This document shows positions 1 to 57,312 of a stretch of DNA of 57,312 bases, piece by piece. The stretch's first letter is position 1. Each line of letters starts with the position of its first letter. The translations under genes and the position numbers were made by a program. The notes under the pieces were generated by a model. That model was not told the origin of the DNA, did no database searches, and worked only from the letters and a program-made list of their open reading frames with translations. The stretch is from a virus: positions 1-57,312 of IMG/VR virus record IMGVR_UViG_3300022725_000257. The stretch is one strand, 5' to 3'.

Positions 1-122
1 ATAACGTGGTAGCGTATAACGGGCGCAGAGATTATGAGTGAATTAAAGACTGAAAATATCGAACTAACTGAAACCGAAAACAACGGCAAGTCTGCGTCCG
101 CAGTTGATACGCATTGTTATAG
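1..122 (+). other. attC7 recombination site
   Basis: The R'' box TATAACG is completed by the T at 57185 in the other repeat copy. The L'' arm GCGTATAACGGGCGCAGA (about 14-31) pairs with the L' arm TCTGCGTCCGCAGTTG followed by ATACGC (91-112), leaving extra unpaired bases on the L' side. The R' box GTTATAG is at 116-122. The loop of about 59 bases contains the ATG at 34. Confidence 0.85.
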
Positions 123-127
123 CAACG
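1..127. repeat. Terminal direct repeat, copy 1
   Basis: Bases 1-127 are identical to 57186-57312. The sequence is therefore a circular or terminally redundant molecule of 57,185 unique bases. A 127-base overlap equals a k-mer length widely used in de Bruijn assembly, so this is probably an assembly signature of circularity rather than a biological terminal repeat. The repeat coincides with attC7 of the cassette array. Confidence 0.95.
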
Positions 128-576
128 GGGTGCAAAAGGAGCTTATTGAGTTGTGCCACGATGATTTGCTTGAACCGGCAGTTAAACTTCTGAAGCGAAG
201 TGGAAAAATGTGGAAGTGTAGCAATGTGTTTTGCGATTTGGCGACCGCTGCCAGTGAGCAACCTGACGCATTTGGAATTGGCAGCGGGTTCACTTCTTTA
301 GTGGAAGTCAAAGTAACACGATCAGATTTTCATGCTGGCAAAAAAAAGTTTTTCCGCCAACATCCTGAATGGGGGATGGGAAATTACAGATTTTACCTTT
401 GCCCAGAAGGGTTGATAAAGCCGGATGAAATTCCTGAAAATTGGGGATTGGCGTATTGGACTGAAAAAAAAGCAAATGTAATTGTGAAACCCGACTGGCA
501 GGAAAGCCACCAAAAACGAGAAATAGCTTTTGTGAACAGCGTACTCAGACGTATTAATGCTGACGAGTTGCTATAA
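34..576 (+). CDS. PD-(D/E)XK-fold nuclease-like cassette protein with attC-encoded N-terminus
   Basis: 180 residues. D78, E91 and K93 (in the segment SLVEVKVTRSDFHAGKKKFF) match the D...ExK active-site pattern of restriction-endonuclease-fold proteins. The following pattern of a second basic stretch and RFYLCPEGLI resembles MmcB-like DNA repair nucleases, where a Tyr-rich strand follows the ExK. The open frame starts at ATG 34 in the loop of attC7 and runs through L'-R', so residues 1-31 or so come from the recombination site. An in-frame GTG at 130 is the only obvious start after the site. The stop TAA lies in the R'' box of attC8. Family assignment is from motif spacing only. Confidence 0.65.
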   Translation: MSELKTENIELTETENNGKSASAVDTHCYSNGVQKELIELCHDDLLEPAVKLLKRSGKMWKCSNVFCDLATAASEQPDAFGIGSGFTSLVEVKVTRSDFHAGKKKFFRQHPEWGMGNYRFYLCPEGLIKPDEIPENWGLAYWTEKKANVIVKPDWQESHQKREIAFVNSVLRRINADELL

Positions 577-692
577 CGGATCGGCGTTTAAGCGGCGCTG
601 AAATTAAATAACAACTAAAAATCAGAAATAGAATTATGAGTCAGATTACAGAAAAGGACGCGGCAGCGTCCGCCTTGAAACGCTTGTTAACC
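572..692 (+). other. attC8 recombination site
   Basis: R'' TATAACG is at 572-578 and R' GTTAACC at 686-692. L'' GCGTTTAAGCGGCGCTG pairs with L' CAGCGTCCGCCTTGAAACGC, with three extra bases on the L' side. The stop of the upstream gene is inside R''. The loop carries ATG 636 and an alternative hairpin GGACGC-ggca-GCGTCC just before the arm. Confidence 0.9.
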
Positions 693-902
693 GCCCGGTG
701 GTATTTACTGGAACATCCGTGGTGCCACAGTAGTCAAGCTGGAACAGCAATATTGGCGGGAAATCCTGACCCACACCTGGGCACTTTTGTTGCAGATACG
801 GAAATGATGATGGATGATTGTGATTTTGAAGATGAAAATCAGCCGAGATCTATTGCTCAGCATATTGTTGACCTACATAATGCAAGCATAGAGGGCGGTT
901 AA
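636..902 (+). CDS. Small cassette protein, N-terminus from attC8
   Basis: 88 residues, family not recognised with certainty. The body (WYLLEHPWC..., ILAGNPDPH, ending IAQHIVDLHNA) resembles short phage and plasmid proteins that end in a helix with IxxHIVxLHN. The frame opens at ATG 636 within the attC8 loop and crosses the L'-R' arm. Between the R' box and the conserved WYLLEHPW segment there is no ATG, GTG or usable start with a ribosome site, so initiation in the site loop is likely. The stop TAA sits in GGTTAAC, an R''-like box whose partner arm I could not find. Confidence 0.6.
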   Translation: MSQITEKDAAASALKRLLTARWYLLEHPWCHSSQAGTAILAGNPDPHLGTFVADTEMMMDDCDFEDENQPRSIAQHIVDLHNASIEGG

Positions 903-948
903 CATAGTATTGAGCAAAATTGAAATCCTAATATAAAGGGAAATGGTT

Positions 949-1452
949 ATGAAAAAAGAAATATTACAACGGGTCAAAACGCAGCTCAAAAATAATTGGT
1001 ATGTAGATCAGGACGACATACAAGCCCTTATTGATATTGCTGAACAGGCTGATATCGAAAAGATAAGAGATATCGTAGATGATGAATTGTGGGACGTTTT
1101 TTCAAGCTCACAACTTAACAGGCTTCACAGAGCGTTCGACAGCGCAAAAAAACAATTAGTAAAAGATAAAAAACCGCAGCACACCCCGCACAAAGTGTAT
1201 CAAAGCTTATTTGATTTCTTTCATATAGAGCACAGGCTGGTCTTAACGGAGGGTGAAATGGATGATATTGTGTATGTCGTCAAAGAATTCATAGACCATT
1301 CACATCAAAGATATATCGAGGATACGGCAGAATTTACGGTAAGGATAAAATCACCCGCAGCCGAGGAGACCTATGTGTATCCACTTGATGATTTTAACCG
1401 GTTCAGAAGACTATACAAAAAATTTGTTCGGAAAAAATTAAATAGAAAGTAA
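949..1452 (+). CDS. Hypothetical protein in multi-gene cassette block
   Basis: 167 residues, acidic N-terminal half with helical character, basic C-terminus ending KKFVRKKLNRK. No family recognised. The start at ATG 949 is preferred over 943 because AAAGGG at 935-940 lies 8 bases upstream. The start overlaps a GTTATGA string that looks like an R' box, but no matching L''-L' arms flank it, so this could be a decayed attC or chance. It is followed after three bases by the next gene. Confidence 0.6.
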   Translation: MKKEILQRVKTQLKNNWYVDQDDIQALIDIAEQADIEKIRDIVDDELWDVFSSSQLNRLHRAFDSAKKQLVKDKKPQHTPHKVYQSLFDFFHIEHRLVLTEGEMDDIVYVVKEFIDHSHQRYIEDTAEFTVRIKSPAAEETYVYPLDDFNRFRRLYKKFVRKKLNRK

Positions 1453-1455
1453 AAA

Positions 1456-1761
1456 ATGAAAGCACCTGATAAAATATACCTACAAATTGACGAAATAGAA
1501 CACAAAGACTCAACTTTTGAAGCAGTTACTTGGTGCAAAGATAGAATCAACGATTCAGATGTTGAATACATAAGGGTTGATAATGTTCTCAAAAGCCTAA
1601 ATGATGAACTTAAAAAAATGCCTGATGAAGAACTTTTAAATTTTGTAGATGAGATAGAAAAATGGTGTTATTTAGGCATAAATGATGAGCCTCATATAAG
1701 TCTTAATGGCATTATTAGGGCAATAGAAATTCTTGAACAAAAACGCAAAGAAAACTTGTAA
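1456..1761 (+). CDS. Hypothetical protein, phage-type small protein
   Basis: 101 residues. The opening IYLQIDEIEH and the later DVEYIRVDNVLKSL recur in many small phage proteins of unknown role that end one strand with a YIR motif. The rest is acidic and helical. The gene starts 3 bases after the preceding stop and its TAA overlaps the ATG of the next gene, so it belongs to a compact operon within one cassette-sized unit. Confidence 0.6.
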   Translation: MKAPDKIYLQIDEIEHKDSTFEAVTWCKDRINDSDVEYIRVDNVLKSLNDELKKMPDEELLNFVDEIEKWCYLGINDEPHISLNGIIRAIEILEQKRKENL

Positions 1762-1940
1762 TGAAAGAACTTGTATTTGTAACCCTTGATTGGGCAGCGA
1801 ACCCTATAACTACGATTGATGGACAGATTTTGCCCCGAAAAGCAGAGATGTTGCTCAACGGGGACTATTACCCAAACAACCGTGTTGGCGAGTGGCCAAG
1901 GAACCCTAAAACAGGCAAAAAACTTCCTATATATGAGTAA
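1761..1940 (+). CDS. Small hypothetical protein (59 residues)
   Basis: The ATG at 1761 overlaps the TAA of the previous gene, and the stop TAA is at 1938-1940. The translation begins MKELVFVTLDWAANPITTID and ends GKKLPIYE. Its regular spacing between two overlapping neighbours argues that it is real. The frame used here differs from the longer frame that begins at 1816. No family recognised. Confidence 0.6.
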   Translation: MKELVFVTLDWAANPITTIDGQILPRKAEMLLNGDYYPNNRVGEWPRNPKTGKKLPIYE

Positions 1941-2286
1941 TAAAAATAATCCGTATTCCGGTATGAACCCTCTTGATAAATTTCCGCACCCCTTTGATCC
2001 TAAGTACGAGGAAAAAATGAAAAAGTTAAAAAGAAATGACCCCGACAAATTTGTTAATTGGCCGCTGGTAAATGGCAATTATAGTACAAAAAATGGAAGC
2101 AGAGTTACAATATTTGGCAAACGCAATGGATGTAGCCAAGTAGACTTCGATTGGTTTGAAGAAGGTGGGTGTGTTGACTGCATCCCGCAGCCATACCCGG
2201 AAAAGTATGATAATAATGATGTGCGGCTTGTTTGGCACTGTGATGTTTGCGGTGGTGGATCTGCAAAACTATACAAAGATAAATGA
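1933..2286 (+). CDS. Hypothetical cysteine-containing protein
   Basis: 117 residues. I chose ATG 1933, which overlaps the end of the preceding gene, over an in-frame ATG at 1816 that would run across that gene. The N-terminal third (DKFPHPFDPKYEEKMKK) is proline and lysine rich. The C-terminal part holds four to six cysteines including VDCIP and WHCDVCGGG, suggesting a metal site. Last gene before attC9. Confidence 0.55.
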   Translation: MSNKNNPYSGMNPLDKFPHPFDPKYEEKMKKLKRNDPDKFVNWPLVNGNYSTKNGSRVTIFGKRNGCSQVDFDWFEEGGCVDCIPQPYPEKYDNNDVRLVWHCDVCGGGSAKLYKDK

Positions 2287-2307
2287 TATGAATTGAGCAA
2301 TGAGGCA

Positions 2308-2437
2308 GGGTAACGTTGCTGCAATTAAGCGGCGGCGTTAATCAGGCCCGTTGGACTATGGAAACCGTTAATCTAATATTTTAATTGAGACTGTAATAAG
2401 GACGGCCTTGCCGTCCGACTTAAATTGCTTGTTATAT
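2308..2437 (+). other. attC9 recombination site
   Basis: R'' GGGTAAC is at 2308-2314 and R' GTTATAT at 2431-2437. L'' GCAATTAAGCGGCGGC pairs with L' GCCGTCCGACTTAAATTGC. The last part of the loop forms a strong hairpin GGACGG-cctt-GCCGTCC that uses the same L' bases and so competes with the attC fold. The start codon of the HNH gene overlaps R'. Confidence 0.88.
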
Positions 2438-2774
2438 GCCGATTGACTATAGCGAATACCCGGAAAATTGGAAAGAGATAAGCGAGTACATTCGTTTTGA
2501 GCGTGCTGGTAACCGATGCGAAAGTTGCGGAGCTGAAAATGGAAAGCCGCACCCTGTTACTGGTAGTAAGGTTGTTTTGACAGTAGCACATATTCGACAT
2601 GAAAAATCGGATGTGAGGTATAACCCTGATGCATATGATCCTGACGATGAGGAAAATAATTTAGTGGCAGAATGCCAAAGATGTCATCTTACAAGGGATG
2701 CAAAGTTGCACGCTCGAAACCGTAAATACGGTCGAAAGCATAACCGTAAAGAACAACTGCGCTTAGGCATATAA
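2436..2774 (+). CDS. HNH endonuclease, cassette-encoded
   Basis: 112 residues. Zinc-binding and catalytic elements are visible in order: CESC at 28-31, the AHIRH histidine at 52 or 55, NNLVAEC with N74/N75, and CQRCH ending at H84. This is the compact HNH fold of phage and mobile-element nucleases (compare HNHc family proteins of 90-120 residues). The ATG overlaps the R' box of attC9 (GTTATATG), so any ribosome site must come from the upstream cassette. TAA lies in R'' of attC10. The adjoining cassette encodes a DNA methyltransferase, so the two could act as a nuclease-methylase pair, but that is inference. Confidence 0.88.
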   Translation: MPIDYSEYPENWKEISEYIRFERAGNRCESCGAENGKPHPVTGSKVVLTVAHIRHEKSDVRYNPDAYDPDDEENNLVAECQRCHLTRDAKLHARNRKYGRKHNRKEQLRLGI

Positions 2775-2889
2775 CGTGGGAGGCGTAAGCGGTCAGGCAG
2801 AATTATGAATAACGAAAAAGCAAATACTATGAATAAGCAAGAAACTGTAACCGGACAAGAAGCCTGTCCGCTTGACGCCTTTGTTATAG
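2770..2889 (+). other. attC10 recombination site
   Basis: R'' TATAACG is at 2770-2776 and R' GTTATAG at 2883-2889. L'' GGCGTAAGCGGTCAGGC pairs with L' GCCTGTCCGCTTGACGCC. The loop contains ATG 2805 and ATG 2829 in the methyltransferase frame and an alternative hairpin CGGACA-agaagcc-TGTCCG. Confidence 0.9.
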
Positions 2890-3524
2890 CGCAAAGGGAG
2901 GCGCTCGAAGCATTGCGGGAAATGCCCGATGATTGCTGTGATATTTTTACAGACCCGCCGTACAATGTTGGAAAAGATTATGGTGTTTGGGACGATTCAA
3001 TGCCCGATCAAGAATATGAACGGTGGATAAGTGATGTTCTGACTGAATGCAAAAGGGTTGCCGTTAATATGGTTGTTTACGTTCCTAAAAAATGGAATTT
3101 ACTTTACTGGAATGTTCTTGGTGATTCATTTCAGGAAATAATACTCCCATTTAGACCGGCCGGTGCAATACGGTATGGGTATTCAAATCAGTTCAATAAG
3201 CTACTTACAAATGCGAGACCGAAAAGGGAAAAGCCGGTACTCAACGTTTGGGATAATATGCAACAGCCGGGGCTTGGATTCTTTTTTAGAGAGGATACAT
3301 TAGGCAACCCCGGCTACACATCTGAGGCAATTACACGAAGGGCATTGGAACAGCTTTTGAGCCATGAATTTATTTATGACCCGTTTATGGGTGTTGGAAC
3401 TACTGCCGTTGCCGCTGAGAAAGCCGGAAAGAAATGGGCAGGAACTGAGCTTAATCCTGAATTTATTGAAAAAGCATGGACACGAATACATGAATACAGG
3501 AACCAACTTGAACTTGCGCTATAA
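2805..3524 (+). CDS. Beta-class DNA N4/N6 methyltransferase, N-terminus from attC10
   Basis: 239 residues. Catalytic motif IV DPPY is at 50-53 (FTDPPYNVG) and the SAM-binding motif I follows near the C-terminus (YDPFMGVGTTAVAAEKAGKKWAGTEL), the order of beta-class N6-adenine or N4-cytosine methylases. The enzyme normally has a segment like GDALEVLREMPD before DPPY; here REALEALREMPDD starts only two codons after the R' box and has no ATG of its own. Translation must therefore start at 2805 or 2829 inside the attC10 loop, or at a rare codon. The stop is inside R'' of attC11. Length is short for the family but complete. Confidence 0.85.
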   Translation: MNNEKANTMNKQETVTGQEACPLDAFVIAQREALEALREMPDDCCDIFTDPPYNVGKDYGVWDDSMPDQEYERWISDVLTECKRVAVNMVVYVPKKWNLLYWNVLGDSFQEIILPFRPAGAIRYGYSNQFNKLLTNARPKREKPVLNVWDNMQQPGLGFFFREDTLGNPGYTSEAITRRALEQLLSHEFIYDPFMGVGTTAVAAEKAGKKWAGTELNPEFIEKAWTRIHEYRNQLELAL

Positions 3525-3643
3525 CGGTTTAGCGTTTGTGCGGCGCTTTAATAAAGTTAATTAGAATAACAAAATTTATAATCCAATGATTAAGCAAAAA
3601 ATAGAACAAGAAAAAGCGTCCGATACGAAACGCATTGTTATGC
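3520..3643 (+). other. attC11 recombination site
   Basis: R'' TATAACG is at 3520-3526 and R' GTTATGC at 3637-3643. L'' GCGTTTGTGCGGCGCTT pairs with L' AAGCGTCCGATACGAAACGC. The loop contains ATG 3586, in frame with the next gene. Confidence 0.88.
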
Positions 3644-3843
3644 AACCGATTACAGTATGGGAAAAGTTTAGTAAAAAGAAACAAAAGTATGAGCATAACC
3701 ATATTGAAGATGGACACCTTACCGGAGATACACCCATTGCAAGAACTGAGGAGCAGAAAAAAGAATGGGATAATACATATTGGCGAAAAAAGTTTGGTTA
3801 CCTGAAGGATGGAAAAGTAGTTGAAACTGAAATAGCTTATTAG
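3640..3843 (+). CDS. Small hypothetical cassette protein
   Basis: 67 residues from the ATG that overlaps R' of attC11, or 85 residues if translation starts at ATG 3586 in the site loop, in the same frame. Highly charged, with tryptophans (VWEKF, KEWDNTYWRKKFGYL). A short positively charged C-terminal region ends VETEIAY. No family recognised. Followed 3 bases after its TAG by R'' of attC12. Confidence 0.6.
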   Translation: MQPITVWEKFSKKKQKYEHNHIEDGHLTGDTPIARTEEQKKEWDNTYWRKKFGYLKDGKVVETEIAY

Positions 3844-3846
3844 GTT

Positions 3847-3932
3847 GCATAACAAAAGTTTCTGTTGCAAGCCGGACAAGGTGTGGACAACCTTCATGCG
3901 TTTAGCTTGTCAGCAGGAAACTAAGGTTAGAA
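3847..3932 (+). other. attC12 recombination site
   Basis: R'' GCATAAC is at 3847-3853 and R' GTTAGAA at 3926-3932. L'' AGTTTCTGTTGCAAGC pairs with L' GCTTGTCAGCAGGAAACT over about 16 positions, with two extra bases on the L' side. This is the last recognisable site of the array; its arms differ from all others, which supports site-specific covariation. Confidence 0.82.
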
Positions 3933-3940
3933 AAATTAAC

Positions 3941-4420
3941 ATGAAAATAATATTTTTAGATATTGATGGTGTATTAAATTCTAACGCTTGGTTTAAAAGT
4001 GAAGAATATAATATAAAAGCAAAAAATATGTCTTTTCCTGATACACATCTGGATAAAAAATGTATTTTTAATTTAAATTATTTGTGCAATTTATCTGGTG
4101 CGGATATCGTGATTAGTTCTACTTGGCGTGAATTTGATTATTGTGCCTCAGCTCTGAGGAGAAATGGTGTTACTGGTAATATAATAGGCACTACACCATG
4201 TTTAAGAAAAAAGCTTGAAAACGGTTTATATATAGGCAAAACCCGAGGGGAAGAAATTCAGGCTTGGTTAGATAATAACGGTTACGAATTCTATGTAATA
4301 ATAGATGACTGTTCTGATATGCTTAGATCACAAAAAAAATATTTCGTCCAGATAAATGGAACAGTAGGTTTAACTAAAAATAATGTTTTACAAGCTCTTA
4401 AAATTTTAAATATTGAATAA
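3941..4420 (+). CDS. HAD-fold phosphatase or polynucleotide-repair-type protein
   Basis: 159 residues. It opens MKIIFLDIDGVLNS, the HAD motif I with nucleophile D7 and acid D9. Motif II is in DIVISSTWRE (Ser/Thr), and a late acidic DDCSDM matches motif IV. The short cap-less layout and TWRE motif match the HAD domain of the Swiss-army-knife RNA repair type (family known; function here inferred). I start at ATG 3941 after the R' box of attC12. No attC follows, so it is either the terminal cassette or one that lost its site. A degenerate relative lies at 11628-12083. Confidence 0.78.
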   Translation: MKIIFLDIDGVLNSNAWFKSEEYNIKAKNMSFPDTHLDKKCIFNLNYLCNLSGADIVISSTWREFDYCASALRRNGVTGNIIGTTPCLRKKLENGLYIGKTRGEEIQAWLDNNGYEFYVIIDDCSDMLRSQKKYFVQINGTVGLTKNNVLQALKILNIE

Positions 4421-4425
4421 TTGAT

Positions 4426-4569
4426 ATGCTATATTTTTTTGTAGGTTTTTTGGTGGGTTTTATAACATCCATGTTAGGGCCTAAATTTATTAGATTTTTA
4501 ATATATAAATCACCCAATGACTTGTTAGTTAGTAAAGCTATTAAAAGAGTTGTTGAACACCAAAATTAA
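4426..4569 (+). CDS. Small membrane protein (47 residues)
   Basis: Starts at ATG 4426, five bases after the HAD stop. The translation has one hydrophobic segment (LYFFVGFLVGFITSMLG) followed by a basic tail FIRFLIYK and a soluble C-terminus, fitting a single-pass membrane protein. No family recognised and no ribosome site is obvious, so confidence is limited. Confidence 0.45.
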   Translation: MLYFFVGFLVGFITSMLGPKFIRFLIYKSPNDLLVSKAIKRVVEHQN

Positions 4570-4678
4570 AGATCTTATAAGCAGTTGCATCGGGGCATCG
4601 AGGAAGCGGGTCCCATCGGTGGCATACAGCGTCTTACGAGGCGGGACTAGGTGTGCTAAACCCTGATGTGATTGATTA
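4570..4678. other. Unexplained GC-rich intergenic patch between converging gene sets
   Basis: After the AT-rich small gene the composition rises abruptly. The patch repeats CATCGGGG, CATCGAGG and CATCGGTGG, and has GTCCC and GGGAC about 30 bases apart that could close a stem. It lies where rightward cassette genes meet the leftward early genes. I see no tRNA cloverleaf, attC partner arms or poly-U terminator. It could be a structured RNA, a terminator region or an old attachment site. Confidence 0.3.
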
Positions 4679-5338
4679 TTAATTTAAGTTTCTCTTTGAT
4701 CTGTTTCTTAATATATCATTAATTTCATCAGCAGTATAAACACTATTTCCTAATGTGTGTATTTTTTCTGTTACATTAGTGGCTTCATTTTTACCAATAA
4801 TTCCTTTACGCACAGCATCACTTATTTGATCTGTTATGTGTTTTGCCCACTTCTCTAATCTGTTTGATGACATTTTCCCATATACAATCATACTTTCCCG
4901 GGCTTCATCACTGTTATGCGGTGTTCCTTCCATATATAATCGTAATGCATAAGCTGAAACTATCAACCAGGATTCATTCATTCTTTCATACCGGTTGCCA
5001 TTAATTGGTTCAAAGGAATCACATGCGCTTGCAAGTGCATCCGCTAAATGCTCAATGAGCATAGCATTTGTTGGGGCAATCTTTTTTACATACACTAAAT
5101 ACTTTATCTGATTAAGCATCAGATCATAAAGAACCTCTTGATCTTCTTCAGGGATCTCAATTTTTCCTTGATCATCTACATCATGATGCTCTGTATAAAC
5201 AGGCTTACCAACACGTTTATAAAAATCGAGTGATTTTTGCTTTGATATCTTTTCATTATAAAAGCTCAAAGCAAGCGATGTTGAAGCAATTGTTATAACC
5301 AATAGTAGGATACATAAAATTAATATAGGTGTAGTCAT
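4679..5338 (-). CDS. Membrane-anchored hypothetical protein
   Basis: 219 residues. A single strong N-terminal hydrophobic segment (residues 4-26) is followed by a soluble, mainly helical domain containing paired segments such as LIEHLADALASACDSF. Last gene of the leftward set and directly downstream of the helicase gene. No family recognised; topology suggests the bulk is cytoplasmic or periplasmic behind an anchor. Confidence 0.65.
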   Translation of the reverse strand: MTTPILILCILLLVITIASTSLALSFYNEKISKQKSLDFYKRVGKPVYTEHHDVDDQGKIEIPEEDQEVLYDLMLNQIKYLVYVKKIAPTNAMLIEHLADALASACDSFEPINGNRYERMNESWLIVSAYALRLYMEGTPHNSDEARESMIVYGKMSSNRLEKWAKHITDQISDAVRKGIIGKNEATNVTEKIHTLGNSVYTADEINDILRNRSKRNLN

Positions 5339-5364
5339 CTTTTTTTTTATGATTTAATTTATTA

Positions 5365-6792
5365 TTAAAATGGCTGATCGTCATCGTCCAAAGGAAGATT
5401 ATGTGGCATGTTCTGTGTACCTACAGGTCGTAAGGATGGTTTTCTATCATCTCTGCCCGGGTTTTGGGTACGCCATTCTGCATAATGTGAAATAAAATCC
5501 ATTTTAAATGTCCCGAGCATTCCATTCCTGTTTTTTGCGATATCAATAAATCCAATACCAGTTGTCGATTGCCCTTTGTATTCATCGTGGCCAAAAAGTT
5601 CCGGGCGGTTTAGAAATATAACACAATCAGCATCCTGTTCCAATGTACCACTCTCTCTTAGATCATCCAGTTTTGGTTGAGCGCCGGGCCGTTTAAGACA
5701 TTCCCTTGATAATTGTGAGCAGGCAATAACCGGGGTGTTGGTTTCTTTAGCCAAAGCTTTAAGGCCTCTTGATATACTGGATATCTCTTGCTCTCTGTTG
5801 CCTTCTTTATAGCCACTCATTAACTGCAAATAATCAACAAAAAGCATATCATAGCCTTGTGTTACTTTTGCTTTATATTTAGCGGCTAATTCATGTATCC
5901 CTATTGCAGGGGTGTCTTCTATGTATAAATCAGAATGGTATAACTTCTCGCTTGCCTTCATCAGATGATCCATATCATCCTTATTTATAGATCCTGATCT
6001 TATCTTAGTGAAATTTACACGACTTTCAAGAGCCATTTGTCTAAGTATTATGTCCCTATTTACCATTTCACCATTCCATACGAAGGGCCGGCGCTTAAAA
6101 TCACTTTTAAGGGATGCTGCATAAAAAGCGTTCTTTATAATGAACGCCGATTTACCAACGCCAGGTCTTGCCCCAATAATATAAAGACTGCCATCCTGAT
6201 AACCGTTGGTGTATTTATCTAATGGAGTTCCGGTTGGGGCGCCAGAAAGCCCGGGGTTTTCCTTGCGATACTCAATATATTCAAGAGCCTGATATATAAT
6301 ATCTTTACTATATCCACCTGTTTCATTATAAAAATCTGTTCCAAGTTTTGATGCTAATGAATTTAGTTCCCCAATAAGTTCCCGGCTATCCGAAGATTCA
6401 CTGTAGGCTTTATTGGCCACCTCTGTAGTTAATAAAATTAGATCTCTCTTTGCCTTTTTATCTTTGAGTATATCAATATAATCTAACGCAACTCGTTCCC
6501 CTACTCCGTGATCGGCAGCAATTTGATAAATTGATTGCTCACCTCCAGCTTTTTCAAGTGTCTGATTTTTTCTAAGCTGCTCAATGATTAAATTTGTATC
6601 AACTTTTTTATTGTTGTTATACAGATCTAATATTGCTTTGTATATAACCCTGTGTTGCGGGGAGTAAAAAACTTCTATATTTTGCTTTAACTCTTGTATA
6701 CATATATCAAGCATGTCTGGCATAAACATCATGCTTGATAATAACTCTACTTCAATTTCTGTTGCCTGCGGCGGTATCTTTGCGTTGTCCAT
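5365..6792 (-). CDS. dnaB: Replicative DNA helicase, DnaB family
   Basis: 475 residues, normal length for DnaB. The N-terminal primase-interaction domain is followed by the RecA-like core with Walker A GARPGVGKS at 207-215 and Walker B MLFVDYLQLM at about 316-325. Later helicase motifs are present in ACSQLSRE and LRESGTLEQDADCVIFLNRPE, including the arginine-finger region. The C-terminal tail ends with acidic DDDDQPF, similar to SSB-type tips. It unwinds phage DNA as a hexamer. The DUF4373 protein is immediately upstream, separated by two bases, and may act as its loader. Confidence 0.96.
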   Translation of the reverse strand: MDNAKIPPQATEIEVELLSSMMFMPDMLDICIQELKQNIEVFYSPQHRVIYKAILDLYNNNKKVDTNLIIEQLRKNQTLEKAGGEQSIYQIAADHGVGERVALDYIDILKDKKAKRDLILLTTEVANKAYSESSDSRELIGELNSLASKLGTDFYNETGGYSKDIIYQALEYIEYRKENPGLSGAPTGTPLDKYTNGYQDGSLYIIGARPGVGKSAFIIKNAFYAASLKSDFKRRPFVWNGEMVNRDIILRQMALESRVNFTKIRSGSINKDDMDHLMKASEKLYHSDLYIEDTPAIGIHELAAKYKAKVTQGYDMLFVDYLQLMSGYKEGNREQEISSISRGLKALAKETNTPVIACSQLSRECLKRPGAQPKLDDLRESGTLEQDADCVIFLNRPELFGHDEYKGQSTTGIGFIDIAKNRNGMLGTFKMDFISHYAEWRTQNPGRDDRKPSLRPVGTQNMPHNLPLDDDDQPF

Positions 6793-6794
6793 AT

Positions 6795-7793
6795 CTATGT
6801 TCTAAAACTTGGTAAAAATAATTCTTTCCCTTCTACAACTTTCGATTCTCTCCAAATATGTTCTTCGGGATCTAATCCTCTCTCTTTACAAACTTCTTTA
6901 TATTTATCTTGCCTCAACCAGCCTGCTTTTAAATAATCAGAAACTGTATTCATTTTATTCTGAGTTTCATTAAAGGCATACCACCGGTCAACCCATTTAT
7001 CTATAGCCTCCATTTTTTTTCGGCCGTAATAGGTATTCCAATCCCTGCGATGGGCTTCTTTTATCATATTGCTTCTTGCTCGGACTTCTAATCCGCCAAG
7101 TAACTCCCTGCCTGTATAAACATTTAATGCTCTTTTAATGTCTTTCTTTTTTTTAGGTGTTAACCTGGTATTTGCATCACTTAGTTTGTTAAAAGAATCA
7201 ACAAAGCTTTTATAATCAATCTTCCCGCCAGAATATTTTTCTTCAGATGATGCAACATAAGGTTCAATATCAGTGTTGCCAATGCCCTCATTATCTTCAT
7301 GATTGTCAACATTGACATCCTTATTGTTAACATTTTTACTTTGTTTGTTAACAATAGTTACATCAAAACTTACAGAGCCAAGCTCTTTTTCCACATAATT
7401 ATCAACATCAATAAGTAAATATCTGTGATCGAGTGTTATAGATTTTCTGCGCTTGCAGGCCGCGATGAAGCTCTTTTGTATATCTTTGCTTGTTAATATG
7501 CCATAAGTTTTAAACATCTTTTTATCAAATACATTAGCATAAAGCGCGTGCTCAATAAGATTGTTGATAACTTCCTTACTCACCGGATACTCCGGCCGGT
7601 TGTATTCAGCTATATATAGCATAATAAAGTCATCATCAACAGCAAGGTAATAGCCTTCCTCAAAAAACATTTTTTCGAGAATTGTCCAGTAAAAACCAGC
7701 CCCAGGCAAACCCGTTAAAGAACTATAAATTTTTAACGGTTTAGTTTGCATTGCGGTAGATGAGTGAATAAAAAAATCAAGACCTTTATTCAT
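6795..7793 (-). CDS. DUF4373-type replisome organiser or helicase loader
   Basis: 332 residues. The first 100 residues match the Lin1244/Lin1753-like (DUF4373) pattern: a start GLDFFIHS, a run GLPGAGFYWTILEKMFFEEGYYL, and a second helical segment. A low-complexity asparagine-rich linker (about 165-190) separates a C-terminal helical part that ends in a Trp/Tyr-rich segment as in DnaD-type domains. Such proteins bind the origin and recruit the helicase. The position directly before dnaB supports this. The start overlaps the end of the next upstream gene by 8 bases. Confidence 0.75.
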   Translation of the reverse strand: MNKGLDFFIHSSTAMQTKPLKIYSSLTGLPGAGFYWTILEKMFFEEGYYLAVDDDFIMLYIAEYNRPEYPVSKEVINNLIEHALYANVFDKKMFKTYGILTSKDIQKSFIAACKRRKSITLDHRYLLIDVDNYVEKELGSVSFDVTIVNKQSKNVNNKDVNVDNHEDNEGIGNTDIEPYVASSEEKYSGGKIDYKSFVDSFNKLSDANTRLTPKKKKDIKRALNVYTGRELLGGLEVRARSNMIKEAHRRDWNTYYGRKKMEAIDKWVDRWYAFNETQNKMNTVSDYLKAGWLRQDKYKEVCKERGLDPEEHIWRESKVVEGKELFLPSFRT

Positions 7794-8055
7794 TATGCCG
7801 GTATTTACGAAGTTCTATAATCTTCTCTCCTCCGTATTCTTTGGGTCTGTGGTACTCAATAAAGCCTTGGTTAATTAACTTATATAAATGATCCCTAAGC
7901 CGGCGCTTTCCCATTTGGCTATCTTTAGCTAAAAAACTTTGTGATTTTTGTATGCGGTTCTTTTTGAAAGTCCAAAGATACAAAAAGGTAGATATAACTG
8001 GGGGAGAAAGGCCGAGCGCATTACAGTCTCGTATAATGTCCTGTACTTGTTTCAT
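7786..8055 (-). CDS. Winged helix DNA-binding protein
   Basis: 89 residues. A helix-turn-helix is visible around residues 35-65 (SFLAKDSQMGKRRLRDHLYKL) followed by a wing GFIEYHRPKEYGG, the layout of MarR- or RepA-like winged helices. A likely role is origin binding or control of early genes, inferred from the neighbouring replication genes. It overlaps the following gene by 8 bases. Confidence 0.65.
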   Translation of the reverse strand: MKQVQDIIRDCNALGLSPPVISTFLYLWTFKKNRIQKSQSFLAKDSQMGKRRLRDHLYKLINQGFIEYHRPKEYGGEKIIELRKYRHNE

Positions 8056-8098
8056 TGATATAGTTGTTTTGTTATGGTTAACATATCTGGATCAGGTA

Positions 8099-8968
8099 TC
8101 ACTTTTTTTTTACAGACTCTGGAACATTGTTAATAAGCTTGCCGTATTTTTGCTCCATTTTATTAAGTATTTTTTGTGCTGCACCCACTGATAAATTTCT
8201 TTGAACAATACGTATTTCACCTGTTTCTTCATCGGTTACTTCTTTGTATATAAACGGTTGCCATTCATCGGCTTCATTGGGATTTTGCAGGTGCATAAAA
8301 TACGCTTCAATATCTTCTAACATCTTTTTTGATGCTGGTTTTTTTTCAGCCACAACAGATTGTTTTTCAACTTGTGTTTTATTTTCAACCCCCAAGTGTT
8401 TTTCTTCTTCATGCAAGGCCTCGCTTGGCAGAACCGGCTCTTTCCAATAAAACTTTATGTATTCAGGCTTTCCGTTTTGTTTTTTTACTTTGCTTTTAAA
8501 CTGGTATGAATTCCATCCAGGCTGCCAACTGTTGCTAACCTCGACCCCAATTTGTGGTACAAGTTTAAGATACCTTCCAATACCTATTTTACTAAGCACC
8601 CTTTTCTCGGCAAAGGCTAAAGCACTTTCGAGCGCTGTTAAGGTGAACTGTCCTCGTTCCCTGGTATCAAGAGTAGCCCCCTCACTTTTTTCTATCCAAT
8701 CAGATTCTTTATTCTGTCGAATTTTTATTGTAAACCTAACCTTTTCTCCCGGTAAAAGCTCAAATTGATTTTGCCAATTAAACGGGCCAATTACGCTATC
8801 AAGGCGATGCTCTGCTGATTCTTTTTTAATATAAGGTGTTGCAAATGCCTTAATTACATAGCCATTTTTACTGTTGTAGTCATAGGCGCTTACAATAACC
8901 CATTCTATATCATCAACTTTAAATTTTTCGGATAGCTTTTCGTAAATTTCTTTTTGATCTTTATTCAT
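8099..8968 (-). CDS. Rad52-family single-strand annealing protein
   Basis: 289 residues. The N-terminal 150 residues carry the Rad52/Rad22 pattern: an early VISAYDYNSKNGYVIKAFA-like strand set, the VIGPFNWQNQF motif, the conserved G-A-x-D-T-R-E-R-G stretch and the LTALESALAFAEKRVLSKIGIGRYL helix. The C-terminus is a linker plus a helical tail. It anneals complementary single strands in recombination-dependent replication and works with SSB and the RuvC-like resolvase encoded nearby. The gene is read from one half of the symmetric divergent promoter at 8992-9026. Confidence 0.88.
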   Translation of the reverse strand: MNKDQKEIYEKLSEKFKVDDIEWVIVSAYDYNSKNGYVIKAFATPYIKKESAEHRLDSVIGPFNWQNQFELLPGEKVRFTIKIRQNKESDWIEKSEGATLDTRERGQFTLTALESALAFAEKRVLSKIGIGRYLKLVPQIGVEVSNSWQPGWNSYQFKSKVKKQNGKPEYIKFYWKEPVLPSEALHEEEKHLGVENKTQVEKQSVVAEKKPASKKMLEDIEAYFMHLQNPNEADEWQPFIYKEVTDEETGEIRIVQRNLSVGAAQKILNKMEQKYGKLINNVPESVKKK

Positions 8969-8991
8969 AGGTATATGTCATAAATTTGTTA

Positions 8992-9026
8992 TTGACAATA
9001 ATAAGACAATGCCATATTATTGTCAA
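8992..9026. promoter_or_regulatory. Perfectly symmetric divergent promoter
   Basis: Arms TTGACAATAATA (8992-9003) and TATTATTGTCAA (9015-9026) are exact inverted repeats with an 11-base centre. On the plus strand they form TTGACA, a 17-base spacer and TATTAT. On the minus strand they form the same boxes with the same spacing. The plus direction serves the methyltransferase operon and the minus direction serves the Rad52 gene, so the two polymerase sites occupy the same DNA and exclude each other. Confidence 0.8.
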
Positions 9027-9040
9027 AAAATTATAGCAAT

Positions 9041-9313
9041 ATGGATAATATTTATTTTCAAACAATTATTCTATCAATTAAAAAAGATGACAAGCCCGCT
9101 GAAGATTATGCATTTATTGGACTTTCTGCGTTCACAAAAAATGAATGGGATAAAGTATTAAAAGAAAATAAAACAATAACCGATGTGTTATCTGAAACGG
9201 ACGCTATCAAGTTAGGTGTGCCAGTACCAATAGAAAAGGCTATTACGAACCCTGAACACAAAGATTTGGTAGATATGATAAGAGATGAGTTAATGAATAA
9301 AAACAATATATAA
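9041..9313 (+). CDS. Small partner protein upstream of the C5 methyltransferase
   Basis: 90 residues from ATG 9041; an in-frame TTG at 9020 lies within the -10 box of the promoter and is rejected. Charged, no recognised domain. The stop TAA overlaps the ATG of the methyltransferase, so translation is coupled. It could be a control protein or a defence-inhibiting partner, but nothing in the sequence proves this. Confidence 0.65.
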   Translation: MDNIYFQTIILSIKKDDKPAEDYAFIGLSAFTKNEWDKVLKENKTITDVLSETDAIKLGVPVPIEKAITNPEHKDLVDMIRDELMNKNNI

Positions 9314-10590
9314 TGGATTATTTTTCAGTTTGTAGTGGTATAGGGGGTTTTGAATGTGGCATAGAGTGTGCGGTAAAAGGATGGGAGTGTGTTGGTTTTT
9401 CTGAGATTGATAAATACGCAACTGCTATATATAATTTTCATTATCCTAAACATAAAAATTATGGAGACATCACAAAAATCACTATTCCCGAATTACCCGA
9501 TTTCAACATTCTCGTTGGAGGATTTCCGTGTCAATCTTTTAGCATTGCTGGCAAAAGACAAGGATTTAAGGACACAAGAGGCACTATATTTTTTAACATC
9601 GCACAAATTTGTAAGGTTAAACAACCTGAATGGGTTCTACTCGAAAACGTTAAAGGTTTACTTAGTCATGAATCTGGAAAGACTATTGCAAGGATCTACC
9701 AAATTCTTACCGAGCTTGGTTATACCGTTGGTTGGGAGGTGGTTAATAGTTGCCACTTCGGAGTCCCACAAAACCGAGAGCGAATCTTTATTGTCGGACA
9801 TCTTAGAGCCGCCGGAGGGCGTGCCGGAGAAATATTACCTATCAGAAAAAAAGATAATAGGCCTCCTAAAAGGGCAATCAAAACCCCAATTGCTCGATGC
9901 TTCACAGCAGGGGGGAATTCAGGGGGATTGCACAGCTCGATGACGTTAATTCAAAATAAATTCACGGCAAAGGGTAATGCTTATTGTCTAACACCAAACT
10001 ATAACAAGGGGCTTTGTTCAATAAACAAAAACAAACATACACATGTTGTAGAAAAAAAACAGGTTAAATCCGGCACATGGCGCACACACAAAGATGGTGA
10101 AGGCTTTAGAGAGCTTGAAAACCCCAATATTTCTCCATGTATTCCGGCGCGGGCACGGGAAGATGGAAGCGGTCAACCAGTGATTATGAGCCATTACGGG
10201 CATAAAGACAAACCACCTAAAGAGCATGATATCGTTCCGACATTAAAAGCCGAATCGCATGGCCATCAACCCATGGTGAAAACCTCTCTAACACCCGACA
10301 GAATAGATAAGCGGCAAAACGGACGAAGACTTAAAGACAATGATGAACCAAGTTTTACGCTTACTTCACAGGATAAGCATGGTGTTCAGCAAGGATTTAA
10401 TATTCGGCGCTTTACGCCTATTGAGTGTGAACGGCTGCAAGGTTTTCTGGACGACTGGACAAAATTCGGAATCATTGATGGTGAAACCATTGAAATGAGC
10501 GATACGCAACGATACAAAACATTAGGTAATGCTGTTACGGTAAATGTTGTAGAAGCGATTATAAAAAAGATAGATGCCGTTGTTAATTAG
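9313..10590 (+). CDS. DNA cytosine-5 methyltransferase
   Basis: 425 residues with the full set of C5 motifs in order: motif I FSVCSGIGGFECG, motif IV GGFPCQSFSIAG with catalytic C73, motif VI LLENVKG, motif VIII QNRERIFIVG, a variable target-recognition region at about 200-360, motif IX RRFTPIECERLQGF and motif X YKTLGNAV. It methylates cytosine at an unknown site, probably to protect phage DNA. It is the only rightward operon inside the leftward early region, suggesting separate acquisition. Its 3' end overlaps the convergent gene by 8 bases. Confidence 0.96.
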   Translation: MDYFSVCSGIGGFECGIECAVKGWECVGFSEIDKYATAIYNFHYPKHKNYGDITKITIPELPDFNILVGGFPCQSFSIAGKRQGFKDTRGTIFFNIAQICKVKQPEWVLLENVKGLLSHESGKTIARIYQILTELGYTVGWEVVNSCHFGVPQNRERIFIVGHLRAAGGRAGEILPIRKKDNRPPKRAIKTPIARCFTAGGNSGGLHSSMTLIQNKFTAKGNAYCLTPNYNKGLCSINKNKHTHVVEKKQVKSGTWRTHKDGEGFRELENPNISPCIPARAREDGSGQPVIMSHYGHKDKPPKEHDIVPTLKAESHGHQPMVKTSLTPDRIDKRQNGRRLKDNDEPSFTLTSQDKHGVQQGFNIRRFTPIECERLQGFLDDWTKFGIIDGETIEMSDTQRYKTLGNAVTVNVVEAIIKKIDAVVN

Positions 10591-10882
10591 TATGCAATAT
10601 AGGCAGGTTTGATTTTATAAACTCTCTGGCAGATCCTATATCAGGAAAAAATCCGTCAACATAATCCTCCCAACGTGAATATTGACGGTATTCAAGTGCT
10701 TTAGCAGACCTCCCAAACAAATCAACACTTGAATAAACAGGATGTACACCTATGGGTATATCAGGTAAGATATTGCAGGATATAAATATAGTGTTTATCG
10801 TTTGTGTTTCCAGCGCCGGGTTAATATTCTTTAAACGACCTATTCCTTCCATTGACTGAAAATCAATTTGACAAATTTTCAT
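10583..10882 (-). CDS. Hypothetical protein
   Basis: 99 residues, mixed alpha/beta character with no recognised domain. It overlaps the convergent methyltransferase gene by 8 bases at the 3' end and the preceding minus-strand gene by 4 bases, indicating translational coupling in the early operon. Confidence 0.6.
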   Translation of the reverse strand: MKICQIDFQSMEGIGRLKNINPALETQTINTIFISCNILPDIPIGVHPVYSSVDLFGRSAKALEYRQYSRWEDYVDGFFPDIGSAREFIKSNLPILHTN

Positions 10883-11190
10883 TGTACTCTCGTTAAATTC
10901 TTAATTGTTGCGAGCCGGTGCAGTTTATAAAATCGCCCATTTACATACAAAGCTTTATCAATACCTATAATTTCTCCTGGTAGCCCGTAAAGACCATCAA
11001 CAGAGCCCGCCTGTCCGTCTTCTAAAACAAAGTATGTTACCGGGTTATCCTTGCACATATCAATTTTTATAATACGTGCATTTTTTTGATGCGCCTGATA
11101 GTTAATCTCATTCTGGTATATAAAGATCAATGTTACAAGCAGGGTTCCCGCTATAACTATTGCTAAGATGTATTTAATTAGATTATTCAT
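10879..11190 (-). CDS. Single-pass membrane protein, hypothetical
   Basis: 103 residues. Residues 6-26 are strongly hydrophobic (YILAIVIAGTLLVTLIFIY) and the remainder is soluble with beta character. This suggests an inner-membrane anchor with a small domain outside or inside. No family recognised. It lies between SSB and an unknown gene in the same operon. Confidence 0.6.
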   Translation of the reverse strand: MNNLIKYILAIVIAGTLLVTLIFIYQNEINYQAHQKNARIIKIDMCKDNPVTYFVLEDGQAGSVDGLYGLPGEIIGIDKALYVNGRFYKLHRLATIKNLTRVQ

Positions 11191-11193
11191 AAT

Positions 11194-11625
11194 TTAAAAT
11201 GGTAGATCATCTTCGGTGAAATCTGCTACTCCAAGATCATCCTGTTTTTTTGGTTCAGGTTTTGGTATTTGAATGCGGCTGGGCTTATTAGAATCCTTAT
11301 TGCTAAGCATAGTTAACACTCGACCAGTTATTTTTGTGCGTGTTACTTCTTGGTCATCTTTATTGGTATATGTTTCTGTTTTAAGGCTTCCTTCTACACA
11401 AACTTTATCACCTTTTGAAAGATAATTCTTACAGACTTCAGCAGACTTTCCAAAAAAGGTAATATCATGCCATTCGGTGCGCTCTTTGTATTCACCGTTA
11501 TTATCTTTCCACTTTTCCGAAGTGGCTAAAGACAAATTAGCAATCTCAACACCTGTATCTGTTATTTTACATGATGGATCGTGGCCAAGGTTGCCTATTA
11601 ATATAACTCTATTAATTGTGCTCAT
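11194..11625 (-). CDS. ssb: Single-stranded DNA-binding protein
   Basis: 143 residues. The OB-fold begins INRVILIGNLGHDP and includes the conserved WHDITFFGKSAEVCKNYLSKGDKVCVEGSL pattern. A linker and the acidic C-terminal tip DDLPF, used to recruit partner proteins, complete the normal bacterial SSB layout. It protects single strands and cooperates with the Rad52-like annealing protein and helicase. No Shine-Dalgarno is evident before the start. Confidence 0.97.
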   Translation of the reverse strand: MSTINRVILIGNLGHDPSCKITDTGVEIANLSLATSEKWKDNNGEYKERTEWHDITFFGKSAEVCKNYLSKGDKVCVEGSLKTETYTNKDDQEVTRTKITGRVLTMLSNKDSNKPSRIQIPKPEPKKQDDLGVADFTEDDLPF

Positions 11626-11627
11626 AA

Positions 11628-12083
11628 TTATTGATTTAGTATTTTTATTGTTTTTTCAGCTTTATTTTTATTCAATCCTGTTTCTGGATCACATAGAACT
11701 GTTCTGGTTAACCTGTGCTCGGATGTAATATCGTGATTATCCGTTGTTATAATCACATAACTGTGCAAACTGTATTCATAAGAAAAAATCCAATCATTAA
11801 TAAGCAAAGACCGGGCTGTATTTGACTTACTAACAGCTCCAACTACAGGCGGCTGGATTTCGTTTTTTACAAAGATCCATTTTAAATCTTCTAAGCAGTA
11901 TTCTTTTCTCCAACAGCAAATCACAACTACACCAACCGGGCCTGGAACGCTCTCATCAATATAATTTAGTTGTGAACAAGCTTGTTCGTTGAAATCAAGC
12001 CTGGTTTTTTTACCATCGTTAATATCAACCAAGCATTTTTTGTTTAATAATACACCGTTAATTTCAATAAAAATAATCTTCAT
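11628..12083 (-). CDS. HAD-like protein with altered catalytic residues
   Basis: 151 residues. It opens MKIIFIEINGVLLNKK, aligned with motif I DxDGVLN of HAD enzymes but with both catalytic aspartates changed (E7, N9). Later segments VVVICCWRKEY and TTDNHDI line up with motifs II and IV of the cassette HAD at 3941-4420. The enzyme is probably inactive as a phosphatase or acts by a different role. It lies directly after ssb. Confidence 0.65.
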   Translation of the reverse strand: MKIIFIEINGVLLNKKCLVDINDGKKTRLDFNEQACSQLNYIDESVPGPVGVVVICCWRKEYCLEDLKWIFVKNEIQPPVVGAVSKSNTARSLLINDWIFSYEYSLHSYVIITTDNHDITSEHRLTRTVLCDPETGLNKNKAEKTIKILNQ

Positions 12084-12499
12084 GTAAGGACAGGTTTCAA
12101 AAGTATCACAACGCTATCGGTTCCAACAAATATTTCTAAAGCAGTAGATTCACCGGTTATATGATATCCCTTCTGTTTTATTTCAAGCTCAACATGCTCC
12201 AGATTATCAACATCAATGTTGTGCTCTTTAATACGTGGATCATCCAGTTCTATAAGATCAATTTTTATACCGTTAATGTAGCTTAGTTTGTTATCGGTAA
12301 AGTTCCTGCCTGAATACCGGACACTAAGGATCACGGTTTCCTGTTCAATCGCTACTAAATCACGTAATGTACGTATAGTAACTCCCCCAAATTTCTTTGA
12401 AGTGTAACGCTTATATGGGGAGTTTGGGTCATGGTGGTAACGAAAATGTTTACCAATAAATACGCCATTCACTTTGTATAAAAAATTATAAACTTTCAT
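12080..12499 (-). CDS. Hypothetical protein
   Basis: 139 residues from ATG 12499, chosen because it forms an ATGA overlap with the stop of the upstream resolvase gene; a longer frame starts at 12532. Beta-rich with alternating charged and hydrophobic residues. No family recognised. It overlaps the next gene by 4 bases. Confidence 0.6.
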   Translation of the reverse strand: MKVYNFLYKVNGVFIGKHFRYHHDPNSPYKRYTSKKFGGVTIRTLRDLVAIEQETVILSVRYSGRNFTDNKLSYINGIKIDLIELDDPRIKEHNIDVDNLEHVELEIKQKGYHITGESTALEIFVGTDSVVILLKPVLT

Positions 12500-12951
12500 A
12501 ATCCGTAGATTAACATTGCAGCATCCCTGCAATGCTGATTAGTTGTTTTAGTTTTATTGTATCCAGTCAAGTTTACAAATTGTTCGTGTGTCAATTTAGT
12601 TTTTTTTGGAACTACTTCAGCAACCAAATAGCCGCCGCGCCGGATACCTTCAATAAGTAACTCCGTTTCTCGTTTAACACCTCCTACGTTTTGTGCTATC
12701 TTTTTTTCTTTTCGTATGTTCTTACTACGCCTGAAAGAGGGCTTAATGTGTTGCGGAGATTCAATGAATATTCCAACTTGGGTTGGTGTAAACTTTTCTA
12801 CTATAAAATCATAGGTGTTCCAAAAGTCTGAAGTGTGTAGAATTAAATCCCCAGTTGCTCTTTTCATGACAGCAAGCCCGGTTGTAGTACCACAGTCTAT
12901 GCCTACAAGAACATCCTGAAGTTTAATCCGTTGTATATGTTTTATGTTCAT
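12496..12951 (-). CDS. RuvC-like Holliday junction resolvase
   Basis: 151 residues. The RNase H-like fold is indicated by VGIDCGTTTGLAV with D19, the second acid in IFIESPQ (E64), a helix QNVGGVKRETELLIEGIRRGG, and the C-terminal acid in NQHCRDAAMLIYG (D143). This spacing matches RuvC-like resolvases of phages. It cleaves branched DNA before packaging. It fits with the Rad52-like annealing protein and SSB in the same region. Confidence 0.8.
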   Translation of the reverse strand: MNIKHIQRIKLQDVLVGIDCGTTTGLAVMKRATGDLILHTSDFWNTYDFIVEKFTPTQVGIFIESPQHIKPSFRRSKNIRKEKKIAQNVGGVKRETELLIEGIRRGGYLVAEVVPKKTKLTHEQFVNLTGYNKTKTTNQHCRDAAMLIYGL

Positions 12952-13180
12952 TGTTTACCGGGCCATTATCTATAGCCACGCCTTTCGTTTGTTTATCAAA
13001 CCTTGCGTTTGCTTTATATGATTGCTCAGCAAACTCATGCAAATCCGGCCGGTTGGTTTCAAAAGATTTAAGGCGCTTTCTATACGCTCTTTCTTGTTTG
13101 CATTCTTCCCAAACTATAAAACCAATTTCGGTAGCCATCAGCATAAGTACGCTGAGCAGTATATAATTATCTCCAATCAT
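12923..13180 (-). CDS. Small membrane protein
   Basis: 85 residues from ATG 13180, which overlaps the end of the upstream gene; a longer frame from 13273 would run across it. Residues 4-25 are hydrophobic (NYILLSVLMLMATEIGFIVW), followed by a charged helix and a hydrophilic tail. The layout recalls inner-membrane spanin-like or anchoring proteins, but the location outside the lysis cassette makes a spanin role doubtful. Confidence 0.5.
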   Translation of the reverse strand: MIGDNYILLSVLMLMATEIGFIVWEECKQERAYRKRLKSFETNRPDLHEFAEQSYKANARFDKQTKGVAIDNGPVNNEHKTYTTD

Positions 13181-13487
13181 CGTTGAAATATTTATATTTC
13201 TTTTTTCTGTCCTCGGGTAATTTACCAATACCAACACCAATGATGTACCACAGTTCATTAAGAACCTCGGCAATTGCTTCCGATTCGGCTTTTGCGTCCA
13301 GGCTTTTGCTTAGGTCGCTGTTGCGGCGGACTCTCGAATAAAAGCTGTCTTTGTTTGCAATATCTCCTGCAAGTCGAGCCAATTCAGACATATTCAATAC
13401 GCCTCGTATGCGCTGTAGAAACCTATAGCTGCGGGGTCGTATAAATTCTTCTGTGTCTACCATTGTTTTTGTTTTGTTTTTACTCAT
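13167..13487 (-). CDS. Hypothetical protein, possible DNA-binding
   Basis: 106 residues, basic. A segment LNMSELARLAGDIANKDSFYSRVRR has the spacing of a helix-turn-helix, with an arginine-rich end. It could bind DNA, but no family is recognised. It overlaps the following gene by 14 bases. Confidence 0.55.
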   Translation of the reverse strand: MSKNKTKTMVDTEEFIRPRSYRFLQRIRGVLNMSELARLAGDIANKDSFYSRVRRNSDLSKSLDAKAESEAIAEVLNELWYIIGVGIGKLPEDRKKKYKYFNDDWR

Positions 13488-13509
13488 ATTTCTAATAGTT
13501 AAGTTTTGG

Positions 13510-13809
13510 TTATTCGTGTAAATATGCTGTTATTTTCTTAGTTATTTTATTCCGATAAATCTTTATCGGAATCCAATCTCCGGGCCTAATATCGATATAT
13601 ATCTCATGGGGTATTGGGATATTATATATGTTGCCCTTCACGTCAATAGCCTGCAATGTGTATTCCGGTTGACCGGCGCTGATAGATGCGTTGCTGTGTA
13701 TGGTTATTGATTCAACCTTACACGGGCGTATTTTTACCTCATGTAGGTGTGTATATAGATACGGTGATATCAATAAAAGTAAAATAGCAATTAAACCCAG
13801 CCGTTTCAT
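13510..13809 (-). CDS. Exported or membrane-anchored hypothetical protein
   Basis: 99 residues. The N-terminus KRLGLIAILLLLISPYLY is a typical signal or anchor segment. The rest is beta-rich with proline turns (YNIPIPHEIYIDIRPGDWIPI), like a small SH3 or OB-type domain. No family recognised. It overlaps the upstream gene by 4 bases. Confidence 0.55.
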   Translation of the reverse strand: MKRLGLIAILLLLISPYLYTHLHEVKIRPCKVESITIHSNASISAGQPEYTLQAIDVKGNIYNIPIPHEIYIDIRPGDWIPIKIYRNKITKKITAYLHE

Positions 13810-14096
13810 AATTTCTCCTTTTTGTAGTAGGCTTTATTACGTAATTGTTTCATGGCTTCTGGCCATAGCGTTTCCCAGCTTTCTATGCGGTCAACTTTCA
13901 TTTGTACCCATCCTGATTTTGGCACGAAATTATTATTTATCCCGTACTGTAAGGCCTGGTGTAATGTTCCCTTGCATGAAAACACACACCTATCGTAGGT
14001 GAGGTCTTCATTGAGCTTATCACAATCAATGTATCCATCGTATAGATTGCTTGGCCATATCACAAGTTGTCGTAAAGGGTTAATTAGTATGTTCAT
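13806..14096 (-). CDS. Hypothetical protein
   Basis: 96 residues, mixed composition with two cysteine-containing stretches (DCDKL, RCVFSCKG). No family recognised. Its leader shares the bases GCAAATGCTATG with three other early transcription units, which supports this ATG as the start. Confidence 0.6.
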   Translation of the reverse strand: MNILINPLRQLVIWPSNLYDGYIDCDKLNEDLTYDRCVFSCKGTLHQALQYGINNNFVPKSGWVQMKVDRIESWETLWPEAMKQLRNKAYYKKEKL

Positions 14097-14189
14097 AGCA
14101 TTTGCTTTTTTAGGTTCGGATTTAAAAGGTTTCCAAAAAACTGCACAAAATTTTTATTAATGTCAAATATTTGTGCAGATTGTATGCTG
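14097..14189 (-). promoter_or_regulatory. Early promoter region with inverted repeat
   Basis: Exact inverted repeat CTGCACAAA (14141-14149) and TTTGTGCAG (14170-14178) flanks a minus-strand TTGACA (14161-14166). The -10 box is unclear. The TTGTGCA element is shared with the early modules at 15221, 18127 and 19881 and may be an operator. Confidence 0.45.
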
Positions 14190-14468
14190 TTAATTATCGC
14201 CATCATATACAGGCTCTTTGTTTGTTAGATGTTGGTTTGCATACAAATATGTAAGGCCCCGCTTTTTATAATTAAGCTCAAGCCATATCACACAGTCTTT
14301 ACGGCTGCCGCATGTGTTAAGTACCTTATATGTGCCTTCGTCAATTTTCTGCCGTATCTCCCATATATGCAACCGGTCATCCACGCGGATAAAAAAGATC
14401 GGTTCATCAATTTCTCTTGCGTAATATAGACCGGGTTCAATTTTTTTTGCTGTAATTTTATTAGTCAT
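14190..14468 (-). CDS. Hypothetical protein
   Basis: 92 residues. The start IEPGLYYAREIDEPIFFIRVDDRLHIW suggests a small beta barrel. No family recognised. It overlaps the upstream gene by 8 bases. Confidence 0.6.
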   Translation of the reverse strand: MTNKITAKKIEPGLYYAREIDEPIFFIRVDDRLHIWEIRQKIDEGTYKVLNTCGSRKDCVIWLELNYKKRGLTYLYANQHLTNKEPVYDGDN

Positions 14469-14979
14469 TTTCTTCTCCTTTTAAAATTCCGTTAGAGATT
14501 AAACAATCTATAACCATTCCAGACCCTGATTGTAATTTTGCAAATATACTGTGTCCGTTTTTGTAATCTTCATGCAACTCTTTTGCTGTGTCATACACAT
14601 TACAATGTGTTGCTGATGTGTGGTCATCAGGAAAGGGTAAGTCTTCATAGGTATTAAACCGGCCACCTACAGGTTCTACACCGGTTATCTTATATGCGTA
14701 ATTCATGTATGTTCTGTGCTTATAAAACACCAATATCCCGTCTTTTGGAAGCTCGGCGCTTTCAGAATACCCTTCATACATTCGTACCTGGTAGGGGTCT
14801 TCCTTTGTTCCATGATACACGCAAACATGCTGATAACAGCCGTGCTCATGGATCTTTTGAGAAACAATTTCCTCGGCATTCTTAACCGCCTCGTTAAGGT
14901 CTTCAAAGGTTTTTTCGGTAACATCTACCGCATCGCTGGGGTTATCTATATAATCTAATCTTATTTCTAATGTGTACAT
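14461..14979 (-). CDS. Hypothetical protein
   Basis: 172 residues, acidic, rich in tyrosine and aspartate, with several histidines and cysteines (HGCYQHVCVYHG). It starts with a beta strand MYTLEIRLDYID followed by a helix EAVKNAEEIV, a pattern of small ferredoxin-like domains. Function unknown. Confidence 0.6.
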   Translation of the reverse strand: MYTLEIRLDYIDNPSDAVDVTEKTFEDLNEAVKNAEEIVSQKIHEHGCYQHVCVYHGTKEDPYQVRMYEGYSESAELPKDGILVFYKHRTYMNYAYKITGVEPVGGRFNTYEDLPFPDDHTSATHCNVYDTAKELHEDYKNGHSIFAKLQSGSGMVIDCLISNGILKGEEND

Positions 14980-14995
14980 AGTGTTATCTTTTGCG

Positions 14996-15223
14996 TTAAT
15001 GGTATCGCTTAATGGTTGGAATTAACTTAAAGTTATTTTCTTCGGCATATTTTTTTGCAAAGCGTAACGCCTCACTTTCCGAAAAAAACGAATTTATATT
15101 TGAGTGATATTCTGCCTTAGAAGCATCATCGTGAGTAACTTTATCTACAAAATACATTCGCCTGGATGTGGTCTTTGTCTGTGGTATTGAATGTGATTCT
15201 ATCTCTACTGTTATATTAGCCAT
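14996..15223 (-). CDS. Small hypothetical protein
   Basis: 75 residues. It has an N-terminal strand ITVEIESHSIPQ and a C-terminal helix SEALRFAKKYAEENNFKL. The ATG follows the shared early leader ending GCAAATGCTATG, so this is the first gene of an early transcript. Confidence 0.6.
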   Translation of the reverse strand: MANITVEIESHSIPQTKTTSRRMYFVDKVTHDDASKAEYHSNINSFFSESEALRFAKKYAEENNFKLIPTIKRYH

Positions 15224-15355
15224 AGCATTTGCTGTTTGGTTGTTGGGCGCGGTTTGAAATGTGAGCTATTAATTTGCACAATAATTCGTTCAATGTCAAG
15301 TGCTTTTTTTATAATAAAAACAGACAGTTATGTATTACATAACTGTCTATCCGTA
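15221..15355 (-). promoter_or_regulatory. Early terminator-promoter module, copy 1
   Basis: Read on the minus strand: an exact palindrome with 13-base arms and a one-base centre (15322-15348), then a T-rich tract as in intrinsic terminators, then TTGACA (15294-15299), a 17-base spacer with a weak CAAATT -10, and a conserved leader to the ATG at 15223. Nearly the same sequence occurs at 18127 and 19881. Confidence 0.7.
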
Positions 15356-15568
15356 TTATGTTTCTTCTATGGAGATTGTCCCAATACGATTACCATTAAT
15401 GTCCCGGATTAACTTTTCATGATTCATTGCGTGTGGCAAGTCCTCCAATAAATCATATGTTAAGCGGGCGCATTGAAACACTTGCCTATATACGGCGGCA
15501 GGTAATAAATTCTGCTCTGTATCATAGAATGCTTCGTTAGTTATATCAAACTCTATTTTTATCTTCAT
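15356..15568 (-). CDS. Small hypothetical protein
   Basis: 70 residues from ATG 15568, which overlaps the end of the upstream gene; an in-frame upstream ATG at 15613 lies inside that gene. It begins MKIKIEFDITNEAFYD. No family recognised. The hairpin of module copy 1 follows its stop. Confidence 0.55.
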   Translation of the reverse strand: MKIKIEFDITNEAFYDTEQNLLPAAVYRQVFQCARLTYDLLEDLPHAMNHEKLIRDINGNRIGTISIEET

Positions 15569-15839
15569 TATTGCTTTGTTTTTGAGTTGAAAAAATTTCA
15601 TTTCCTCGCTCAATAAGCGTATTAATAGCCTTAGAGCGCGTGTCTGCTATATTGTTATCTATAAACACGGGTTCGCCGTCTCGGTATATCTGAAACCACC
15701 ACCGGTTTTCGTCCATTTTTTCAAGCCTGAAAAAAAGATTGTTTATAGTCATCGCAAAGTCATCCATATCTTTATTATTAAAGATATTTTCTAACTGTTC
15801 GATTGCTTTTTCAAGCTTTTCGTATAGTTTTTTACCCAT
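15546..15839 (-). CDS. Small hypothetical protein, helical
   Basis: 97 residues from ATG 15839 (MGKKLYEKLEKAIEQLENIF); a longer frame begins at 15875 and would overlap the upstream gene. An amphipathic N-terminal helix is followed by a WWFQIYRDGEPVF strand segment. No family recognised. Confidence 0.55.
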   Translation of the reverse strand: MGKKLYEKLEKAIEQLENIFNNKDMDDFAMTINNLFFRLEKMDENRWWFQIYRDGEPVFIDNNIADTRSKAINTLIERGNEIFSTQKQSNNEDKNRV

Positions 15840-15868
15840 AATATTCTCGTTTGTGGTTTTTAAATTAA

Positions 15869-16144
15869 CTACCACCCGTAGGTGTAATCTTTATTCCGCA
15901 TGTTTTGTGATATTCTTTGGGCAAGGGCAAAAGCTTCTTTTATGCCCTTACTATCAGCCACAAATGTCTTACCTGTGCAGCAATTCTCTACACATGCTGT
16001 GCCATTTAAGAATAGTGTAAGGGTTACGCAGGGCGGCCGGCCTTTACGTCCGTATTCATATATTTTTCTTATTTCGCCACCGACTGTAAGAAGTTCCGGA
16101 TTATCAGTTTCGTGAATTTGATCTGTTGATATTATGTGATGCAT
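15869..16144 (-). CDS. Small hypothetical protein
   Basis: 91 residues with a beta-rich centre (PPCVTLTLFLNGTACVENCCTG) containing three cysteines. No family recognised. It is the first gene after the hairpin at 16170-16199. Confidence 0.55.
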   Translation of the reverse strand: MHHIISTDQIHETDNPELLTVGGEIRKIYEYGRKGRPPCVTLTLFLNGTACVENCCTGKTFVADSKGIKEAFALAQRISQNMRNKDYTYGW

Positions 16145-16169
16145 AATTATTTATTTTAGTTATATATAA

Positions 16170-16199
16170 ATCCCGTGTGCCGGTCAAAACACACGGGAT
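16170..16199 (-). terminator. Intrinsic terminator-like hairpin, copy 1
   Basis: Arms ATCCCGTGTG and CACACGGGAT enclose a 10-base loop. On the minus strand it is followed by a T-rich stretch. It ends the transcript of the 16208-17125 gene. The same hairpin recurs at 17177-17206. Confidence 0.65.
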
Positions 16200-16207
16200 G
16201 CGGGAAA

Positions 16208-17125
16208 TTATATTGTTTTCACTAAATGATACCGAGACCATTCAGGTTTTATTATAATCGCCTCGCATGGTTCATAGGGTAATACAAGCCACACTACTTC
16301 TCCACCATGCTCTTTATGTGCTATAGCTTGATCAAGCGCATCTTGTGATGGGTTTGCCCGGTCTTCCCAGCCGAATTTATCTCCAGCTTCATCAAGCTCA
16401 AATTCAGGGAATTCAGCCTCGCATCGCTCTTGTTCATAGGTCATGCGGTATTCATATCCTTCCTTATACATTGTTTTCAGCCGATCAGAGCCGTGATTTT
16501 CAATCCACGCCTTACGCAACGCTTCTTCTTTTTGCTCTTTTGCCTTTCTTTCTTCTCGTTTTTTACGAATTCTGTCGGTTTCGGCTTCTTTAATTTTTTG
16601 CTGGATATCTGATATAAAGTTACGCACGTCTTCGTCCAATATACCTTCGTATAATGAAGTCGAACGATGTGAACGATCTGCTAAAAACTTCTCGGCAGCC
16701 TCCTTGTTATCAAGGTATTTGTTGCGCTGGTCGGTTTTGATTGCCTCTATATGATCTTTTATTTTATTATTTAAATTGCGGGCATGAATTTTTGTCATTT
16801 CTTCAATATGTGTGTAGGCAACACATATTTTTTCTGATTCTCTACCCGTAATCTTATTTATGATTTTAATATAATCATTTGAAAATTGGTTTAAGTTGAA
16901 TTCACATTGCATATCATTTATTCTGTATCCTTTTTGCTCCTCTTCTTCAAGAAAATTGTTAATCTTTTGCGGATCTTCGTATTCAATAAGACCGTTTTTA
17001 AACGCATATATCTTCGTTATTAATGATCGAATTCTTGCTTCTGATATCAGATCTTTTTTTAGATGTTTTGTTAGTTCGGCAATAGCCGGTTCTTTTGTTT
17101 TTGATAACATATCTGCTTGTTTCAT
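16208..17125 (-). CDS. Coiled-coil hypothetical protein
   Basis: 305 residues. A long, highly charged central region (about 100-215, including RIRKKREERKAKEQKEE) predicts coiled coil. The C-terminal domain is more ordered with FGWEDRANPSQDALDQAIAHKEHGGEVVWLVLP. No family recognised. It sits alone between two copies of the same hairpin, so it is probably a single transcription unit. Confidence 0.65.
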   Translation of the reverse strand: MKQADMLSKTKEPAIAELTKHLKKDLISEARIRSLITKIYAFKNGLIEYEDPQKINNFLEEEEQKGYRINDMQCEFNLNQFSNDYIKIINKITGRESEKICVAYTHIEEMTKIHARNLNNKIKDHIEAIKTDQRNKYLDNKEAAEKFLADRSHRSTSLYEGILDEDVRNFISDIQQKIKEAETDRIRKKREERKAKEQKEEALRKAWIENHGSDRLKTMYKEGYEYRMTYEQERCEAEFPEFELDEAGDKFGWEDRANPSQDALDQAIAHKEHGGEVVWLVLPYEPCEAIIIKPEWSRYHLVKTI

Positions 17126-17176
17126 AAGTATTACCTATTTGGTTTTGATTGTTCCAGGGCAGTTGCCCCGGGTTAA

Positions 17177-17206
17177 ATCCCGTGTGCTGGTCAAAACACA
17201 CGGGAT
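17177..17206 (-). terminator. Intrinsic terminator-like hairpin, copy 2
   Basis: Same arms as 16170-16199 with one changed loop base. It lies just downstream of the split ArdC gene on the minus strand and is followed by TTTAA. Confidence 0.6.
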
Positions 17207-17220
17207 AATCATCTTTGGGG

Positions 17221-17940
17221 TTATGCGGTTTCAAGTGCATGTTCTGCATGGGTGTAGTATTGGGCTAAGAATTCGGTTGCTTTCTCTGCCCGGCTTGCGG
17301 CCCCTATAATGTAATATTCGCCTTTGTCCTGTTTAAGCGCTTTGATCCACCCTTGGATATAAGCTGTTGAATTTTCCATTATAGCTCCACGTATTCCAAA
17401 TTCTTGGCATAGAAATGATGCTCCAATTTCGGCGGTCAATTCCTCTTTGGAATATTCTTTCATATCAGATTTCCCCCTCAACTCTCTATCCAGCCGGGAT
17501 TTGTGGCCGGTTGAGTGTATAATCTCATGGAAATATGTTTTATAGTAATATTCCGGATTTTTAAAATCCGAAAGTTGTGGCATAACAATGCGATCTAAAG
17601 CGGGGTTATACATAGCCCTTGGCCCAACGCCCTTTGTGATTTGCTGTGCTGCCATATAATGATTGATAAAGCGCTCTGCTGAACTTATAGTCGAATGGTT
17701 AACAGCCGGAAGTTCCGGTAATTTTTTATCCTCTATGCCCTCGCATTGCTCATAGTTGAACACATTGTAGTACCGCAATACATACCTTTCATCGAATTCA
17801 CTGTTATGTAAACCCAGGGTTTCTTCTTGATCAACCTGTTTCCCATCTATATAATACATAGGCATCCAAAACACGACCGGCGTGGATTTTTCTCCTTCAA
17901 TCACAGATCCTCCAAGCTTTTTTGCCTGTTTATATGTCAA
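17221..17940 (-). CDS. ArdC-like antirestriction protein, C-terminal metallopeptidase part
   Basis: 239 residues in the same reading frame as the piece at 17941-18129, from which it is separated by one TAG codon. The start assigned here is TTG. It has the ArdC sequence TYKQAKKLGGSVIEGEKSTPVVFW and the zinc peptidase motif HEIIHSTGH (H138, E139, H142) with a downstream EELTAEIGASF glutamate. ArdC proteins protect incoming DNA from restriction and anneal or shield single strands. In intact relatives a Trp codon stands where the TAG is. Confidence 0.85.
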   Translation of the reverse strand: MTYKQAKKLGGSVIEGEKSTPVVFWMPMYYIDGKQVDQEETLGLHNSEFDERYVLRYYNVFNYEQCEGIEDKKLPELPAVNHSTISSAERFINHYMAAQQITKGVGPRAMYNPALDRIVMPQLSDFKNPEYYYKTYFHEIIHSTGHKSRLDRELRGKSDMKEYSKEELTAEIGASFLCQEFGIRGAIMENSTAYIQGWIKALKQDKGEYYIIGAASRAEKATEFLAQYYTHAEHALETA

Positions 17941-18129
17941 CTAAAATGGTGAGGCGTATTTATAACTCAAGGATAAGATTAATCTATTAACACCCGAATA
18001 GGGTCTGCCTGTAATGGCGTTTCGGGGTGTGTGCCCTTCAGTAGACCACGGTTTTTCCCACGGTATAATGTTTTGTTCGAGAGCTTCTATGAAGCGGTCG
18101 GTTATTAACTTATATACTTTATTTTTCAT
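17941..18129 (-). pseudogene. ArdC-like antirestriction protein, N-terminal part, ended by an amber codon
   Basis: 62 residues matching the ArdC single-strand DNA-binding N-terminus (ALEQNIIPWEKPW, NAITGRPYSGVN). It ends SPF followed by TAG exactly where relatives read SPYWLT or similar. TGG to TAG is a single base change. Either the gene is inactivated, the two parts are made separately, or an amber suppressor restores it. TAG is used as a normal stop elsewhere in this genome. Confidence 0.8.
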
Positions 18130-18258
18130 AGCATTTGCTGTTTGGTTGTTGAGTGCGGTTTGAAATTTGAGCTATTAATTTGCACAATAATTTGTTCAAT
18201 GTCAAGTGCTTTTTTTTATAATAAAAACAGGTAGTTATCATGATAACTACCTTTCTGT
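18127..18258 (-). promoter_or_regulatory. Early terminator-promoter module, copy 2
   Basis: Same leader, TTGACA box and T-tract as copy 1, but the hairpin is a different perfect palindrome (AGGTAGTTATC repeated inverted around ATGAT). Conservation of pairing without conservation of sequence supports a structural role as terminator. It drives the ArdC gene. Confidence 0.7.
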
Positions 18259-18459
18259 ATTATGGCTTGTTGGCTCTTGGTATCCTACCCAATCAAATGC
18301 CCATTCTTTCAAAAGTTCGGGTGATTCGGTCGGGTGTCTGTGCATGAGAATTGCAAATAATGCGTGTGCATCCTGTTCGTTATCATGCCCGGTTTCCCAT
18401 GGTCGAAAGTTTTCTTTTAAATCATCAGTAAAATGATTTTCTGAAAATTTCATGTTCAT
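18247..18459 (-). CDS. Small hypothetical protein
   Basis: 70 residues, rich in histidine and glutamate. No family recognised. The ATG follows the terminator at 18476-18509 and leader bases TTAGAACCAAAAAA, so it appears to start a transcript or be translated from read-through. Confidence 0.55.
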   Translation of the reverse strand: MNMKFSENHFTDDLKENFRPWETGHDNEQDAHALFAILMHRHPTESPELLKEWAFDWVGYQEPTSHNTER

Positions 18460-18475
18460 TTTTTTGGTTCTAAAT

Positions 18476-18509
18476 TAAAAACCCCACCAGGCGCTTTGCC
18501 TGATGGGGT
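18476..18509 (-). terminator. Intrinsic terminator after the 18522-19040 gene
   Basis: Stem ACCCCACCAGGC with GCCTGATGGGGT (one mismatch), loop GCTTT. On the minus strand it is followed by TTTTTAAT. This is the strongest terminator of the early region. Confidence 0.8.
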
Positions 18510-18521
18510 AACCCTAACACA

Positions 18522-19040
18522 TTACCAGCCGCATTTTGCGTATTGTGGGGTTGAAGATATAATCTTGTCGGCTACAAGAGCTTTGAGAAACCCCAAAAGA
18601 TCGTATGATTCCCTATATAAGATGCCCGTTTCAACATCATTAGCAAATTTTTTGAAAAGTCTATGGACTTCGCTCTGGTAATTTATACTTTGCAGTAGCT
18701 TATACACGCAAACCGGGTGCTTTGTGTCTTTGTTTGTACTTTCTTCAAGCGCTTTTCTGATATCATGCTGTTCATTACGAACTGCTTCAGCATAATTTTT
18801 TTCGTAATATTTCTCGTACTGTAATACAACACAAGCGCATTCCAGGTCAGCAAGTGATGCAATAACAGCATTTGCTATTTCTCTTTTTGTACTTAATTCT
18901 TCAATGCAATCAGACAAAGAATCTGATTGCATTAAGAATCGTTTGACTTGATCTGCTGTTGTTTCTGTATTTACAAACAGATCATACAAACCGTTGCGTA
19001 ATTCAACATATTCCTGTGGGCTATGTATGAACGAACTCAT
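18522..19040 (-). CDS. Hypothetical helical protein
   Basis: 172 residues from ATG 19040, placed two bases after the upstream stop; a longer frame begins at 19070 inside the upstream gene. Almost all helical, with cysteines in LADLECACVVLQYEKYYEKNY. No family recognised. Confidence 0.6.
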   Translation of the reverse strand: MSSFIHSPQEYVELRNGLYDLFVNTETTADQVKRFLMQSDSLSDCIEELSTKREIANAVIASLADLECACVVLQYEKYYEKNYAEAVRNEQHDIRKALEESTNKDTKHPVCVYKLLQSINYQSEVHRLFKKFANDVETGILYRESYDLLGFLKALVADKIISSTPQYAKCGW

Positions 19041-19041
19041 A

Positions 19042-19665
19042 TTACGCCTCCTGCAAGTTTGATGGTTCAAAGTTATTTACCGCTTCAACGATCTCATTAA
19101 AGAGCGGTTTCATTAGCGCTAAATGGTTTTTCTTTCGAGGATATTCATTTCTGCGTCCATCGGGCCAGTGATACGGCATAAGCATCGGCATTACCATACC
19201 AGCGGCACGCTTTATTGCGCCGCCTTTATAGTGCGCTTCATCAATAGTTTCAAAAATGATTCGTGGATATTTTGTATCAGCATTCACAATTTTAAAAACT
19301 ACCGAAGGTACATTTATGGAGTCTAAGAATCTCAACAGATCAAGAAGCACTTTAACTTGAATGGTAAGTTCAACATCCGGATCATCTTCGGGTACAACAA
19401 ATGGTATGTTCGGGTAATTTCCATTCAGGAACGAATGCGCTTGGGCTACAAAATCAGCATTTAAGGCCTGTTTTTCGTCAATCTCATATACTGCTGAATC
19501 TTCAAAGTGTTGATTTTCTTCATGCGTTTCAACATACACCAGTTTATGGCCGTCGACAGCTACCATGTGTGGCCCGTGGCAAGCAACGCCTGTGAGCGCC
19601 AATCTGTTTCCATCTTTTCCCGCAATGTACTTAGAGAGATTTTTTATAAGTCTGTTCGAAATCAT
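19042..19665 (-). CDS. Sliding-clamp-like protein (DNA polymerase III beta type)
   Basis: 207 residues. The segment GNRLALTGVACHGPHMVAVDGHKLVYVE resembles the beta-clamp strand-helix unit with its DGH motif, and the late AAGMVMPMLMP resembles the clamp C-terminus that ends MPMR or MPMRL. It is much shorter than a bacterial beta clamp (about 370 residues), so it would be a reduced or degraded version. It may recruit host polymerase, since the phage carries none. Assignment rests on these two motifs. Confidence 0.45.
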   Translation of the reverse strand: MISNRLIKNLSKYIAGKDGNRLALTGVACHGPHMVAVDGHKLVYVETHEENQHFEDSAVYEIDEKQALNADFVAQAHSFLNGNYPNIPFVVPEDDPDVELTIQVKVLLDLLRFLDSINVPSVVFKIVNADTKYPRIIFETIDEAHYKGGAIKRAAGMVMPMLMPYHWPDGRRNEYPRKKNHLALMKPLFNEIVEAVNNFEPSNLQEA

Positions 19666-19688
19666 AATATTAGGGTTTTTGGTTGTGA

Positions 19689-19883
19689 TTATACTAAAAA
19701 GTCTTCAAGGTAATCCGGCTCAAGGCCAAATTGCTCATAGCAATAATCAAAGGGTAATTCCCCTGATTCAATACGGCTAATTAATTCTTGCCTGTGTTGC
19801 TTGAAGCGTTCTTCCGCCTGATCTTGGGTAAGCCCTTCACGTTGGCGTATAATATCTTTTATGTGTTGTCTGTGTGTATCCAT
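19689..19883 (-). CDS. Small conserved-type protein with GLEPDYLEDFL motif
   Basis: 64 residues. The layout QREGLTQDQAEERF, helix and GLEPDYLEDFL is widespread in short phage and conjugative-element proteins of unknown role. The ATG follows the conserved early leader of module copy 3. Confidence 0.65.
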   Translation of the reverse strand: MDTHRQHIKDIIRQREGLTQDQAEERFKQHRQELISRIESGELPFDYCYEQFGLEPDYLEDFLV

Positions 19884-20015
19884 AGCATTTGCTGTTTGGT
19901 TGTTGAGTGCGGTTTGAAATTTGAGCTATTAATTTGCACAATAATTTGTTCAATGTCAAGTGCTTTTTTTATAATAAAAACAGACAGTTATGTATTACAT
20001 AACTGTCTATCCGTA
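19881..20015 (-). promoter_or_regulatory. Early terminator-promoter module, copy 3
   Basis: Nearly identical to copy 1 at 15221-15355, including the 13-base-arm palindrome, T-tract, TTGACA box and leader ending GCAAATGCTATG. It serves the gene starting at 19883 and the clamp-like gene after it. Confidence 0.7.
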
Positions 20016-20023
20016 TTATGTTT

Positions 20024-20461
20024 TTACTGCCTCGTTGCCTGTGCTGCAAGCTTCGCAACACGTGATGCGTAATGCTCAATAGCCTGCATTTTGCGTTGTG
20101 CGGCGTTGCGCTTTAGTTCACTCTTAGTAACACTTGATATAGCATTAATCCAGTCTGAAATATCTGTTATTTCAGAAGATAAGCCATGAGGATATGTGTT
20201 CTTTAACTCTTTGTCTATACCCTCAATCGCAATATATGCGTTATCCGTTTCGCCTACGTCTATGTACTCGTTGTCGGTAGGCGCAATGTTCGGTAAGAAA
20301 TAATCTTCAGCAATAAATTGCTGTTCTATGCCTATTTTTTCGTTAATTACTCTTAATACTTCATCAGTATTAAGAGCGTTTTTATTTTCAAAATATACGC
20401 AGTCATTGTGTGCGTGGCCTTGTGCGTCTCTGTACGTTATTGTGAGTATTATCCAGCTCAT
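20024..20461 (-). CDS. Hypothetical protein
   Basis: 145 residues. N-terminal strand WIILTITYRDAQGHAH, then a helical middle and a basic C-terminal helix (KRNAAQRKMQAIEHYASRVAKLAAQ). No family recognised. Its stop is followed by module copy 3. Confidence 0.6.
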   Translation of the reverse strand: MSWIILTITYRDAQGHAHNDCVYFENKNALNTDEVLRVINEKIGIEQQFIAEDYFLPNIAPTDNEYIDVGETDNAYIAIEGIDKELKNTYPHGLSSEITDISDWINAISSVTKSELKRNAAQRKMQAIEHYASRVAKLAAQATRQ

Positions 20462-20483
20462 AAGAAAGAAGGTTTATGTTAAG

Positions 20484-20517
20484 GTTTATCCCTCTCATTA
20501 AAGAGAGGGATTTTTAG
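20484..20517. terminator. Hairpin between early genes
   Basis: Stem TCCCTCTC and GAGAGGGA with a six-base loop. The T-tract follows it on the plus strand (ATTTTTAGG), while on the minus strand A residues precede it. It may block antisense rightward transcription or act in the leader of the 20024-20461 gene. Confidence 0.45.
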
Positions 20518-20518
20518 G

Positions 20519-20785
20519 TTAATGTTGTGCCATTTCTTGGTTGTATTCATCAACAAGTTGATGGAATATTTTTCTATTTCCATCGGTCATTTCGCAATAC
20601 ATACGCACCATAGCGTGGAATGTGCGCCACGGCATGCCCTTGTAGTCCAATGCGTATCCACGATATTTGCGGTAAAAATGTTGGCCCAAGCGCTTACCGT
20701 ATAACTCGATTAGCCGATCACGTATATCGTGCGGAAAGTTGTAGCAGAAATGAAAAAATTCTGTTGTTATTTCATGTTTTTCCAT
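20519..20785 (-). CDS. Small hypothetical protein
   Basis: 88 residues, rich in aromatic residues and arginine (EFFHFCYNFPHDIRDRLIELYGKRLGQHFYRKYRGYAL). No family recognised. Its leader is the 61-base repeat shared with the gene at 20854-21168. Confidence 0.6.
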   Translation of the reverse strand: MEKHEITTEFFHFCYNFPHDIRDRLIELYGKRLGQHFYRKYRGYALDYKGMPWRTFHAMVRMYCEMTDGNRKIFHQLVDEYNQEMAQH

Positions 20786-20843
20786 GATTAAACCTTTGGT
20801 TTAAAAGTTAGTTTTAAAAAGGGAATGGATTTTTCCATTCCCT
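20783..20843 (-). repeat. 61-base duplicated terminator-leader element, copy 1
   Basis: Exact copy of 21166-21226. On the minus strand it has a hairpin with GGGAATGGA and TCCATTCCC followed by TTTTT, then a leader hairpin TTAAACC-aaa-GGTTTAA, then the ATG of the next gene three bases on. Confidence 0.85.
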
Positions 20844-20853
20844 TTGTTAGGCG

Positions 20854-21168
20854 TTATGCTACCTGCTTGAGCTTATTTAACAATCTGTATTTCTCACTGT
20901 TCAGTGAGCTTTTTTGTTGTTTAAGCTTGTTCAGATCTTTCTCGATCTTATCGAGTTGCTTCTGTATTTGTTCTTGGTTTAGCTCTTTAGAGCTTTTTTG
21001 GTTTTTCACTGTTGCCTTTCGTTTTTTAGAAGTCGTAGACTTCTTTTTGGTTTTGGTTGTTTTTTTGGTGGGTTTCGCCGGCTTGGGTGATGCGGGCCGT
21101 GGTTGTACGCCTGATGTATCGCTTGGTGCATATACAGGTACATAGTCGATGGTTGATAGAACTTTCAT
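20854..21168 (-). CDS. Basic, lysine/proline-rich protein with C-terminal coiled coil
   Basis: 104 residues. Residues 20-60 are almost entirely Pro, Lys, Thr and Ser (histone H1-like tail), followed by a heptad-type coiled coil rich in Gln, Lys and Leu. It probably binds nucleic acid, perhaps packaging or condensing DNA. No family recognised. The leader is the 61-base repeat copy 2. Confidence 0.6.
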   Translation of the reverse strand: MKVLSTIDYVPVYAPSDTSGVQPRPASPKPAKPTKKTTKTKKKSTTSKKRKATVKNQKSSKELNQEQIQKQLDKIEKDLNKLKQQKSSLNSEKYRLLNKLKQVA

Positions 21169-21226
21169 GATTAAACCTTTGGTTTAAAAGTTAGTTTTAA
21201 AAAGGGAATGGATTTTTCCATTCCCT
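21166..21226 (-). repeat. 61-base duplicated terminator-leader element, copy 2
   Basis: Identical to 20783-20843. It ends the transcript of the 21237 gene and supplies the leader of the 20854-21168 gene. Confidence 0.85.
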
Positions 21227-21236
21227 ATGTTGGGTG

Positions 21237-21566
21237 TTAGATGGTTTCAAAGAAACCATCCGTGAGCGTTGCATGTGATTCCTGCTCGATTTCGGCAAGC
21301 ATCTGTTCGTGGCTCAACTTGCCTGCGTAATAATCTTTGATTATTTGGTCAACACTGGAAGCTGAAAGCTCCGGAAATTCGGATTGAATTTGCTCGTGTA
21401 GGTCGTGATTTGCGGGTTGTGTAGGTCGTGATTTGCGGGTTGTGTATACATAGCGTTTGCTGTTTGCGTTAAGGTTTAAAAATGCATCGTAGATGCATCG
21501 CTCGAAACATTGCGTTTGCCGTGTCGAACTGCTTTCAAACTGCAAATTTTTTTGTGCAAAATTCAA
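21237..21566 (-). pseudogene. Hypothetical protein with frame disturbed by a 23-base tandem duplication
   Basis: The 109-residue open frame starts at TTG 21566, which is a poor start. The ATG at 21451 follows a typical early leader (CAAACAGCAAACGCTATG), but the next bases contain a 23-base tandem duplication (21398-21443) that shifts this frame. With a single copy the ATG would read directly into the body (QSEFPELSASSVDQIIKDYYAGKLSHEQML...). So the gene is broken, or its expression depends on copy number of the repeat. Confidence 0.5.
21398..21443. repeat. Two tandem copies of a 23-base unit
   Basis: The unit GTAGGTCGTGATTTGCGGGT plus TGT is repeated exactly at 21398-21420 and 21421-21443. 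Its length is not a multiple of three, so gain or loss of one copy switches the reading frame of the overlapping minus-strand gene. Confidence 0.85.
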
Positions 21567-22488
21567 GTTAGAAAAATCTAATGGCTTTTTAGAACCAAAG
21601 GTTCTACAGAAACATTATATTGCTGGTGGCATATCGGGTATTGACTCGATATATGTTATTTTTACAAGAAAAATAACATAAATTCTGATTTGCTTTATTC
21701 AGCTTTGCCCTAAGTAGGCTCCATTCCCTTTATTCGCCGATTTCCAAAATTTCTATGAATAGAATTTTTGGACAAAGATTCATTAATCGTGCGATATAGG
21801 CTTGTAATGTGTGTTCCTGCATTATGTGAAATCACTCGATTCACGCCAATTTTGTGCACTTTTGGGCTAATGCCCAAAGAATTGTGCTTCACGTGCATTT
21901 TGGACAAAATTTTATTCAAAAATCAGGCTATACAGCCTTTATTCGCTTCGTACAATTCTATGTCAATGGCAGTATTACTCCAATACAGGCATTCGAAATG
22001 TTGTCAGCGGCATTTGAACAAAATTTTGTATACACAAAATTGTTCATTTCAGAGATTTAAGTCATGTTTTACAAAATTTCGTGCGTGTTTTTACCCTTGA
22101 AATTACGTTGTATAATTTATCTTATGTAAAGTTGAATAGTTTTAGGGGTTTGTTTTTTTATCAATCCCCTCCCCTCCCCTATCGGGATGCTGAAGTGATC
22201 AGGAACCAGTCAACGTGCATGTATGCATTGCGTGCAGTTTGCCCGTGCTTAGCGTGTTGCGTGTGTGCGCATAATGCCGGGGCGGGCGGCGTGCGGGCAC
22301 CCCCCGGGGGCGTTGAGTGCGGCGCGGTTGTTGTTATAATGGTATGCTGGATAGCAATAATATCAGAGTTTCCGTGGACGGGGTGGGGGGTTGTTTATAT
22401 ATGGGTGGGTAAAAATATAATAGAAGACATGATATAAGGAATTTTTCTCAGTGTTTATTACATTATTGCATTAACTAAATACAATATT
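21567..22488. promoter_or_regulatory. Divergent non-coding region with serial hairpins and a GC-rich patch
   Basis: 922 bases between the leftward early genes and the rightward late genes. I see no convincing gene. Inverted repeats follow one another at 21591-21605, 21631-21652, 21652-21680 (12-base arms), 21743-21772, 21861-21878, 21925-21938 and 22016-22045. A minus-strand TTGACA at 21961-21966 with a weak -10 AATAAA could be the first early promoter. TATAAT occurs at 22111-22116. Candidate origin, structured RNA or regulatory region. Confidence 0.55.
22277..22327. other. GC-rich patch upstream of the small terminase gene
   Basis: About 50 bases of very high GC in an AT-rich region, with the palindrome CCCCCGGGGG at 22301-22310 and G-runs on both strands. 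The position just before the terminase genes makes it a candidate packaging site; a structured RNA or replication element are alternatives. Confidence 0.35.
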
Positions 22489-23139
22489 ATGAGTTATAAA
22501 CATTGGTATAAAAAGAGTTCTGTTAACAATAACGACAACTTAAATTCAAAGGAAAAACCCGATAAAACACACCCTACCCGGCTTTCCGATATAAGAGAGG
22601 TTGACCGGCGCAGGCATGAGGTGTTAGATTATTTATTGCTTGGCTACGAAGCTGATTTTATAGCCCACACGTTAGGAGAAAGAAAACAGCTTATAGAAGA
22701 TGATATAAAACATATTATGGAAATTGGTTATAAGGCAAGGGATGAAGATCTTACCGAGGTTCGTGATGAGGTTGTCCGTATGCACCGGTTATCAGCAAGG
22801 GAGGCCCTAAAAGCCTGGCATGATTCTAAAAAGCCTGAAAAGACAATCAAAGTTAAAAATTACGTAGACGAATACGGGAACCCGAAAGAGGAGGTTACTG
22901 AAACCACTAAAACAAATTCCGGGGATTCCAGGCACCTAAAGAATTTTACCGAATCAGCTAAGGAGCTTGGTAAGGTTACCGGCGCTCAGAAGCATAAAGA
23001 ATTAGAGATTAACCAGAAAAATGAGCACAACCAATTAAATATTTTAAATCCTAACACAACCCAGCTACCGGATGCATTGGATAGGTGGACAACACGCCCG
23101 GATAATGATGACACAAAACTTGAAATTGATGAGGATTAG
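22489..23139 (+). CDS. Terminase small subunit candidate
   Basis: 216 residues. A helix-turn-helix-like segment RRRHEVLDYLLLGYEADFIAHTLGE sits at about residues 38-65, followed by a long helical and charged domain with a hydrophilic tail. That is the layout of DNA-recognising small terminases. Placed before the recombinase and the large terminase. The family is inferred from position and layout rather than from a diagnostic motif. Confidence 0.55.
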   Translation: MSYKHWYKKSSVNNNDNLNSKEKPDKTHPTRLSDIREVDRRRHEVLDYLLLGYEADFIAHTLGERKQLIEDDIKHIMEIGYKARDEDLTEVRDEVVRMHRLSAREALKAWHDSKKPEKTIKVKNYVDEYGNPKEEVTETTKTNSGDSRHLKNFTESAKELGKVTGAQKHKELEINQKNEHNQLNILNPNTTQLPDALDRWTTRPDNDDTKLEIDED

Positions 23140-23142
23140 ATT

Positions 23143-23784
23143 ATGAATAAAGCATGCCGGCCATTTGAAAAGGAAGAGATAGCATTAATGTTTGAAGGTT
23201 TTAAAACCGAAGAATACGGAAATCGGGACAGAGCAATATTTGCAGTTGGAATATCAACCGGTTTTAGAATAAATGAGATTTTGTCTCTAAGGGTCAAAGA
23301 CGTATATAATGAAATTGGAGATCCATACGATAAAATAAAAGTCCAGAAGCGTAACATGAAAGGCGGGAAGTCTCGGCCACCTAAAAAAATATTCCCGGAA
23401 ACAAAGCTATATTTATCACATTGGTATGATGAACTTATGCGCCGATGGACAGTACACAGATCATCTAAATGCTTCATGTCTGAAAAAGGGGGTGCTATAT
23501 CAGCAGAAACCTTTAGGGTTTGTATTAACAGGGTATGTAAAAAGGTTGGCATAGAGACCAAAGAAATTGGCACCCATTCGATGCGTAAAACTTTTGCCAA
23601 TGCTGTATATGATTATTGGGTAAAACAAGCTAAAGAGGGAAGGCGCATAGAGCCAATGCGGATGGTGCAAATTGAGCTTGCACATTCAAACATAGATGAC
23701 ACCTACCGGTATTTGAATTTTAAGCTCGAAGAAAAGGGAGATGATGTTTTTCATGAATATAATATGCTCGCAGGCCTATACTAA
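23143..23784 (+). CDS. Single-domain tyrosine recombinase
   Basis: 213 residues, only the catalytic domain. Active-site residues are visible in order: R42 in STGFRINEILSL, K76 in GGKSRPP, HSMR at H145-R148, H181 in ELAHSNIDD and the nucleophile Y190 (or Y188) nine residues later. The N-terminal core-binding domain of normal integrases is absent, and the gene starts 3 bases after the previous stop, so this is not a wrong start. The extra helix and spacing characteristic of IntI are not evident. It could resolve or circularise genomes, integrate the phage, or act on the cassette array. Confidence 0.85.
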   Translation: MNKACRPFEKEEIALMFEGFKTEEYGNRDRAIFAVGISTGFRINEILSLRVKDVYNEIGDPYDKIKVQKRNMKGGKSRPPKKIFPETKLYLSHWYDELMRRWTVHRSSKCFMSEKGGAISAETFRVCINRVCKKVGIETKEIGTHSMRKTFANAVYDYWVKQAKEGRRIEPMRMVQIELAHSNIDDTYRYLNFKLEEKGDDVFHEYNMLAGLY

Positions 23785-24194
23785 AAATTCAAATTAAATT
23801 CTGTAAAAGTTTGCAAAAAACATAAATTCTAATGTTATCTTAAAGCGCCGGAATGTTAACATTATTGTATAGAATGTTGACATCTATACTATATATGTTA
23901 ACACAAAATTTAACCTCTGGTGCACGCAAATTAGGCAAACGCAATACTACCTTATACGTACGTATATAGTAGTAGGACAACCCTGTGTGCACATGTTAAC
24001 ATTTACCTTTTAGATGTTAACATTTTTATATCGGTGGTTAACAAATTTACGTTTTTTAGCACATATAGATATAGAATATAGAATATAGAATATATATATA
24101 TACTAAAGCTGGTTAGAAATTGGTTTTCAAAAGAGGAAAAATTCCTGAGAGTGAAATATTGCTTTTATAGTTGATAATCTTTAGAATGATACTC
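23785..24194. promoter_or_regulatory. AT-rich region with six ATGTTAACAT-like repeats
   Basis: 410 bases without a gene. The palindrome ATGTTAACAT or a close variant occurs at 23853, 23874, 23895, 23993, 24014 and 24035. Another perfect palindrome TATACGTACGTATA lies at 23953-23966, and an ATATAGA-type run at 24064-24104. This looks like an operator cluster or an iteron-type origin ahead of the large terminase gene. Confidence 0.6.
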
Positions 24195-25940
24195 ATGAGT
24201 AAAAGCGATAAAACAGAAATTATTTGGCCGTATTACCCGCAACCTAAACAGGAAAAGGCCTGGGATTTAATGGCTCCTTTTGCAGCAAAAACGGTTAACG
24301 GGTATGGTGCTGCCAAATTCGGCGGTAAAAGTTGGAATATTCGAAGTATCGCAAATATGCACTTAATGGCTCGTCCCTTACATGCCGCTATCTTTGCCAG
24401 AGAATATGATCAGTTAAAAGATCTGCATATTGAACCGATTAAAACTGAAATGCAGGATTTCATAAAGCTTGGCAAAGTAAAATGGAACTCAAATGACAAA
24501 CAGTTTACTTACAAAGAAACCGGTTCTGTTTTAAAGTTTATACAGATTAACCGGCCGGCTGATATACGTAAGCATAATGGTAAGGGTTTTGACATGGTTT
24601 TAGTGGATGAAGCACAACAGTTTACAGATTTCGAATTAAAATATTTTCCTTCTTTATGCCGGCCTTCAGCAATTGCTACAAACGCTCGAAGCCGTATTAA
24701 AAAACAAATAAAAATTGCGGGTTCCGATAGCGAAAAGAAAGAACTTAAAAAGCTATATGAAAAGTATTATTACAAACCGAAGGTTATGATGTGTTTTAAT
24801 TGGGGTGATACAGGGCACAACTATCTCGTTTCTCACTTTTGGGAGGGATGTTCGCATGAAAAATCCGAAGAACGAACGTTAGACGGGTTTGAGACTGAGG
24901 TTGTTAAAGATTTAAAAACTGGGGAAAAAAAAGTTAAGTATGTTGAAGATCCTGATGACTTTGCCTTTATTTTTGCGGACTGGCGGGATAACAAAATTGG
25001 TTATCGGGAAAACCCGGAATACATACGTTCCTTGAAACGATTACCTGAGCCATATCGGACGGCATATATGGATGGAGATCCTTACGCTTTTGCGGGGCTG
25101 AAATACCAGGTTGTTCCGTATATACATGAAGTTGATCTGGATGAATTGTTTTTACCCTACGGGGGTATAGTACCAGATCATTGGCGTTTAGTGGGTGCCC
25201 TTGACCCTGGTAGTGCAGATTATTGTTCATTCTCTGTGTATGCCATAAGTCCAGAAGGTAAAAAGTATCAGCTTACTGATTACTATGAAAAAGAAAAAAG
25301 GCTTGAAGATCATGTAGACGATATTTACGAGGATATAAAAAACTGTCGTTGGTTGCCGAAAGACAAGATTGTTTTACCGGAGTATGTAATTGCCGGGAAG
25401 GACGCTTTTGCCCGACAAAACCGATATTCGATTATGTCTCATGATATTACCTTATCGGATATATTTTGGAACAGGTATGGTATAAAGTTAGTAGAATGTA
25501 TTAATGACCGGCGCAAGGGAGCAATAGCTGTAGGTAATGCATTGCATTACAAAGTAAATGAAGATACTGGGGATTTTGAAACAGAGCCAAAGTTATATTT
25601 TGGTTGTTACTATAAGACGGTTGGCGGGGAAGAAAGGCAAAAAATAAGTGCTTGTCCACACACTATAAACGAACTTAAAAGCTTGGTAAGTGATGACCGG
25701 GATGTTGAAGATATAAAGCAGGGGCCGGGCATACCCGATCATGCGTTTGATAAAACGAAATACTTTTTACTTGGGGCTTTGAACCCTGTTACAATGAAAT
25801 CAGAGAAAAGAGAATTAGCACAACATAGTGATTATGGAAGAATACCTAAAAATCAGGTATATTCTGATAATGAAAAAAGCCCGTCTACACTCAATGATGT
25901 ATTTGCTGGTAATCGTGTACCCTTAACAGAAACTATATAG
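24195..25940 (+). CDS. Terminase large subunit
   Basis: 581 residues from ATG 24195 (MSKSDKTEIIWPYYPQP); an in-frame ATG at 24171 is less likely. ATPase motifs: Walker A GYGAAKFGGKS at 36-46 and Walker B MVLVDEAQQ at about 134-142, followed by a coupling-type CFNWGDTGH. The nuclease domain begins GALDPGSADYC with an aspartate and ends with DHAFDKTKYFLLG. This ATP-driven motor packages DNA through the portal and cuts it. Stop is followed two bases later by the next gene. Confidence 0.95.
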   Translation: MSKSDKTEIIWPYYPQPKQEKAWDLMAPFAAKTVNGYGAAKFGGKSWNIRSIANMHLMARPLHAAIFAREYDQLKDLHIEPIKTEMQDFIKLGKVKWNSNDKQFTYKETGSVLKFIQINRPADIRKHNGKGFDMVLVDEAQQFTDFELKYFPSLCRPSAIATNARSRIKKQIKIAGSDSEKKELKKLYEKYYYKPKVMMCFNWGDTGHNYLVSHFWEGCSHEKSEERTLDGFETEVVKDLKTGEKKVKYVEDPDDFAFIFADWRDNKIGYRENPEYIRSLKRLPEPYRTAYMDGDPYAFAGLKYQVVPYIHEVDLDELFLPYGGIVPDHWRLVGALDPGSADYCSFSVYAISPEGKKYQLTDYYEKEKRLEDHVDDIYEDIKNCRWLPKDKIVLPEYVIAGKDAFARQNRYSIMSHDITLSDIFWNRYGIKLVECINDRRKGAIAVGNALHYKVNEDTGDFETEPKLYFGCYYKTVGGEERQKISACPHTINELKSLVSDDRDVEDIKQGPGIPDHAFDKTKYFLLGALNPVTMKSEKRELAQHSDYGRIPKNQVYSDNEKSPSTLNDVFAGNRVPLTETI

Positions 25941-25942
25941 TT

Positions 25943-26332
25943 ATGCCATTTTTTGAACCTGTAAATCCCGACCAGCCTCTTGTTAAGCGAATCCGCCATA
26001 ACCGCACGGACACATTCAAATTCCAGAACCAAAGTCAGGATAAAGATGGAAACCCTTTTGATTTTACAGGTATGACTTTTGTAATGGAGATTAAAGACCG
26101 GCGCGGTGGCACTGTTGTTGTAACCATACCAAATGAAAATTTTGCGGTTGAACAAAGTGATGATGGTGCGGCAGCTGGTGTTTTTGATAAGTTTTTAATA
26201 ACTCATCCCCCTGCGGATTTTGCTGATTTAATAAGTGAGCCGTTTGAGTATTACTATGATATACAAATAACTGATGGGGGTGGTGAGCTTTTTACGCCAA
26301 TAAAAGGGCCTTTTGTTATAATAGATGATTAA
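25943..26332 (+). CDS. Virion-associated Ig-like or BppU-type N-terminal domain protein
   Basis: 129 residues, beta-rich. The segment RHNRTDTFKFQNQSQDKDGNPFDFTGMTFVMEIKD resembles the small beta domain that opens tail-fibre and lower-baseplate proteins. Its stop overlaps the start of the large adhesin, suggesting it joins the adhesin to the tail. Structural role inferred from position. Confidence 0.6.
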   Translation: MPFFEPVNPDQPLVKRIRHNRTDTFKFQNQSQDKDGNPFDFTGMTFVMEIKDRRGGTVVVTIPNENFAVEQSDDGAAAGVFDKFLITHPPADFADLISEPFEYYYDIQITDGGGELFTPIKGPFVIIDD

Positions 26333-29300
26333 TGGCATACCTTAGACAAATATTCACAAAAATCTACCGAGCATCTAATGCCTTTAGTAAAATTATTAGA
26401 GCTAACCAATTTCTTGAAAAGACAAAAACAAGATTTACAGTTGACTATACACCCGGCGCTTTTGCCCTTGAAGGATTTGATGTTACAGGTGTAGGAAATG
26501 ATATAACCCTTGAGTGGATTGCCCGAGCCGAATTTGATAATTACAGGGTATATCGTTCAAGCGACAATCAGACATTCACAATGATTGTTGAGCTTGGCGT
26601 GGGTGTTGAGATGTATCAAGATAATAACTTAACGCAGGACACGTATTACTACTATGTTGTTGGCGTGCTGCCATCAGGTTTTGAAAGTTTAAAAACAGAT
26701 ACTATCTCTGTATTTGCCAATGAACCTCCCGGCGATCCAGTTAATTTGGCTGTTGTTGCCGAAAATGAGCAGGCGGTATTGACGTGGGACGCTGTAGATG
26801 ACAGCAATCTTCTTGAATATATTTTGTATTTAGACGGTGTTGAAGTTGACCGAACCACACAAACGCAATTCACATTTACCGGGCTAACTAACGGCCAGCA
26901 ATACACTTTTGGAGTACAAGCTATTGATGATTTGTCAGCTACAAGCGGGGTATCTGATATCATAGACACCGTTGCGGACACTATAGCCCCGGCGATTCCC
27001 ACGGGACTTTCGGTTGATGGTGCAGACACTGTTGCGGATTTATCGTGGAATGCAAATAGTGAACCGGATTTGGCTGGATATAATGTGTATGTAGACGGGG
27101 TGAAGGACAATGGCTCTATTGTAACAGGAACATCTTACCAAGCAACCGGATTGACTAATAATACGACCGTAGATTTTCAGGTGTCGGCCGTTGATGGTGA
27201 TGGTAATGAAAGTGGCCTTAGTGATATCGTATCAGAGTTCATTGAGGATACCGTTGCCCCGGCCGCGCCTGTTAATTTTACTGTTAATGACCTTAATGGT
27301 ATTGCTGATTTGTTTTGGGATGCATCGGCTGATGGTGATTTTAAAGAATCTCGTGTTTATTTAGATGGGGTTTTTCAAGGAGTTACAACTTCTACGACAT
27401 TTCAGATAACCGGGCTTACTGTTGGCCAGCAATATACCTACGAAGTATCTCATGTTGATACATCCGATAACGAATCTTCTAAAGCTCAAGTCGTTTCTGT
27501 AATGGCAGATGATATTGCCCCGGCCGCGCCAACGGGCTTAGTTGCGGTTGGAGAAAACGAAGTAGCAGACCTTTCCTGGAATGCAAATAGTGAACCGGAT
27601 TTGGCTGGGTACAATGTGTACGTTAATGGTGTTAAAGATAACGGTTCTGTAATAACTGCAACATCTTACCAGGTAACCGGCCTTACTAACGGGGCCAGTT
27701 ATGACTTTCAGGTTTCAGCCGTTGATGATTTCGATAATGAATCACCGCTAAGTGCTATTGTAAGTGAAGTGATAGAAGACACGTTAGCCCCTGCAACACC
27801 AACAGGGCTTACGGTTATACCTGGTGATACAGTTTTAGATTGCTCTTGGAGTGCAAATAGTGAACCGGATTTAGCCGGGTACAATGTGTACGTTAATGGT
27901 GTTAAAGATAACGGTTCTGTAATAACTGCAACATCTTACCAGGTAACCGGCCTTACTAACGGAGTTAGTTATGATATACAGGTTTCAGCCATTGATACAA
28001 GTGATAATGAATCGCTGCTAAGCGCCATTGTTTCGGGAACACCAGTTGTTCTTTTAGCCGAAAGTGTTGGTTTAGGTGTAGCAACGAATGGTATAGATCA
28101 ATACATAGACACAAATCAAACTTCATACAGTTTTTTTGGCGTTGCCTTCACTATAGAGTTTTATTTTAAAACAACGTCTACAACCAAAAGTACGCTTTTA
28201 GGTTCAGTAAACGATGGATTTACAACATTTTTACAGATATTTATTAATGCGAATGCATCCCAAACTGAATCAGCAGATAATTTAGTTATTGTTTTTAGGG
28301 ATGATTTAAGTAATGCGAAAACCTTTGGTACCAATTCACCACCAAAAAGTTTAACAGATGGAAACATGCATCATTTAGCATTTACTTTTACTGAGGTTAA
28401 TGATGTAAATTTATATGTAGATGGTGAAAAAGCACCCCTCTCACAAGCATCTAATGATACAATAGATCCTGCATCCTTTGTGGATTTTGAAAATAATTTA
28501 ACAATTGGAGCAAGAAATTTACGGGGGGTTATTGACAGCTTTTTTGATGGCTTAATACACGAGGTACGTATATGGGATGTGGAAAAAACTGAAACGCAAA
28601 TACAAAATCTTATTAACAGTGATCTTGTAGGAAATGAAACAAATCTCGTTAATTTTTATAAGTTCAGTGAAAACGCAGGAAATTTAACTAAAGATGCCGT
28701 GTCTGGCATTGATGGAGATTTAGTTGGAAACACTGATAATATAATGTGGAGTGATGTTTCGAAAAAGACTTCTGCTTTGTTTGACACTGATTTTGAACAG
28801 ATTATTATTAATAAAGATGTTTTTGGTGGTTTATCTGAATTTACTATTGAGTGCTGGTTTAGGGAAACATCTACAGGTTCCAGGAGGGGTATTATATCAA
28901 ACTTTTTAAGCACTGCCTCCGTGCATCATTTACTACGAAGTGATGAGGGTCAAATACAATTCTTTTTACGAAATGCTGCTGATGATCAGTTTTCTGTTTC
29001 TTATAATCCTACTACAACATTAGTATGGCACCACGTAGCAGTAACGGTATCACACATAAATAATGAGATTAAGCTTTATGTAGACGGCGTTGAAAGAGAT
29101 AGTACAATAATAACCGGAAACCCTAAGAATCCTTCTCAAGAACGCACTGTTTTAGGCGGAGAAGAACCATCTACTGCCTCAAGTTTATTTTTTAAAGGTT
29201 ACATTGATGATGTGAGATTTTGGGATGATGTGAGAACCCAGATAGAGATTCAAACATTAAGAAAAAATAGCCTTACAGGGGGTGAGACAAATCTTTTACA

Positions 29301-30111
29301 CTATTATAATTTCGATGATAAGGCGCCTTGGAAAGCTATTGACAGCGCTGGTAGTGAAGACGGCGACATAATAAATTCAATTTACGTACCGGTTGATGGT
29401 ACATATTCTGTTATAAGCGATAACACACTTATAACAAATGGAGTAGATCAAGCCGCAAATATTGGAGCAGAGGATATAGCTTCTGAGCTTGCTAACAACA
29501 TAACGGTAGAGTTTTGGTTTAGGACATCAGACACATCATTACAACGTGTTTTGGGTGTAACAGAAGATATAGGAAAAACTTTATTTGTTATTCATATTAA
29601 CGCTGATGAAACAGATTTAAACGTTCCCGGAAAAGTCCAATTAATAATTAGGGATGAAATCGGAAATATAATGAAAAGGGCGTTTTCAAGCGCACAAACA
29701 ATCAACGACAACAAGTGGCATCACTTAGCTATTTCAAAAGCCCAAAACAAGGATACTAAAATGTATTTAGATGGATTAGAAGTGCCTGTAGCTATAGGAG
29801 AAAACTTAACACCAAACACTTTTAATCCTTCGTTAACTTATCCTATATATTTTGGGGCTGGAAATGTACGTGATGTATCTTTATCTACTCCATTTACAGG
29901 AATGTTAAAAGATCTTAGGATTTGGAAAATAATACGTAATAAATGGGAGATAAGAGACTTTTATCAGAACTTATTACAAGGAGATGAAGATAATTTGATG
30001 CATTACTATAAATTTAATGAAGGCTCAGGAGATGTTTTTACTGATACCGTAACTGGTGCCACTAAAACATTAATTGGTAATGTTTCAGATAATATGTGGG
30101 GGCAGGTATGA
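26332..30111 (+). CDS. Tail adhesin with FN3 repeats and LamG-like domains
   Basis: 1259 residues. About six fibronectin type III units at residues 40-580 are marked by repeats of NSEPDLAGYNVYV, ATGLTNGxxYxFQVSAVD and DTVAPAAPTGL. Three concanavalin/LamG-like units follow (about 590-800, 820-1030, 1050-1259), each with a WHHxAxT...LYVDG motif and ending with a KFSENAGN-like strand. It probably binds host surface polysaccharide. FN3 units 5 and 6 share 86 identical bases, evidence of recent duplication. Confidence 0.85.
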   Translation: MAYLRQIFTKIYRASNAFSKIIRANQFLEKTKTRFTVDYTPGAFALEGFDVTGVGNDITLEWIARAEFDNYRVYRSSDNQTFTMIVELGVGVEMYQDNNLTQDTYYYYVVGVLPSGFESLKTDTISVFANEPPGDPVNLAVVAENEQAVLTWDAVDDSNLLEYILYLDGVEVDRTTQTQFTFTGLTNGQQYTFGVQAIDDLSATSGVSDIIDTVADTIAPAIPTGLSVDGADTVADLSWNANSEPDLAGYNVYVDGVKDNGSIVTGTSYQATGLTNNTTVDFQVSAVDGDGNESGLSDIVSEFIEDTVAPAAPVNFTVNDLNGIADLFWDASADGDFKESRVYLDGVFQGVTTSTTFQITGLTVGQQYTYEVSHVDTSDNESSKAQVVSVMADDIAPAAPTGLVAVGENEVADLSWNANSEPDLAGYNVYVNGVKDNGSVITATSYQVTGLTNGASYDFQVSAVDDFDNESPLSAIVSEVIEDTLAPATPTGLTVIPGDTVLDCSWSANSEPDLAGYNVYVNGVKDNGSVITATSYQVTGLTNGVSYDIQVSAIDTSDNESLLSAIVSGTPVVLLAESVGLGVATNGIDQYIDTNQTSYSFFGVAFTIEFYFKTTSTTKSTLLGSVNDGFTTFLQIFINANASQTESADNLVIVFRDDLSNAKTFGTNSPPKSLTDGNMHHLAFTFTEVNDVNLYVDGEKAPLSQASNDTIDPASFVDFENNLTIGARNLRGVIDSFFDGLIHEVRIWDVEKTETQIQNLINSDLVGNETNLVNFYKFSENAGNLTKDAVSGIDGDLVGNTDNIMWSDVSKKTSALFDTDFEQIIINKDVFGGLSEFTIECWFRETSTGSRRGIISNFLSTASVHHLLRSDEGQIQFFLRNAADDQFSVSYNPTTTLVWHHVAVTVSHINNEIKLYVDGVERDSTIITGNPKNPSQERTVLGGEEPSTASSLFFKGYIDDVRFWDDVRTQIEIQTLRKNSLTGGETNLLHYYNFDDKAPWKAIDSAGSEDGDIINSIYVPVDGTYSVISDNTLITNGVDQAANIGAEDIASELANNITVEFWFRTSDTSLQRVLGVTEDIGKTLFVIHINADETDLNVPGKVQLIIRDEIGNIMKRAFSSAQTINDNKWHHLAISKAQNKDTKMYLDGLEVPVAIGENLTPNTFNPSLTYPIYFGAGNVRDVSLSTPFTGMLKDLRIWKIIRNKWEIRDFYQNLLQGDEDNLMHYYKFNEGSGDVFTDTVTGATKTLIGNVSDNMWGQV
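27607..27962 (+). repeat. Near-identical FN3 coding repeats
   Basis: An 86-base block at 27607-27692 is identical to 27877-27962, offset by 270 bases or 90 codons, exactly one FN3 unit. A diverged third relative lies near 27060. In-frame recombination between these could change adhesin length. Confidence 0.85.
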
Positions 30112-31658
30112 TAGCAACAAATACAAAAATAATTAAAATCAATAACTCATTCATACGCTTACAATTTGATCAGGGTTTTAGGGACGGCACGCAGTTTTGG
30201 GCAACCGGAACGCCGGATGATGGTACAGATTTTGTTTATTGGTTTGCCGAATACGACAACCAAACAGGTGTTTTTTTAAAAAGATGTGTTAGTGAAAAAT
30301 TTAGTGGTGGGTTTTCTACAGGTTTTAGTATTGATAGTCAGCAAAATTTGTATGTGATGAGTCGAGAAGGGCCGTTGTATAAATTAAATTATTATGATTT
30401 TTCTCTTGAAATATTACTTACAGAAACAGCAGTTCCGGCTGGGTTAGTAGTTGTAGAAGACCAGTCGGAAATATGGGTTCCTGCATTTGTAAATTTAGTA
30501 AAAGTATACGATTTGGAAACAGGTGATTTTAAAAGCCAACACACTTATTCAACGGCAACAAATAACGCTAAATATTTTTTACATGAAAAAACCATATTTA
30601 ACATTATTGATAGCATAAATGATGAATTTATTATTTCATTTATAAACACAGAAACTAAGCAAGCAAATATAAGCGCAGATTTACTTTCGGCGAGGCCAGT
30701 AACCCAAATAAGCACAAAGTCTTTTTTTATACAAAAAGGTTTTGTGTATTTAGTGTGGAAAGAAAATAGTGATAATTCACAAATTTATATGGGTAAATGG
30801 GATATAGAATCCTTTAATAATATTTGGATAAAATTATTACCCCAAAGCTTTAGCGGGAGTAGTAATACAGAAATAGTATTAGATGGAACCGATAAAATTT
30901 ATTACACATGGGACGATAACGACACAGCAAGGGCGGCTTGTCTGCAAGTAGACGCTAATGGAAACAATCCTGTATTGTTATGGGAAAATGGTAATATTCT
31001 TAGCTCATCAACTTTAAGCGTAAACTCAACTTGGCTTGAAATAGAAAAAGAATCTACAGGGTTTTTATTTATTTTACATAGTGTTGGCGCTGGAATATCG
31101 GTGTTAGATAAATTAACCGGTGAAAAAGTTATTGGGACACAACCCTCCCCACCAAGGTCTAACTTTATAAAAATTATACCGCTTACAGACTCTGATCAAG
31201 TCGGGTTTAGACAAATGCGGCTTAGCTCGGAAGACTGGGAGTCTTTTATCCCTGGCACAGAAGATATTGTTCGACCATCAACAGGATATGTAAACAACGG
31301 GTTAACATTTGATGATCCATTTAACATAACCGAATTTGATAACAAAAAGTATTTGCGGTTAGCAATGTTTATCCTCGAAGCATTTAGAACAGGTGGGTCA
31401 AGCGAAGGTTTAACTTTAACATTGCAGATTATAAAAGAATACACAGACTCCACACCAGACGAAATTTTGTTTTCAGAAGACGTAACGGGCTTTAGTATAC
31501 TGTTTGAACAAACAACTACTAAAGAAATAAGAGTAGATCAAATTATTGATTTAACAAATACTAAAAGAATATATTTAAATATAACAGAAAGCAGCCCTGT
31601 AGATTTTTTACCAACAGATACATTTATTATTGACTTATATGCAGACTTTGATTTTTAA
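30108..31658 (+). CDS. Tail protein, beta-propeller-like
   Basis: 516 residues from ATG 30108, which overlaps the stop of the adhesin; an in-frame GTG at 30096 is inside the adhesin gene. Repeats of four-stranded character recur (FSIDSQQNLYVMSREGPLYKL, VVEDQSEIWVPAFVNLVKVYD, IVLDGTDKIYYTWDD), suggesting a beta propeller, followed by a small beta domain. A probable fibre or receptor-binding accessory. No exact family recognised. Confidence 0.6.
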   Translation: MIATNTKIIKINNSFIRLQFDQGFRDGTQFWATGTPDDGTDFVYWFAEYDNQTGVFLKRCVSEKFSGGFSTGFSIDSQQNLYVMSREGPLYKLNYYDFSLEILLTETAVPAGLVVVEDQSEIWVPAFVNLVKVYDLETGDFKSQHTYSTATNNAKYFLHEKTIFNIIDSINDEFIISFINTETKQANISADLLSARPVTQISTKSFFIQKGFVYLVWKENSDNSQIYMGKWDIESFNNIWIKLLPQSFSGSSNTEIVLDGTDKIYYTWDDNDTARAACLQVDANGNNPVLLWENGNILSSSTLSVNSTWLEIEKESTGFLFILHSVGAGISVLDKLTGEKVIGTQPSPPRSNFIKIIPLTDSDQVGFRQMRLSSEDWESFIPGTEDIVRPSTGYVNNGLTFDDPFNITEFDNKKYLRLAMFILEAFRTGGSSEGLTLTLQIIKEYTDSTPDEILFSEDVTGFSILFEQTTTKEIRVDQIIDLTNTKRIYLNITESSPVDFLPTDTFIIDLYADFDF

Positions 31659-31679
31659 GTTGAATCTTTGGAAAACGAA

Positions 31680-31708
31680 TTGTTACTTTAACTAACCTTT
31701 AATATAAT
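31680..31708 (+). promoter_or_regulatory. Promoter for the structural operon
   Basis: TTGTTA (31680-31685), a spacer of exactly 17 bases, then TATAAT (31703-31708), lying nine bases before ATG 31717. This is a near-consensus vegetative-type promoter and fits the gap after the fibre genes. Confidence 0.75.
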
Positions 31709-31716
31709 TTACTATT

Positions 31717-31818
31717 ATGCCAAAAGACACGAAAGTACCCGAAGGAACCAAAACAGAAACCGTTGAAGGCCATACAGTAACTGTGCCCCGAACCAGGCGT
31801 CCAGCGCCGGGAAAATAA
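31717..31818 (+). CDS. Very small protein (33 residues)
   Basis: ATG 31717 to TAA 31818. The peptide starts MPKDTKVPEGTKTE and ends RRPAPGK, hydrophilic and basic at the end. It directly follows a good promoter and precedes the portal-operon genes by 11 bases, which favours a real gene. Function unknown. Confidence 0.5.
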   Translation: MPKDTKVPEGTKTETVEGHTVTVPRTRRPAPGK

Positions 31819-31829
31819 ACAGGTGTTAA

Positions 31830-32462
31830 ATGAATTACGATGGGTTTATTGACCGGGTAAACGACAAGGTTCGTACAGATGATGAGTGGCCAGTAAGCGC
31901 CAGCGCAACCGCTGAACAGGTGGAATTATCCTATTTAGCGGCAATAGCAGTTGCCGCAACATTACCATTATCTGCTTTTACCGGTTCTTTTTTTACTGAT
32001 ACAGCTTTAACAGGAGCCACCAGTGTTTTACCGGCATTAGATAAATATGTACTGCCAAACACAATGTTTAGGTTTCGCGATGACCTTGGTATTTCAACAG
32101 TAAGCATAGACGGTATTGAATACCAACTTTTTGAAGCACAAAATGCTCAGACTATCCGCCAAAAAGCCCGCAACAACCTATATAAAGACAGTGTTCTTTT
32201 TTCTATTGACCTTAAAGACCGACTTCTTTACGTGCTAACTGGGCAATCCGTTAAGGTAAGACACCTTACTGAATTCACTAAGCCAGCTGTAGCGGATATT
32301 GGATCAACCACGTATCCCCTAACAGGCACCCATGCAGAGCAAGCGGCCACCATTGCCGCCTCGCACGTTCTTGGAGAGCTTAAAAGAGACCCTGCCGGCG
32401 CACAATTTCAAACACTGTTAAACAACATATACTCAACAACCAACCCTCAACCTGCTGAATAA
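31830..32462 (+). CDS. Hypothetical virion protein before the portal
   Basis: 210 residues. An alanine-rich hydrophobic stretch (YLAAIAVAATLPLSAF) sits near residue 40; the rest is mixed. The stop overlaps the portal start by one codon, so production is coupled to portal. It could be a head-completion or connector protein. Confidence 0.5.
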   Translation: MNYDGFIDRVNDKVRTDDEWPVSASATAEQVELSYLAAIAVAATLPLSAFTGSFFTDTALTGATSVLPALDKYVLPNTMFRFRDDLGISTVSIDGIEYQLFEAQNAQTIRQKARNNLYKDSVLFSIDLKDRLLYVLTGQSVKVRHLTEFTKPAVADIGSTTYPLTGTHAEQAATIAASHVLGELKRDPAGAQFQTLLNNIYSTTNPQPAE

Positions 32463-34738
32463 TGGGTAAAAAACAATTCCGTATAGACCAGATTCAGTAC
32501 TATGTTTGGGCGCTGTCCCAAGACTGGAAATCTATGCCAGGGGGTTATGATGCGGAAAACAAACACAAACGCCTTAAAGACATGGCCGGGGGTTATAAGG
32601 GTGTTATTCAAGCGAGCCTTTCAACCCTGGATACCCTTATTGAGGCGGAATTAAAAGAAGACGCTTACCACCAGCAAATGTATTGGTTGTGGGTAGACCG
32701 CGCCATAGAAGCTATTGGTATGATTGAAGCCGATGGCCTTGATATAGCTCAAAGAGGCCGGCTGTATGCACATTCATACCGAAAAGCTCATGAAAACAAT
32801 AGCAAGTACAACGCTTTTATATCCCTTGTTAAACCCAATCTTGATATCTATGAGAACCAGATCAACCAAAGTAACGTTGTATTTGAAGCTGTTCCAAACG
32901 ACAGCGCAACCGATGCCCAGGCCATAGCTGATTTTAATGATTATACATCAGAGATTCTTAACCAAAACAATTGGGAATCTGTTAAATCGAGGATGGTGCA
33001 TGATTTTGCTGCCTTTGGTTCAGGTATTGTTAAAGTAGAATACCGCCAAGATGAACAGTCTGCCGATGCGACATTTATTGAGGAGCAGATACGAAGCGGC
33101 AATCCTATATCATTTAACGAATGGGAACGAGCTAAGAATATTTTTAAAGCTCATGCTATTGAGTACGTAGATACTTTTGAAATTATAGCCAACCGGTTTG
33201 CCAACGGGCAAGGCTCATGGGATATGGCTGGCTCCGACAAACACCCTTATGTTCACAGGGTTACTCAAAAAAGACTTTCGTGGCTTAAACGCCAATATCC
33301 AGAACATGCAGAAAGAATAAAGCCCAGCACTTCAGATGTTTATATAACCTGCAACCCCCGGGGGTATATACTCAATCACGATGATGAAGACAGTGCAACA
33401 TTAAAGCAGACATATATACGTTTCCCGGTAAGCTACGATTTAACAGTTCCTGTTCAGCTTGATGATGGCAGTATTGAACGTGTTGTTAATCCAATAAGGC
33501 GAAGTGCAGTGTTACGTGTTGACCGCATAGAAGGCGTTGGAATAGTAGATATGGCCCTTGATGAATATGCTCATAATATGTTGCCTTTTATACAGGCTGT
33601 TAACTTTCCATCTTCAAAACATTCCCGAGGTATAGGGAACTGTAAATACGGGTATGCCCCGCAGAAAGTACATCAAATTATGTTTAACGGTCAATTAAGA
33701 ATGTTTGACCGAATGGTTAAAGGAGGAGGATGGTTCTTTAAAGAAGTTATTGATAAACAAGAGATCCGAGCGCAACAAAAAGAAGGCACATGGATTGGTA
33801 TTGACCGCAGTAAACTCCCCGCAGACCTGCAAAACAGGCCTATTAGAGAGCTTGTCGCCGAAAACAGCCAATTACAATTTCCACCCATATATGAGCGGAT
33901 ACAGGGATTAACCGAACGGTACATAAATACAGCTATGAGCACCCCGCCAAGTGAAAAAGGTATCCGGCAAGGTAGTTCAGCCCGGCAGGATTTAGCTCTT
34001 ATTAACCAAGCTCAAAGCTCAAAAGCCGGGGGAGCGCACAACTTTGAACTTTCAATGCAACCGCTTGGCAAGATAGTACACAGTAATATTGTGCAGTTCG
34101 ATGGCAAGAAGATCAATCTTGAGTTTGTAACCAATGACAGTGAATCGCCTGCCGGTATCCGGCGCGTAGTTTTAAATCAGGTTATAAACGAAAAAGTTGT
34201 TTTTGATCCTACAGCCGAAGATGACGGAAGGATGAGCCGATGGAAAATTATCCCAACAAAGATTCGCAACAATCTTATGAGCCTGCGATTTACCACACGC
34301 CTTGCCACACGAAGTCTGTTGCCAACGAACCCGACAGAGCGCCGGCTGTTTATGAGCGATTTTATACAACGCATATTCCCGCTAACAGAAACAGAAAGGG
34401 GTATAGAGCTGCTTAAATGGCTTGTTGAGGAAGGTATAGGTGGGGTGCCAAGTTTTGAAAACAAAATAAAGAAAATTGAAGAATCCATAAGCCGGGACAG
34501 GCAATTCCAACAGCAGATCCAACAGCAACAGTTAGCATCTGAACAGCAAGAAAAACAATTTGAGCAACAAGTTAAGCTCGAAGAACTTAGCCAGGAACTG
34601 AAACGCTTAGAAGATATCGAAGATAAAAACGATCAAGATAGTATCATAAAAGGACTCAATATGCTGATGGATGCCCAACAGCAAGGAGTGCCGGTTCAAG
34701 GATTATTGGAACAACTACAACTCATAACCCAAAGATAG
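32462..34738 (+). CDS. Portal protein
   Basis: 758 residues, in the range of P22- and podovirus-like portals. The N-terminal helical region is followed by a beta-rich wing (MLPFIQAVNFPSSKHSRGIGN, WFFKEVIDKQEIRAQQKEGTW), then a long helical stem and glutamine-rich C-terminal barrel region (about 680-740). The location between small head proteins and the scaffold matches a portal. It forms the dodecameric gate for packaging. Assigned from layout and position. Confidence 0.75.
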   Translation: MGKKQFRIDQIQYYVWALSQDWKSMPGGYDAENKHKRLKDMAGGYKGVIQASLSTLDTLIEAELKEDAYHQQMYWLWVDRAIEAIGMIEADGLDIAQRGRLYAHSYRKAHENNSKYNAFISLVKPNLDIYENQINQSNVVFEAVPNDSATDAQAIADFNDYTSEILNQNNWESVKSRMVHDFAAFGSGIVKVEYRQDEQSADATFIEEQIRSGNPISFNEWERAKNIFKAHAIEYVDTFEIIANRFANGQGSWDMAGSDKHPYVHRVTQKRLSWLKRQYPEHAERIKPSTSDVYITCNPRGYILNHDDEDSATLKQTYIRFPVSYDLTVPVQLDDGSIERVVNPIRRSAVLRVDRIEGVGIVDMALDEYAHNMLPFIQAVNFPSSKHSRGIGNCKYGYAPQKVHQIMFNGQLRMFDRMVKGGGWFFKEVIDKQEIRAQQKEGTWIGIDRSKLPADLQNRPIRELVAENSQLQFPPIYERIQGLTERYINTAMSTPPSEKGIRQGSSARQDLALINQAQSSKAGGAHNFELSMQPLGKIVHSNIVQFDGKKINLEFVTNDSESPAGIRRVVLNQVINEKVVFDPTAEDDGRMSRWKIIPTKIRNNLMSLRFTTRLATRSLLPTNPTERRLFMSDFIQRIFPLTETERGIELLKWLVEEGIGGVPSFENKIKKIEESISRDRQFQQQIQQQQLASEQQEKQFEQQVKLEELSQELKRLEDIEDKNDQDSIIKGLNMLMDAQQQGVPVQGLLEQLQLITQR

Positions 34739-34742
34739 AAAC

Positions 34743-36185
34743 ATGTTAACAGATTTATTTACAAGCCTTGGTATATATTACGATGCTCCAGATGACTCCG
34801 GCGTACAGCAAACAAAATCCCTTGAGGAGCTTACAAATGAAAGGGTAACACCTAATACACCCGATACCCCGGATACTCCGAAAGAAAAAGATGAGGATGA
34901 ACGCCAAGAGGAACCAAAAGAAAAAGCTTCAGAAAAAAAACCTGATAGCGAGGAACAACCTGATGGCGAACAGGCAGATACACCCAAGGGCGAAGCTGGT
35001 GAACAGCCCAGCGAGGAAGGTAAAAAACCTAAAGAAGCAACTGAAAAAGAAGATGAGGAGCCGGGTTTTTTCTATGACCCTGAAGTTCATGTAGAAGGGG
35101 AGCCAGCACACACCAATAAATTTCAGACAAGAGAAAAAGCCGAATTTGCCGCTATAAACAAAGCGGATTTGCTCAAGAAAAAATTAGAGCAAATGAAAGA
35201 AGACAATATAGATCGGGGTGCCGTTCCCCTACCCAAAGCGTTGCAAGAAAATATCGAGATGCTCGACAACCTAACATCTCTTGAGTTTGTTCATCAAATG
35301 GAAGATGATGACCTACGGGAATTTCTAAATGAATCGGATCGTTCTCGGCAATTATTAGACCGAAAGCACGATAGAGTTAAAAATGAAGCAGAGCTAAGAC
35401 AGGCTAAAAGCGAATACGAAGAAAAACAAATTAAGCTCTATGATGACCTTACGGCACTTATGAGTCAGGATGAGATCCAAAAGAATCTCAATAAAATTGG
35501 TGATCCGCAAAAAGGTAAAGAATACCTGAATAGTGTTATTGATCAAAAGGTTAAAGATGAGACCGAGCAGATGCGCCAAGATCTTCAAGAATGGATTGAT
35601 AAAGTTGATTCAGGCGAAATTGATTTATCAATCAAAGAATTCGACCAGCAGAAACAGACAAAACTTGATGCCATTAAAGACAAAGCGGAATCCGTTCGAA
35701 AGACCCATCAGCCGGTGTTAGAAACCTTTGATTCACTGCATGACCTGCACAAAAAAGTTGGAGAAAAACAAGCACTAACTCCTGAACAAAAAGCAGAGAA
35801 TATGTGGAGATCTTTCGATGAATTTCAGAAAGACCGCGCCGGAGACCTGCCAATACTTGCTGACAATGCAGATGCCCGAATGGAGCTTGTTGCTGCTAAA
35901 AAATTTGCTGTAGCTAACGCCTCCGATTACAACGATCTGCAACACCCGGCCGATTGGGTAAAAGCAATAACCGATGGATGGGAAAGCCATAAAAAGAAAA
36001 TACGAGCCAATAATCAGCGTAACAAGATACAGGATAAAAAAACCGAGGATGAACAGCCCGATGATATACCAAAGCCCGGAGACCAAACCAAGCTTAAAGG
36101 CGATGGAAGCAAGATGGTAGAAACCACCAACAAGAAAAACCTCGACAAACTTGAACAACTAACAAATGCGCGTGTAGGCGCTTAA
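34743..36185 (+). CDS. Scaffolding protein
   Basis: 480 residues, extremely charged. Residues 25-110 are dominated by Glu, Lys, Pro, Asp (low complexity), and the middle has predicted long coiled coils (EYEEKQIKLYDDLTALMSQDE). A helical, basic C-terminus completes it, as in scaffolds that bind the coat. Directly between portal and capsid genes. The start lies four bases after the portal stop. Confidence 0.75.
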   Translation: MLTDLFTSLGIYYDAPDDSGVQQTKSLEELTNERVTPNTPDTPDTPKEKDEDERQEEPKEKASEKKPDSEEQPDGEQADTPKGEAGEQPSEEGKKPKEATEKEDEEPGFFYDPEVHVEGEPAHTNKFQTREKAEFAAINKADLLKKKLEQMKEDNIDRGAVPLPKALQENIEMLDNLTSLEFVHQMEDDDLREFLNESDRSRQLLDRKHDRVKNEAELRQAKSEYEEKQIKLYDDLTALMSQDEIQKNLNKIGDPQKGKEYLNSVIDQKVKDETEQMRQDLQEWIDKVDSGEIDLSIKEFDQQKQTKLDAIKDKAESVRKTHQPVLETFDSLHDLHKKVGEKQALTPEQKAENMWRSFDEFQKDRAGDLPILADNADARMELVAAKKFAVANASDYNDLQHPADWVKAITDGWESHKKKIRANNQRNKIQDKKTEDEQPDDIPKPGDQTKLKGDGSKMVETTNKKNLDKLEQLTNARVGA

Positions 36186-36199
36186 TTAAGGAGTGTATT

Positions 36200-36844
36200 A
36201 TGAGCTATAAACAAATTCCAGGTTCGGTTCAAATGTTCGTTAACGAAAAAGGAACCTTCAGAATAGGATTGAGAAACTTATATCCAGACGACAACCGGCT
36301 GTTATATAAAAGAGATAAAGAGAATAATCTTATTGACGAGTGGCCGGATGTTGTAGTTCGTACCGAAGACGAAAGCGACCCGCTTGTAATGAGTGTGCCC
36401 GAAGCTATACTAAAAGCTCAGGGGGTTATCCCCAGCTCTGTTGAATGTGATTCGGGGGATTTTGAGATTAAAAAAGGGGCTAAATACAAGCCGGCCAATT
36501 GGGGGCAGGACAATATCGAATACACCGGCGCAAAGAAAACCCCGTACAAAGGCAAGCCCAAAGAGGTGGAGCCGGAACCAGAACCAAAACAACCCACAGA
36601 ACCCCCAAAGAAAGCTGAAGAACAAACAGAATCTAAAGAACCAGCCGAAGTAAAAATAAAAGAAAATCCTTTATCAAAAGGTTCAGCAGAATTAAGTGCT
36701 AAAGAGGCGGTTGAGATTATAGAAACCTATGACTATGAAGAACTTGAAGACATAGGGTTTTACACCGAAGATACTTTATCCCGGCCGCGTAAAACAGTGC
36801 AAGATGCCTGGACGCAAAAAGGTAAAACCAAAGAAACCCCATAG
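36200..36844 (+). CDS. Head-associated protein with proline/glutamate linker
   Basis: 214 residues. A beta-type N-terminal domain (about 1-110) is joined by a Pro-Glu-Lys linker (about 115-155) to a small C-terminal helical domain with SAKEAVEIIETYDYEELEDIGFY. A strong ribosome site AAGGAG precedes ATG 36200. Might be a capsid-decoration or scaffold-linked factor. The terminator at 36849 follows at once. Confidence 0.6.
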   Translation: MSYKQIPGSVQMFVNEKGTFRIGLRNLYPDDNRLLYKRDKENNLIDEWPDVVVRTEDESDPLVMSVPEAILKAQGVIPSSVECDSGDFEIKKGAKYKPANWGQDNIEYTGAKKTPYKGKPKEVEPEPEPKQPTEPPKKAEEQTESKEPAEVKIKENPLSKGSAELSAKEAVEIIETYDYEELEDIGFYTEDTLSRPRKTVQDAWTQKGKTKETP

Positions 36845-36848
36845 ACCC

Positions 36849-36889
36849 AACCCCGTGAGGTTTTGCCATTAGCCTTGCGGGGTTTTTTT
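36849..36889 (+). terminator. Intrinsic terminator before the capsid gene
   Basis: Stem AACCCCGTGAGG with CCTTGCGGGGTT (two wobble pairs) and a 12-base loop, followed by T7. It separates the capsid gene from the scaffold operon. Confidence 0.85.
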
Positions 36890-37013
36890 AATATTGATTT
36901 TCTATTCAAAAATAACCAAATTACCTGTGGTTCAAGGAAAGCAGATCCTTTCCCCTGACAAAATGATCTTTGTCCGAGCCTTAAAAGACAAACATCAGTA
37001 GCCGACTCAGGCT
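36890..37013 (+). promoter_or_regulatory. Leader region of the capsid gene
   Basis: Terminators on both sides make a separate promoter for the capsid gene likely here, but I see no good -35/-10 pair. A short frame from GTG 36927 to TAG 37001 would encode 24 residues; it is too short to call. Confidence 0.3.
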
Positions 37014-37076
37014 ATGTACCGATCTGCATACAGCCTGCACAACCCGTCTACGCTTGAACCTAAAAATTATATTGCA

Positions 37077-38615
37077 ATGAAAAACTTACTATATGCGTTT
37101 TACGCACGTATTGGGGAAGGTGTAACAAATATTTTATCCAGCCTTACCCTTATCGCACTTTTACTTGCTACCGATTACATCAGCGCACTACTTGTTGGTG
37201 GGGCCGGCGCATTTTTAGCAATAAAAGGACTCCTTGCTAAAGTCTTTGATGATCCCGAGCTTAAACAAGCGTGGGAAATGGAAGCTCTTAAAGAGGGAGA
37301 AAACCAGACAGAATTCACAGAACTGGAAATGGGAACCACTTTTGCCGCAGATGGAGCAGAACGGAGTGAACGAGTACTCGCCGCCCCAATTCTGTTTTAC
37401 GACAAACTCCGTCAAGGAGACGGTGGAGGACGTTATGTCAACATTAAAGTTGATAAACCACTTTTTGATGATATCCAAGATATTCTTAAAAAGTTCCGGT
37501 ATAGCTCTCAAGATCGTGTTGGCACCGAACTTGAAGCCGAACGAGGCGCTGTGCGTGCTGTGGTAGATAATATCTTTCAAGCTATTAAAGAGACACAGAT
37601 TAAACAAGGTTTTCAAGAAACCGCTAATGCAACCCCGGGTTCATTAATGCGTCATCTTGTTACTTTGCTTTCTCGAAATACATCTAAGCGCATGGATGTT
37701 GGTATCTTTTACGCTCTTACAGCAGGATATGATCTGCACCACTTCGTAAATGTTGGCCTTCGTAAAAGCTTATCCGATGGTGCCGTTCCGGTTGCAGAAC
37801 CCAAAGCCGGGGTATACTTGCCACCAACGGAGCATCCTAATATGTATGTTTGGCAGCCTAATAATGTTATGACCCAAGTCGCCTTTTCAACTACACAAGG
37901 CACTCATGGAGATAACATTAATACCGAGGTTAATAAAATCACAGATGCCGCTACCCCGGGGCTTGCATGGTTACGACAGGTTTATCGCACAGCATGGAGG
38001 GAAAATGTAATCCCTGCCCGCATGCGTGTGGATGGTGTTGAGCGCCCGTATTATATACTATACGTGCCCGGCCGCGTAAGAGACCTGATTGAGCAGGATA
38101 CCGCCTTTATGAACCTGTTTAATAGCGCCTACCAAGGTATTGTTGAATCCAATCCATTGCTTCAAAATGATGACCTGTTGTATAAAACACTTATTATCAG
38201 GGACTCTAAATGGCTGGAAGACCCATACTTCTCATTGGCTAATAACTTTAATGCCGCTGCAAGCACGGACACCAACGCAACAGCTATGTCGTATAACTTA
38301 ACGACTATAGATGGATTCCCGTGGGCCGATATCGACCCCGGAACCCGAAGTGTTGCCACTGGATCTGCTCTTGAGGGTAGCTTCAACGATATGAGCCAGA
38401 TTGCTCGTTGCTTCCTTCTTGGTGCCAACGCCGTTGTTCGAGCAACAGGTAAAGACTATGCCTTAGAACGTATGGAAGTTACCGATTATGGTAATAATGA
38501 TGGTATTGGCCAAGATAAATACTTTGGTCAGAACCGTGTTGATAGTTTTACCAATGAAGGTAACTATGACCAAACGATTCAATCATTGTGTTTCGTGGTT
38601 TACCAAGGCGCGTAA
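37077..38615 (+). CDS. Major capsid protein, N4-gp56/DUF4043-like
   Basis: 512 residues from ATG 37077, or 533 from 37014 in the same frame. After a hydrophobic N-terminal stretch (about residues 10-50 from 37077) come features of the DUF4043 coat family: APILFYDKLRQGDGGGRYVNIKV, the central RNTSKRMDVGIFYALTAGYDLHHF, PYYILYVPGRVRDLIEQD and ESNPLLQNDDLLYKTLIIRDSKWL. The hydrophobic start is unusual for a coat protein and may be an internal signal, a lipid-binding segment or a second function. It is the most strongly isolated late gene. Confidence 0.75.
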   Translation: MKNLLYAFYARIGEGVTNILSSLTLIALLLATDYISALLVGGAGAFLAIKGLLAKVFDDPELKQAWEMEALKEGENQTEFTELEMGTTFAADGAERSERVLAAPILFYDKLRQGDGGGRYVNIKVDKPLFDDIQDILKKFRYSSQDRVGTELEAERGAVRAVVDNIFQAIKETQIKQGFQETANATPGSLMRHLVTLLSRNTSKRMDVGIFYALTAGYDLHHFVNVGLRKSLSDGAVPVAEPKAGVYLPPTEHPNMYVWQPNNVMTQVAFSTTQGTHGDNINTEVNKITDAATPGLAWLRQVYRTAWRENVIPARMRVDGVERPYYILYVPGRVRDLIEQDTAFMNLFNSAYQGIVESNPLLQNDDLLYKTLIIRDSKWLEDPYFSLANNFNAAASTDTNATAMSYNLTTIDGFPWADIDPGTRSVATGSALEGSFNDMSQIARCFLLGANAVVRATGKDYALERMEVTDYGNNDGIGQDKYFGQNRVDSFTNEGNYDQTIQSLCFVVYQGA

Positions 38616-38627
38616 TACATAAATCAT

Positions 38628-38658
38628 AATACTGCCGGTTAATTCCGGCAGTATTTTA
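38628..38658 (+). terminator. Intrinsic terminator after the capsid gene
   Basis: Perfect 11-base stem AATACTGCCGG / CCGGCAGTATT with loop TTAATT, followed by TTTAATATTT. It may work in both directions. Confidence 0.88.
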
Positions 38659-38669
38659 ATATTTACTAT

Positions 38670-39536
38670 ATGTCTGGAACACAACCCACCATCTTCCTTG
38701 AAGAAGTATACGCTGTTATTGATAATGAACTGGATGACTTAGCTACCGATGATCTTATTAGCCAATCTGTATACAGCAAAAAATCTGCCAAAAGACAACA
38801 ACTATATGCTATAAACGCCGCCGACCGGCACATTTGTCTTCAAATAGCTTTATCAAGTTTAGTAAGTGTCTTTGTTCCGAAAAGCCTGCGCACCGTTTTC
38901 TTTAACCGGCAAACAGAATATGTAGGAAAAGTTATTGATGCCCATGCAGCAATAAAAGATATTGACGAAATACAATTTTCCTACCTTACCGATGAAACCC
39001 AATACCTTGATGTAATAAGTGTGTTATCAAATTTCGCTTTTGCGTATAACACCTTGCCGGTAGAAACAGCGCCCCAAATATCAGAAATATTAACACACGG
39101 ATTGGAAGGCCAGGTGCATAACCGCGATGAATTTGTATACACCCTGCCAAGCGGCACACAGTTTAAACCAGTAGATAATAATAGGCAGTTTTTTGTACAG
39201 CCTAACAGCCGTAAAATGGTGTTAAGTAATGCCTTTGATAGCGATATGTGGGTGCAATTTATTGCACAAGTGGCCCCTGTTCGAGCCAAAACAGCTCAAA
39301 TGACAAAAGGCGAACTGGATGAATACCAGATACTGGCCCCCTACTGGACACGGGAATGGCTGATAAACAAAGCCCTCTTAGAAATATTACCCCGTAGGGT
39401 TATTGTTGAAACTGGCTATGATGCTCTTGAACAACAGTCAAAAGCTGAGGCCTTCCAAAACCGCCCCGGAACAGGCAATGTTATTATCGAAGGAGATGAA
39501 CTTGGCGGTAACTATGAATCAAACTTCTACTTTTAA
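38670..39536 (+). CDS. Head-to-tail connector or tail protein, hypothetical
   Basis: 288 residues, mainly helical at the start (IFLEEVYAVIDNELDDLATDDLI) with beta strands later (FVYTLPSGTQFKPVD). Ends next to, and overlaps by one base, the large nozzle gene. This is the position of a gatekeeper or adaptor in podoviruses. No family motif recognised. Confidence 0.5.
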   Translation: MSGTQPTIFLEEVYAVIDNELDDLATDDLISQSVYSKKSAKRQQLYAINAADRHICLQIALSSLVSVFVPKSLRTVFFNRQTEYVGKVIDAHAAIKDIDEIQFSYLTDETQYLDVISVLSNFAFAYNTLPVETAPQISEILTHGLEGQVHNRDEFVYTLPSGTQFKPVDNNRQFFVQPNSRKMVLSNAFDSDMWVQFIAQVAPVRAKTAQMTKGELDEYQILAPYWTREWLINKALLEILPRRVIVETGYDALEQQSKAEAFQNRPGTGNVIIEGDELGGNYESNFYF

Positions 39537-42500
39537 TGATTTCCCAAAATATCATAGAAAACCTTTCAAACCTGCCGGGGGCAACGCGCCGGAAATTAAA
39601 CCTTACCCCCGGAGACGACAACCCTGATTCTCTGTGGTTAGATATTGTTAATGCCCGCCTGGAGGTAGATGGTCAATATGTTTTTTGGAAAACCCGTGGA
39701 GGCTCCACACTCGTTAATGGGTTTTTTGGTAATGTTATTACCGTTAAGGCTATTCAGGCGGAACTTAACGGGGTAATAACCGATTATATCGTTGTGCATA
39801 CCGCTGGTGGTAAAGTATACCTTTGGAACATAGCTTTAGCACAATCAAACGAGATTGTATCCGGGGGGTTCTCAACAACCGAGCAGATACAAATTATTAA
39901 TATCGGCCGGTTTGTTTTTATGTTTGACTATGACGGAGGCCAAAAAAAATATTATGATCTGTCAAAAGACGTTTCCTTTGATTATATGGATTACAACCGG
40001 GCATTAATACATACAACAAACACACGTAGTGGTGATATAAAAGAAGATGTAGATAATATTTTTAATTTTAAAATATCATCAGATATTATTGTCTTCCCGA
40101 ATATTGATAAAGGGTTAGGTGATGAAGTATTTTCTTCCGCCGGGTTTTCTGATGGGGACTCTGAATCCTTAGATCCATCAATATTTAAAGAAAACTCTTT
40201 TTTCTATACATATAATAGTGGCAAATTCTTAAAGGACAACGATGGAAATGTATACAAAAGATCACAGTTTATAACATTTGCCCCCGGCAGCAATAATTTT
40301 GGATTTACGGTAAATGGCACGGGTGCCGATTTTACTATCAATAAATACTATATACCGCTTGATAATAGGGGAGAGCCTGCCTATAAGTCTTATAAGACGA
40401 CAATCACAAATATAAAAAATGGGGTTATTTTTTGGGATGACCTTGCAGGGGTTGAACAAAGCGTTTCTCCAGGCACCATAGCAGAAGAAGACATTAATAC
40501 TAACTATTCAATTTTTCCTTATTCGCCCGACCTTGAAGACCTGATAGGCCGGCCAGCAACCTTTACTCTTAATGATGAAGGCACTGCTGTAATAAATACT
40601 TTTGATTATGTTGAACCATTTATTTTTCGACAATACGTAGCATTTGATTTTCTTATAGATGGTTCAGCAACCTTGCTCGGGCTGCCAGGCCAAGTAAAAG
40701 TAGGAACCAAAGACATCATGAGTAAAGGTGTTATTGATGTTGCATTAACAACAACAGCTCCTGACAATAATATAGAGAAAAGATTCTTGTGCGCAACTCG
40801 CTGGCAAACCACTTCAGACGCCGCCTTTAATCCCTCCAGTGAAACATACAGTAACTCTCCACTATTTATCATTGGAGAGTTTATTAATAGCGATATAATT
40901 ATTATTGACTCAACACCAGATCGTAAACTCATACGGGCCATTAATGAGATTATACCTGTTATATCGGGTGTTACTGATTTATTTAACACACAAGAACTAA
41001 AACCAAATAGTGTAGCACAATTTTCCGGTGCCATAATGCACGGAGGGTATACTGTTGACCGCAATATCCCGAATGTATATACAAATGCAAGTGTTGCAGG
41101 CAAAGGAAATATATATATCAATTTTACACAAACTCAGCAACTGGTAAATAATATGGCGGTTGCTTTTATGTTTGAATATGCGGATGGTAAAAAAAGCAAT
41201 GTTTTAGAAACCGAGCATTTTTTGCAACAAGAAGGTGTTCAGCAAACAGGTACAAATATTTGTGGGCAAGTAAAAGCAACCGCATCTCATACAATAACTG
41301 CGGGAGCTGGAACTGATGATACATTGACAATAACATACGATGGTTATGTGCTAAATATACCACTAACCACTGTGTCTCATTCAACCGCAGGCGCTGTTGC
41401 AGAGGCAATTCGTAGCTTTGTTGAAGCTGATCCCGATATACAGCTATCTGCTGTTGTGGAAAACACAACAACTGTTGTTTACACCGAAGAAAGGTGGGGT
41501 GATGAATTTAACGGAGAAATTATTGATGTGAATCCCGCAGCAACAGGTGTTACCTTCGATACTGAAGACCCAGTATTATCATCAGGTGTTGAACCTGAAG
41601 GAACAGGAAGTATAGTTTATTTAACACAAATAGATAATATTCTTCAATCAGGAGAACAAGGTCAGGGCCAACTAACAATTGACGGGGTAATGTCAAATAC
41701 ATGGCTGGTCGATGAGGGCGAGTTTTTATCAAGTGTTTTTAATAAGATTGTTGATGCAGTTAACAACAGCTCATTGGCTTCAGATTGGACAGCGACACTG
41801 GACTTTGATATACAAGAATTTGGCGGTGCAAATGGAGTAAAGATAGAAAGTAATGTTAAAGGAGATGTGTCTTTTGATGACTTAGAAGCAAAAGTTGTGT
41901 ACAGCTCTGATTTGAGTTATCAAATAGCCGGAAAAGATCTCGTACCAACCTCATCGGTATCTTTCACAAATGGGGCAACAACGGCCTGTCTTAACTCAAC
42001 AGCAAGCCTTGATGTAACATCAAATGGGTTGGCCGCTTCAACAACAGAAGATCATGTTATAACTATAGATGGAGAAGATACACCCGCAATAACGATATTA
42101 GATACCGACACGACAGAGCAAATTGTTGATAAATATATTACTGAGATTGCTAATCAAGAGCAAATTGACCGGTTTTGGAAAGCAACAAAAACTGATCAAG
42201 GGGGCGGTACGTGGAGGCTGGTGTTAACATATAGAGAACGCGGAGAACAGTTTAATGGCAAGGAAGTAACAATAACAGGTAATACTGATGTAGCAGTAAC
42301 AGTAAACTCTCCCAGTGCTGGAGGCACTGGCGGCGGCCAAGAAGAAGAAACATTTAACCCGAATCAATTACAAATACACTCGCTAAATACATTAATATCA
42401 AGAGTTCATGTGCTATTAAGAAAAACGGCTACTCCTGAAAACACCTTTCACCCCTTTGCTTCATACAACATAACAGCCCCCGAATGCCACGGTAAGCCTA

Positions 42501-43546
42501 TAGAACTTCCTGCAACAACAGAAGATGCTAACCAGGTAGAAGCTAATTTGTTTACTTTACCACCGGCCAATGAAATACTTGAATCCGTTGAATTGTCAAA
42601 TTATGTAAATGTAGGTATACCGGCGCAACAATTTAATATATCAACCCAAGAAGAAATTGCTGATAATAGCAAAATTAAAAAGGTTGTGCCCTTAGACTTT
42701 GACCAAGATCGCACAGTCATGCGTTTTAGAGTAGCTGTTTTTACCGACCAGAATATACAAACGGGGTTCTTGGTTGACCAGACCGTTAATGGCAATCGTA
42801 TATTTACCGGGGATTTTCAGGTGTCATTTGACCAGCTTATTGCCCGTAGCCGTGAAGGCGTGTCAAATATCAACGGGAGAATCTTTTGGGACACTAATTT
42901 TGGGATATATATTTGGGCAGGCCAAGGTACCCCCCAAAAATTATTTGACCGAAGGCGTTATAGCGCTTCATCTAATAAACTTAAAGATGTAGTTTACAAC
43001 GAACGATACAATGAATTTTGGCTTTTCTTTGCAGACAACGATGTACTTGTTGTAGACGAAGAAACCTTACTAACGCGCCGGATGGATTATAGCGGACTTG
43101 GTACAGTATATACAGGGACCTACCTTAAAGATAAGTTTTATATTGGCTCCGATACAAACCTTATGATCACCGATGATCATGCTGTAACCGATGACAATGG
43201 CGCTGCCTTTTCTGGGCAGGCGTCCACCAAACATATTGGCAGCGAAACCGAACAGGTTAGATTAATAGATTTAACCGTTGGGGGGCAGCAGTTTCAGGTA
43301 ACAGCCGACACAGATTACCAGGCCGAACGATTTATAGGCAACAGTGATGTATGGGATAAACAGTTTACAAGCGATCTAACCGTTGGCCCAAAAACCCTTG
43401 CTATACACGGAAAGGTCTTTAGTATACATCGGTATGCGGTTATGCCAAGAATAAAGATAACCTTTCCTGCAACAACAGGTGGATTTATTTCACATATTAT
43501 ATTAAAATACATACCAACCCTAAATATTGGAGAAGCCAGAGAATGA
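39536..43546 (+). CDS. Large tail nozzle-like protein with inserted beta domains
   Basis: 1336 residues. The flanks look like a podovirus tail nozzle (beta-propeller): the start RRKLNLTPGDDNPDSLWLD..., and the end with repeated IYIWAGQGTPQKLFDRRRYS and NEFWLFFADNDVLVVDEE strands. A middle portion at about 575-935 appears as an insertion of three beta domains, each with HVITIDGEDT or QLTIDGVMS type starts and a G-x-N ending. It plugs the tail tube and opens for DNA ejection. The stop overlaps the next start by four bases. Confidence 0.65.
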   Translation: MISQNIIENLSNLPGATRRKLNLTPGDDNPDSLWLDIVNARLEVDGQYVFWKTRGGSTLVNGFFGNVITVKAIQAELNGVITDYIVVHTAGGKVYLWNIALAQSNEIVSGGFSTTEQIQIINIGRFVFMFDYDGGQKKYYDLSKDVSFDYMDYNRALIHTTNTRSGDIKEDVDNIFNFKISSDIIVFPNIDKGLGDEVFSSAGFSDGDSESLDPSIFKENSFFYTYNSGKFLKDNDGNVYKRSQFITFAPGSNNFGFTVNGTGADFTINKYYIPLDNRGEPAYKSYKTTITNIKNGVIFWDDLAGVEQSVSPGTIAEEDINTNYSIFPYSPDLEDLIGRPATFTLNDEGTAVINTFDYVEPFIFRQYVAFDFLIDGSATLLGLPGQVKVGTKDIMSKGVIDVALTTTAPDNNIEKRFLCATRWQTTSDAAFNPSSETYSNSPLFIIGEFINSDIIIIDSTPDRKLIRAINEIIPVISGVTDLFNTQELKPNSVAQFSGAIMHGGYTVDRNIPNVYTNASVAGKGNIYINFTQTQQLVNNMAVAFMFEYADGKKSNVLETEHFLQQEGVQQTGTNICGQVKATASHTITAGAGTDDTLTITYDGYVLNIPLTTVSHSTAGAVAEAIRSFVEADPDIQLSAVVENTTTVVYTEERWGDEFNGEIIDVNPAATGVTFDTEDPVLSSGVEPEGTGSIVYLTQIDNILQSGEQGQGQLTIDGVMSNTWLVDEGEFLSSVFNKIVDAVNNSSLASDWTATLDFDIQEFGGANGVKIESNVKGDVSFDDLEAKVVYSSDLSYQIAGKDLVPTSSVSFTNGATTACLNSTASLDVTSNGLAASTTEDHVITIDGEDTPAITILDTDTTEQIVDKYITEIANQEQIDRFWKATKTDQGGGTWRLVLTYRERGEQFNGKEVTITGNTDVAVTVNSPSAGGTGGGQEEETFNPNQLQIHSLNTLISRVHVLLRKTATPENTFHPFASYNITAPECHGKPIELPATTEDANQVEANLFTLPPANEILESVELSNYVNVGIPAQQFNISTQEEIADNSKIKKVVPLDFDQDRTVMRFRVAVFTDQNIQTGFLVDQTVNGNRIFTGDFQVSFDQLIARSREGVSNINGRIFWDTNFGIYIWAGQGTPQKLFDRRRYSASSNKLKDVVYNERYNEFWLFFADNDVLVVDEETLLTRRMDYSGLGTVYTGTYLKDKFYIGSDTNLMITDDHAVTDDNGAAFSGQASTKHIGSETEQVRLIDLTVGGQQFQVTADTDYQAERFIGNSDVWDKQFTSDLTVGPKTLAIHGKVFSIHRYAVMPRIKITFPATTGGFISHIILKYIPTLNIGEARE

Positions 43547-44334
43547 CAATCTTAGAACAGCTTGCTCAACAAGGTCAGTCAATAGGTAATAATGAAGATG
43601 CCCTGCGTGGACGAAGGGAATTCTCCAGGGGTTCGTTTTCTAATCTTATTAATGATATTGTTGCACGTGGAACATCATTAGCAGACAGTAACTTAACCGC
43701 TGAAGATTTATTCGGAGAAGATATCCAACGCCTTAATGATGCAGCCCGTCAAAACGCTAATGCAACTAAGCAGGCTATATCCCGGTCTTTACTTTCCGGC
43801 ACAGGGGATGTAGCGGGCACCGCAGGCACCGCTTTGTTGCAAACCGGCCAAAACCTGCAAAGCCAGTTAGGGCAGAATCAATCCCGGTTTACTCAGCTTG
43901 CCAGCCAAATTAATCAGCAAGAAAGAGGTCGGGGATTAAACCTGTTACAATCAGGGTTGGGTGCAGGACAGAACCTGTTGCAATTTGATCAAAACCTGTT
44001 GGATTCAATCATCAACCGGCGTATACTGCAAGAACAGGCTAAACGCCAACGCCGTGCTAATTTAATTGGTGGAGCCTTACAGGCGGCCGGCGCAGGAGCA
44101 GCGCTTCTTTGTTGGGTAGCTGTAGAACTTTATGGGGAAGGGACGCAAAAAACCAATACCATCCGGGCATTTTTGTACGGGAACAAAGAAAAAGATCCTG
44201 TCGTTAAAAAATTCTTTTTATTATACAAAAAGCATGGCCGGAAATGGGCAAACGAAATCAAGGAAAACATTTTACTACGTAGTAAAATAAACACGTTATT
44301 TAATAACATATATGAAATCGCAACCGGAGAATAA
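43543..44334 (+). CDS. Internal or ejection protein with CWVA-type C-terminal domain
   Basis: 263 residues. A glutamine-rich helical N-terminal two-thirds (LLQTGQNLQSQLGQNQSRF) is followed by a hydrophobic stretch (LQAAGAGAALL) and a C-terminal domain starting CWVAVELYGE with a helical basic end. The CWVAxxxYG motif recurs in structural proteins of several phages, function unknown. Likely a DNA-ejection protein, as the layout and site suggest. Confidence 0.6.
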   Translation: MTILEQLAQQGQSIGNNEDALRGRREFSRGSFSNLINDIVARGTSLADSNLTAEDLFGEDIQRLNDAARQNANATKQAISRSLLSGTGDVAGTAGTALLQTGQNLQSQLGQNQSRFTQLASQINQQERGRGLNLLQSGLGAGQNLLQFDQNLLDSIINRRILQEQAKRQRRANLIGGALQAAGAGAALLCWVAVELYGEGTQKTNTIRAFLYGNKEKDPVVKKFFLLYKKHGRKWANEIKENILLRSKINTLFNNIYEIATGE

Positions 44335-44336
44335 CT

Positions 44337-45404
44337 ATGCTTACCCGTGATGATTTTTTTGATGAAGACTTACAGGTGTTATTCCCCGGGGTTACCCCCG
44401 ATAGTGCCCAGTTACAAAATACCGTTAATGAGTTTTTTCCGGTTGACCAGTTATCCCAGGCCGAACAAGCAGAATTAGCTGGACTACAAGCCCGCGCCCA
44501 GCGCTTAGCACCTATACAGACCCCACAGGGAGTAGGATCATCGGCTATACCGGGCAACCCTTTTTCAACGGACAACAGCCCGGTAATAAATAATTTTTTA
44601 GGAGCCTTAACAAACACCTTTAATGCTATACGCCAACGCCGGCTTACCCGGCCCGGAGAGCAAGGAAGGATTCTCCAGGAAGGAGCCGAACAGGTTCGCC
44701 AACGCGCCGGCCAATTAGAAGAAAACGATCCCCGCCGCCGCCAGCTTTTATCAGGAGCAGAACGTATAGACCAAGTGGCAGATCAAACATCCCCTATTGC
44801 AAGGCTAAGTATACTACAAAACCGCGCCCAGCAAGCCCAAGGTCAACAGCAGGCGCGGTCTGATGTTCTTGGGGAACTCGTTCCAAGCCTTATCGAGCGA
44901 GCCGCTGATGTACGTGGCCGGCTCGCAGAAAACCGGCAGGCCGCAGAAACCGAAGCCGAACTCAAAGAACTCGATTTTAAATTTGATAGTGCATTATTAA
45001 CGCAAAGAGGCACACAACAGCTTGTAGAATTAGGAAAAGAACTTGATAATGAACTTGCTGCTATTCGCGAAAAAGCAACCCAGGACAACAGTGCCGGGAG
45101 GTCTGGACTTGTTTCTGCCGGAGATATTAATAACCTGCGCCAAACTGTTGGATCAATGGTGCAAGAGATCAACCGCGAAATTGAACTTGCCAACCAAACT
45201 GTTGCGGATCCCAATGAGCTTGAAAAAATCCAGCAAGGCTTACGTAAACAAAAAAGAGACCTTATAAGCCGTGTTTTCCAAACAGCAGGCGCAACAGCCG
45301 GCCTTCCCCAAGAAGATATTGATAATCTTATTAACCAGTTCAATGCTGCCGATTCAACGGCCAGTGGGGGCGTTAGTTTTACTGATATAATCGGGGGTAA
45401 CTAA
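44337..45404 (+). CDS. Ejection or internal virion protein, coiled-coil
   Basis: 355 residues, rich in Gln, Arg and Glu (RLTRPGEQGRILQEGAEQVRQRAGQLEENDPRRRQLL). Long helices, no defined domain. The ATG follows a GGAG ribosome site. Together with the neighbours it forms an ejectosome-like trio of small, medium and giant proteins as in other podoviruses. Confidence 0.6.
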   Translation: MLTRDDFFDEDLQVLFPGVTPDSAQLQNTVNEFFPVDQLSQAEQAELAGLQARAQRLAPIQTPQGVGSSAIPGNPFSTDNSPVINNFLGALTNTFNAIRQRRLTRPGEQGRILQEGAEQVRQRAGQLEENDPRRRQLLSGAERIDQVADQTSPIARLSILQNRAQQAQGQQQARSDVLGELVPSLIERAADVRGRLAENRQAAETEAELKELDFKFDSALLTQRGTQQLVELGKELDNELAAIREKATQDNSAGRSGLVSAGDINNLRQTVGSMVQEINREIELANQTVADPNELEKIQQGLRKQKRDLISRVFQTAGATAGLPQEDIDNLINQFNAADSTASGGVSFTDIIGGN

Positions 45405-48400
45405 TGGATGAATTAGAACGGCTTTTTAATGCTATACAGCAAACCGGGGTTATACAAGATCTACCCGACCTGGAAACCTTCCGCTCAAGCCTTACCGGCA
45501 ACCAGCAGGCCCAACAAAACTTGCACCAGGTGTTATCAAACAGCGATAAATTTACCGATATTCCTGACTTTGAAACATTCCGGCAATCACTTTTTAATCG
45601 TCAAGGCCAGCCCACGGAATCTCCCGGCGGCTCTACAGACCCAGCTCAGCCAGCGCCGGCGCTGCCAAGTACAGAGCTTCCTGATATTCGTAACCAACCG
45701 TTTGAACAAAGAGGATTCAATCAGCAGACTCAACCCGATGAGTTAACACCCCAACAGCGGATAGGTGGGTTAAACCTTCGCGCACAACAGCTTGAACGCC
45801 AAGCGCGTGAATCTCGGTTTACTCAACCCGACAATACCCGGGTAGCAAACCCTGTATTTCAAAATGCTGCTCGCCGGGCACGTGAACAAAGAGATCAACT
45901 TTTACAATCTTTAGACACCGGTCAATCCCGAATCTCATCTGCTGCAAATAGCCTTGCTAAAGGTCTGGCTAACACCCTGGGCACGGATACAATTAAAAGC
46001 ATTGGTGTTGTTTCTGCAATCACAAACCCATTTAATCCGGCAGCCTCTGTATCAAACCTTGCTAACATAGAAGAAAACCCTGTTTTTTCGGTAGGGGCAG
46101 AGCTTGGAAGAAAAGTAGAAGAAACTTTTCCGACAAATCCGGCATTTCAAGAAGAAATGCTTACCTCTGTGTTGCCAACCGGCCTTGCATCAATAATAGC
46201 TTTTGGATTGGGGGGGCTTGCAACAAGAGGGTTAAAGTTAGGTTCATCGTTAGGAAGTGGGGCATTAGGGGCACTAAGTGTTAGTGGTAATGAATTTCAA
46301 CGAGCTATTGATGAAGGCGCTGATCCTGAAGAAGCGTTTGGCGTATGGTTGTTAAACCTACCTGTTGGTGGTATAGAAGCAATTCCTATTGCCAATTCCC
46401 TTAAAAAGCTTGACGAGGCAACAGCAGGCGGGGTGCGGGGAGTATTATCACAAGGTTTTTCTGGGGGAATGGAAGAACTTGTACAGGAGGTTGGCCAGAA
46501 TTTTGCATCAAATGCTATTGGCAAAGGCCTTGTAAACCAAACCCGATCACTGTTTGAAGGTGTGGCTGAAGGTGGTGCGGCTGGGTTTATTCTTGGGGGG
46601 TTAATGCGGGGCACTACTACAGCAATAGGAAATCAATTAAATAAGCTGTCTGCTGAGCAACAAGAGGAGCTTAAAAAATTTCAAGAAACCCTTAATAAAG
46701 AAATTGATAAATCCAAAGGGTCTTTCTACCAGCCAACCGGAACATTATTTAGCAGGCAGGCAGGAGATGAAGGCCGCACGGTAATACGGGAGATTGACTT
46801 AGGCCCCAGTGTGGTTATTGATCCTTCCGCCCCCCCACAGGTATTAGCCGACCAGCTACAAAATGCTGAACAGGAAGCCCAACGCCAACGTAAGGTTCAA
46901 TCAGATGCAGGTAACACGCAAGCCGTTGAAGCATTAGAGGAGCAGATAGAACGTATAAGTTTTGCGCGTCAAGAACTTATTAAAGAAACTATTTCCTCAC
47001 CTAACCCGAACCAGCCTGTAGTAAACGATCAGCAGTTAACAAGTGAAGGACAAGAACTTTTACAAAGAGTTGACTCCGGCGGTCAGCCGGGGTTCGTTAC
47101 AAATAATATGCGCCGGGTAGCTGTTGAAAACGGAATTGAAGTTAATGAGCGAACCACCGTTGAAGATATTATTGGAGATCTTCGAGAGCGTCAAAACTTC
47201 CCACAACCACAGCCTGTTAGCCAACTTGAATCTCAGGAAGGCGTTAATCCCGTTGAGGCCAGCGCCGAAATACTGCCCGATATAGGAATAAAGGTAGATA
47301 GCCAACAACTAACAGGGGCACCCACAACCACCGACCTTAGCTTGTCAATGGCAGTAAGAGACAACGAGGGAAATGTATTTACTGCACCCCGCGAGGAAGC
47401 ACCAAATCACCTTGCTATATTTGAACGCTTTGATCTAAATGTAGAAAATACCGATGGAGGAGGTTTTCTAACTCCTGATGGTCGTTACTTATCCCGTAAT
47501 GAAGCAGCACAATACCAGCAAGCTGTTACTGGCCGCGCCGGGGCAGTTCCCGGGGTTCTTTTTAGTGAAGACTTTGTGCCGCCGCCACCACAAAACGAAG
47601 AAGTTGAAACACTTGGTGGGGCAACTTTTGTAGAGGTTACATCGGATGGGCCTGTTGTTCGTGATATAACCGGAAACCCTATACCGGAAAATGATGCCCG
47701 TGCTACCCGTTCTTTAGCAGAGTTTTTTAGCACACAAACATCCCCTGCCGGCCAAGTCCAACGAACCCAAAGAGATTCTGATCTTACTTTTGCCAGGCGC
47801 GTTGCCCAAGAAAGCACGAACCCCGTTCAGATTGCAAATGAACTTGCTAATCTGGAAGACTTGCAAGGATCGCAGGACAGTGAAATACAAAATAACCTTC
47901 GGGAGCGCTTTGAGCAGGTAACAGGAACAGAGTTGTCCCCGCAGCTTGCGGCTGGTATTCAGCAGCAAACCGCCCGTCAAAACCCACAACCGGTAACATT
48001 AAGTCTCTCGCAGCAAGAAGGACGAGTTGATGAAGGTTTTGAAGTACCTGTTGGACGAACACTTGGTTCAAGAACCGGTCAAAACCTAAGCCCAGAAATT
48101 GTTTTAGGGGCTGTTGACGGCGGTGAGTTTTTTGATAATGCAGCTTCCAGTGTTGAATCTACCTTAGCGGCGTCGTCAAGAGAAACTATTGTGTATATGA
48201 CCCCCGAACAATTTCTTAATCTTGCCGGCGGGCCAACACAAGATAGTGGAGGCCTAAGCCAGGATACTTTGATTGACGCCCTTGAATCACTGGATGAAGG
48301 ATTCGATGTACTCCCTTCTTTAAATTTACGCACAGTCCAAGGCACTGAATCTATGCAGGTCAGCAAGGCTTCACACGCAGAGATAGTACAGGTGCTTTCT

Positions 48401-51400
48401 GATGAAGGCGTTAATATGATACCTGTTAAAGTATCCCACCCGACTATACAGTTTTCTAAAAACAGAGGTGCATTACGTACAATTTTTACCGCACATAGCG
48501 ATAATAACCCCGAACAAATAGCCGATAATATCGGCCGGCGTGAAACAGGGCTACAAAGTGCTATTTACCCAAGCGATATTGATGAACGTAATATAGCGGA
48601 TTCCGGCCGAAGAGAAATTCCTGAATCTGGTGATCCGGGCTTAGGTGAAGGTTCCCGAAGCGAACTTATCGGCCCAGCCCGACAGACCGCAGGAACCGGT
48701 GATGCCCAATTAGCGGGAGCACTTTCCCGAGACAGCGGCCCACAGGAAAGAGTACAAGACCCCGTGCGATTCAGGGATTTAATAAATGAAGTAATTAAAG
48801 CCTTAAAAATAAACGTTAAAAAGGGGAAGCTATCATCATCAGATGCCATTGGCCAGTTTAATACATCAACCGGGCAAATACTTGTAAAGAATACAGAAGC
48901 TATAGATATTATTCTCCATGAAGCTGGGCATGATATAGAGTTTCGCAATCAAGATTTACAGGGTTTATTACGTGTTCACGCAGAAGAACTTATTCCCCTT
49001 AAATATGAATCAGCCCCCGATATCGTTGCCCGTCAAGAAGGATTTGCCGAATTCTTCCGCCTGTACATGCTGAACCCAAAGGCCGCCGAAAAAGCCGCGC
49101 CTAATTTTAACAGGGATTTTCAGAAGTGGTTACAGTCTGATCCTCCTGCCTACGAACCCGGAATATTTGATAAACTTGAACAGGTTAGAACCGGCCACCA
49201 ATTATTTTTACGCCAAGCATCCGACCAGGCTGTAGACGCTGATGTACGTCAAAGTCCCTCAAAAGTTCACACGTTCCTACAGGTACTAAAAGAAAACAGT
49301 ATATCGGATATATGGAATAACTTTAAAAATAGGGCTTATTCACTTATCATTGGTAATGACCGTGCCCTGAGATTAGCCCTGGATAGGTTAAAACAAATTC
49401 ATTTTGAAAATACCGGCGAATCCATAGACTTCGGCCCGCTCTATGATTTTTATAAACTCAACAGGCTTTCAATAGACAGTTATAGTGCGGCGGCTATGGA
49501 TCTTGAGCATGGGGTAATGAACTATCACACCACAAAAAATGAAGGCCCCGGCCTGCGTGAAGCCTTAGAAGTAGCTTTAGGAGATGATTGGAGTAGCCAA
49601 CGCCGAAGGGAGTTTAGCGGGTACTTAGTTGGAAGGAGAATGGTTAATGAGTGGGACCGGTTTTTTGCCGGAGAACTTCCCAACCGACCGAGTAAGTTAA
49701 CTAAGATTGACTATGAGGCGAAGATTGAATTCGCAGAATCAGAAAACCCTTCTTTCAAAAAAGCCGCTGATATGATCAACGAGTACAACAGAAATATGCT
49801 GCAAAAACTTGTTGATTCAGGCCTTATCGAGCAAGCCGCTGCCAACCGAATGCAGGCAAAGATACCCTTTTACGTGCCGCTTTATCGCGAGCAAAACAAA
49901 GAAGACGGGATAAAACCATTCACCGAAAACGCGGTAGGCCTTGCCGATAAAGCCCGGAATTCTCTGATAAAAGCATTTGGGGGATCAGATAAAGAAGTTA
50001 TTGATCCCATCGAGTCTATGATGAAACTCACATACCGGTTCAATAATGCAATAAAGCATAATGATACTAAGGTAGCACTGCTAAACAGTCTTAATATAGC
50101 CGGGCGGGGGTCTGCTGAAATTGGCCAGGAAATTGAAGCTTTTCAGGTTACCCCAAAAACAATAAGTGGTGAGGAAATTAAAAAAGCATTGTCCAAGCAA
50201 AGTGATTGGGCGGCGCTCGATGAACTTGATGCAGAATTGCTTTCTTTGTCTATGTTGGATTTAGATAACTTCGACTTTCCCGATGCTACTATATTCAGAA
50301 CATCTGAGATCAATGAAAAAGGCCGGCCAATTATATATGCACGTGTTAACGGTAAGGTAAGAGCAATACAGTTAAATAACAATGAGTTGGGAATGGAGAT
50401 TTATAACACCCTAACCAGCCAACCATCAAAAAACGCAGATATAATAGCAAATAGCTTAGCTTACCCAGCAAGTGTTCTTAGGACAGGAATAACTACAGAA
50501 CCCAGTTTTTTTATAGCTAATATTGTTAGAGACCAGGTGTCAGCATGGATATTGACAGACGTAGGAGTTAAACCGGGGATTTCATTGGCAGGAGATTTAT
50601 TAACCCGTGCCAGGGAAAATATTAAGGGATTTCAAGGGCCGGCTACAAAAGGGGAGGGTGTTGACGAGAAAACACAGCGTGAATACAGTAGGTTGTACAG
50701 GTCATTTGCCGGAATATCAACCTTTAACCTGTCCGCTATTGATGATGGAAGAATCCAAAAAGAGATTGAAAATCTTAAAAAGAAAAACATTGTTATCCGG
50801 CGCTTAACAAGCGTTAAAGCATTTAATGAACTCCTCGATCTGTCGGAGACCGGCACTCGGCTTTCGATATTTCAGCGAGCTTTTCAGAAAGCTAAGAAAC
50901 GAGGTCTTTCTGATAGAGAAGCTGCCATAGAAGCAGGCTTTGAAGCACGTGATTTTATAGATTTTGGAAGGCACGGATCTGCCACCTTGTATGCCCGGCG
51001 CCTGGTGCCATTTCTCAATGCAGGTATCCAGGGCCTTGACAAAGCAACACGGGTTTTATCAGGGGAAGGAAAGCTGCGGCAAGTGTTATTACCCTTTATT
51101 AAAGATGTTAACGGCCGGCCGCTAACGCCCCAAGAGCAACGAGAGGTTACTGCCGCACGTAAAGCTTGGTTAAAGGTCATGGAGATTGGATCTATCGGGG
51201 CTATATTAGCTGCTATATATGCTGATGATGAAGATTACAACGAAATATCTCCTCAACTTAAAGCTACACACTGGTTTTTACCCGACCCAACACATGACCC
51301 AAAAGAACCCGGACCAAGAAAATTTATTGGTGTTCCCAAGCCATTTGAGCTTGCTGTGGTATCTAACATCATGGAAAATGCGATAGAAGGCTACCGCCAA

Positions 51401-52453
51401 GAAGATCCGGAGTGGTATAAATCTATGGCAAAAAGTATAACCCAGATTATAGCTCCACCATTTACTGCCCCCGGTCTTGCTGTCCCAGCAGAGCTTTGGG
51501 CTAATAAAAGTTTTCATACCGGCGCTCCTATTGTATACCGCCGCCTTAAAGGGTTAGAGTCTTGGCGGCAATACAATTCATATACATCGGATTTTTCAAA
51601 AAGAGTAGGTAAAAAACTTGATCTTTCTCCTGCTATGATTGATCATACAATAATTGGTTTCACAGGTCTCTGGGGGCGAACAGCGCTCAACCTTTCTAAT
51701 TCTGTTAACCCGAATGCCCCAAAAAACGGGTTAGACGACACGTGGGTAGCCCGAAGATTTATTCGCTCCTCAGACCGAGGATCAGCGAGCGAGAGAAGGT
51801 TTTGGAGGTCTGCTGCTGAAGATGAGGGAACCTTTATTACTCGTGCTGCGACATTTAAGGTAGAAGTTGAGGCCGCTGGGGTTGAGGCCGGCCAAGATTA
51901 TTATAACAGTTTAGAAGATCATTACAGGATGTATGCTGCACGTAAATATTTCGACAAAGAAATACGTGAACTTGTACCCGGAATGCAAGTGGATCATCCT
52001 CTTGATCATGCACGAAAAGCATCAAGAAAAATATCACAATTTCGCCGGGAGATATTTGATGAACCCGCCGACCCCGATGAAGGTGAAGTTAATGTATTCA
52101 CGAATATGGCCCCCGATAAAAAACAATTGGCTGATGACCTGCTCGACCGCCTTGCTACAAAATATTATCGTAACTCTCTTATCGCAAGTGGCGACCCGCG
52201 ATGGAAAGGAAGAAGTAAATTTGATTTTGAAGAAACCTTAACAAAAATACGTGTAGAGTTCCCCCGGTTGTTTGTTGAGATCAGGAAAAGATTCTCTCAA
52301 GATACTACCCCGATAAACCCACAACGCCAATACGATGTATACCAGCGGTTCATGAACAGTGATGAACTAAAAACCCGCGTTGATCGGCAAGTCGCCGCAG
52401 AGTTAAGGAAAGTACGTAACCGAATTAACATAAGAAACCGCGAAGATGGATAA
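45404..52453 (+). CDS. Giant polyvalent internal virion protein with zinc protease and LPD38-like domains
   Basis: 2349 residues, the largest gene. An early Gln-rich head-like region is followed by predicted membrane-active glycine-rich helices (about 255-295 and 385-410). A metalloprotease core is near residue 1171: HEAGH, with EGFAEFFRLY downstream giving the third ligand. The LPD38-type region (about 1700-1880) contains FIANIVRDQVSAWIL, RLSIFQRAFQKAKKRG and RRLVPFLNAGIQGLDKA. It is probably ejected with DNA and delivers proteolytic or host-acting functions. The end overlaps the lysin by 8 bases. Confidence 0.7.
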   Translation: MDELERLFNAIQQTGVIQDLPDLETFRSSLTGNQQAQQNLHQVLSNSDKFTDIPDFETFRQSLFNRQGQPTESPGGSTDPAQPAPALPSTELPDIRNQPFEQRGFNQQTQPDELTPQQRIGGLNLRAQQLERQARESRFTQPDNTRVANPVFQNAARRAREQRDQLLQSLDTGQSRISSAANSLAKGLANTLGTDTIKSIGVVSAITNPFNPAASVSNLANIEENPVFSVGAELGRKVEETFPTNPAFQEEMLTSVLPTGLASIIAFGLGGLATRGLKLGSSLGSGALGALSVSGNEFQRAIDEGADPEEAFGVWLLNLPVGGIEAIPIANSLKKLDEATAGGVRGVLSQGFSGGMEELVQEVGQNFASNAIGKGLVNQTRSLFEGVAEGGAAGFILGGLMRGTTTAIGNQLNKLSAEQQEELKKFQETLNKEIDKSKGSFYQPTGTLFSRQAGDEGRTVIREIDLGPSVVIDPSAPPQVLADQLQNAEQEAQRQRKVQSDAGNTQAVEALEEQIERISFARQELIKETISSPNPNQPVVNDQQLTSEGQELLQRVDSGGQPGFVTNNMRRVAVENGIEVNERTTVEDIIGDLRERQNFPQPQPVSQLESQEGVNPVEASAEILPDIGIKVDSQQLTGAPTTTDLSLSMAVRDNEGNVFTAPREEAPNHLAIFERFDLNVENTDGGGFLTPDGRYLSRNEAAQYQQAVTGRAGAVPGVLFSEDFVPPPPQNEEVETLGGATFVEVTSDGPVVRDITGNPIPENDARATRSLAEFFSTQTSPAGQVQRTQRDSDLTFARRVAQESTNPVQIANELANLEDLQGSQDSEIQNNLRERFEQVTGTELSPQLAAGIQQQTARQNPQPVTLSLSQQEGRVDEGFEVPVGRTLGSRTGQNLSPEIVLGAVDGGEFFDNAASSVESTLAASSRETIVYMTPEQFLNLAGGPTQDSGGLSQDTLIDALESLDEGFDVLPSLNLRTVQGTESMQVSKASHAEIVQVLSDEGVNMIPVKVSHPTIQFSKNRGALRTIFTAHSDNNPEQIADNIGRRETGLQSAIYPSDIDERNIADSGRREIPESGDPGLGEGSRSELIGPARQTAGTGDAQLAGALSRDSGPQERVQDPVRFRDLINEVIKALKINVKKGKLSSSDAIGQFNTSTGQILVKNTEAIDIILHEAGHDIEFRNQDLQGLLRVHAEELIPLKYESAPDIVARQEGFAEFFRLYMLNPKAAEKAAPNFNRDFQKWLQSDPPAYEPGIFDKLEQVRTGHQLFLRQASDQAVDADVRQSPSKVHTFLQVLKENSISDIWNNFKNRAYSLIIGNDRALRLALDRLKQIHFENTGESIDFGPLYDFYKLNRLSIDSYSAAAMDLEHGVMNYHTTKNEGPGLREALEVALGDDWSSQRRREFSGYLVGRRMVNEWDRFFAGELPNRPSKLTKIDYEAKIEFAESENPSFKKAADMINEYNRNMLQKLVDSGLIEQAAANRMQAKIPFYVPLYREQNKEDGIKPFTENAVGLADKARNSLIKAFGGSDKEVIDPIESMMKLTYRFNNAIKHNDTKVALLNSLNIAGRGSAEIGQEIEAFQVTPKTISGEEIKKALSKQSDWAALDELDAELLSLSMLDLDNFDFPDATIFRTSEINEKGRPIIYARVNGKVRAIQLNNNELGMEIYNTLTSQPSKNADIIANSLAYPASVLRTGITTEPSFFIANIVRDQVSAWILTDVGVKPGISLAGDLLTRARENIKGFQGPATKGEGVDEKTQREYSRLYRSFAGISTFNLSAIDDGRIQKEIENLKKKNIVIRRLTSVKAFNELLDLSETGTRLSIFQRAFQKAKKRGLSDREAAIEAGFEARDFIDFGRHGSATLYARRLVPFLNAGIQGLDKATRVLSGEGKLRQVLLPFIKDVNGRPLTPQEQREVTAARKAWLKVMEIGSIGAILAAIYADDEDYNEISPQLKATHWFLPDPTHDPKEPGPRKFIGVPKPFELAVVSNIMENAIEGYRQEDPEWYKSMAKSITQIIAPPFTAPGLAVPAELWANKSFHTGAPIVYRRLKGLESWRQYNSYTSDFSKRVGKKLDLSPAMIDHTIIGFTGLWGRTALNLSNSVNPNAPKNGLDDTWVARRFIRSSDRGSASERRFWRSAAEDEGTFITRAATFKVEVEAAGVEAGQDYYNSLEDHYRMYAARKYFDKEIRELVPGMQVDHPLDHARKASRKISQFRREIFDEPADPDEGEVNVFTNMAPDKKQLADDLLDRLATKYYRNSLIASGDPRWKGRSKFDFEETLTKIRVEFPRLFVEIRKRFSQDTTPINPQRQYDVYQRFMNSDELKTRVDRQVAAELRKVRNRINIRNREDG

Positions 52454-52991
52454 ATATAAAGAAGTTATAGACCAAAACGGGGGTAATTTTACCTTAGATG
52501 AATTTGCTGTTATAAAAGGAACAACGGCTGAAGATATTGATTTCGATCATTTCAGGGCAGATATAAAGTTTCGTGCATGGCACGGTTACCCAACAATGAT
52601 TACTTCTGCATTTCGCCCCGGGGACGATGGCGCTCATGGCGATGGATTGGCAACAGATAAAATATTGTTTTATACTTACCGTGAGCATGTTGTTGAACCT
52701 ATTGTGCAATGGAGGCTTGCGACCACATTCCCCTGGATGGGAGTTGGTTTATATTTTGATTGGTATTTTACCGACCGACAAGGCCGCCAAAGAAAAGCTT
52801 GCGGTATTCATACCGATAGCCTTGTCAATAAAAACAGGCCCCTAAGGTGGATTCGTACAACAAAGATTATTGATGATGAAAAAGTCAGGTTGTATTATTA
52901 TCAAAACCCTCATACTGGTTTGTTTTTTAACCAGAAAACAAATGAACAAATAACTTTAGATGATGCAATCAGAAACTTTTGGACCACATAA
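52446..52991 (+). CDS. M15-family peptidase endolysin
   Basis: 181 residues. The motif SAFRPGDDGAHGDGLATD (about 54-71) matches the S-x-R ... H-x-x-G-x-A-x-D of D-Ala-D-Ala carboxypeptidase-type endolysins with ligands H64 and D71, and GIHTDSLVNKNRPLRWIR (about 120-137) gives the second histidine at H122. The late GVGLYFDWY strand and the HTD motif are typical of M15A. It cleaves peptidoglycan cross-links for lysis or entry. No signal peptide is seen. The holin follows. Confidence 0.8.
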   Translation: MDKYKEVIDQNGGNFTLDEFAVIKGTTAEDIDFDHFRADIKFRAWHGYPTMITSAFRPGDDGAHGDGLATDKILFYTYREHVVEPIVQWRLATTFPWMGVGLYFDWYFTDRQGRQRKACGIHTDSLVNKNRPLRWIRTTKIIDDEKVRLYYYQNPHTGLFFNQKTNEQITLDDAIRNFWTT

Positions 52992-53037
52992 TCACGAATG
53001 TTCTGTAACAAATGGTTCGTTAAAATATCATAAGAGT

Positions 53038-53535
53038 ATGTTAAAGGCATTTTTTATTGAACCATTTTTACATTCGGTTAAAGGCATTTTTGAACATATA
53101 TACATAAAGACTATTTTAGGATTAACAGCGCTTCCGGCGTTATTAGCTTTCGAGTTGTTTAACACACCGTCATTGTGGTGGAAGGGTTTGTTGTGGTTGG
53201 TTGTATTAGACTGGCTGTCTGGGGTTATAACGGCGATTTATAACAAAGAATTTGACTGGAATATAGCTATTAGTAAATGGTATCAAGTAGCAAGTTATAC
53301 TATTATTTGCGCATCAGCATCAATCGTTGCGAATACTTTTGGCGGCTACTTTAGTTATTTTCAATATGTAGTGTATGCAACATTATTTTTAAAAGAATTT
53401 GTTTCAATCCTTAAAACTTTTAATGTGCTTTCTTTGATACAAATTACCCATGCATTTATTGTAAGCGATAAAGGAGAATCTGGTATTCGTGAATTTATTA
53501 AATATCTTAACGAACAAAACAAAAAAAAGGAATAA
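53038..53535 (+). CDS. Holin, toxin-secretion/holin-4 type
   Basis: 165 residues from ATG 53038; a longer frame from 52960 overlaps the lysin and is less likely. Three hydrophobic segments: ILGLTALPALLAFELF, KGLLWLVVLDWLSGVITAI and YTIICASASIVANTF, with the signature LVVLDWLSGVITAIYNKEF of the holin-4 family (TcdE/Cph1-like). It makes pores that release the lysin. The lysin lies immediately upstream and other small membrane proteins follow. Confidence 0.85.
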   Translation: MLKAFFIEPFLHSVKGIFEHIYIKTILGLTALPALLAFELFNTPSLWWKGLLWLVVLDWLSGVITAIYNKEFDWNIAISKWYQVASYTIICASASIVANTFGGYFSYFQYVVYATLFLKEFVSILKTFNVLSLIQITHAFIVSDKGESGIREFIKYLNEQNKKKE

Positions 53536-53538
53536 CAC

Positions 53539-53838
53539 ATGGACATAATTACAGAGTTTTTAACCCCAGAAACGATAACTGGAATTATCGGTTTTATTGT
53601 TGTTGCTGTTGCTGGTAAATTAGGCATAGACTTTATCACAGAAATCGAAAAAATTTTTGAAACCATTAAACGAGCTTTTTCAGAAGATAGCGATGAAGGA
53701 TCTGAATTAAGTGAGCCAGAAAAGCAGGTGGTCAAAGATGAACTATTTGACCTTGCCTTAAAGTTTTATGGTAAGTACCGTAAAACAATAACTGGCCGGT
53801 TGGTAAAAGGAATATCAAAATTTAAATTTTGGGGGTAA
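53539..53838 (+). CDS. Small membrane protein in the lysis block
   Basis: 99 residues with one hydrophobic segment at about 13-26 (ITGIIGFIVVAVAGKLGI), then a charged helix and basic end. A good ribosome site (AAGGAAT) precedes the start. The partner to the next membrane protein, with which it overlaps by 10 bases. Possible antiholin or spanin-like, unproven. Confidence 0.55.
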   Translation: MDIITEFLTPETITGIIGFIVVAVAGKLGIDFITEIEKIFETIKRAFSEDSDEGSELSEPEKQVVKDELFDLALKFYGKYRKTITGRLVKGISKFKFWG

Positions 53839-54341
53839 TGATGGGAAGACCAATTCGCGAATGGGGTATTGTACGTGCTATCACAAAGAAAGTTCCTAAA
53901 CTTGCCGGAGAAGTTGCCGGAGGAATCGTTGAAGTGATAACCGGTGAAAATCCTGTTGAAGTTGTAAAAGAGCGTATCAGTAAAAAAATTAAAGAAGACA
54001 AAGAGATTAGCCAGTCTGATAAAAATGAACTTATTAAACAACTCGAAGAAACGATGTCCTTGGCTCAACTTGAATATAAAGACCGCGTCAATGCCCGGCA
54101 AACAGAAGTAGATCGCCTAAAGCACGGTAAATCCTGGTTAGCCCAAAACTTCCTATATATATTTAGTTTATTTCTGTTGCTTATAGGTACAGGTATGATC
54201 ATAATGATGTTCTTTTTTCATATTCCTGAACAAAATGAAGACATGATAAAATCTGCCGTTACTATATACTACACAGTAGGTCTCTTTGGAATGTTTCAGT
54301 ATTTCTTTGGTGATGTTGAAAAGAATCGTATAGGTAGATAG
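53829..54341 (+). CDS. Membrane protein of the 3TM-holin or accessory type
   Basis: 170 residues. Basic helical N-terminal half followed by two hydrophobic segments (NFLYIFSLFLLLIGTGMIIMMFFF and IYYTVGLFGMFQYFFG). Resembles Holin_3TMs-like proteins in which a charged region precedes membrane helices. It is the last gene before the terminator and the cassette array. Confidence 0.55.
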   Translation: MGVMMGRPIREWGIVRAITKKVPKLAGEVAGGIVEVITGENPVEVVKERISKKIKEDKEISQSDKNELIKQLEETMSLAQLEYKDRVNARQTEVDRLKHGKSWLAQNFLYIFSLFLLLIGTGMIIMMFFFHIPEQNEDMIKSAVTIYYTVGLFGMFQYFFGDVEKNRIGR

Positions 54342-54358
54342 AACACCCTAAAACTGCT

Positions 54359-54382
54359 TGTAGTGTTTTGAAATACACTACA
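54359..54382. other. Short inverted repeat after the late operon
   Basis: Arms TGTAGTG and CACTACA with a ten-base loop. No T-tract follows, so it may belong to the 3' end structure of the late transcript. Confidence 0.4.
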
Positions 54383-54397
54383 GGCTTACCGCATTAA

Positions 54398-54456
54398 GCA
54401 GCCATTTTTACCAGGCCCGGTATCCAGCCTGCTGTATAAAAGTGGTTGCTTTTTTT
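54398..54456 (+). terminator. Late-operon terminator before the cassette array
   Basis: Imperfect stem: GCAGCCATTTTTACCAGGC with GCCTGCTGTATAAAAGTG plus GTTGC, followed directly by T7. It lies between the last late gene and the array, so cassette genes may need read-through or their own promoter. A TATTTTTG box at 54504-54511 could be a Bacteroidota-type -7 element. Confidence 0.6.
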
Positions 54457-54552
54457 ATGTCGAATATTTACAATTTTTTACAACAGCCATTGATTTATTT
54501 TTTTATTTTTGGTAAAAAACCACCTCCCGATTGGTACAACCGATTGAACCGA

Positions 54553-54589
54553 GACGGCTCTGTCGTCTGACTTAAATTGCTTGTTATGC
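54553..54589 (+). other. Half attC site at the left border of the array
   Basis: Ends CTGACTTAAATTGCTTGTTATGC, identical in its L'-R' part to attC2 and attC9, and has the same kind of hairpin (AGACG...CGTCT) before it. The R''-L'' partner is missing or decayed (a weak GCATTAAGCAGC candidate overlaps the terminator). It may be an entry site of attI-like or residual type, but no attI features are visible. Confidence 0.6.
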
Positions 54590-54765
54590 TTACAGAAATC
54601 GACAAACTATTTGGATGCGAAGAAGAATACGATAATGTTTTTGAGGCTGAGATAGATCAGGAGCTGCAAGAGGCGTTTGAAGACATGTGGTGCACCTGTG
54701 GAGCCTATGTAATTCGAAATGGAAAGATAAAAAAAGAAGCAGACTGTTTATGTGGCTATGGATAG
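54586..54765 (+). CDS. Small zinc-ribbon-like cassette protein
   Basis: 59 residues. The pattern CTCGAY...CLCGYG holds four cysteines in two CxC pairs, suggesting one zinc ion. An acidic N-terminus precedes it. The ATG overlaps R' (GTTATGC) of the left half site; an upstream in-frame TTG exists at 54577. No family recognised beyond the likely ribbon. Confidence 0.6.
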   Translation: MLTEIDKLFGCEEEYDNVFEAEIDQELQEAFEDMWCTCGAYVIRNGKIKKEADCLCGYG

Positions 54766-54768
54766 TAA

Positions 54769-54863
54769 GCATAAGGTATTTGCAAATAAGCTGCCCGCGA
54801 AAGTCGTAGGTTGCACAAAATAATAATAACTACAAGCAGGTCAGGTTGATACGATTGTTATGC
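54769..54863 (+). other. attC1 recombination site
   Basis: R'' GCATAAG at 54769-54775 (AAC changed to AAG) and R' GTTATGC at 54857-54863. L'' GCAAATAAGCTGCCCGC pairs imperfectly with L' GCAGGTCAGGTTGATACG. The arms resemble those of attC4, indicating a shared family. Confidence 0.7.
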
Positions 54864-55387
54864 CTCCCAATTACAAAGATGTATTTTTTATAATTGATTA
54901 CGAAACAACAGGTGTTGGAAAAAATGATGTACCAATAGAGGTTGGTATTATTGTAACAGACTCTGAATGGACTGAACTTGACAGAATGGAGTCTTTAATC
55001 TATTCGGATTATTCAATTCAATTGCCCCCGGACTACTGGGATAAGGCAAAAGAATTTCACGGTATTGATCAGGAAACAATTAAGCATAAGGGAATATTTG
55101 CAAGCCGTGTAGCAAAGAAAATACATGATTTAGCAAAGAAGTGGAATCCAGTTTGTGGTCGTGTAATTCTTCTTTCTGACAATATTCAGTTTGAATGGAA
55201 ACACACACAATGGCTTTTTAACTACATTGATTTAGACGTGACAGACATATTCCATTACTGTGGGTGGGATACTTCATTACTATCATTGTTTACTTCATTC
55301 AAAGACCCATCTGGTACAGATCACAGGGCGCTATCAGATGTTGAGGGACTTTTGAATGAATTAAGGAGAGTAGCTAAGGAGGGATAA
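54860..55387 (+). CDS. DEDDh 3'-5' exonuclease
   Basis: 175 residues. Exonuclease motif I is IIDYETTG (D13, E15), a FHGID follows, motif II is in LLSDNIQFEW, and motif III is HRALSDVEGL with its histidine and aspartate. This is the DEDDh exonuclease domain as in RNase T and the Pol III epsilon subunit, in a compact stand-alone form. It trims single-stranded or mispaired ends. Start overlaps R' of attC1; stop TAA is inside R'' of attC2. Confidence 0.88.
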   Translation: MPPNYKDVFFIIDYETTGVGKNDVPIEVGIIVTDSEWTELDRMESLIYSDYSIQLPPDYWDKAKEFHGIDQETIKHKGIFASRVAKKIHDLAKKWNPVCGRVILLSDNIQFEWKHTQWLFNYIDLDVTDIFHYCGWDTSLLSLFTSFKDPSGTDHRALSDVEGLLNELRRVAKEG

Positions 55388-55474
55388 CGTTGCTGCAATT
55401 AAGCGGCGGCACTAACTGAACAGAAATCGAAACTAAGGGCGGCTTTGCCGCCTGACTTAAATTGCTTGTTATAT
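55382..55474 (+). other. attC2 recombination site
   Basis: R'' GGATAAC (55382-55388) and R' GTTATAT (55468-55474). L'' GCAATTAAGCGGCGGC pairs with L' GCCTGACTTAAATTGC. An alternative hairpin GGGCGG-cttt-GCCGCC uses the L' side, as in attC9. Confidence 0.88.
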
Positions 55475-55476
55475 AT

Positions 55477-55671
55477 ATGACGACAAAGGAATTTTTACTT
55501 GAAAAAGAACTGAACTGGACTCGAATAGAGGAAATGCAGGAAGAATTGAAACGGAATCAAAAAACGATTGATGATCTTATAAAGCGTAATGATGATCTAT
55601 ATGCAAAAATGCAGATAATAGCCCAAGACATGCAGAAAAAAGCTGAGGAGCTTGATAAGGTATATGTATAA
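55477..55671 (+). CDS. Small coiled-coil cassette protein
   Basis: 64 residues from ATG 55477 (the frame is open upstream to TTG 55462 inside the site). Heptad-type coiled coil over almost all the length (EEMQEELKRNQKTIDDLIKRNDDLYAKM). No enzyme motif. The TAA lies inside R'' of attC3. Confidence 0.55.
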   Translation: MTTKEFLLEKELNWTRIEEMQEELKRNQKTIDDLIKRNDDLYAKMQIIAQDMQKKAEELDKVYV

Positions 55672-55843
55672 CGGGGAGCTTCAACCAATAAAGAATTAAA
55701 AATGAGCAAAAAACTTAGAGAACAATTTGTGAAAGAAACCGGCAAATCTCCTGCTGATTGGGAGATGGACAGCCCTGTATTTCACCCAAAATATGTTGAA
55801 TGGTTAGAAGCAAAAGCCGGTCAGCACGAACCGATTGTTATGC
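55666..55843 (+). other. Possible attC3 recombination site, weak
   Basis: R'' GTATAACG at 55666-55673 and R' GTTATGC at 55837-55843, but the L'' GAGCTTCAACC and L' GGTCAGCACGAACC pair poorly. Kept because the box pattern and overlapping stop codon are the same as elsewhere. Confidence 0.4.
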
Positions 55844-56004
55844 CACAAAATGAAAGTGAGAAACAGGCCTTTTTTATTGTTACTGTTATGAGAAATATGA
55901 ATAAAGATGAGGTTGAAATGCTTTGCGAAAATCTGCTTGCGAGATATGATATTAATTTACCACGATTGATACAGTGTGTAGAGCAAATTAAGGATGTGCT
56001 ATAA
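55702..56004 (+). CDS. Small hypothetical cassette protein
   Basis: 100 residues from ATG 55702 (LREQFVKETGKSPADWEMDSPVFHPKYVEWLE) or 54 residues from ATG 55840, which overlaps R' of the weak attC3. The longer form has an N-terminal region typical of small phage proteins that end one unit with KYxxWLE. If attC3 is a real site, its L'-R' arm is read in frame. Stop lies in R'' of attC4. Confidence 0.6.
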   Translation: MSKKLREQFVKETGKSPADWEMDSPVFHPKYVEWLEAKAGQHEPIVMPQNESEKQAFFIVTVMRNMNKDEVEMLCENLLARYDINLPRLIQCVEQIKDVL

Positions 56005-56094
56005 CGAAATTGCAAATAAGCTGCCTGCGAAAATCGCAACAGCTTCATATTAAACACTAACTGCAAGCAGGTCAGCTTGATTTGCTTGTTATAC
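56000..56094 (+). other. attC4 recombination site
   Basis: R'' TATAACG (56000-56006) and R' GTTATAC (56088-56094). L'' GCAAATAAGCTGCCTGC pairs with L' GCAGGTCAGCTTGATTTGC with two extra bases on L'. Confidence 0.9.
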
Positions 56095-56107
56095 TGCGAG
56101 GTAGATT

Positions 56108-56437
56108 ATGGGACTTGATTTTGGACATACCTGCCCTGATATAGACAGGGGAATCGAAGCATTTAAGGATGATTTAAAAATGTTTTTGAGCGAAGTAATA
56201 GATGATGTTTGTCCTTTACTCGAAGGTGAAGTGAAAGATGATCTTGTGAAAAGTTACGCTGATGATATTTATAACGAGTTTGGGGGTAATTTTGAGAATG
56301 TCAGAAAAACCAATGAAGAAATGCGAAGTGAAGCGGACAGGCAAATTGGTGAATTACAGGATGAGGTTGGTGAATTACGATCAGAAATAGAAGACCTTAG
56401 ATACCAACTGGAAAATGAAAGGGCATTAGCAGTGTAA
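56108..56437 (+). CDS. Coiled-coil cassette protein
   Basis: 109 residues. A helical N-terminus (CPDIDRGIEAFKDDLKMFLSEV) is followed by a predicted coiled coil at about 65-105 (MRSEADRQIGELQDEVGELR). It has its own ribosome site (GCGAGG before ATG 56108), unlike several neighbours. No family recognised. TAA lies in R'' of attC5. Confidence 0.65.
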   Translation: MGLDFGHTCPDIDRGIEAFKDDLKMFLSEVIDDVCPLLEGEVKDDLVKSYADDIYNEFGGNFENVRKTNEEMRSEADRQIGELQDEVGELRSEIEDLRYQLENERALAV

Positions 56438-56552
56438 CGTGTGAGGCGTAAGCGGCAAGCAGATTAGAAATTTATGGAAGCTAAAAAACTAAATAAGATG
56501 AATGAAACGAAAACAAAGGCTGAAGCTTGTCCGCTTGATGCGCTTGTTATAC
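56432..56552 (+). other. attC5 recombination site
   Basis: R'' GTGTAAC (56432-56438) and R' GTTATAC (56546-56552). L'' GGCGTAAGCGGCAAGC pairs with L' GCTTGTCCGCTTGATGCG. The loop carries ATG 56474 in frame with the next gene. Confidence 0.88.
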
Positions 56553-56566
56553 AACCGGAGATGATT

Positions 56567-56827
56567 ATGAGTAATGGACAAGATAAAGGTAATAACACAT
56601 ATACAGATTACAGTTTTCAAGGTCAATCACCGTTTGCAGAGAATGCGGTATCATTGCTTTTGGCTGACAATTCAAGTGTAAAATATAAAGGCGAAGAATT
56701 TGAGGCAATACAGTTTCATTATGAGTGTCAAGAAACAGAGCAGTGTTTTACTACAGATGAAATTGATGAAATTAACATTAGAATAGTACTCGCTTCTTAT
56801 AGAAATAGAATGCTTTTAAAGCAATGA
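56567..56827 (+). CDS. Small cassette protein, YgiT/MqsA-N-like fold candidate
   Basis: 86 residues from ATG 56567, preceded by GGAG; the frame is open back to ATG 56474 in the attC5 loop. The segment VKYKGEEFEAIQFHYECQETEQCFTTDEIDEINIRIVLASYRNRML resembles the N-terminal part of MqsA- or Panacea-type antitoxin-associated proteins, in which a strand, a Cys-containing pair and a YR-motif helix follow one another. Only one of the usual cysteine pairs is evident, so the assignment is tentative. Confidence 0.45.
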   Translation: MSNGQDKGNNTYTDYSFQGQSPFAENAVSLLLADNSSVKYKGEEFEAIQFHYECQETEQCFTTDEIDEINIRIVLASYRNRMLLKQ

Positions 56828-56832
56828 GGTTG

Positions 56833-56961
56833 TATAACGGATGGAGCATAACCGGCAGGCATTACAGGCAATGAATTTGAAACAACTAATAACTGAACTA
56901 TAAATCAGCAATAGCTGATGCCGGACAGCTTGCCTGTCCGCTGTTGATGCTATTGTTATAA
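56833..56961 (+). other. attC6 recombination site
   Basis: R'' TATAACG (56833-56839) and R' GTTATAA (56955-56961). L'' GAGCATAACCGGCAGGC pairs with L' GCCTGTCCGCTGTTGATGC. An alternative hairpin GGACAG-cttgc-CTGTCC uses the L' side. Confidence 0.88.
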
Positions 56962-56978
56962 ACACACGGAGCGGTAAA

Positions 56979-57173
56979 ATGAGCACAGATGTAGAAAAAT
57001 TAGATTGGGAAAAGGCAAGAGATTATTTGTCTCGATGTGAAGAGGCATATACCGCTATTGGTAGTGCTGGATCATTTGCAATGAATTTTGTGATAACGCC
57101 TTTGCGCGATAGGCTTAATTCAGGTGAAAGAACTGAACAGCTATACAATGAGATTATGGAGATTGCAATATAG
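56979..57173 (+). CDS. Small hypothetical cassette protein
   Basis: 64 residues, helical (WEKARDYLSRCEEAYTAIG, PLRDRLNSGERTEQLYNEIM). A weak ribosome site CGGAGCGG precedes ATG 56979. No family recognised. attC7 starts 12 bases after the stop and continues into the start of the window. Confidence 0.6.
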   Translation: MSTDVEKLDWEKARDYLSRCEEAYTAIGSAGSFAMNFVITPLRDRLNSGERTEQLYNEIMEIAI

Positions 57174-57185
57174 CGGAGTGTGTTT

Positions 57186-57312
57186 ATAACGTGGTAGCGT
57201 ATAACGGGCGCAGAGATTATGAGTGAATTAAAGACTGAAAATATCGAACTAACTGAAACCGAAAACAACGGCAAGTCTGCGTCCGCAGTTGATACGCATT
57301 GTTATAGCAACG
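57186..57312. repeat. Terminal direct repeat, copy 2
   Basis: Exact second copy of bases 1-127. It contains the R'' side, loop and L'-R' side of attC7 and the first codons of the PD-(D/E)XK-like gene that continues at the start of the window. Confidence 0.95.

Follow-up and report, generated by a model that had tools for sequence, protein, structure and literature searches.

Integron cassettes normally depend on the integron promoter and bear the attC site at their 3′ end. Groups of at least two nearby attC sites without an intI gene are designated CALINs. The available text of Qi et al. (2023, PMC9892861) reports 17 CALINs in phages, three of them in characterised virulent phages, as well as recombination by IntI1 of five of the six phage attC sites tested and divergent attC directions in phage P12002L. 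The earlier note on the DNA analysed here had held integron arrays to be known solely from chromosomes and plasmids, which these published phage CALINs contradict. As far as that text goes, the CALINs from phages TJE1, P12002L, PH101 and others resemble the array described here in being attC arrays without IntI and in including methyltransferase cassettes; in contrast to them, our array has eleven complete, inverted sites with start codons in their loops, and its locus is occupied by a different array in a relative. The same text (PMC9892861) contained no mention that we could find of inverted polarity or attC-coded starts.

Sedentary chromosomal integrons share with this array the attC structure, with covarying arms and extrahelical bases, and one or few genes per cassette, but they have IntI and attI, whereas no IntI was found in our phage and its genes run opposite to the attC direction. 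Unusual gene directions also occur in the reverse-type integrons of Treponema (PMC3607928), although there it is intI that is reversed relative to attI, and the available text does not describe an inversion of attC with respect to the genes. These integrons were considered as the origin of the inversion reported below, and set aside.

Location of the array in the phage genome

The window, i.e., the whole stretch of DNA analysed, corresponds to a viral record 57,312 bases long, whose two ends share an exact repeat of 127 bases. It contains genes for a terminase, a major head protein, tail proteins, a DnaB-like helicase, a replication initiator and an Erf annealing protein, so that terminase, capsid, tail and replication genes of a phage are together in a single record. 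An array of small plus-strand genes and hairpin-forming sites, spanning positions 54769-57312 and 1-3932, is situated between the lysis-side genes and the replication-side genes (4679 onward, minus strand). Phage genes adjoin both of its ends, as the earlier note had proposed, and its G+C content (0.393) is close to that of the backbone (0.398). The features of the region are listed below, with the matches to two covariance models, R1, built from the window sites, and R2, built from 67 bacterial attC sites and zero window sites.

52446..54341, plus strand: phage backbone left of the array; one of its genes is holin-like
54545..54589, minus strand: half attC site at the left border (L″-R″ arm only); arm matches sites B and I and gives the ATG to the first cassette ORF (54586-54765)
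54769..54863, minus strand: attC site A, R′ being the left arm; R1 60 bits, R2 20.9 bits (E=0.03)
54860..55387, plus strand: cassette gene, RNase_T/DEDD exonuclease-like (PF00929, E=7e-12; phrog_192); ATG within R″ of site A
55382..55474, minus strand: attC site B; R1, R2 (E=3e-8)
55820..55843, minus strand: half attC site C, lying within ORF 55702-56004 and limited to the right arm; a complementary left arm was sought and not found
55999..56094, minus strand: attC site D; R1, R2 (E=8e-11)
56432..56552, minus strand: attC site E; R1, R2; loop ATG (56474) in frame with ORF 56474-56827
56832..56961, minus strand: attC site F; R1, R2
57184..57307, minus strand: attC site G; R1, R2; coincides with the 127-bp end repeat
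34..576, plus strand: cassette gene, phrog_631 family (E=3e-37, from residue 36); ATG in the loop of site G
571..692, minus strand: attC site H; R2 67 bits (E=3e-14); loop ATG (636) into ORF 636-902
943..2286, plus strand: several genes with no internal attC; block 943-1761 found elsewhere in the array of relative L002; gene 1963-2286 common to the prophage-like array of genome G039
2308..2437, minus strand: attC site I; R1, R2
2436..2774, plus strand: cassette gene, HNH endonuclease (phrog_1571, E=2e-21)
2769..2889, minus strand: attC site J; R1, R2; loop ATG (2805) is the start of the methyltransferase ORF
2805..3524, plus strand: cassette gene, N6/N4 DNA methyltransferase (PF01555, E=5e-18)
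3519..3643, minus strand: attC site K; R1, R2
3847..3932, minus strand: attC site L, divergent; R1 26 bits, no R2 match; common to L002, with one arm change compensated
3941..4420, plus strand: last cassette gene, HAD_SAK_2 (PF18143, E=2e-30); the ORF listed as 3845-4420 takes in sequence inside site L
4679..8968, minus strand: phage backbone right of the array (unknown gene, DnaB helicase, replication initiator, Erf), conserved in L002
23143..23784, plus strand: phage tyrosine recombinase, 213 aa (phrog_216), not an integron integrase

The end repeat (57186-57312, identical to 1-127) starts two bases within attC site G and stops five bases past it. Thus, the end repeat behind the proposed closure of the genome into a circle does exist, but the case for closure is weakened, because circularity rests on a recombination site; for the same reason, additional cassettes or array variants may hide at this point. 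Branching of assembly graphs at recombination sites, if it occurs, would lead one to expect a contig break at site G. Both borders of the array are inside the contig and are independent of closure.

The phage had also been described as lytic-type, which is unsupported given its 213-aa tyrosine recombinase and the presence of two similar arrays in regions resembling prophages. No match to the major capsid protein was found among annotated phages. When the left-border gene, one cassette protein and two attC sequences (at the DNA level) were used as queries, no relevant relatives were retrieved; a second cassette protein yielded a weak relative only. Promoter scans of the array gave results at or below chance. 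In the early region of the phage (14200-20025) there are repeated stretches, evident as several alignments with L002 and L006.

Structure of the attC sites

The plus-strand genes are separated by eleven complete, two-armed attC sites and two half-sites; the attC architecture recognised in the earlier note was thus correct, its count of twelve full sites was not. The R″/L″ and L′/R′ arms pair and covary around a variable loop. Under the specified attC structure, pairing was found in 87% of the cells for the eleven sites, with 11 pairs altered on both sides, and the covariation score was not reached in any of 500 shuffles; when the partner was shifted by 1-3 columns, pairing fell to 32-47%. The complementarity and covariation read from the letters were therefore borne out.

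Model R1 matched textbook attC sites, including that of aadA1 on plasmid R46, several sites of Vibrio phage Va_90-11-286_p16 and those of phage TJE1, where the ends of the matches were the exact ends given by an independent finder and the strand was opposite to the genes. The reciprocal test with R2 is stronger evidence for attC than these matches. Because A2 was aligned to R1, R2 has the structure of R1 and is not independent of it in this respect. In the window, R2 recovered nine of the eleven sites at E<=1.6e-7 and site A (54769) at E=0.03, missed site L (3847-3932), whose R-box neighbours are unlike those of the other sites, and had no other match at E<=0.5. The search with attC covariance models, as proposed earlier, thus did find attC. 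These sites are real attC; their recombination by an integron integrase is a prediction.

There were zero Rfam matches in the window. A home-made scan for arm pairing was discarded as too loose (58 hits vs 35-52 in shuffles), and marine viral pattern hits L008, L010-L012, L014, L015 and L017 were not counted, with no match or about 14-15 bits.

Polarity of the cassettes

Known attC sites carry their extrahelical bases on the R″-L″ arm, and the strand used switches when these bases are moved to the other arm; additionally, in the bottom strand a G directly follows the AAC of R′ (PMC2727003). In the minus-strand reading of the window sites, R′ is the TATAACG arm, with the bottom-strand AAC followed by the conserved G, and R″ is the TTGTTA arm; the extrahelical bases are on the right-hand arm, which is then R″-L″. 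Since the extrahelical bases and the R boxes place R′ at TATAACG and R″ at TTGTTA, the plus (coding) strand corresponds to the attC bottom strand. The first assignment, with R′ as GTTAnnn, R″ as TATAACG and the extra bases on L′, has accordingly to be reversed. In a standard cassette the gene runs along the attC direction and has the attC at its 3′ end, whereas all window sites are inverted: the strand matched by the models is that of the genes in the window, and the opposite one in R46, TJE1, the Vibrio phage and two MAG arrays.

We found attC sites of this type in 79 of 245 genomes from the class of MAG LKNA01 (submitted as Chitinophagaceae). The counts of normal vs inverted gene direction at bacterial loci were 62 vs 14 and 149 vs 26 in two overlapping samples, from a site set gathered by the window's own model and to be compared with phage sites that are non-independent samples. 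Among the inverted bacterial exceptions are L088, which is the array of a phage-like region of genome G039, and a prophage-like region of genome G032. A search for terminase across the G014 class (245 genomes) was negative. Five lineages of phages or prophages had callable genes, and in all of them every callable site was inverted; besides the window, inverted arrays occur in:

Phage G006, with terminase, portal and capsid genes
Phage G004, with helicase, primase and RecT genes
Genome G039, at the end of contig C12, with repressor, replication initiator, DnaB and terminase genes
Genome G032, in a prophage-like region with repressor-like, methyltransferase and primase genes

Phage P12002L looks inverted at two candidate sites, and the sites of the Vibrio phage and those checked in TJE1 are normal, so that inversion is not universal in phages. 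Inversion is the unusual feature of this array. By provisional gene calls, six successive sites were called inverted beside a chromosomal intI at L111:9932-12951 (genome G036).

attC sites as possible leaders of the cassette genes

We examined the loops of the phage sites of at least 85 bases (n=22) for start codons. In 13 of them a loop ATG opens a frame that continues through R″, and all 13 are in frame with the downstream gene; site L is among these, and is the weakest. Such an open ATG occurred in 23 of 126 canonical bacterial sites when these were read the same way (Fisher p=1.5e-4), and shuffling of the loops yielded 5.1 on average and 11 at most, vs the 13 observed. The ATG of the L002 site and those of the two L028 sites are preceded by a stretch resembling a ribosome binding site. 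For ORF 636-902, the sole nearby alternative start past the attC is a TTG at +61; the leader genes of sites E, K, L and possibly G have another start codon directly after the attC.

The family match of the methyltransferase starts at residue 26, with the attC stopping at residue 28, and that to phrog_631 starts at residue 36, near the attC edge. The gene common to the window (1963-2286) and G039 shows 69% identity; in the G039 copy an attC-coded N-terminus replaces the one that the window copy has of its own, and both continue with FVNWPLVNG. Since the attC sits 5′ of its own gene, it can act as a portable leader. The in-frame leaders, together with these three genes, whose similarity to their relatives sets in only at about the attC edge, favour translation from the attC, supporting rather than proving it. 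At L093:14829-15035 there is a 207-base attC whose loop codes for a zinc-ribbon-like segment (CxxC...CxxC) in frame with the next gene.

Variation of the array in a related phage

Sequence L002, from another metagenome, is about 91% identical to the window across 9 kb of backbone and carries an array at the same junction; this comparison, suggested in the earlier note, shows one locus with largely different cassettes. In the 1.9 kb of its array that are visible, only the 943-1761 block and attC site L match the window, in a different order. Site L is common to both, with different genes on both flanks. Exchange at this site does not correspond to a simple single crossover on the R′ side, and homologous recombination may contribute. 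The right array border in L002 contains a decayed stretch resembling an attC arm (GCGTGTGAGGCTTAAA; 4420-4490 in the window, 1900-1950 in L002rc), and the left border is a half-site with the other arm.

The array could be an ordinary phage CALIN, a piece of a host integron captured by chance, in which the direction of the genes would be meaningless and the leader frames accidental. Phages with CALINs are indeed already described in the available text of Qi et al. (PMC9892861), and bacterial arrays also hold some inverted cassettes. However, a chance event fits poorly with the inversion of every callable site in five separate lineages of phages or prophages, with leaders in frame in 13 of 13 cases, above chance, with the phage-like nature of several cassette genes (methyltransferase, HNH, exonuclease) and with the conservation of the array locus in L002. 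We consider this explanation unlikely.

Recombinases and putative host

Neither the phage nor L002 carries an integron integrase gene (intI): in a comparison with the integron integrase model TIGR02249, the phage genome reached 14.6 bits on a fragment, the cut-off being 265. Having eleven sites, with neighbours never more than 3 kb apart, and no integron integrase, the array is a CALIN. All seven tested genomes of the G014 class scored above the TIGR02249 cut-off, and none of three phages did; the likely agent is thus a host IntI acting in trans. The attC type and one common cassette gene suggest that the host may belong to the G014 class.

It is very improbable that the 213-aa tyrosine recombinase of the phage mobilises the cassettes instead of a host IntI. 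A tyrosine recombinase is present in relatives G001 and G002 too, but that of the window is short and XerC-like, with the fragmentary match indicated above, and phage G006 has inverted sites yet no TIGR02249 match. This recombinase, seemingly without an N-terminal domain, is encoded after a 216-aa protein of unknown family (both genes at 22489-23784). The pair seems to be conserved in the same order in L007 (5125-6386) and may be a split recombinase.

Discussion

An assembly chimera joining a host integron to phage contigs might be suspected from a closure that runs through a repeat-like element, the end repeat being an attC site, but is barely credible with both borders within the contig, the right one seen again in an independent metagenome, nearly equal G+C in array and backbone, and a polarity unlike that of most host arrays. 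That a cassette array lies inside a phage genome, as originally proposed, is upheld by the covariance models and by a second phage with an array at the same junction.

The explanation that we favour, and hold to be quite probable, is that of a phage CALIN of inverted cassettes, moved by a host integron integrase in trans, whose attC sites double as portable 5′ leaders with a start codon. We infer the movement by host IntI, the use of the loop starts and the benefit to the phage. The cassettes form a row without integrase at a fixed but variable locus, the junction of lysis and replication genes, each consisting of an attC followed by a gene, with the coding strand as the recombinogenic bottom strand and a predicted crossover (TATAA^CG) at the stop codon of the preceding gene. 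During infection, the integrase of the host chromosomal integron would fold and recombine the sites in trans, and cassettes would be gained, lost and moved in this way. In about half of the sites, translation would start at the loop ATG and pass through R″ into the cassette gene, adding about 12-56 residues. We lean slightly towards a broader proposal, in which phage lineages share a pool of inverted cassettes whose attC is both a recombination site and a translation leader with an added N-terminus, and in which inversion places the recombinogenic strand on the non-template strand, where it could be exposed by phage transcription.

Although cassette arrays in phages are already published, inverted polarity across phage lineages and attC-coded starts appear to be undescribed, as suggested by a search of published journal articles, few of them subscription papers. 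Surveys of sites that are blind to gene direction would overlook the inversion. If true, cassettes with a leading attC and a start codon would be self-contained translation units, which would account for the capture of genes without a start of their own and make phages active users of host integrons. The gene common to G039 also bears on the formation of new cassettes, since it shows an attC joined within a coding sequence. These results suggest a distinctly viral use of the bacterial integron system.
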